Source of the DNA: Rodentolepis nana
Taxonomy: Eukaryota > Platyhelminthes > Cestoda > Cyclophyllidea > Hymenolepididae
Assembly: GCA_900617975.1 (NCBI GenBank)
Contig: UZAE01012808.1
Location: forward strand, 1-31,393
Reading direction: 5' to 3'
DNA length: 31,393 nucleotides
A program made the translations under genes and the position numbers. Of the stretch, positions 1 through 31,393 are shown in pieces (within the stretch, counting starts at the first letter, position 1; each line of letters opens with the position of its first letter). The notes beneath the pieces were generated by a model, which was not told the origin of the DNA, did no database searches, and saw only the letters and a list, made by a program, of their open reading frames with translations.

Positions 1-514
1 TCCTGGTCACTGTGGCATTAAAGGCAATGAGCTTGCTGAGCTAAGAAGGGAGCAAGGATTTTGCAATGCATAGGTCGCCCGATGTATTTCCACGCAATGA
101 AGGCCTTAATCAGGAGAGAATTCCATACCTCAAGGTGTAAGGAACTTAAAGCTCGAACAAAGGAGAAACAGTGGACAGTGGCACTCTCCGACATAGCGAC
201 TGGCCAAGAATCGAAGCCGTTGCTGAGTTTAGACTACGTACCGGACACGATTGCTTGGCAAAACATCTTCACAGATTGGGAGCATACACTCAACCCACAT
301 CCCCCTATGTAACCTACAGGTGGAAATGGAGATAACTCACCTGATTCGATATCCAGCCCTAAAGACAACGACGGAAAGTCAAAGATACTGGGAAGCAAGA
401 AGACAGCTAATTAACTGCTATATATGTTCGCGCCACCCTTGGGGGAAGCTGAAGTCAGAGTTTTAGGGCTAATGATAAATATCACAAAGTCTGATATTTG
501 AAATAATAATAATA
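1..514 (+). mobile_element. Decayed 3' end of a non-LTR retrotransposon (RNase H and C-terminal CCHC region)
   Basis: Positions 2-49 read PGHCGIKGNELAELR, the end of an RNase HI domain as found in the ORF2 of I/Jockey/R1-like non-LTR elements. Positions 61-309 carry the linker in another frame. Positions 251-463 carry the C-terminal finger region (LCNLQVEMEITHLIRYPAL) and RYWEARRQL, again in a shifted frame. At least two frameshifts and a Cys-to-Tyr change in the last finger cysteine (LIRYPAL against LVRCPAL in the copy near 31300) show it is dead. After the ORF comes a short 3' UTR starting GGGCTAATGA and an AAT-rich tail at 501-514. The window edge cuts the 5' side, so total length is unknown. 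Confidence 0.85.
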
Positions 515-898
515 CCCTACTTCGTAGTTGCATATCAAAATACTTAGAATGATACTATTTTTTGAAGTGGTGCATAAAATTTATGAACCTTAATTAAGTT
601 TGAGTACCTAACCTTCTCATTCCTTCAGCGTTAATTCCACAAACCACGAAATAGTAATTAATACAACATTTGTAGTTTTAATTGCGGCGTAACCATACCT
701 GTTAGAACATGCACACTACTCGTTAGTGAGCACCGAACCCATCAGCCGTGCCAATGGAGGAATTAGGGAACTCGAATTTTAGAAGGGTAATTGTACCGGA
801 TTACTACGCTAGTAAAGCCTTGACTGACTCAGAAACCTCTGTGGCAAATTCTCCTATATCTAGCTAGACACCCAGAACTAGGTAAGCTACAGTCCAGC

Positions 899-904
899 TA
901 TAAA
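899..904 (+). promoter_or_regulatory. Possible TATA box
   Basis: TATAAA on the plus strand, 70 nt upstream of the ATG at 974. The spacing fits a TATA box with a start site near 930 and a short leader. A six-base match in AT-rich DNA is weak evidence; the downstream short ORF is the only support. Confidence 0.2.
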
Positions 905-973
905 GGAAGCAGACGTATCTCTAGGAACACGTTTATTTAGGAAGTATTCTTCGGAGAGTTGGTCATAATCAAA

Positions 974-1126
974 ATGGCGGATTCGCATAAACAAACGGAA
1001 GCTTCTGATTGGCCAATTATTGTGCACACAAGCGATCACGCGTTAGGCGATGTCGTGTCTCAAGTAATTTTGCCACCATGGCATTCCCTTCGGTCTCCTC
1101 TTGATTGTTATCCCTTCATCACTTAA
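974..1126 (+). CDS. Candidate small ORF (50 aa), unrecognised
   Basis: ATG at 974 in a purine-rich context (AAAATGG), stop TAA at 1124-1126. The peptide begins MADSHKQTEASDWPIIVHTS and ends with an unremarkable Pro/Trp-containing tail. Its base composition is less AT-rich than the flanks. It could be a small gene, the first exon of a longer one (a GTAATT donor follows the codon for Gln30 near 1063), or a fragment of an old element. No domain, signal peptide or membrane segment is apparent. Confidence 0.2.
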   Translation: MADSHKQTEASDWPIIVHTSDHALGDVVSQVILPPWHSLRSPLDCYPFIT

Positions 1127-1844
1127 CGAACGTTTCATTAACTGGCATCAATTACATTACTTAGTTAAGACTTGCATCTTATTTATAATAGGAACATTTT
1201 ACTCAGATCCCAATAGAATCATTTTAGTAAATATTTCAAAAGAGTATTAGTTTTAAAATTGATTATTATAAAATCTATGAAAATAAAAGATCCGATTTTA
1301 GCACTGCCTTTCAATAAATGAGGAATGATAGAATTTCCTGAAATTAGAAAATGGATAGCGTAGGAAGAAACTCTATCATTTACAAGGAGTATTAGTTGTG
1401 TCCACTCAGATAGATAAGGTATTGCTAGTTCGGATGCGCTGACATTAGGCGGAAAATTCAGTCGTGAGAATCAAAAAAAAACTACTACGATAAAATTTGT
1501 TTACGTTTGATCAATTATATTTATGTAGAGCGGAATTTTCGAGAGGTATTCCAGTGTTTGTTTTTCGATCTTTCTTATTCACAATAACTCTCAAACAATT
1601 ATTCAGTCCACATTGTCAAGCGGTCTTAATAGATAAATGCAAACACCCAACTGCAATTTTTGTTATTAAAGGAAGCCATAGAGCTTCATTAGGTTAAGAA
1701 GTGTTAAATAATAAAAAAACAGCTTCTTTCCACATGGATATTGATATATTTACTTCGCAATGAACGAAAGCCCTACACCCACGTGAAATTTTATAGTTTG
1801 CGGCATAAAAAATCAATAACCTCAAATGTGACCTTGATGCCAGC

Positions 1845-3344
1845 ATGAAATCCCCCAAGAGGAAGACATCGCCAAGATCGAAAAGTAAAAGTAGTGAAAG
1901 AAAGAAAAAATCGAGTAAAAAGTCAAGCTCGAGTGAACCAAAGGTAAGAGAGAAGGTAGAAGTTAAGGAACCTGCACCTCCTCCACCTCCCCCACCACCA
2001 AAGCCTCCGAAGCCCAGTCTATTGTCCGACATTAAACGTCAAATCTACTACCCCTATGTTAATAAGGCAACTCTGAAACACATAGAGCCTTTCTGGTCAC
2101 CAACACATCCCCTATGCACGAGTTGGGGTGAAATCTGGGTATCTCAACGTCCATATCGCAAGATACAACGGTACACGTACGATTTAGATTCAAATAAACT
2201 ACTTCCTCAGGGAGATTCGATCGTCACGAAAGGCGAGCCCAAAATGATGATCGAAATACCACCAACTGGACGAATCGCAGTTATGTTGAACTGTCCCACA
2301 GCAAAGTGTACTACTATTGCCTTCTATAATCCGGAAAATTATGAACTCGAGCATAAGATTGAATATCCCTATTATGCCCAGGATCCTAGCACTATACCAT
2401 CTGTAGTTGATTCAGAGACAATGAAACCGTTACCTCGAAGTTATAATCTCGAAGATGAATCGACACCTTACGGCATATGCGCCAACAATAATACGATATG
2501 CATTCTGTTCGATCCTCTTATGAAGATGCAGCTCTTAGACTGCAATAGCTACAAGTCTCAGAACTTCCATATCAGAAATTATTGTATGGGCAAAACATCT
2601 TGCATGCATTTAGCGCCATCTGGCGGTTGCGCGATGTCAGACAACATGCTCTTCGTCGCAGCAACGCATCCTAATAGGATTGAGGCCTTTAAGCTTCACT
2701 ATCATAGAGTTCGCGGTTACGTGGACGTTATTAAAGTTATGCGTTATGCTAGTTACGGTGTTGATCGATTCACACATGGAGAACCCTTTGGAGTTCAAAT
2801 TGATAGTTTGGGCCTTTTAGTTTCAAACGATGGCTCCGCCGGAATATTCCACGTCTTCAATATAAACCAACGTCCTAGAGGACCATGTCAATCTTCTTTA
2901 CCAAATGCTGACACTCGTTACATGGGATCATGGAAAATTGATCCTTATCAATGTGTAAGGTCGGGTTACTTTTCACTGGCAAAGAATGGGATCGCAGCGA
3001 TTGTGGATAGGGACGAAAATGCCCTTCATATTATAGCTGATCGAGATATACTGAGGCGGTATAGAGACGCCTTAAGTTTTGAGCTGGATTACGTGAATCC
3101 ATCATCAGACATACCACAACCGTGCGAATGTGCACTAGAGGACACTTGGCAACCTATTCCTCCAGAACAACTTTTACCCGAGTCCTGGGTGAAGAAATAT
3201 GGGCTTGGTGATGGTAAAACACCAGATCAAGAAGAGGAGGCAGGCAAATCCAAATCGTCTAAGGCTTCTAAAAAAAGTAAACGAAGCAAGAAGAGCTCCA
3301 GTAGGAGCAAATCCTCTAGTCGATCGAGGGGGAAGAAAAAGTAA
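1845..3344 (+). CDS. Intronless gene, beta-propeller-like protein with basic Lys/Ser tails
   Basis: A single uninterrupted 499-residue ORF. An in-frame TAA at 1806-1808 supports the ATG at 1845. Residues 1-40 are Lys/Ser-rich (MKSPKRKTSPRSKSKSSERK), 41-62 contain a run of eight prolines, and about 63-440 form a globular core. The last 45 residues are again Lys/Ser/Arg-rich. The core repeats a pattern of hydrophobic strand, small turn, strand (for example IPPTGRIAVMLNC, DSLGLLVSNDGSAGIFHVF, AKNGIAAIVDRDENALHIIA), typical of NHL/WD-like propeller blades, with about five or six visible. There is no signal peptide or membrane segment. A polyadenylation signal follows at 3433-3438. Lack of introns and strongly basic tails recall retrogenes with germline expression; this is inference. 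The family is not recognised. Confidence 0.8.
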   Translation: MKSPKRKTSPRSKSKSSERKKKSSKKSSSSEPKVREKVEVKEPAPPPPPPPPKPPKPSLLSDIKRQIYYPYVNKATLKHIEPFWSPTHPLCTSWGEIWVSQRPYRKIQRYTYDLDSNKLLPQGDSIVTKGEPKMMIEIPPTGRIAVMLNCPTAKCTTIAFYNPENYELEHKIEYPYYAQDPSTIPSVVDSETMKPLPRSYNLEDESTPYGICANNNTICILFDPLMKMQLLDCNSYKSQNFHIRNYCMGKTSCMHLAPSGGCAMSDNMLFVAATHPNRIEAFKLHYHRVRGYVDVIKVMRYASYGVDRFTHGEPFGVQIDSLGLLVSNDGSAGIFHVFNINQRPRGPCQSSLPNADTRYMGSWKIDPYQCVRSGYFSLAKNGIAAIVDRDENALHIIADRDILRRYRDALSFELDYVNPSSDIPQPCECALEDTWQPIPPEQLLPESWVKKYGLGDGKTPDQEEEAGKSKSSKASKKSKRSKKSSSRSKSSSRSRGKKK

Positions 3345-3432
3345 TTTCCTCCCAATAGATGATATTCTGGTTTCATTTATTATGAAATTCATGGCTATTT
3401 TTTCTTTTAATAATCATGTATGTACGAAAGCA

Positions 3433-3438
3433 AATAAA
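3433..3438 (+). terminator. Polyadenylation signal AATAAA of the intronless gene
   Basis: AATAAA lies 89 nt after the TAA stop of the 499-residue ORF and is the first such signal downstream, implying a short 3' UTR. Confidence 0.55.
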
Positions 3439-3469
3439 ACAATATTTGCACATTATTCCACGTCTTAGA

Positions 3470-4698
3470 ATATAAAGTGTTGGTATTAGGTATCTACTGA
3501 TACGAGGGAGAAATTTTGAACAATTTCACAAACACAAGTTGTCACTGACCCCCCAATATCTGCTCAGTTCATTCGTTTAAGCTAAATGGCTACCGAAGTC
3601 CAACATACATACATACACATCACTAATTTCACATGCTGTTCTACGGCATAAAACGATACAGAAGGTTTCAAATTTCTTTTAGTGACATGAGGAAATAATT
3701 GACCCCATACTTATCGACTTTGAAAGGCTTGACTTACAGGGATTTCGATGACATTATTTGTTGAATAAGACAGCTTTGTAAACAGTTTCTGATTGCATAA
3801 TGAATTCTAAGAAATGGTGAATTACGCTTAGCCAAACCAGCATATTTCATCACTGGAATACATTTTTAATAAACAAAACAAGAGCGATAGCGATGATACA
3901 AAATTTTGGTAGGAAACAAACTAATTGCTTAAGCCCAAAGCTTAACAGCAAATCGATAGATAGAAAATTAGCATAAGCATCTTTGGACTGTTCATTATTT
4001 ACAACATTTTTGTACATGGGGATTAAGAAGTACATGTGCAAAAACATTTATACATTTTCCCATTTGAATTCTGCCTCCACAAGTGAAGAGTCTTCATCAC
4101 CTTCAATCGCTAAGAGTTGGAGAAGCCTGCACAGAACAAAAATGGAGCACAATTCAGAACAAGCTCAGTTACTCAATAGTAATAAATACGCGCAGATTAG
4201 TAATTAGAAAAAGTGCCAACATACTGAGGAGGAGGAGTGAACGAGGTAATTTTCCCTATACGACCTTTTCCGCCTCCTTAGCCGTCGCCGTCGCATTTCT
4301 TTCTGTGGAACTGAATCATTAGACTGAAACGAATACAGCAAACAACACCGATTTATTTTTATTCTCTAACCTTCAAGACTAACCTATACGAATAAAGCGA
4401 ATAATAATTATCTGACAAATGGTTTTAACTAAAAAGTATTTGAAAGGCTCTCCGATGAATAACCCATGGTTCTCAGTTATTTTGAAACACTTCACAAGAG
4501 ATTTAAAAGAACACTCGTCTGGTCTAAGGAAAATAAGAGTCGAACTCAAAAAACGAAAGTTCCATTTGCTATGCCATCAAGTATGAATAAAATAAGCACG
4601 CTTATCCCCCAAATTTTGTTTTAGAAAACAAAATGTACGATAGCTAATGAGAAAAAGAATACTATGAAAAAAATCCAATTGAAATTTCAGTGTCATTA
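3470..4698. other. Intergenic region between two convergent genes; nothing recognised
   Basis: AT-rich sequence between the 3' ends of the + strand propeller-like gene and the - strand DBF4-like gene. It has a short CATA microsatellite near 3604-3618. Short ORFs at 3983-4322 are unrelated to anything I recognise and look like chance. Confidence 0.5.
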
Positions 4699-4704
4699 TT
4701 TATT
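4699..4704 (-). terminator. Probable polyadenylation signal of the DBF4-like gene
   Basis: Minus-strand AATAAA (TTTATT on the plus strand) lies about 310 nt past the stop codon and is the first exact match downstream. A 3' UTR of about 330 nt is implied. Confidence 0.45.
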
Positions 4705-5015
4705 TAATATTTCCCATTTCATTATTCAATTAATATTTCCGCTTCAAGATTGGCAGAGCTAACGCAACCACTTAGAGCATGCAACATGGTTCGGTATGCC
4801 TTGCAGCAAACATATGACATCTTAAGTTGTGAATTTAACCGGCAAAAGAGTTAATTCGTCATAATCCAAGAAGAGCAAGGCATTGTTTAGTAATAAAATG
4901 ATGACTGGTTAAAAAGGCAACTAGTTAGCAATAACTAATAGAGAGCAATGGGGCAATATATCGAAGAATTTTAATTTAAGTTAAGTAGAAATTTAAAATA
5001 ACAGTTAGCAATTAT

Positions 5016-5078
5016 CTAAGCTCCACGAACTTCACAATCACGATCATCAAATTCTTTAATTTCTTCTTCATTATCGCC
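5016..5078 (-). CDS. DBF4: Last coding exon with stop codon
   Basis: 63 nt from acceptor TTTTCTAG to TAG at 5018-5016. It encodes GDNEEEIKEFDDRDCEVRGA, a strongly acidic C-terminus. Phase 0 matches the preceding exon. Confidence 0.75.
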   Translation of the reverse strand, partial: GDNEEEIKEFDDRDCEVRGA

Positions 5079-8000
5079 CTAGAAAAAAGGAATAAGTGCA
5101 AAAATCTGAGCACAAAAAAGCAATTTCCTAGAGTAACAAAAAGATCAGCTTCAAGATAAGTCACACCTTTCTAATAAGCATGAACGAATGTGTACTAAAG
5201 TAGGAGTTATTTCATTATCAGGCCATGAAATAGCATCAACACTCCATCGCAGTAAAGAAAAGAAAACGATAACTAACAACTCGAATAATTGCAAATTAGA
5301 ATACCTCACTACTGGGATGAGCGTTTTGACAAGAAATTGAAGCGTTAACAGTCGTGTTATCAGCCTAGAGAATAAGACCATTTTATAAAAAACCGTAAGA
5401 CTTACGGTAACTGAAGAAGTTGCATCGTCGCTGTTGAAGGTTAACAGCCTCCATACTCCTTTCGAAGTTGAGGTGCCGCCTTTGTTCTGCGATAAAAATT
5501 TAATAAAGCAAAAATGTAGTATATGCTCAGTAGCCAATAAGTTTATTTGGTTAAACCAAAATAAAATCGTCAGTATCCTAATCTCATTGGCCTTGCAATT
5601 AATATAGATGCAATTTTTGCAAATGACATTGAAGGCTACATATCTATAACGGTCTTTATCTCGAATCATACTATATGTCGATTAGAAAAATATTCGTATT
5701 AAGAATTTTTAATAAAAATACCTCCTTATCTGAAGGGGAATCCGTGCTGCTAAGCGTAAAGACACGTTTCCTGGTCCAATTTGATTTGGTGGGTGATTTG
5801 GTTATATTCTAAAAAGAAAATTTGACAATAATAAATACCTATTTCTTACTACCAATATTGAGGAATAATTTCACAATTTTAGCGTCCTACAATGAGAAAC
5901 TGCACCTTTAACTCCGTTTAATTACAGTCGATTTACTCATTCATTATCTTGTTTCCATATTTATAGTTCGCTTAAACTCACTTATTAATTCCCTATACAA
6001 TTGGTCATTCACCTGTTTCAAATATCCTTTATTGTTCTTCTTTACCATTGAACAAACATTGGCAACCGAGACAAAAAACAATCGAGGGAGAAACAACTTA
6101 AGGTATAAGGAAAAGTGACTAGCTTTCCACCAGGAGAGTAATATCCATTTTAACAGACTTATCAAAGGCTAAAAATGATTTCAGCAAAATGGATAATATT
6201 CAAAAGACCCCAACCTTCAATTGCATAACTGATGAGCAATATGAAGTATTCAATACGAAGTATTCAATGAGGCCATGCAGCTGTGTCTTCAGAGGTGAGA
6301 CAGGCAGTCGCATTCGCTAAATTGTCCGGGGAAAATATGCCTTCAATTAACTCCTCTTCCATGGCACTGGAGAATCAGTAAAAGAAGTTTTAGAAGGCCA
6401 ATTACATAGTGAATTTTTATGCAAAAAGAATTATTATAAACGTCCATCTTTAACCAGACACACACCGGAGCTAAAGCGTTGAGAAATTCGTCTTCTCTCT
6501 TTAGTATTTTGAACAAATTATGCAAGTCTTTTCTATACACGCATAAAGAAATTTAGGTTTAGCAATAATATTTGTTTATAAATAAATACACAAGGAGTAA
6601 AAACAAAATCTATTTAGGATATCGAGGATGAGACCAATGCCGTTAATAGGTATTTTATTGTCATTCTAAATTCAAGACCAGCAAGTTTACAAACCATTAA
6701 ATACATCAGAAGAGTGGAAGCACTGTCTTTAAAAATGATGAAGTATATTTAAATCTGTATATTTAAATAGCCGAATGTTATTCACCATTCACGTATACAA
6801 CCAATGAGATTGTGGCTGCACCAAATAAATTTGAATTCGGTGGACGAGATCTCGTTATATCCACTGTACAACTCAAACATCAGGCAAAGAAACGGGTAAT
6901 AAAAACGCCAAAGAACTAACAAGTGGGCAATTCCGAAGTTACTACAGTTGGATTGTGAATTAGATAACTTACTTCTTCATCACTGGATATGATTCTGTTA
7001 CTCTCTCTCAGTGCAAACGATTTGCGACTGCATGGTCTAGGAGTATCCTCGTCATCCTTCTGCAAATGGAAACAAAGATTCACATTAGCATTAATTAAAT
7101 TAGAGAGACGTAAGAGGATATAACAAATATCAATTGTGGCATGAATAAAATGAAACACAACGAACTAAACATGGTCCTTTCTAAAGATTGCAAGTGCAAT
7201 AATTTAAATGCAAACGAACCTACATCAAATAGGAGCCCACAATTCTACTTATTTTCATTACATAATGCATAGCCTGGAATCTTAACGATAACAAACAAAT
7301 CCCACCCGAGAAATATGAAATCAGTAAGCGTTAAAAGCGAGCTAGTCTTGACTGTCAAAAGTTTGAATATCGTCGATATTAGGACAACGGACAAAAATGT
7401 TTAAAATCCAAACTTTTAACAAAAAATAAAAAAAAAACAATGCACAAATAAAAAATAAATCCGCATGAGTAATGACAACCAAAGACTTGAATTATGAACC
7501 AAAAGTATTGCTTTTATTTCACATTTTGATGCAACTCATTTATGTTGAAATGAAAATTCGGTCTCTTTAAAGAGAAGTAAAGGCATATAAGGAAAAGCAA
7601 TGTCTTCTCATACCAAGGAATCAGTAATTGTATTAACACAGATTTCTTCCAATTTACTGGCCTTTGGTGTGTCAACGTTGTCCTCGGTCTCCTCAATGGA
7701 ACTCTGAAAAAACGGGTAGAAGAGGTAATTAATTTTGGTGCATTCTTAGTCCGCATTAACGCACAATTTCGAAGTTGAAAGAAATATGAGCCGAGTGAAG
7801 ATCAATTATTTCCTAATGAATTTCTAGCAAAAAAGGACACTGCAAAGGAAATGCGATGTAATTACATCTTAATGAAATCGAGGATTGGTCAAGACCCAAT
7901 CAATCGGAATGACGTACTAGAGAATGACGTCAAGCCAATTAGAAAAAAGATAATAATGTTTTGAAAAATATTCCAAATGTACAAGTGTTATCCATGCACA

Positions 8001-11000
8001 TTCAATAATGTAAATGACCCAACGGACAGACAATTTCGATCAATGGGAGAGGTATTAGAATGCAAGTGTTCATGAGTGCCACAAAGACTTGAACCAAGTG
8101 ATAAAGTTTCAGGGAATCATTTTCATCTATTGTATTTGCCAGGGTTCAAAGCTTTAAAAAGCAATTAAAGAAAACACAGATCTCCTGAAACCAAGGGTTG
8201 TTTTAATTGAATAACACAATGAAAAGACTGCATGTCTCAACAGAAAGCCAATTTATAATAAAATGTAAAAGTTAAAGGCCAAAAATCGCTTATGGCAGTG
8301 AATGCGAATTAGACATTAGAATTTTTATATTCAAAATTAAACCAGTGAAAGAAGCCATTATGGAAACATCAATTGAATCTGATATTCAACGATGATTCTA
8401 AATGTATCGACAGGTAAATCAAGATCATTCCTCTAAAATTAATAGAAAATAAATCATGAAAGAACACAATTTGTCGAGGTTAGACCTCTTCCAGACTTTT
8501 CAGAAAGTAGGTTTTCTCTATGAGAAACCAGAGATAATAATAAAACAGCGAAGCGAGAAGCAAATCCTGGCTTACAAAGTCGATTGTAATGAAGACAAGA
8601 AAGGCACCCCCACATAACCATTTGAACAGAACCTTGAAATACATGTTTCGTTATGTCACCAAAACTTAATCTTGAATTATATATTTTAATTTATTAGAAC
8701 TGACAGTAAGTAGAATTTTCATCCAATAAGCTTTAAACCACAGCACTAACCGGTCGTTTCATATTTAAAGTCTTGGAAGCATGAGAGTTTTAGGCTCTAA
8801 CACTCTGTACGCTACATTAGTAAAAATGCCACCAGAAACTATACATTTAAAATCAAATAAAATAGGAAGTTAGGTTGAGAGATTGGAGATTATGAATTAT
8901 AGTGAATGAATGGCATTATAGATCAACTTACCAGAGATGCGGAAATGTTCGAATTGGCTTGGGAGGATTGTAAAATATGAGGAAGAGATCTTGCACGAGG
9001 AGAAGAACAAGAAGAAACAGATTTTACATCTGTTTGATTGGTCCTATTCACTCTACGTAGGATTAGCTTGCAGGTACCGTTATTGCTGGATGAATCAACT
9101 GACCAGTTATCAGAAGACTGAAATTAGTATATGAAAAAAAATTCAATCAGATGACACTTCTTTCAGCCTAAGCTTCACTATACAAAGCTATACAACTAAT
9201 TTAAGGGCTGCACGAAGTCTCAAGCGAGCTGAAGTTCTTTGTTAAAATTAGATTCGCTCCTTAGAGCTAAGAAAGTTTCTTCCACACAGTTGAGTAAGAA
9301 GTAAACTGTAAAAACTTGTTAATCTGTTTCGTAAAAAGGTTTAATGGTCTTCTTCAGTGTTAAATATTGATTAAAATCAGTTTAAAAAATCGACGAATGA
9401 GAATCTTTGATATATTAGTTTCATGCTGAATATATCGACATTGTACGCATGACGAATTGCTAGCCTTACCACAGGCAGAGAACAAGGATGTTAAGCCCAT
9501 TCTTCTACCAAGAGGTGTGCTATCAACAAGCATCCTGTCAATAGTATTGCACCAAAAAAATGTACTAGAATAAAAGTGGATTATTCAAAAGCAAATTCTT
9601 GTGTCAAGGGAATAATTATTTACGCATTTAAAAAGGCCAGAAAAAAGTGTCTAGGCAAAACGAGACACTCAAACATACAAATGAAAAAACAACTAAACAA
9701 CAGGTATGAAGTTTAATCGTTTGTGAATCACACCTGTGAATGTGATTTTTCAAAAACTCGATCGGAAGTAAGCTTCGTTGGTGTGAAAAGAGCCTGCATT
9801 GAAAGACCAATAGCTTCTCGTGCTACCAAGGAGGCTCTACGTGGAAGACGAGCATTTCGGCGTTCTTGTTCCTCAACGTGCTCACGAGGTCCAGCTAAAC
9901 TTGCCACTTCGGGACTCAGAGGCCGCTGTAGACACGAAAGTCCAGTAGGACTTGATTCGTTGCCCAACTGTAACAGTGAGTGGTATCTCTCGACATTTGG
10001 CTGCACCTAAGCATAACGGTCAATTTTATGCCAAGTCTCACTTTAAAGCCGAAATAAGATATTAGTAAACAAACGTTGCCCAAAAAAAACAAGACGGATA
10101 ACCGACAAGTTCATAATTTAAAAATAATTTCATTAGTTCAACAATAGTGAAGAATGTTCAAGATAACAATCAAGAAAACTAATACTACGCTCTAAAGGAA
10201 CCTGCTTAAGGTTTCTCAGTGGCCAAGCGAGAAGTGGTCAAAGGTAAATCTGACTAATGTATTCGATAGAATAAGTCTAATCAGTTTCAAGTTTTGTACA
10301 TACTAAAACCCAGTTCATAAGTAAATCAATATTAAACAATAAGAATATCCTTTAAAACAAACGAAATTAAGAGCTCAAGGCAATAAACAATGACTAGATT
10401 CCTATATTAAGAGGAAGAGGACGAAAAAAACCTATAAATGTTAAAAAATGCTTAGTAATATGAATTGAATAATATATCTGGAGGATATAAAAAATAAAAC
10501 TGCTCAGGCATTGCATTTTTAAGAAAATTAAAGTTAGTGAATATATATATATATATATATATATATCTTAATTCAACCAAGGCACTTACTCGTAAATCGC
10601 ATCCATGCGGTGAGTCCTCAGCACAAACTTGAGCAGAAAAAGAGTTTCGAGGAGAATCCTTTTCAGAACGCGAAAGTGACGCAGTTTCATCGTCTTCCAA
10701 TATAGGAGATCGTTGTGGATGCACAGCTTCCCCTGGGTTAGACCGTTCCTAAAAATGGAACAAAAAACCAATAATTAAATTACAGTGGCTAGCAACGCGT
10801 TTTGATAATCTTGAAACTCCATCGTTCCAAAGAGTTATCTTGTATTCAATTCTTTAAATCTCCACCGTTTGGTTATTTTAACCAGCTTTATCTAGACTTT
10901 ATCTTAATAAAAACCGTTCATTCATCTTATTTGTTCCATGATGTTTTGTAACTAATAGTAAAGTCAATCATCATTATCTCCAGCATAAAAAGTTTTGCCA

Positions 11001-11672
11001 TATAAACGCTTCACGGTATTAATCGATTTACTAAGTGAAATCCATAGACTAGGGTATTCTGGCATGTATCCACTTGCATCTACCATTAATATTACGATAA
11101 AGGAACAAAATTAATGATAGAAACCACTGCAAACTCACATACGATGCCAGTGAAAGTGGGCTAAGCTAGCGATCTAGTCATCTCATTAAGGAACCACTTG
11201 CAAGCACGCAGACAAGAGACAAGCCAAGATCAAGAACATATTCAAAAATAAACGCATTCTTCTTCTTCTACCCCTTAGAATAGTCTACTTACATGTTTTT
11301 TCTAACTCATAATTTTAAAATTTTTTGTCAATAGCACAGTAACGAAAACACACAAGTTCTCGTTACACAGAAAGCTTCTTTCAGTTCAACTCGAACAATA
11401 CAAAATAGAGTATAATTCACACTAATTAATTTAACCATTTAAGGAATAATCGCTAGACCAACAATAAGGGGAAAAACAAGACACAAATTTCGTGGAGAAA
11501 ATATTTTGTCAATATTAAGGATCATATTTTTAACTTAACAAAACTCTGCCTTTGTATCATGACTAAAAGGTGGGCAAAAATAAAATGCTATTTAAAAACA
11601 TTTTTGTGACGATGATGATATCCATGGCATGAGTAAGAATCCTTAGTAAGAGTGATTTATGAATGCATCTGC

Positions 11673-11738
<66 letters not shown>

Positions 11739-14700
11739 AGTAAAGTAGCAAATCGAATTTCAAAACTCACCAGTGGCTTATTTTCTTCAAGTATGTCCTC
11801 ACCACAAACGTAAGATCGATGCTGCTCATACGTTATCGGTAGTGTTTCACCAGTGTCTTCTAAAACAGGCGACTTGTGCGGTGAAGTAATAGGTAAACAC
11901 TGACCATGCTCCCTTAATTCAGCAGTTTCACACCCTTCCAAAAGCGGAGAATTGGCAGAAACCTTTTCGTGAATTTTTTTCTCTTCCTCAAAAACTGGCA
12001 ACTGACTTAGAGATCGGTCATTAATAGGCGTATGATGATCCCCTTCTACTAATGGTACATCGTTCAAAACCGGAGATCGCTCAATGCTCTTTCCTAGCTG
12101 TTCACCGTTTGGTTCTGCGCCATCAAAGATTCTTGATGATGGACGCGAACAAACACTGGCATTCTGATTCGTCTGAGCATCAGATTCGGGATCAGGAGTA
12201 GCACTATGGGGTGCTCTTGGACAAAATGAATCAATGTCTCTCCCAGGTATATACTGAGACATCTAAAAATGAGAAGCACGCGACTGTATTATCTATCCAA
12301 AATGATCATTGTATTTGTAGATGGGATCAAATAATAATCATGAAAAATAGCTTTCCGGTTAATATATAACGAGTATGGTATCTTCATAATCAAACCATCG
12401 AATAGCAGATTAAGCAATAATGAGAAAATGAAACGCACAGTTTTCCAGATCGATGACAAATGAAGAAATGTGTAATTAAAAATTCTTTTGCCCATTAGAA
12501 AATCCGTTTTGAAAAATGCAAAATGATAAGAAAAACACCAACGGCTATTGAGATTGATAATTGAATTAATATTAAAGACAACTCCTCAGTATGCCTGAAT
12601 GTTTTCGCATTCAAAATAAAAATTTTAACCTCTGACAAAGTTCATTCATAACATTTGATCGATGCTGTTCATTGGAATGAATAAGTAAAAAGTGCAAACA
12701 ATATACAATAACCGCTTTCATTCCCTTTTGTGACAATGAAATTGTGGCATGGCAAATATTGATTTGTACATACATTCATTCGAGGTATTCTTAGTTGTAG
12801 GCGTACTAGAGGATTTGGTTAATAGAGATAAACCTCGTCTGTAAATCCAATTCATACCGATCATATGTTGCTTTTGAAAGATTGCCATTAAGAAACTCGT
12901 ATTATTTTAATGATAGAAACTAGTACAATACGAATTAGCCCATCCATGAAAATGTTTTTTCCATTCAATAGACAAAAGAACTAATGAAAAACGGAAGTTT
13001 CTAGTGAAGCACTGGTTGCCTTTATCAAACGAATTACAATTAAATCGAAAATAACGATCAATGATTTCTAAGACATACAAGTCATTTCAATTATTGTGGA
13101 AAATTGACGTTCGCTCGAGTAATAGTAAAGGCGTAGTTGAAATTTTCATCTTCACGATGATGCAACGTTTTTCCATTTTAAAATCCACCGCATATACATT
13201 ATAAAAACGAAAAATTTGCATCAAAATTATGCTTAAACTAGAGGCAAACGCTCAGTTTATAGTTATTTCGAAAGAGGTCAATGTGAGGAAAATTTCGTAA
13301 TTTTGTTGAAGATAAGCCCTAGCAATTTTCCATCGACATTATGGCATAAAAGACTATAATGAAAAACAAGACAAGCTCTTACTTTCTGCAATAAGTCCGA
13401 GGAAACTGTGGAAGGAATATGTGCAATTCCACACTTGCGGCATGATCTGAAACGTCCACCAATCTGCACAGAGTTCGAGGATGAGAAATCATTGGGTGAT
13501 TGATCATTATTCTCTTCGTTTTCCGCAATACGAGCACCAGGAAGTGCAAGAGTATTGCCGGCGGTGGAACCTTCTTGTCGTTGTTGATCAGATGAAGCTC
13601 GAACCTGATGAGCGCTTGTACCTATAAATTAATATATTAAAAAGAAGTTTATATAATTTCAACTTAGAATTGTTACCATAACGCTATCGCAACTGCATTC
13701 GAATACAATGTATAAACATATCTTGTACGCAACATTATTTCTTCGTTCATATGCGGTTAGGATATAGACCATCCATTTTTACCAGTTTCCTTTTCGTTTT
13801 CTCTACAGTTCTTTGTTCTCATTCACTACTGTCATTTATATAGTTTTAGGCTGCTAACACTCACACAAAATCGAATTTTGATTGCCGTTGTACAATACTT
13901 GTCAGTTCAATATCCTAACTAGACAACTACAGGACCTAACACTATACCTAATGAACTGATTATTCAAAGTTCTCCGATCAACTAAACAAAAAGCAAGGCA
14001 CACGCGTTCATCGACATATACAAAATGAATAATATTTTGTGGAACAAAAAAACAATAACGCGAATGCATATTCACAAATAGAACGGAATTCATACCGAAA
14101 TTTGCATTAAGAACGAAAGTGATGTAAAAGCAAAAGACATTGGATGGATGACAACATCAACATTCTCAAGTCGTAATAAAAAAATACCATTTGATGGCAG
14201 AAATCACAATAATAATTAGATCCAAACTCGTCCAACAGAATTTAAAATAAAACAAGAGCAAATTATCAGAGATAAAGGATAACGAAAAATCAACATCAAA
14301 AATAATAATAGACTAAATAAAACAGCTATCGAGTAGTCAGTTCATACAAAAGTAGAGACGTTTCTGCACACCAGAAAAGATTTTACAAAATGAATTTTCA
14401 AATCACAAGTGCATTAGAAGGGTTCATCCAGCATATGGTGGAGAAAACTTTTAATGGCAAGACTCAACAAAAGTCACTCAAAAAAACGAATACAACGTAA
14501 AAGTAACCAATAGTTCTAAGATTCTATCAAAAAATTTTAATCACTAACAATTATAAACAAAATATATAGAAAATAGCATACATAAACACAGAGTTATATT
14601 CAGATTATTTCCGACAGCGGGCCGTGTTTCATTCGAAGTTCCAGAAATATTAAAACAAACTTGGCATGAAGAACCTACAAAATTAATTAAGATATAGATC

Positions 14701-17700
14701 ACTAAGGCGAACTTACTACACGAAGGTTGGTAAAAAGTTCTAAAAAATGTCAACTTTAAATAGAACAAAGATTTGCACGATTGTACAAGTTCAAACATTA
14801 CTTCAGAGCCCCTTAATACGTACACACAACTGACCAATCATTCTATGTAAGGTCAGAATCATGGCAGGTTACACCTCAAAATAGCAAGTAATTTTCAACC
14901 CTTCAAACAACCAATTTTGAGATCAAGGCAAACATAAAATCTTTAAGTAAGGAAGCTTTACAACAGATTTATTATGAATCTGCACCAGGTAGAGCAGTCG
15001 TATGATTGGATTAAACTTGAAAATGAACTATAATGAACTTGAACTATAAATCAAGAAAACATCTCTCTTATGCAGAACCAAGTGGAACAAGATCGATAAG
15101 TTACCACTGGGGAAATTGTCAATCAAGTAACAATACCAAAAGAAACAGCATTATTCTAATTCTCACTGAAAATATTGAGCAAGCTTTCGGTGGGTACGGT
15201 GGATTCCAAAAGCGCGGCAAAAATAGCAACTGATCCAGAGAGCTAAATTTTCTTTAACAACTTCGGCAAAGATAGAAGCAAATGAAAATAGTTTTTTAAG
15301 TGCTATGTTACCGAAGATGAAACCTGGCACTATCAATTAGATCCAGAAAAAATATTCAATCAAGAGTAATTTTCAAAAGAAAAAACCTGAGTCTGGTAAT
15401 TTTAAAACTGAAAGTTTCATTAAGAAGGTAATGGGTACAAGTATTTGAGATTCAAAAGGAGTGGTATTAAACGATTTTAAAGGACAAAAAACGGACGTGT
15501 AAAGAATAATGAAATGATTTTGAAGAAAGTAAAGACGAAACTCGAGGCAAAAAGGAGTGAAAACTAAACCGATAAATTTGTTTCATTATTATAATGCCCC
15601 CGCATATTCCCCAAGGATATCCTGGACAATATTGCACGAATTTAGACGAAACATATCCACATTCGCCATAGAGCCTGGAAAAAACCCAGCCACATTTTTA
15701 CTTCCAAAACTGAAAGAACACTTTAAAATGACATGATTTACATCCAAAAATTAACCAAATGGCTGATAATTCCAAGGGTCCAAACACTGCGAAAAAAATC
15801 AAACATAAGGGAACTCAGGAGAGAAATCAAGATAACAAAAGAAGGAAGAACAATGGAGAAATGTAGAAAAATGGACACAATCACGCGTTAAATAAATAAA
15901 TTTTGGAATTTTAGCGACTCGCTCAAATAAAAAGGATAGATTTCAATAAAAAAGAGAGGCCAGAGTTAAAACACAGAAGTAAGATTGCGACAACTTAATT
16001 TAACACAATTAGGAAGACCAAGAAAAAGCCAAGGTCTTACCGGATATATCAACTCGACTACGACCGGAAGTTTGTCTTTCCCCACGATCACTTCGACGTG
16101 GCTCTATATGCACCACATTAAAAAGAATAATAATAAACTAAAAGCATACATTCATCCATAATCAACAGGCTACTGAGTCGAGCATATATAAACTGAGTGA
16201 AATATGTCAAAAACTCATTAATGAATGATTGCATAGCCAACAACAAATGAAAGACACAAACACAGTAAAGGAACCAAGCCCAATCTCTCAAAATCCTACC
16301 ATAATTTTCTGTGGCACCACCACCATAAGGACCCTGTGGTTGCATTTCCACTGGCGAAGGTGGCTCGGGCTCTAAATAAGTCACATCAGACAGTACAGAT
16401 TATAAAATTCCAACCACACAACTAAACCCACGAAACTCCATTTCCACATGGACAATCTGCACATATCATTCTAGGATTTCGCAACACACAAAACCAATTG
16501 CAGAAAAATGGGATTCGAAAATCGAAACCAACTGAGAAATCTCAACAAACTCACTAGGAATCAATACAATCATATTGGCAAATATGGTGAAATGGATACT
16601 CAAATACACAACCAAAAAAGAAAAAGACAACCACATCATGGGAACAAAACCAAATCCCTCGAAATCCTACCATAAGTTTCTGTGGGGCCACCACTGCTAG
16701 GATCCTGTGGTTGCATTTCCTCTGGCTCACGTGATTCGGGCTCTAAAGACAACATATATCAAACCCGCGAATATGGACATCTAATTTCAATAAGTCCAGT
16801 GAACAAAAGGTGACTGAATCCAGCATATACTAAACAAATCAAAATGCTAAAAAAATTGAATAACGAATTCTTGTGCAGTCGAAAGCAAATGAAAGACACT
16901 AACATAGCAAATGAACAAAAGTAAAACTCTCAATATCTAACCATAGGTTTCTGTGGCACCACCACTATAAGAATCCTGTGTTTGCATTTCCTCTGACCCA
17001 CATGAACCAGTCTCTAAAAACAACATATGAAATACGAATATGGACATATAGTCTCAAATAAGTACAGAAGATAAAAGGAAACTGGCTTGACCATATAAAA
17101 AATAAATCAAAACAATTAAAAATTGAATAACTAATGCTTGGGCAGTCCACAACAAATGAAAGACACAAACACAGTAAAGGAACCAAGCCCGATCTCTCAA
17201 AATCCTACCATAAGTTTCTGTGGCACCACCACTGTAAGGATCCTGTGGTTGCATTTCCACTGGCGAAGGTGGCTCGGGCTCTAAATAAGTCACATCAGAC
17301 AGTACAGATTATAAAATTCCAACCACACAACTGAACCCACGAAACTCCATTTCCACAGGGACAATTTGCACATATCATTCTAGGATTTCGCAACACAAAA
17401 AACCAATTGCAGAAAAATGGGATTCGAAAATCGAAACCAACTGAGAAAACTCAACAAACTCACTTATTGTTACACCTAGGAATCAATACAATCATATTGG
17501 TAAATATGGTGACATGGATACTCAAATACACAACGAAAAAAGAAAAAGACAACCACATCATGGGAACAGAAATGAATCACTCAAAATCCTACCATAAGTT
17601 TCTGTGGGGCCACTACTGCTAGGATCCTGTGGTTGCATTTCCTCTGGCTCACGTGATTCGGGCTCTAAAGACAACATATCAAACACGCTAATATGGACAT

Positions 17701-20700
17701 CTACTCTCAAACAACTACAGTACACAAAAGGTGACTGCGTCCAGCGCATACCAACCCATTAAACTCCTTTACAACCCGAAAAGCGAGTGCTTGAACAGTC
17801 AACAACAAACGAAACAGACAAGCACTGAATTGGAATCAAACCCAATCTCTCAAAATCCTACCATGATTTATTTGAGGATAACAACAGGCAGTAATCTGTC
17901 TTTGCATTCTCTCAGCTTCCTCTGTATCGACCGCTATGTATATTATGAAATACTTGATTAAGTTCTCTTTAATTTTAGACATTATATTAAAAATTTTACA
18001 CTATAATGACTTGTCCTCTATATTAAAGTAACAGACTATTGGGCGACATATGTAAATGCAATGTTTCTCGATATTAGATATGTATATTATCGAAATCATT
18101 TTAAAATCCTACCAAAATCCGGTACAATAATTTCGTCTTGTTCTGCGCCTATTTAAGTCATATTTTACTGATAATGTCATATACCTCAAGTAAACCGTAA
18201 AACTCGATTTCTAAATGGTAAATTTTCATAAACGAAAGCAGGAATTTGAAAAAAATCAACCGATTGAAAAAAATGAATTACAAAATCCTAACTACTTAAA
18301 CTTTAAAGTTTAGAAGAAATATCAGATTTAATAAAATAACAAAAATAAATTAAAAAATTCCCAAAACAATAGAAACGAAACAGTTTTAATTGCAAAAAAT
18401 GAAATAAATACGCACAATTTATACGCAACGACTCATAACACATTCGTGGACGCAATTCTTTCAAAGTAAAAAAAATTAATTGCGAAAGATCATGCAAAAT
18501 CAGTGGTAACTAAAATGCTTTTAAATATTTCCAACCGAGATATTAAGCGGCTATCATAGAAAGGTAAATCAGTATACTGAAATTAGACTATTCTAGCAGG
18601 TCAAAATGAAATCCTACCTTCAGGAGGGGCGTTCATATCATTGGTAGCTACAATTTCCATATTATCAGTGTTAACTAGAATTAAGATATCATAAATTCCC
18701 ATAACAAATGATTGACAAATTAAAATAGATTAAGACCCATGGAATTGCAAAAAGAGATAAATAATGCAAATAATTAAAACGTGATTTGGGCTCTAAAGAC
18801 AACATATCAAACACGCTAATATGGACATCTACTCTCAAACAACTACAGTACACAAAAGGCGACTGCGTCCAGCGCATATCAACCCATTAAACTGCTTTAC
18901 AACCCGAAAGGCGAGTGCTCAAACAGTCAACAACAAATGAAACAGCCAAAAAACAGAATCGGAATCATGCCCAATCTCTCAAAATCCTACCATAAGTTTC
19001 TGTGGGGCCACCACTGCAAGGATCCTGTGNATTAAGATATCATAAATTCCCATAACAAATGATTGACAAATTAAAATAGATTAAGACCCATGGAATTGCA
19101 AAAAGAGATAAATACTGCAAATAATTACAACCAAATTTATTCATTTTAATATTAGCCAATATATTCCCTTAAATTAATAATTTATTAATCAAAAGCACTT
19201 GGAAATTAAGCAGCATTGGAGGAAAATTTAGTCAAATACACAGAATCTGCAAGACAAAGAACTAATACATTGATTATTTAAATGCAATCGGCGACTTTCG
19301 ATTTTATACCGGAATCATAAGGTGCGATCGATACTTCCAGTCTAATTCGGGAGATTATCAACAAGTAGACCGCAAGAGAAGTCAATTAAATGGGCATTTT
19401 AGGTAACGAATGCTATACAAGGAAGATTTTGCCCGATTAACACCTACCAGTTGTAAAAGGAGTGGCAGTTGTGTAAGATTTACAGAGGCGACATATACCA
19501 TAGTCCAATTGACAAAACATCATCCAAAAGGAGACAGAACAATCAACTAATTAAGGCCCACGTTCAAAGATAACGTTCCCTGGACAAAATGCGCATTTGG
19601 GTTTAAACAAATTGATAACTTATTAACTGTTTCACAGGACAATCTTGACCATTAGAAGAATAACTCGATAGTCTACAACACCTAACAGTTATTAAACTAT
19701 AAAGTTAGAGGTGGTGCCACAATGAGAGAAATTCTAAATGAATTAGATTTGAAACATACAAATGTGAACTAAGCATTTTGATCTAAGACTGAAATATTGC
19801 AGTTATCTACCTTTTCAACCAACAACTCAGTTACCTATTGCATTCACTAGTTGTTTAGTTGAATTCGATTCCTAAATACACCACTTTATTTAAATGGGCT
19901 ATCTCGATACAACTAGTAAAAGGGAATCAAAAAGATGATTAATCGATTGAAACCAAAAATAAAGACCAGAAATTTTAAAGAAGTTTTATCAAATAAAATA
20001 ACACCTAAAAAGGAACGTCGAAGAAGTTGCAAAACCTACACTCAGTGCAAAGTGGCTGTTGGAAGGGTCTCCTTTGTGATGAAAAATTAAATACGTAGTT
20101 TCCTTGAAACCCAATACGAGAACGACCTTAAGAAAAGACGTCAATTGAGGCAGGATTAAACATCTTATCACCTTTCAACAGAAAATGCGAAACAAGAAAC
20201 GAAACGAGAAATGACGAAAATAATAACCATGTTCAGGTCCTACCGATTTGATCTGACGTAAGCCTTCTTTGTGCCGCTAGACAGAACATATCAGTTATAT
20301 AACGCAAAAATTTGAAAACAAGTACAATTGGTTTAACTTAAATTCTGAAGAGTCAGTATTAATAAAAGAGAGGCCAAATGCTTTCGAGTTGATATAAAAC
20401 CTACTAATAAACCTTCGTGACTGATATGTTGGAGTCGTGGAATTACCTGACAAATTGAAATAAATATGATAGGATTGAAATTGTTATGTTATGTCTGTAT
20501 CAAAATTAAAATGATAGCAGGCGATTCAGAGAACCAACACACTATTTCTTCTATTTCATAACAGAAGACGTTCAGAATCATGAACAAGAATTTAAAAAAT
20601 CAAGCATTGGTTTCAAAATGCAAAAATTTAGAAAGTACCATATTCTTCAACAGGAGAAGATTGTGCAGCTGAAATTATTATTGAGGTAAAAGTCACTTAA

Positions 20701-23700
20701 GTGAGATTTCATACTATCATCTCGGTTTCAGGTAAACAGAAATAGAGAAGAAATAAAACAGATTCTAAATTTTGATTTCAAAATGACAAAATCAGCTTTC
20801 AGTAGTTCTCAAAAAATAGGCATCAAAGGTTTCATACCAACGGGTTCCCAAAACACCTACCTGGAAAATCGTAGGTTTGGTCATAGCGACCAAAACCATA
20901 CCGACCATTATCGGTCTCTACAATTATCACAGCAACAACAAAAAGAAGATTAATTTCAGCATTTCGTTTCGATCAACGTAAATCGTTTCCCAAGTGGTTC
21001 TTAAACAAACACCAACGAATTCATATGCGCGATTTCTCTCAAAACCTACCATTAATGTCGTCTTGATTAACATAATGAAACCGATATTCTCTTATCTCTG
21101 AAATGATTACAAGAAAATGAATGAAGAGAAATTCAGACGATTAGATTACATCCCGATTTACTTAAATGGGTTTTCAGTGACAGTAAAACAATCATCCCCT
21201 GTAAGTTATCTTCAATGATTTGATTATCACCTACCTGGAACATAATCATATTCTCCTGAAACGTCTAAAAGTATCCCAAAATTAAAATAAGGAGAAAATT
21301 ACAATAATCAAGCATCACTTGTACTTCATCTGGATTTATAAGAACGTTAATGTGAGAACTAATAATAATATTTCATTTCGATCTACTCAAATTGGCGATT
21401 TCCATTGGTGCTTAAATAAAAGCTATCAGAAGCTCGATAGACAAAGATGACACTTCAATACCTACCCTGATATTCGTCATAATAAGAAGTTTCCGAACTG
21501 CCAAATTGCTCTTCTGAAAATTTTGAAAAAATCTTCAAGCATGATTTAAAACCACTTCGTCACTTCCATCTAATATTAATAAGAGGTAATTCAACGTGTT
21601 GAATATTGCAGAAAAAATAACGAAAGAGAAACAAATCAACCTAATATTACTGAATGCACAAATCACAAAAATACCTTCTTCCTCAGAGGAAGTGAATGAT
21701 GGAGTTAAAGCTACAGAAACAATATTGATATTAAAAAAATTATATCTTAAACGAAACGGTCAATCAACTTGCTAATCAGTCATTTTTCCTCCTTTCCTAC
21801 TAAATACATGTTAGAACTTAGGTAATCCTGCTTAAGTCAAAAGTGAAAAAATAGTTAAAATAGAAGCTTGAAATTGTAAGAATCATGAAGCTACCATATC
21901 CGGAACAATCGAGTACTTCAACGGGGGGAGACGATTGAGCTGAAAATACACAGGACAAATCAAGTAGTGAAATTGTATCTTAAACTCAGAGATAAACTGA
22001 AAAAATAGAACGTCTGGAAGGAACGACGGGTTTGATTCAGGAACAGGTAAAATTTAATCAGAAGCCAGAACCCACCATAGGTGATAGATACCGGTGAGGA
22101 TTGTTGTTCTTCTGGTACATGAATAACAGGTTCTAATAAAAGTTGTATAAATATACAACAATAAAAGGATATTTCAACACAAAAGAATTCCAAGTTAAAA
22201 TACATATGTTTTCACAAGCACTTAAAACACAAGTTAGCAAATTTCAAAACACGATGAGACATGTCATTTAATGAGATAAAATTACTCACAAAGCTGCTCT
22301 CGCAACACAGACGTTAGGAAATAAAAAAAAACAAAACAAACATCATAAAACCCTACCAGGACTAATAGATGAGCTCGAATCTATCCTTTCAACTAAACGC
22401 AAAGGAAAATTTTGGCCAATTAACTTGATTATTTCAAATTGATCCAAATCAGATTTCAAAAACTATATTCGTACCAGAACGATCAGAACTGGTACCTTGT
22501 TGGGTTGGTGAACTTTGCTGTGAGAAATTGAATACATGATTTTGGGCTGAAATCAAAGGAAACTGTCAAATATTCAATGAGGAAAGTTATTTCAAATCTA
22601 GTCATGTTTAAGCTAAATTTCTAGGTCATTCCTGGACTAACAGGCGTACGTTCCATTGTATGACACCAGAGGGCTTGGGATTTAAAGCGTTATGAAGAAC
22701 AGAACAAGAGCGCATGACAACCGCTACAATAATTGCTGATGTAGTAATATATTGCTTCTAATCACGTCAATGGACATCAATACGATGTAGGCAATAGACA
22801 AGCAAAGCAAAAAGGTACTCTGCTCCAAAGAGAGCCCTAGCTGGGACCAATGAATAAAGTTTTTACTTGAGGGTTGGGAACCAATTAGACGTGCCACGTT
22901 GAGGGCGAAAATTAACATCAAGAAAGTTTTTCACGTAACCAAACCAATCAATAGTTACTCAATGACAGAAACCTAACCAAGACATTTATAAAAGTAAAAC
23001 TCAAGCAGCTCCACAAAAAACAGCATTTTCAAAGGTGGAAATCGAAAAAGTTGTTGAATGCACAACATGAATCCCTAAATGTCTTCTAGAATTAACCGAA
23101 ATTCAGAGCATGATTAAAAATATCATTTGAACTTTGGGACGAATTTACGAAACACAAAACATCAGATGCCTAGAAAAAGTAAAATCATTCCTAACCTGTT
23201 CACAATAATATCAAATCAAAAAAATTATGCCTACCGGTTGGAGGGCGTCGCCTTCTTCGACGCGCAACTAAATAGGAAGCAATGGGGGAAATAAAATGCT
23301 ATATTGATGAATTAGATCATGAAACTTCAAGATCGAACACCACGTACAAAAATAAACACCAAACGAAAGTGTTTAAATGAACCAAAATTCAAAGGAGCAG
23401 AAACATGTCTACGGATTCACTTCAATAGAAAGATTAAACGTACCGAGACGTGGTAAACGATCTGAGAAAAAAGTAACATTAGAGAGGTATAAAAATAAGA
23501 TGAGCAGGCAACATTCAGAACGAAACTATACATTATACAGCATACTAAGTGGAAAATGAAAGAGACCGATAGAATTAAGTGAGTATACCATTGTTTATTT
23601 TGGTAAAAAGACCTTAAATGCAGCTACCCAACTTCCAATCAAGAAATGTAATGATTCCCGAGTTTTTTTATCATATTTGATTTCAATATTTCGCAGAACC

Positions 23701-26700
23701 AAAATAAAAAATGAGTGGAAGCAACGAGGGAAATGAAGGTCAAGTATTCGTCTTCAAAGATTTTGTATCCCCAAATAGGGAAGTAAATAGAAGTTAAAAG
23801 ATAAAATCGTATAACAACAACTTGGGCCTTCATCCAACAAATACCAATGAAACCTCCTGCTTTAGAGTAGTCAGCAGTCCAAAAATAAGATACAAAACTG
23901 AATAAAGGGGAATGGATTTAGGACAAAGATGTACATCAACTTGTATGATGTAATAGCAATTTAACAAATGGGCAAACCAAGAAAATTGAATTTGAGAAAA
24001 ACAAAGAACAATTACTTGGGTTAGGGTCCTCTCTAGGGGATGAAGGAGATGATGATTCAAATTCAGGAGAATCTTGGTAATAATCATCTTCATCCGGTTC
24101 ATCTTCCTCGAAGAGTAGCCGTTCACGTTCAGGTGGTTGGCGATAAATTGGAGTAAGTGGTGGAGGAAGAGGAAATGATTCAGGTAATGGCCTTGAGTGA
24201 ATTTCTCGGTGATAATTCCCTACACGTTGATGAGGCAAATCTGAGGTCCTAGCAACTGGCGCCACGGGACTAGAGTGCAAGAAATTGATATTCATAAAAT
24301 GTTATCTATTAATAAAGAGAGCACACAGCTTTCTAGTCGGACACGTGGATGCATAGCTACAGAAAAGAGGAAATAGTTTGGAGAATGGTTTGATGGATTT
24401 AGTCCATGGGACGTGGCATGATTAATTCATCACTTTTCCATCCGAATAGCATATGCAACGAATTTAAATGACTTAAAAAATGACACTGTAAACAGTACAA
24501 GGACATGCTTTATTTTCAGCAAACAATCGTATACAGCTAGGAACCTCAAATTTTATCAATTTCGCCCGGATTCCTTCGAATCGAGATTAAAACAAGACAA
24601 GGTAAAAAGGACCTGCAAAGGTCACCCCCCCCCCCCCCCCCCCCAACATACGCATACACGGGAAATAGCTAGATGGGAGCTGCTTTGGTAGCTCAAGGTT
24701 AACTTACATGACGAGATTCGAATTGGTCTCTAAAGTTTGTAATGGGAATTTTAAACATAATCTAATATGTTATATTGCATAAAACCGCGGATGAACGATT
24801 ATGCACAAAATCAAGACGAATAAAAACAACTAAAATTTTCCACTACCTTAGCTATGAATGCAGTAGGCAAATAACGTTAAGATGAACAAGAGGATATTAC
24901 GTAGTAACATTGATTGACATGAGAATATGAGCAACCCAATGCCCACAGAATGGTCTTAACACTACGACTTCAACTGCCAAAATTTGTTAATACTCACTTA
25001 TTGACTTTTCCAACGTTTCTTGTTCTGCTTATAGACACACCTTGGTATAATTAAAAGTTTCTAAACAATCTGGTACCTCTATGAACAAAATAAGAATTAG
25101 ACTGAAGAAGGCACTGCAATACATGGTTAATTAGGCCAAATGATATAAATAAAATAGAAAGGTCACCTACAGTGTTCAGATAAAACAATTACGAAAGAAC
25201 AAACCCAGTGACTATTCAATGGGCCCATAAAAAGCCACTAAGTATCAAGTAAGAATGCTACTTAGCAAGTCTAGAAACAATGCCAATATATCGATAAGAA
25301 TAGCAGAAGCCTATGAAGGAAAAGTGAATAGCATAAATGTAATCTCAGAGTATAAAAGTTCATTGGTTCACATTTAGCATTGTGAATAACCAACCGTGCT
25401 GACTAGTCCTGGTGGACAAGAGGATTGGCAAAATGAGAGCTTCTCATTAGTCATTGTAGGATACCTTTCCTCTATCCGAGTTAAATACTGATAAAACTTG
25501 ATGAGAATGGGTCCTGATTACTGACACCACTCTTACATTTCTCTATTTTACATAATTAATACTACTTTAAATAATGATAAAGTAAAACTTACTCCGTATC
25601 GGGTCTGCCGGGCGCCAAATATGGAGATTGGACCACAGAAGATGAAGGCTGGTCGGTTGGTCCGTGTAGATAGTTCCTCAAATCTGACTCAAGTGATTCG
25701 AAAGTACTAATAGCATCGTCTATACCACGGAAGTTTTCGGGATTGTTTGCAAATGCCATATGTTCGCTAGAGTGTAGGTGCTGATGGGAATTTGAAAATA
25801 TTAGTTAGGATACTATTATCCTATTGTATGTAATGGAGTACTAAAACGGCGTCAATGCTACACTTTTCCAACAAAGGGGAAAAGACAAGGAAGTCCATTG
25901 CAAAAGTCCTGCACAAGAGTATTAGTTCGCATAACCAGCCACCTAAGCTATTCAAAAAGAATAGCCAATAAAATCCCCATACCTTTCAAACTAATAACGA
26001 TCCTAAAATAGAGAACTAAGAATTCGTGTACTAATAAACCGGATATCGCGTTGCTGAATTAAATTGCTACCTTAAATGCCAATAGTAACATCAATTTTAG
26101 CGACTAAAAATTACAAACTATCGCTAAAAGTTGTAAAGAAAAAGCCACCCTAAGGGAATATCATTGGACCATTTCAGGCTCTTTATCTCTAAAAGCATAG
26201 ATAAAAAGTTATAACTATGAGTGCACACATGCTGATCGATTTTGAGACCCCCATTAATACTTCACAGACCTAGCTTAGTCTTTTCCCACAATTCATAAAG
26301 TTCACGACAAATAAAATCTAAAGCATCCTAGTAAAGCAAATTCATGTAAGATAGTTTCATGATGCTGCATTCGTCATTAAAGGGGAAAAAACAAGATAAT
26401 GCAGTACATACAAATAAATGGCCCCTCAAGCATCATTCAAGCACAAGATCAACTGACATCCGATCTTTTAAAATCGGAAAAATTGAAATAGAATAAATCG
26501 CAAAATACAAACCAATTTTAACACTTCGCTCTGGAAAAACAAACTTACTGCAATTTTACTCATTAATTCAATAGATAGGATGTAAATTGAGCCCACTCTG
26601 TCTCTAACTCTCTTAAAATCAAAAGAAATGAAGCTTCCATGACAAAAAGGGTAAACTATATAAATTGAGCTATAAAGAATTCTATTTATCTCTAATGCTA

Positions 26701-29113
26701 TTTATTCTAAATTTTCTACTGAAAGTTATGCACGCTGGATCTAAGACGAATCTTCTGTTTAAATCTCATAAATACATTCCATAATGATGTCCAATTAAAT
26801 AATATCAAAAAAATAAAGCGACACAAATGCAAACGAAATAAAAAACAAACTAGTTAAATTAACTTTAAACGTACGTCGAAAAGGCCTCTCAACATCTAGA
26901 AACATTTAAAATTTTTACACCATTTTTCAGAAATAAGGAAAGTGGAAACAGATTAATTGAAATTGCGACCGTGACATCTGGGAAGATAATGCAGAAACAA
27001 GGAGATATGACCCACCTCATAAAGTTGCGGGAAAAAAGTAGCACACAATTCACAATATCCACTTGGTTCTTCCCGCCTTATAGATCTAAAGAAAAGGCAT
27101 CATGACGTCAAATAAGTTAAAGAAAGTATAAATCATGACAGCAAGCGGCACTAACCTCAGTGAACGCCTTTCAGACCCAGTATGACCCGTCGCCGCAGGA
27201 GATTCACGTTGCCTCGAGCCAGAGGGTACAATACGGGAAGCGCCAGTAGTTTGACCGATGGGTGCTGTGATAGGATGTTGAGTTGAAGTAGAAGGCACGG
27301 CTGTTTGTCTTGACTGCCCGGACATTGTAGGGGTAATGAGGATGGGAGGCCGGGGGGTCCCTTCCGATCCAGAAACGGGATGGGATGGACCAGCAGCCGT
27401 ATCTGAGGGCCTAGAGGAGTCGGAAGGTATTATCTCCCGAAGGCTGGGCCAGAGTGCCCTCACAAGGTTAGTATTCTCTGCATAAAGTGGCCGATATTGA
27501 TTCCGCCTTTCGGTCACTTTGGCAGCTGCTCCTTGAAGGGGTCGAACTGGAGAAAAAAATGGAAAATTTGAATAAGGTAGGATTATCCATTTCTGAAACA
27601 ACCAGGTACATCTACAATATGAAATGCATCTTGAAGCTGTTCATATGAGAAACGTTTTACCACCTCTCTAGTATCCGAATTTAACGAAAGCTCTGGTAGA
27701 TAACAACCTCATTTATGCGGATTTGGTAGAAGTGCATTACTACAGCTAAAGATGCTTTAGGTAAGATGACAATCGTACTCATTTCGAAGGATAAAGAGGA
27801 AAACCAAATAATAAAAATTATAAGTTTTCAATCAACTTTCTCAGAAATGTGAAATTTGGATGTAGTCAAAAGCAGCAAAAAGAAAAATCTGAGTACGAAT
27901 CATAACTACCTGAGAAACTTGCTATGTGAATGAATCAAGAAAGGAATAGGGCTTCATCAATTTTCCTTACAACAAAACATGGAGAAGCCATCTACGACTA
28001 AGTTGATAAACAAGCATTACTCAAAAGAATATTCAGTTTGAGTTTTTCTATTGGTAGGTTAGTAAAATGTGATACCTCTTGCTACTTGATACGATAAGGA
28101 ATTAAATAAAGCATATGCCCCTAAAGAGAAGAAATTAGATCTTAAAGGCCATATTGAGGAAAAAACCGTTAATAAATATAAGTTGATTCGTGACTGAGAC
28201 GTGACCAAAATTTTAAAACAAATGATTTAAACTCATAGTCTAACATCAGCTTAACAGAGAAATCCACATCAAAAAGGTAATCGCTAGTTCTTTAAAATAG
28301 AAAAGAAGAAAATAACAATTAATTAGTATTCTAAACTTGATTCAAAAACAATGAACACAAATATAGCTTAATCACTGCCTGAATGGATTATTAAACAAAT
28401 TACACGGAATAAAATACAAATAACAACTCACCATTAAATCTCCTGTCAATATCTGGGTCGAAATAATGAGAATCGGGTTCCTCGTCATTTCCCTGTAAAA
28501 TAGCAAACCATTTAATAAGATGGCCGCAGACTGACTTGTTAAAAAAATATAACTCACAGATATTGCTCTCAGAACATTTTCAGGAAGTCTTTCAATCATC
28601 TCCCTGATCTCTGAAATAAGACAAAAGTAAAAAACAATTGATGACTCAAAATTAAAGTTGATAAAAATTACGGTTGATTAAAAGTTAGATTACCACGAAC
28701 CTTGAAGAGTAATTAGACGAATTCCATGTGCTCGAGCTTGGGAAAGAGCATCATTCGGTCTGGGGGTCGTTCCTTGGTTTGCGGCCATAACCATAGCTCG
28801 ACCTCTAGAAAGTGGAGTAAGAGATGAAGATGGTTGAGCGCGTTCGGCTGAGGTAGGTGATTGTCGTGTTTGGGCTGAGGTAGGTGATTGTCGTGGTTCA
28901 GGATTGTAAATTACGATTTCTACAGACGTATCGAAAAATGGCCTTACATCCTGAAATAAATGGACGTAAATTGGGACATAACATTTTCAGAAGCATATAA
29001 ATTAAAGCGGGACATACAGCGCCGAGTCTACACAAAATTCTTGTCAATTGATCTGACCGGGTTAAGTGCAAGAAAACCTTCTTGCCAGTAAGGGGAAACA
29101 ACTGGGCAGGCAT
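5016..29113 (-). CDS. DBF4: DBF4/Chiffon-like regulatory subunit of Cdc7 kinase, split over at least 41 exons
   Basis: DBF4 (Chiffon in Drosophila) binds and activates Cdc7 kinase, which phosphorylates MCM helicase to fire replication origins in the nucleus. All three family motifs are read from the spliced frame. Motif N is a BRCT-like fold from GKKVFLHL (residues 10-17) through ARAHGIRLITLQEIREMIE. Motif M is VTERRNQYRPLYAENTN (164-180). The motif C zinc finger has C295, C298, H308 and H314 with the family spacing x2/x9/x5. Exons 1-8 encode these. At least 23 phase-1 microexons follow (23235 down to 16041), then exon 13383-13621, then ten exons joined at phase 0 to the TAG at 5018-5016. Summed coding length is about 4.36 kb (about 1,450 residues) without any exon lost at the 19030 gap. 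An in-frame TAA precedes the ATG at 29113. The exon model is mine from splice sites and phase; the family call is strong. Confidence 0.85.
5305..5364 (-). CDS. DBF4: Penultimate exon (60 nt)
   Basis: 20 codons, phase 0-0, acceptor TCTCTAG and donor GAG|GTATTC. It encodes ADNTTVNASISCQNAHPSSE. An alternative donor (A|GTGAGG) lies seven bases earlier but would break the frame into the last exon. Confidence 0.65.
5406..5486 (-). CDS. DBF4: C-terminal exon (81 nt), probable repeat unit c
   Basis: 27 codons, phase 0-0, acceptor TATCGCAG and donor ACC|GTAAGT. It contains SKGVWRLLTFNSDDATSSV, loosely alignable with units a and b (Trp-Arg...Phe-x-Ser). The donor lies inside a short palindrome at 5393-5407. 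Confidence 0.7.
5722..5808 (-). CDS. DBF4: C-terminal exon (87 nt), repeat unit b
   Basis: 29 codons, phase 0-0, acceptor TTTTTAG and donor GAG|GTATTT. It includes KSNWTRKRVFTLSSTDSPSD. The pattern x-R-K-x-x-F-x-L-x-S-x5-S-x-D/S-x-E is shared with repeat unit a. Confidence 0.75.
6973..7059 (-). CDS. DBF4: C-terminal exon (87 nt), repeat unit a
   Basis: 29 codons, phase 0-0, acceptor TTTGCAG and donor GAA|GTAAGT. It includes RPCSRKSFALRESNRIISSD. Same length as, and alignable with, the exon at 5722-5808. Confidence 0.75.
7614..7703 (-). CDS. DBF4: C-terminal exon (90 nt)
   Basis: 30 codons, phase 0-0, acceptor TTTTTTCAG and donor TTG|GTATGA. It encodes SSIEETEDNVDTPKASKLEE then ICVNTITDSL. 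Acidic. Confidence 0.7.
7704..8931 (-). other. Intron (1.2 kb); nothing recognised
   Basis: AT-rich, no phase-compatible exon, no repeat seen. Confidence 0.6.
8932..9117 (-). CDS. DBF4: C-terminal exon (186 nt), Ser/Asn-rich
   Basis: 62 codons, phase 0-0, acceptor ACTAATTTCAG with a long pyrimidine tract and donor CTG|GTAAGT. It contains KLILRRVNRT and SSPRARSLPHILQSSQ. A plus-strand ORF over the same bases is its shadow. Confidence 0.75.
9734..10006 (-). CDS. DBF4: C-terminal exon (273 nt), charged and helical
   Basis: 91 codons, phase 0-0, acceptor GCTTAG and donor CAG|GTGTGA. It includes GPREHVEEQERRNARLPRRA and SLVAREAIGLSMQALFTPTK. The middle reads as a charged helix and the sequence looks less repetitive than its neighbours, so it may be a real interaction module. 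No family recognised. Confidence 0.75.
10541..10566. repeat. (AT)13 microsatellite
   Basis: 26 bp of AT dinucleotide, 23 nt past the donor of the 10590-10748 exon, in the same relative place as the longer tract near 11700. Confidence 0.95.
10590..10748 (-). CDS. DBF4: C-terminal exon (159 nt) with another SPxLED motif
   Basis: 53 codons, phase 0-0, acceptor TTTTTAG and donor CGA|GTAAGT. It contains PQRSPILEDDET, related to the motif in the preceding exon, then Ser-rich sequence with several Ser-Pro sites. Confidence 0.75.
11676..11735. repeat. (AT)30 microsatellite
   Basis: 60 bp of pure AT dinucleotide in the intron, beginning 35 nt past the donor of the 11771-12262 exon. Confidence 0.95.
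11771..12262 (-). CDS. DBF4: Large C-terminal exon (492 nt) with SPVLED-type repeats
   Basis: 164 codons, phase 0 in and out, acceptor TTTTTAG and donor CTG|GTGAGT. It begins exactly with ATG (MSQYIPGRDIDSF). It holds four spaced copies of a short acidic motif: RSPVLNDVP, QLPVFEEE, NSPLLEGCE and KSPVLEDTGE. Ser-Pro sites suggest phosphorylation by proline-directed kinases; that is inference. The motif continues in the next exon. Confidence 0.8.
12263..13382 (-). other. Intron (1.1 kb); nothing recognised
   Basis: AT-rich, no open phase-compatible exon and no repeat seen. If the downstream ATG at 12262 were used separately, a promoter would have to lie here; I see no clear one. Confidence 0.6.
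13383..13621 (-). CDS. DBF4: Exon linking the microexon array to the C-terminal block
   Basis: 239 nt, phase 1 in and 0 out, acceptor TTTATAG and donor AAA|GTAAGA. It encodes a Ser/Asn/Gln-rich stretch followed by GGRFRSCRKCGIAHIPSTVS. The C-x2-C pair could be half of a small metal site, but no partner pair is seen nearby. It ends the phase-1 series; all later junctions are phase 0. Confidence 0.75.
13622..16040 (-). other. Large intron (2.4 kb); nothing recognised
   Basis: AT-rich sequence with no exon that keeps phase. A short plus-strand ORF at 15033-15230 appears to be chance. Confidence 0.6.
16041..16103 (-). CDS. DBF4: Last microexon (63 nt, phase 1-1)
   Basis: Acceptor CATATAG, donor G|GTAAGA. 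It encodes PRRSDRGERQTSGRSRVDIS plus the split Gly codon. Basic and Arg-rich, with an ordinary GTAAG donor unlike most of the array. It joins in phase to the exon at 13383-13621. Confidence 0.7.
16300..16371 (-). CDS. DBF4: Microexon type A, copy 1 (72 nt)
   Basis: Acceptor TTTAG, donor G|GTAGGA. The peptide is EPEPPSPVEMQPQ then GPYGGGATENYG. Confidence 0.75.
16671..16742 (-). CDS. DBF4: Microexon type B, copy 1 (72 nt)
   Basis: Acceptor TTTAG, donor G|GTAGGA. The peptide is EPESREPEEMQPQ then DPSSGGPTETYG. Confidence 0.75.
16942..17013 (-). CDS. DBF4: Microexon type C (72 nt)
   Basis: Acceptor TTTTTAG, donor G|GTTAGA. The peptide is ETGSCGSEEMQTQ then DSYSGGATETYG. It is clearly homologous to types A and B but with an unusual donor (GTTAG) and a cysteine. 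Confidence 0.7.
17209..17280 (-). CDS. DBF4: Microexon type A, copy 2 (72 nt)
   Basis: Acceptor TTTAG, donor G|GTAGGA. The peptide is EPEPPSPVEMQPQ then DPYSGGATETYG. Copy 1 at 16300-16371 differs at four residues in the second half. Confidence 0.75.
17593..17664 (-). CDS. DBF4: Microexon type B, copy 2 (72 nt)
   Basis: Acceptor TTTAG, donor G|GTAGGA. The peptide is EPESREPEEMQPQ then DPSSSGPTETYG, differing from copy 1 (16671-16742) at one residue (Ser for Gly). Confidence 0.75.
17862..17921 (-). CDS. DBF4: Microexon type D (60 nt), diverged copy in the duplicated array
   Basis: Acceptor GATACAG, donor G|GTAGGA. It encodes EAERMQRQITACCYPQINHG. It sits where copy 2 of the duplicated unit should carry type C and keeps the EM/RMQ core position. 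It is 12 nt shorter and otherwise rewritten, but the frame is open. Confidence 0.55.
18113..18148 (-). CDS. DBF4: Microexon (36 nt, phase 1-1)
   Basis: Acceptor TAAATAG, donor G|GTAGGA. It encodes AEQDEIIVPDFG. Acidic and hydrophobic, with the usual final Gly codon split by the intron. Confidence 0.6.
18618..18674 (-). CDS. DBF4: Microexon (57 nt, phase 1-1)
   Basis: Acceptor ATTCTAG, donor G|GTAGGA. It encodes NTDNMEIVATNDMNAPPEG. It is unlike the duplicated 72-nt exons in sequence but shares their phase and donor. Confidence 0.65.
18680..18780. repeat. Direct repeat copy 1 of a gap-flanking intronic segment
   Basis: 101 bp matching 19031-19131 with two differences seen by eye. On the minus strand it forms the intron that leads into the exon at 18618-18674. 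At its other end it is fused to the first 12 bases of a truncated microexon (18781-18792). Confidence 0.9.
18781..18792 (-). pseudogene. 12-nt 5' stub of a type B microexon
   Basis: The bases match the acceptor side of the type B exon (AG|AGCCCAAATCAC), then switch abruptly to unrelated intron sequence. The flanking intron 18793-18990 matches 17665-17861. The break is probably an assembly misjoin rather than a real truncated exon. Confidence 0.6.
18991..19029 (-). CDS. DBF4: Partial microexon of type B, cut by the assembly gap
   Basis: 39 nt from the gap to donor G|GTAGGA, encoding QDPCSGGPTETYG in phase 1-1 style. It matches the 3' half of the 72-nt type B exons at 16671 and 17593. Its 5' half is lost at the N. 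Confidence 0.65.
19030..19030. other. Assembly gap (single N) inside an exon
   Basis: The only ambiguous base in the window. It cuts a 72-nt type microexon after 39 nt and is followed directly by a second copy of the sequence at 18680-18780. This is the signature of two contig ends joined without resolving a tandem repeat. Confidence 0.85.
19031..19131. repeat. Direct repeat copy 2 of a gap-flanking intronic segment
   Basis: Second copy of 18680-18780, offset 351 bp, beginning right after the N. Either a real duplication or the same locus assembled twice. Confidence 0.9.
19031..20041 (-). other. About 1 kb of the array region without a convincing exon
   Basis: This stretch lies between microexon 21/22 and the N at 19030. 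GTAGG donors occur (for example near 19445) but no AG acceptor gives an open phase-1 exon. Given the gap beside it, exons may be missing from the assembly or decayed here. Confidence 0.5.
20042..20068 (-). CDS. DBF4: Tentative microexon 22 (27 nt, phase 1-1)
   Basis: Acceptor AAGGAG with a weak pyrimidine tract and donor A|GTGTAG give a frame-preserving exon encoding PSNSHFAL. A stronger donor two bases on (GTAGGT) would break the phase pattern. It may be an exon fragment or a chance match. Confidence 0.3.
   Translation of the reverse strand, partial: TLPTATLH
20244..20276 (-). CDS. DBF4: Microexon 21 (33 nt, phase 1-1)
   Basis: Acceptor TGTCTAG, donor G|GTAGGA. It encodes AQRRLTSDQIG. From here the array approaches the poorly assembled stretch around 19030. 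Confidence 0.65.
20405..20446 (-). CDS. DBF4: Microexon 20 (42 nt, phase 1-1)
   Basis: Acceptor TTTGTCAG, donor A|GTAGGT. It encodes NSTTPTYQSRRFI plus a split codon. One of the few microexons ending in A rather than G. Confidence 0.6.
20639..20668 (-). CDS. DBF4: Microexon 19 (30 nt, phase 1-1)
   Basis: Acceptor ATTTCAG, donor G|GTACTT. It encodes AQSSPVEEYG and is the shortest copy of the QSSPVE...YG motif. Confidence 0.65.
20861..20917 (-). CDS. DBF4: Microexon 18 (57 nt, phase 1-1)
   Basis: Acceptor ATTGTAG, donor G|GTAGGT. It encodes TDNGRYGFGRYDQTYDFPG, with repeated Gly-Arg-Tyr. The peptide looks like a Tyr/Gly/Arg low-complexity segment. Confidence 0.7.
21050..21097 (-). CDS. DBF4: Microexon 17 (48 nt, phase 1-1)
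   Basis: Acceptor CATTTCAG, donor G|GTAGGT. It encodes IREYRFHYVNQDDING, aromatic and Asn/Asp-rich. Confidence 0.7.
21235..21264 (-). CDS. DBF4: Microexon 16 (30 nt, phase 1-1)
   Basis: Acceptor CTTTTAG, donor G|GTAGGT. It encodes VSGEYDYVPG. One of the two shortest exons in the array. Confidence 0.65.
21466..21513 (-). CDS. DBF4: Microexon 15 (48 nt, phase 1-1)
   Basis: Acceptor ATTTTCAG, donor G|GTAGGT. It encodes EQFGSSETSYYDEYQG, Tyr-rich with spaced aromatic residues. Confidence 0.7.
21675..21710 (-). CDS. DBF4: Microexon 14 (36 nt, phase 1-1)
   Basis: Acceptor TTCTGTAG, donor G|GTATTT. It encodes LTPSFTSSEEEG, Ser/Glu-rich. Confidence 0.65.
21895..21939 (-). CDS. DBF4: Microexon 13 (45 nt, phase 1-1)
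   Basis: Acceptor TTTTCAG, donor G|GTAGCT. It encodes QSSPPVEVLDCSGYG, related to microexon 19 (AQSSPVEEYG) in peptide and, at both ends, in DNA. Confidence 0.7.
22076..22132 (-). CDS. DBF4: Microexon 12 (57 nt, phase 1-1)
   Basis: Acceptor TATTAG, donor G|GTGGGT. It encodes PVIHVPEEQQSSPVSITYG. It carries both array motifs: QQSSPV and a final Tyr-Gly across the splice junction. Confidence 0.7.
22357..22392 (-). CDS. DBF4: Microexon 11 (36 nt, phase 1-1)
   Basis: Acceptor GTTTAG, donor G|GTAGGG. It encodes ERIDSSSSISPG after the shared Val codon. The intron to the previous exon is only 82 nt. Confidence 0.65.
22475..22546 (-). CDS. DBF4: Microexon 10 (72 nt, phase 1-1)
   Basis: Acceptor GATTTCAG, donor G|GTACGA. 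It encodes a Gln/Ser/Asn-rich peptide containing NFSQQSSPTQQGTSS. QQSSP recurs in later microexons. Confidence 0.7.
23235..23267 (-). CDS. DBF4: Microexon 9 (33 nt, phase 1-1)
   Basis: Acceptor TTTAG, donor G|GTAGGC. After the shared codon it encodes ARRRRRPPTG, a run of five arginines that could act as a nuclear localisation signal. It is the first microexon of the array. Confidence 0.7.
24016..24269 (-). CDS. DBF4: DBF4-like exon 8: Pro-rich and acidic linker
   Basis: 254 nt, phase 2 in and 1 out (CCA A|GTAATT). It encodes a Pro/Arg-rich stretch (PLPESFPLPPPLTPIYRQPP) followed by an acidic block (EEDEPDEDDYYQD) and a Ser/Pro end. No known domain. It is the last ordinary-sized exon before the microexon array. 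Confidence 0.75.
24625..24644. repeat. Poly-C tract (20 C)
   Basis: Uninterrupted run of 20 cytosines after GTCA in an intron. A similar run of 19 after ATCA lies at 30915. Confidence 0.95.
25593..25780 (-). CDS. DBF4: DBF4-like exon 7: second half of the motif C zinc finger
   Basis: 188 nt, phase 0 in and 2 out (GA|GTAAGT). It starts HLHSSEHMAFANNPENF, giving His-x5-His and the usual H-x-x-F/A tail of the DBF4 finger. Joined to exon 6, the spacing C-x2-C-x9-H-x5-H equals that of the vertebrate family. The remainder is a linker. Confidence 0.9.
27016..27085 (-). CDS. DBF4: DBF4-like exon 6: first half of the motif C zinc finger
   Basis: 70 nt, phase 2 in and 0 out. It encodes SIRREEPSGYCELCATFFPQ then LYE. 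GYCELC is the Gly-Tyr-Cys-x2-Cys opening of the DBF4-type zinc finger. The donor is GAG|GTGGGT. The two histidines come from exon 7. Confidence 0.9.
27156..27546 (-). CDS. DBF4: DBF4-like exon 5: Cdc7-binding motif M and Pro/Ser-rich linker
   Basis: 391 nt, phase 1 in and 2 out, with acceptor TTTCTCCAG and donor AG|GTTAGT. Residues 163-180 include VTERRNQYRPLYAENTN, which matches motif M (V/K-x-D/E...YRP-L/F-Y), the segment that contacts the Cdc7 N-lobe. The rest is low complexity, rich in Ser, Pro, Thr and Gln, as is usual between motifs M and C. Confidence 0.85.
28432..28492 (-). CDS. DBF4: DBF4-like exon 4: acidic linker
   Basis: 61 nt, phase 0 in and 1 out, acceptor TTTTACAG and donor GTGAGT. 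It encodes GNDEEPDSHYFDPDIDRRFN, an acidic linker between motifs N and M. The flanking exons carry the identification. Confidence 0.8.
28558..28610 (-). CDS. DBF4: DBF4-like exon 3: last helix of motif N
   Basis: 53 nt, phase 1 in and 0 out. After the codon shared with exon 2 it encodes IREMIERLPENVLRAIS. With the previous exon this gives ITLQEIREMIE, the helix that closes motif N in DBF4 proteins. Acceptor ATTTCAG and donor GTGAGT are both strong. Confidence 0.85.
28701..28950 (-). CDS. DBF4: DBF4-like exon 2: second half of motif N
   Basis: Acceptor TTTCAG, 250 nt, phase 0 in and 1 out (CAA G|GTTCGT). It starts DVRPFFDTSVEIVIYNPEP, which fits the BRCT strand after LGA. It then has a tandem RQSPTSA pair, and ends with SRGRAMVMAA and NDALSQARAHGIRLITLQ, matching the RGKA...S.A.SWGV.I family signature. 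The insert between the two BRCT halves is Ser/Pro/Gln-rich. Confidence 0.85.
28846..28895 (-). repeat. Tandem 27-bp period repeat inside exon 2
   Basis: A 23-bp string occurs at 28846-28868 and again, identically, at 28873-28895. It encodes two RQSPTSA peptides, so a short in-frame tandem duplication has lengthened the linker inside motif N. Confidence 0.85.
29018..29113 (-). CDS. DBF4: DBF4-like exon 1: start codon and first half of BRCT-like motif N
   Basis: 32 codons from ATG to donor GCT|GTATGT, phase 0. It encodes MPAQLFPLTGKKVFLHLTRS then DQLTRILCRLGA. The L-x-G-K-x-V/F-x-L-x-L pattern opens the BRCT-like motif N of DBF4, followed by the helix ending in LGA. The frame stays open upstream for some distance without another ATG until an in-frame TAA, so this is the first Met. 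The 5' UTR extent is unknown. Confidence 0.85.
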
Positions 29114-30540
29114 AGTTTTATTAAATCTACTAAATAAAATGAAAGACTTCGAAATCGACGAAAACGCAAAAGCGACCGCCAAAAAATTGCGATTGTGGTT
29201 TTCAATTTAGTAAATCAATTCGTTTAAGAAAGGGTTTCAGAGAACTTCGAATTTAATCAAAATAAGTTTAATTTTCATTAAAGGTTATTTGCAAAAAAAT
29301 TTTGCAAAATTATTTTTAATGTTTTCTTTACAAGGTATTTTTGAATTCTTTTTTTGATCAAAATCATTAGGTTATTGTTATCAACAATAAAATGTATATA
29401 AGAGCACAATTAGCTCATTGAAGCATCACAATAGGAAAAATACTTTTAAATATACTGCTCAAATTTCAACAACTGTTGAGGGTATAGGCTGCTTGCATAT
29501 GATTTTAAAAGACCGATCATGTTGAAAAAATAATCTAACTACTAAGTAATGCAGAATTCATCTTTTATTTAAGCTAGTCATAACCTTCATTAAATTTATG
29601 GATGTTTAGGACAGTATAAAACCTTTCATTATCAATTTCAGTAAAAAATGAAACATTTAAATTGTGCCCAGAAAGCTAAGCAGAAACAATTTTTAAAAAG
29701 TTCTAACATAACACATTTTAAAACGACAGATGAGTTATTTTATCATTTTTATGTTCATTTATCTGAATTCTATTATGATTGCATTGAATTATTTCTTGAC
29801 TTAGCCCAGGTTTTTACTCCTAAAGTCTGATAACCACTGTAGAAATTTGCTATCACCGCGTTTGCCCACTTAAAATAGTATTAATTGTTCAACACGTTTT
29901 TCTCCCATGTTAAAGTGGCACAATGAATTCTTTGAGACATATCTGAATAACTCCGCCTACGAATAAAGAACTAGGAAAGCAAAATAGAATAAGTTTTGCA
30001 TTTTAACAAAATAGGTATAGTAGGCATAGCAATAACAGCCATCGTATAATTTGTAATATTAGCGTGATAAATTATGCCAATTTATGAATATAAGTATAAT
30101 CCTTATTATTCAACCGAGGCAATATGTGTATATATGGAAAATATTGCTTGGAAATAAAGATTTTAAATTATTAAATATTAACTCACCCACAATTTGTCGT
30201 TAAAAACAGTTGGTTTTGTTCATCATGTTACGTTATTTCGTTCTGTAGGAAATCACGCTAGAAGTTAGAAATCTATCAACGTGTCTAGACAATGAATGGC
30301 AAAATCCTGTTATGAAGGTATTTCACAGTTCTTGAAAGAAATAAATCTTGATGGAATTTGCACTTTTGACATGAAATAGGTAAATTCGACAAAAGACCAA
30401 TCTCATAAAAAAGGAGGTGGTTTCATACCGATTCGAGGAAGCTTCGTCTATTGCGTAATAATAAGGAAAAACTGACTGACATTCAAATTTCAATTGCCCA
30501 TGTTTAAAATGTAATTTTACTAACCCAAGTCCTCTAGTGT
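29114..30540. other. 5' flank of the DBF4-like gene; possible TATA box and tiny ORF
   Basis: It contains the presumed promoter of the minus-strand gene, but no clear core element on that strand. On the plus strand, TATATAAG at 29395-29402 precedes a 60-codon ORF at 29648-29830 and AATAAA at 29962-29967. The ORF is AT-rich, unrecognised and may be chance. Confidence 0.35.
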
Positions 30541-30635
30541 ATAAATATTTATTTATTTATTTATCTACACCAAGTGGGAGGCCATTTTTATAGTTATCAT
30601 TAGCCCTTAATTTGACTTCAGGCTTCACTGAGGAG
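30541..30635 (-). mobile_element. Short 3' end of the same non-LTR retrotransposon family
   Basis: Read on the minus strand it has the element's last coding bases, GGGCTAATGATAA, a short 3' UTR and a tail of AAAT repeats (30541-30562 on the plus strand). It matches the ends at 1-514 and 31139-31393 over about 40 bp. It is severely 5'-truncated. Confidence 0.7.
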
Positions 30636-31138
30636 AAGGAACAACAAAGTTAAAAAAGTCGAGAGGGTGGAACAGAAGAGTGTTTCAAAGATATAAGAGA
30701 CAGACAGACACAAAGGTAGAGAAAAGGTGAGGTGAGTACTGTGAAAGTGGTCGAATACGGCATACAGTCGGGCCAAGGTATTTTGAAGTGAGAAGTCAAA
30801 TGCCGGTAAGTAGACATTTTTATCGTGTGAGTATAGTTGCCCAGAGTGCACCACGTAAAGGTAAATCTACCGCATACCCTAGTGAATATATATATTTTCA
30901 TCAATAAGAAATCACCCCCCCCCCCCCCCCCCCGATAATATAATTCTTAAAATGGTTTTGTAGCCTTCATTCAGTTAATAAGAAAACTGTTAATATAAAT
31001 ATTAAATCACGGATTAAATTGCTAATCATTTTCACTGACATAGCCACAAATACTCCAAATTCATTAAGTACATGTTATTGATGATTGTTTGCAAATTACT
31101 CGAAATGATCCTAAGAAATTAATTATGAATTTTTATAG
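30636..31138. other. Spacer between two retrotransposon ends; poly-C tract only
   Basis: It contains a GACAGACAGACA-type run near 30700 and 19 consecutive C at 30915-30933. No gene is recognised; the minus-strand ORFs around 30618-30904 are low complexity. Confidence 0.5.
30915..30933. repeat. Poly-C tract (19 C)
   Basis: Uninterrupted run of 19 cytosines after ATCA, like the one at 24625. Confidence 0.95.
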
Positions 31139-31393
31139 ATTATTAATATTCCAAATGGCAGGTTTTATGATATTCGTCATTAGCCCTTAAACTTCGACTT
31201 CAGCTTCCCCCAAGGGTGGGGGGGGGGTACATTTATAGCAGTTCATTAACTGTCTTCTTGCTTCCCAGTATCTCTGGCTTTCCGTCGTTGTCTTTAGGGC
31301 TGGACACCGAACCAGATGGGTTATCTCCATTTCCTTCTGTAGGTTACATAGGAGGCATGTGAGTTGAGTGTATACTCCCAATCTGTGAAGGTG
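31139..31393 (-). mobile_element. Non-LTR retrotransposon 3' end, minus strand, cut by the window edge
   Basis: The minus strand carries an open C-terminal segment with LCNLQKEMEITHLVRCPAL (a C-x2-C-x9-H-x3-C finger), then RYWEARRQL and a stop near 31187, followed by GGGCTAATGACGAA and an AT-rich tail. It keeps the finger cysteine lost in the copy at 1-514. The direction is opposite to that copy, so the window is bracketed by inverted family members. Confidence 0.85.

Follow-up and report, generated by a model that had tools for sequence, protein, structure and literature searches.

DBF4 is the activator of the kinase that starts DNA replication. In the tapeworm Rodentolepis nana, a DBF4 gene lies within a 31,393-nucleotide stretch of contig UZAE01012808.1 (the window), and a run of very small exons seems to follow its conserved motifs. 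This raises the questions of whether these exons are coding, whether they belong to DBF4, and what they could do in a replication regulator.

The DBF4 gene and its core

The gene model has 42 exons, runs from 29113 to 5016 on the minus strand and encodes 1,448 aa with no internal stops. Borders of core and tail exons were set by eye, guided by open frames and splice sites, and all exon coordinates refer to the minus strand of the contig. The core exons, supported by the gene model except where another basis is named, are:

29018..29113, minus strand: E1, proposed start exon, first part of motif N (gene model; weak match to yeast Dbf4; start codon predicted)
28701..28950, minus strand: E2, remainder of motif N
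28558..28610, minus strand: E3
28432..28492, minus strand: E4
27156..27546, minus strand: E5, motif M-like stretch AKVTERRNQYRPLYAENTNL (gene model; 3.7-bit collinear segment to human DBF4)
27016..27085, minus strand: E6, first half of the motif C zinc finger (gene model and profile match)
25593..25780, minus strand: E7, second half of the motif C zinc finger (profile match)
24016..24269, minus strand: E8, acidic, last core exon, phase 1 at its end

Metazoan DBF4 proteins have the motif order N-M-C with a zinc finger, motif N being BRCT-like. The first-pass annotation had identified the gene by these three motifs, and this identity is supported, with motif C (zf-DBF, PF07535) scoring 48.2 bits against a cut-off of 24.8, although motifs N and M are weak, if correctly ordered. 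A zf-DBF search of the 107 Mb assembly found one match, and the best PDB matches for the core were yeast and human DBF4. COX1 is readable with the code of flatworms (and echinoderms). For motif N, an unrelated hydrolase came first in PDB (E 0.09) with yeast DBF4 chains behind it (E ~0.6), and a Pfam search of this motif gave no hit. The motif M segment, which includes YRPLY, was seen in the core-wide comparison, and the human DBF4 match was not recovered when motif M was searched by itself. No strongly hydrophobic 10-residue window occurs in the first 40 residues of the model (maximum mean 1.0), whose start codon is a prediction. Judged by its motifs, the N-terminal core (motifs N, M and C; E1-E8) should bind Cdc7. 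The earlier label 'Chiffon-like' is a loose one, as the CHAT-building part of Chiffon is reported as insect-only in the extract of PMC8917357 used here.

Small phase-1 exons between core and tail

Core and tail are separated by 23 complete exons of 18-72 nt, each a multiple of three in length (3n) and in phase 1 at both junctions, together with one piece at an assembly N. The gene model and the phase-1 codon test support each exon unless another basis is given:

23444..23461, minus strand: a1, 18 nt
23235..23267, minus strand: a2, 33 nt
22475..22546, minus strand: a3, 72 nt
22357..22392, minus strand: a4, 36 nt
22076..22132, minus strand: a5, 57 nt
21895..21939, minus strand: a6, 45 nt
21675..21710, minus strand: a7, 36 nt
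21466..21513, minus strand: a8, 48 nt
21235..21264, minus strand: a9, 30 nt, 21-nt form possible with another in-frame acceptor (model, donor and codon tests)
21050..21097, minus strand: a10, 48 nt
20861..20917, minus strand: a11, 57 nt
20639..20668, minus strand: a12, 30 nt
20405..20446, minus strand: a13, 42 nt
20244..20276, minus strand: a14, 33 nt
18991..19029, minus strand: partial copy of a 72-nt array exon (QDPCSGGPTETY), 39 nt, interrupted at N 19030 (repeat comparison)
18618..18674, minus strand: a15, 57 nt
18113..18148, minus strand: a16, 36 nt
17862..17933, minus strand: a17, 72 nt, 60-nt form possible (model, donor and codon tests)
17593..17664, minus strand: a18, 72-nt repeat family (model and repeat comparison)
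17209..17280, minus strand: a19, 72-nt repeat family, 51-nt form possible (model, donor test, repeat comparison)
16942..17013, minus strand: a20, 72-nt repeat family, donor GTTAGA (model and repeat comparison)
16671..16742, minus strand: a21, 72-nt repeat family (model and repeat comparison)
16300..16371, minus strand: a22, 72-nt repeat family, 51-nt form possible (model, donor test, repeat comparison)
16041..16103, minus strand: a23, 63 nt

Each of the 23 complete exons is bordered by AG and GT, has a 3n length and is open in phase 1; since the exons were sought as 3n and phase 1, this full symmetry is partly by construction, the donor and codon tests being independent of it. The first-pass annotation had counted 23 small exons in 16041..23267, which agrees with the 22 complete exons and the 39-nt piece found there, and its phase-1 junctions and 3n lengths for complete exons likewise hold in 23/23. 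Its size range of 30-72 nt needs to be widened to 18-72 nt, the 18-nt exon lying just beyond the range it had covered. Its tentative additional exon ending at 19448 was left out, as it fits only as 99 nt, with a weak acceptor and residues unlike the others. The number of exons is uncertain around the N at 19030.

In the donor-centred test, the best-scoring upstream AG was taken by rule for each GGTAGG donor. Between 13622 and 24015 there are 16 such donors on the minus strand and none on the plus strand, compared with 0-3 per 10-kb strand in 40 background strands of the same genome, so that the array has ~15 times the background density. The rule-picked acceptor gave a 3n length for 14 of the 16 donors (P = 1.2e-5 against 1/3; 3.8e-4 against the background, 17/39), and for 11 of 13 after removal of three recent extra copies (P = 2e-4 and 3e-3, respectively). 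Phase 1 was open in all 14 of these 3n exons, against 8/17 in the background; nine are the model exon, four use another in-frame acceptor and one is the tentative exon. With a codon model trained on the other exons, the phase-1 codons of the array scored +0.60 bits per codon with no stops in 368, while intron windows of equal lengths scored -0.37 +/- 0.06 with ~23 stops and never fewer than eight in 2000 draws, a gap that is somewhat flattered because the background of the model was taken from the same introns. Read in phases 0 and 2, the array exons scored +0.18 and +0.20 bits per codon, with 6 and 28 stops. As codon statistics favour phase 1 and GGTAGG donors are so much denser than background, a chance origin of the array is very unlikely.

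A generic splice-chain score was dropped as a test: it gave 42, 33 and 17 for phases 1, 0 and 2, separating the array poorly, reached 43 in a background contig of retroelement tandem repeats (L019), and uses generic donor weights that undervalue GTAGG. We detected no copy of 16250-17700 and 20200-23500 outside the contig in this genome, and no further array copy when 16001-23500 was compared with 20 background loci; in neither search does the absence of a match prove rarity.

A frame-locked core and a skippable remainder

Behind the array the gene model continues with the following tail exons:

13383..13621, minus strand: T1, phase 1 to 0 adaptor exon after the array
11771..12262, minus strand: T2, symmetric phase 0, SPVLED-like motif repeats
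10590..10748, minus strand: T3, symmetric phase 0
9734..10000, minus strand: T4, symmetric phase 0
8932..9117, minus strand: T5, symmetric phase 0
7614..7703, minus strand: T6, symmetric phase 0
6973..7059, minus strand: T7, symmetric phase 0
5722..5808, minus strand: T8, symmetric phase 0; the T8/T9 junction forms a KEN motif
5406..5486, minus strand: T9, symmetric phase 0
5305..5364, minus strand: T10, symmetric phase 0
5016..5078, minus strand: T11, terminal exon with acidic end and stop

None of the seven internal core exons is symmetric, against nine of the ten in the tail (P=4e-4); adding the array makes this 0/7 against 32/33, although the array exons had been sought as symmetric. The presumed Cdc7-binding core is thus frame-locked, and nearly everything behind it is skippable. 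Phase 1 at the end of E8 is kept by the 23 exons and is also the phase in which T1 starts, the joined frame being open over all 1,448 codons. The earlier proposal that any subset of small exons is frame-neutral was borne out even with all 23 skipped, as E8 joined to 13383-13621 remains in frame.

From this organisation we consider it probable that this flatworm DBF4 combines a frame-locked core with an arm of array and tail in which the array is a splice-tunable, lysine-free spacer, built at least in part by tandem exon duplication. Skipping a single internal core exon would shift the frame, whereas the array, with its 23 or more symmetric mini-exons in phase 1, and the symmetric phase-0 exons after it would form a long, probably disordered arm. 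The 23 array exons may all be joined in one DBF4 mRNA, with some of them presumably skipped in some transcripts, and the array would act as a spacer whose exons could be gained, lost or skipped without affecting the core.

Elastin and titin PEVK also contain many small exons of the same phase, and the mini-exons could be part of the DBF4 mRNA but all constitutive, giving a repeat-built disordered linker with no isoform variety. We regard this as possible but rather doubtful. It is favoured by the AG and GT borders of every complete exon, and by tandem exon duplication automatically giving exons of the same phase. Array donors are also not significantly weaker than those elsewhere in the gene (P=0.053); weak donors as a mark of regulated skipping were therefore rejected, and the donors give no argument for skipping. 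They are nevertheless of a different class, with G at +4 in 17/23 array donors (recent copies included) against 1/18 of the other donors of the gene, and the exon shape is the one tied to skipping in flatworm micro-exon genes (MEGs) and SmVAL6 in extracts of PMC7653826, PMC5422958 and PMC7957364.

The array might instead be an independent micro-exon gene, nested in a DBF4 intron with a start of its own and sharing the DBF4 frame by accident, as flatworm MEGs are separate genes, most with signal peptides. The region 16041-24015 contains 75 frames led by an ATG, six of which (two being identical) combine a hydrophobic start with a plausible phase-1 donor, and three of the six (from 22205, 18702 and 17982) enter a5, a15 and a17 in frame and use their donors. 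A hydrophobic start, however, occurs in 29 of the 75, which we read as an effect of the T-rich tracts preceding acceptors, so that these hits say little; moreover, no array exon terminates the frame, the DBF4 exons on either side have the phase that the array requires, and it would be left unexplained why the lysine-free stretch starts in the core, spans the array and ends with T1. A nested gene is thus very unlikely.

Tandem duplication and a lysine-free stretch

Tandem duplication, copying each exon along with its intron, produced at least the five complete exons of the 72-nt repeat family (a18-a22) and the partial copy. Among the five, pN ~ pS, leaving protein-level selection on this family without support; between a19 and a22 the exon differs at 4/72 positions and the upstream intron at 4/150, the exon being no more conserved. 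Exon-versus-intron divergence over the ten pairs of these exons was rejected as proof of selection, given mosaic duplications, non-homologous flanks (many of them, which inflated the low P values) and pN ~ pS. In a search for ancient homology, pairwise scores between array exons outside a18-a22 reached z of at most 5.0, hardly above shuffles; the word QSSP is common to a3, a5, a6 and a12.

The pN ~ pS result, and the single N at 19030 between duplicated blocks, would also fit part of the array being decayed or assembly-made copies, a collapsed or falsely duplicated repeat without function. Against this, 3n length and splice borders are kept throughout, stops are absent where introns of equal length have ~23, and 18/23 exons lie outside the recent 72-nt family, making this reading highly improbable.

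Lysine is the usual ubiquitin acceptor. Residues 164-907 of the full-length model, array included, contain none; this run spans 744 aa, or 51% of the protein, whereas 5000 shuffles of the protein sequence never gave one longer than 522. Residues 1-907 have 3 K and 79 R, and residues 908-1448 have 24 K and 37 R (P=9e-8). The array has no lysine in 391 residues, with 15.1 predicted from its own codon-position composition, and in alignments the lysines of the human and yeast counterparts are absent from the zinc-finger segment. In statistical terms, the array's loss of leucine and its gain of tyrosine are both stronger than its loss of lysine, so lysine is not its sole oddity. One lysine would fall inside the stretch if the tentative exon of 99 nt were real. 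Loss of lysine may have been under selection; in the splice-tunable arm that we favour, length and short motifs may vary while lysine would be neither gained nor lost.

In the extract of PMC10665810, the cut-off for a lysine desert is a minimum of 150 aa or of 50% of the protein, and the stretch lies above both. Such deserts are reported as prevalent in ubiquitin-proteasome components (PMC10169902, in extract), whereas this one is in DBF4, which is absent from the main text of both papers. That combinatorial micro-exon splicing, otherwise a device of parasite surface proteins, gives this cell-cycle regulator many DBF4 proteins with one Cdc7-binding core and a variable, lysine-free, tyrosine-enriched arm, as stage- or tissue-specific kinase versions whose targeting differs but whose lysine ubiquitin-acceptor sites, left to the C-terminal tail, do not, is a speculative and unlikely extension.

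Flatworm MEGs, and above all SmVAL6 of Schistosoma mansoni, are the nearest precedent for the array. In the extracts of PMC5422958 and PMC7957364, alternatively spliced micro-exons encode a MEG-like C-terminus behind the conserved domain of this group 2 VAL, and it is not expected to be secreted (PMC5422958), so the contrast first drawn between DBF4 and arrays in secreted proteins was too narrow; SmVAL6 is, however, a tegument-linked SCP/TAPS protein and not a nuclear cell-cycle regulator. MEGs likewise have consecutive small 3n exons, which are called symmetric, and in the MEG-26 family exons have been duplicated internally (PMC7653826, PMC5825161, in extract). One definition, in the extract of PMC7653826, asks for at least seven exons and at least four consecutive 3n exons below 70 nt; here 42 exons include a run of 13 (a4-a16), or of 11 (a4-a14) counting the partial 72-nt exon. 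Exons below 70 nt number 18/42, and 25/42 only when 72 nt is admitted. MEGs consist to ~80% of short exons (6-36 bp), nearly always encode secreted or membrane-anchored proteins (PMC5825161, in extract), and are said to be without known domains (PMC4413821), whereas here small exons make up 27% of the coding length behind a conserved zf-DBF domain.

Aphid bicycle and megacycle genes also have many small internal exons, nearly all starting at codon position 2, the phase seen here (PMC9168663, in extract), but they encode putative effectors in another taxon and are likened here by exon structure, implying convergence at most. Metazoan DBF4 and Drosophila Chiffon share the N-M-C order followed by a long additional C-terminal part. 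According to the extract of PMC8917357, which mentions no mini-exon array, this part of Chiffon yields a second protein used in the CHAT complex and is conserved among insects alone.

Symmetric micro-exon arrays of flatworms have so far been discussed as varying host-facing secreted or surface proteins. An array in a replication regulator, if true, would mean that a nuclear housekeeping gene can also acquire this structure, and that its mechanism of origin, same-phase tandem exon duplication, is separable from the host-parasite explanation. The sharp switch behind the core, from exons locked in frame to exons that can be skipped, together with the lysine-free stretch, would allow a direct look at whether the replication kinase has its splicing and protein turnover adjusted in concert.

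A DBF4 gene model with an array of small exons

The first-pass annotation proposed a DBF4/Chiffon-like gene, and the DBF4 identity holds in the predicted core, where the zf-DBF match reached 48.2 bits (cut-off, 24.8) and the top PDB matches were yeast DBF4 (4.6e-8) and human DBF4 (1.4e-4).

29113 to 24016, minus strand: DBF4 core, predicted exons E1–E8

The core segments that we take to be motif N and motif M lie in the expected order with weak matches, the N segment reaching yeast DBF4 chains at E ~0.6, with an unrelated hydrolase ranking ahead at 0.09, and the M segment scoring 3.7 bits against human DBF4 within a long query, with no recovery when queried alone. A six-frame, per-exon search of the assembly, a 107-Mb draft genome of 4,701 contigs, gave the present gene as its single zf-DBF match, although a differently split copy could escape such a search. 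Joining the core to the array and to tail exons T1–T11 gave a model of 42 exons and 1,448 codons with no internal stops, in which the start codon and every exon border are predictions.

Between E8 and T1 there are 23 complete array exons (a1–a23; 16041–23461, minus strand) of 18–72 nt, totalling 1,173 nt or 27% of the coding length. AG/GT borders, lengths divisible by three and phase 1-1 were found in 23/23, and the exons had been searched for as phase 1-1, hence their symmetry is partly built in. Exons a18–a22 and a partial copy are tandem duplicates, introns included. This partial copy, a 39-nt piece of one further array exon and open in the same phase, is truncated by a single N at 19030, which within 18675–19138 joins two blocks duplicating neighbouring intron and exon sequence. 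This N is likely an assembly gap and may hide additional exons, and because it cuts an exon between duplicated blocks the true array exon count is uncertain. Genome-wide searches with 16250–17700 and 20200–23500 found no copies beyond the home contig. Four array exons (minus strand; 21235–21264, 17862–17933, 17209–17280 and 16300–16371) contain a second in-frame acceptor with a rule score above that of the model's, and finer in-frame variation is therefore possible.

G+C across the window is ~35%. One retroelement-like sequence stands at both window ends in opposite orientation (264–513 and 31139–31393; 86% over 255 bases), with similar pieces dispersed in several of 20 background loci and a tandem-repeat form in one of them, L019. 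The COX1 of the same assembly requires AAA to be read as Asn: table 5 places Lys at DRKFSS, CYKFLV and GFKLCF, while code 9, the flatworm and echinoderm code, places Asn at these three sites, in agreement with structurally solved COX1 chains (aligned to 8ugh). This COX1 is flatworm-like, and we take the organism to be a flatworm, provided that the COX1 contig is not contamination.

The array compared with chance

GGTAGG donors numbered 16 on the minus strand and 0 on the plus strand of the 10.4-kb array region, compared with 0–3 on each of 40 background 10-kb strands. When the acceptor for each donor was picked by rule, lengths divisible by three were obtained for 14/16 in the array region versus 17/39 in the background, which for length alone gives P=1.2e-5 if one third is expected by chance, or 3.8e-4 when the background rate is used instead, and phase 1 was open in 14/14 of these candidates versus 8/17. 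Nine of the 14 rule-derived exons were identical to model exons, four used another in-frame acceptor, and one was a tentative 99-nt exon ending at 19448. A codon model gave the array +0.60 bits per codon with no stops in 368 codons, against -0.37 +/- 0.06 bits per codon and ~23 stops in same-size intron windows; a generic chain score did not decide the question. The array of the first-pass annotation is confirmed. G at donor position +4 (GTAGG) occurs in 17/23 array donors, recent copies included, versus 1/18 elsewhere in the gene, and array donors are a distinct class.

A frame-locked core and a lysine-free stretch

None of the seven internal core exons is symmetric, compared with nine of ten in the tail, all nine being phase 0-0 (P=4e-4), and T1 acts as a phase 1-to-0 adaptor. 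In the predicted model, loss of any one internal core exon causes a frameshift, whereas loss of any post-core exon except T1 keeps the frame. This contrast goes beyond the initial observation of a frame-neutral array, which is itself confirmed; removing the whole array preserves the frame into T1. The initial interpretation is partly supported overall. Skipping of array exons may generate many versions of the protein's probably disordered tail, the main rival being that every array exon is constitutively included.

The predicted protein has 27 lysines, with 3 up to residue 163, 24 from residue 908 and none across the intervening 744 residues, whereas 5000 shuffles gave lysine-free runs of at most 522. 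Observed lysines against those predicted by codon-position composition were 0/391 versus 15.1 in the array, 3 versus 12.8 in the core and 24 versus 23.4 in the tail. The gap extends over core as well as array, and in the zinc-finger alignment lysines that human and yeast DBF4 carry are missing from the worm sequence. Arginine is retained (79 by residue 907), and the array exons read in phase 0 would contain 35 AAA/AAG codons. The tentative 99-nt exon, excluded from the model, would carry one lysine. Leucine depletion and tyrosine enrichment in the array are statistically stronger than its lysine loss. The genome is not generally lysine-poor, since a nearby single-exon frame has 47 lysines in 501 residues, and lysine averages 5.2% in 23 open frames (putative genes) taken without selection at a minimum of 130 codons, where the longest run lacking lysine is 152. 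A single-exon open frame of 499 aa (1845–3344, plus strand) has Ser/Lys-rich ends and a proline run; a Pfam search found nothing near cut-off and a PDB search no match at E <0.07 save one at 0.068.

Assuming that the full-length model is correct, the gap passes both lysine-desert cut-offs stated in PMC10665810 (150 aa or 50%), and we infer that selection may confine ubiquitin-acceptor lysines to the tail. A KEN motif arises at the T8/T9 junction and may be due to chance. The array-encoded arm is probably disordered, because E, S, P, Q and T are abundant, L is scarce, and W and K are absent. In T2 and T3 (10590–12262, minus strand) a motif SP[VIL]L[EN][DG] recurs as SPVLND, SPLLEG, SPVLED and SPILED, which might serve in docking or phosphorylation.

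Related systems and a proposed origin

Under the criteria for flatworm micro-exon genes (MEGs), the gene contains the run of at least four consecutive exons <70 nt and divisible by 3 (PMC7653826) but falls outside the half rule (18/42 exons <70 nt). MEGs are described in PMC4413821 as lacking known domains, unlike this gene with its zf-DBF, and their products in PMC5825161 as secreted or membrane-anchored with almost no exceptions. According to PMC5422958 and PMC7957364, SmVAL6 has a conserved domain followed by an alternatively spliced MEG-like C-terminus and belongs to a group for which secretion is not expected, and it is the nearest precedent. The phase of the array exons is also that of aphid bicycle genes (PMC9168663). 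Micro-exon organisation is listed among the proposed gains of parasitic flatworms in PMC4398949. In searches of literature without most subscription journals we found no earlier report of DBF4 microexons; one paper, PMC12688102, matched DBF4 together with flatworm.

Most probably, tandem duplication of exon-plus-intron units in one phase generated a run of interchangeable small exons, placed behind a fixed core predicted to bind the kinase. Gain, loss or skipping of array exons would then alter the length and motifs of the arm, while the core, the tail frame and the number of lysines would be left untouched.
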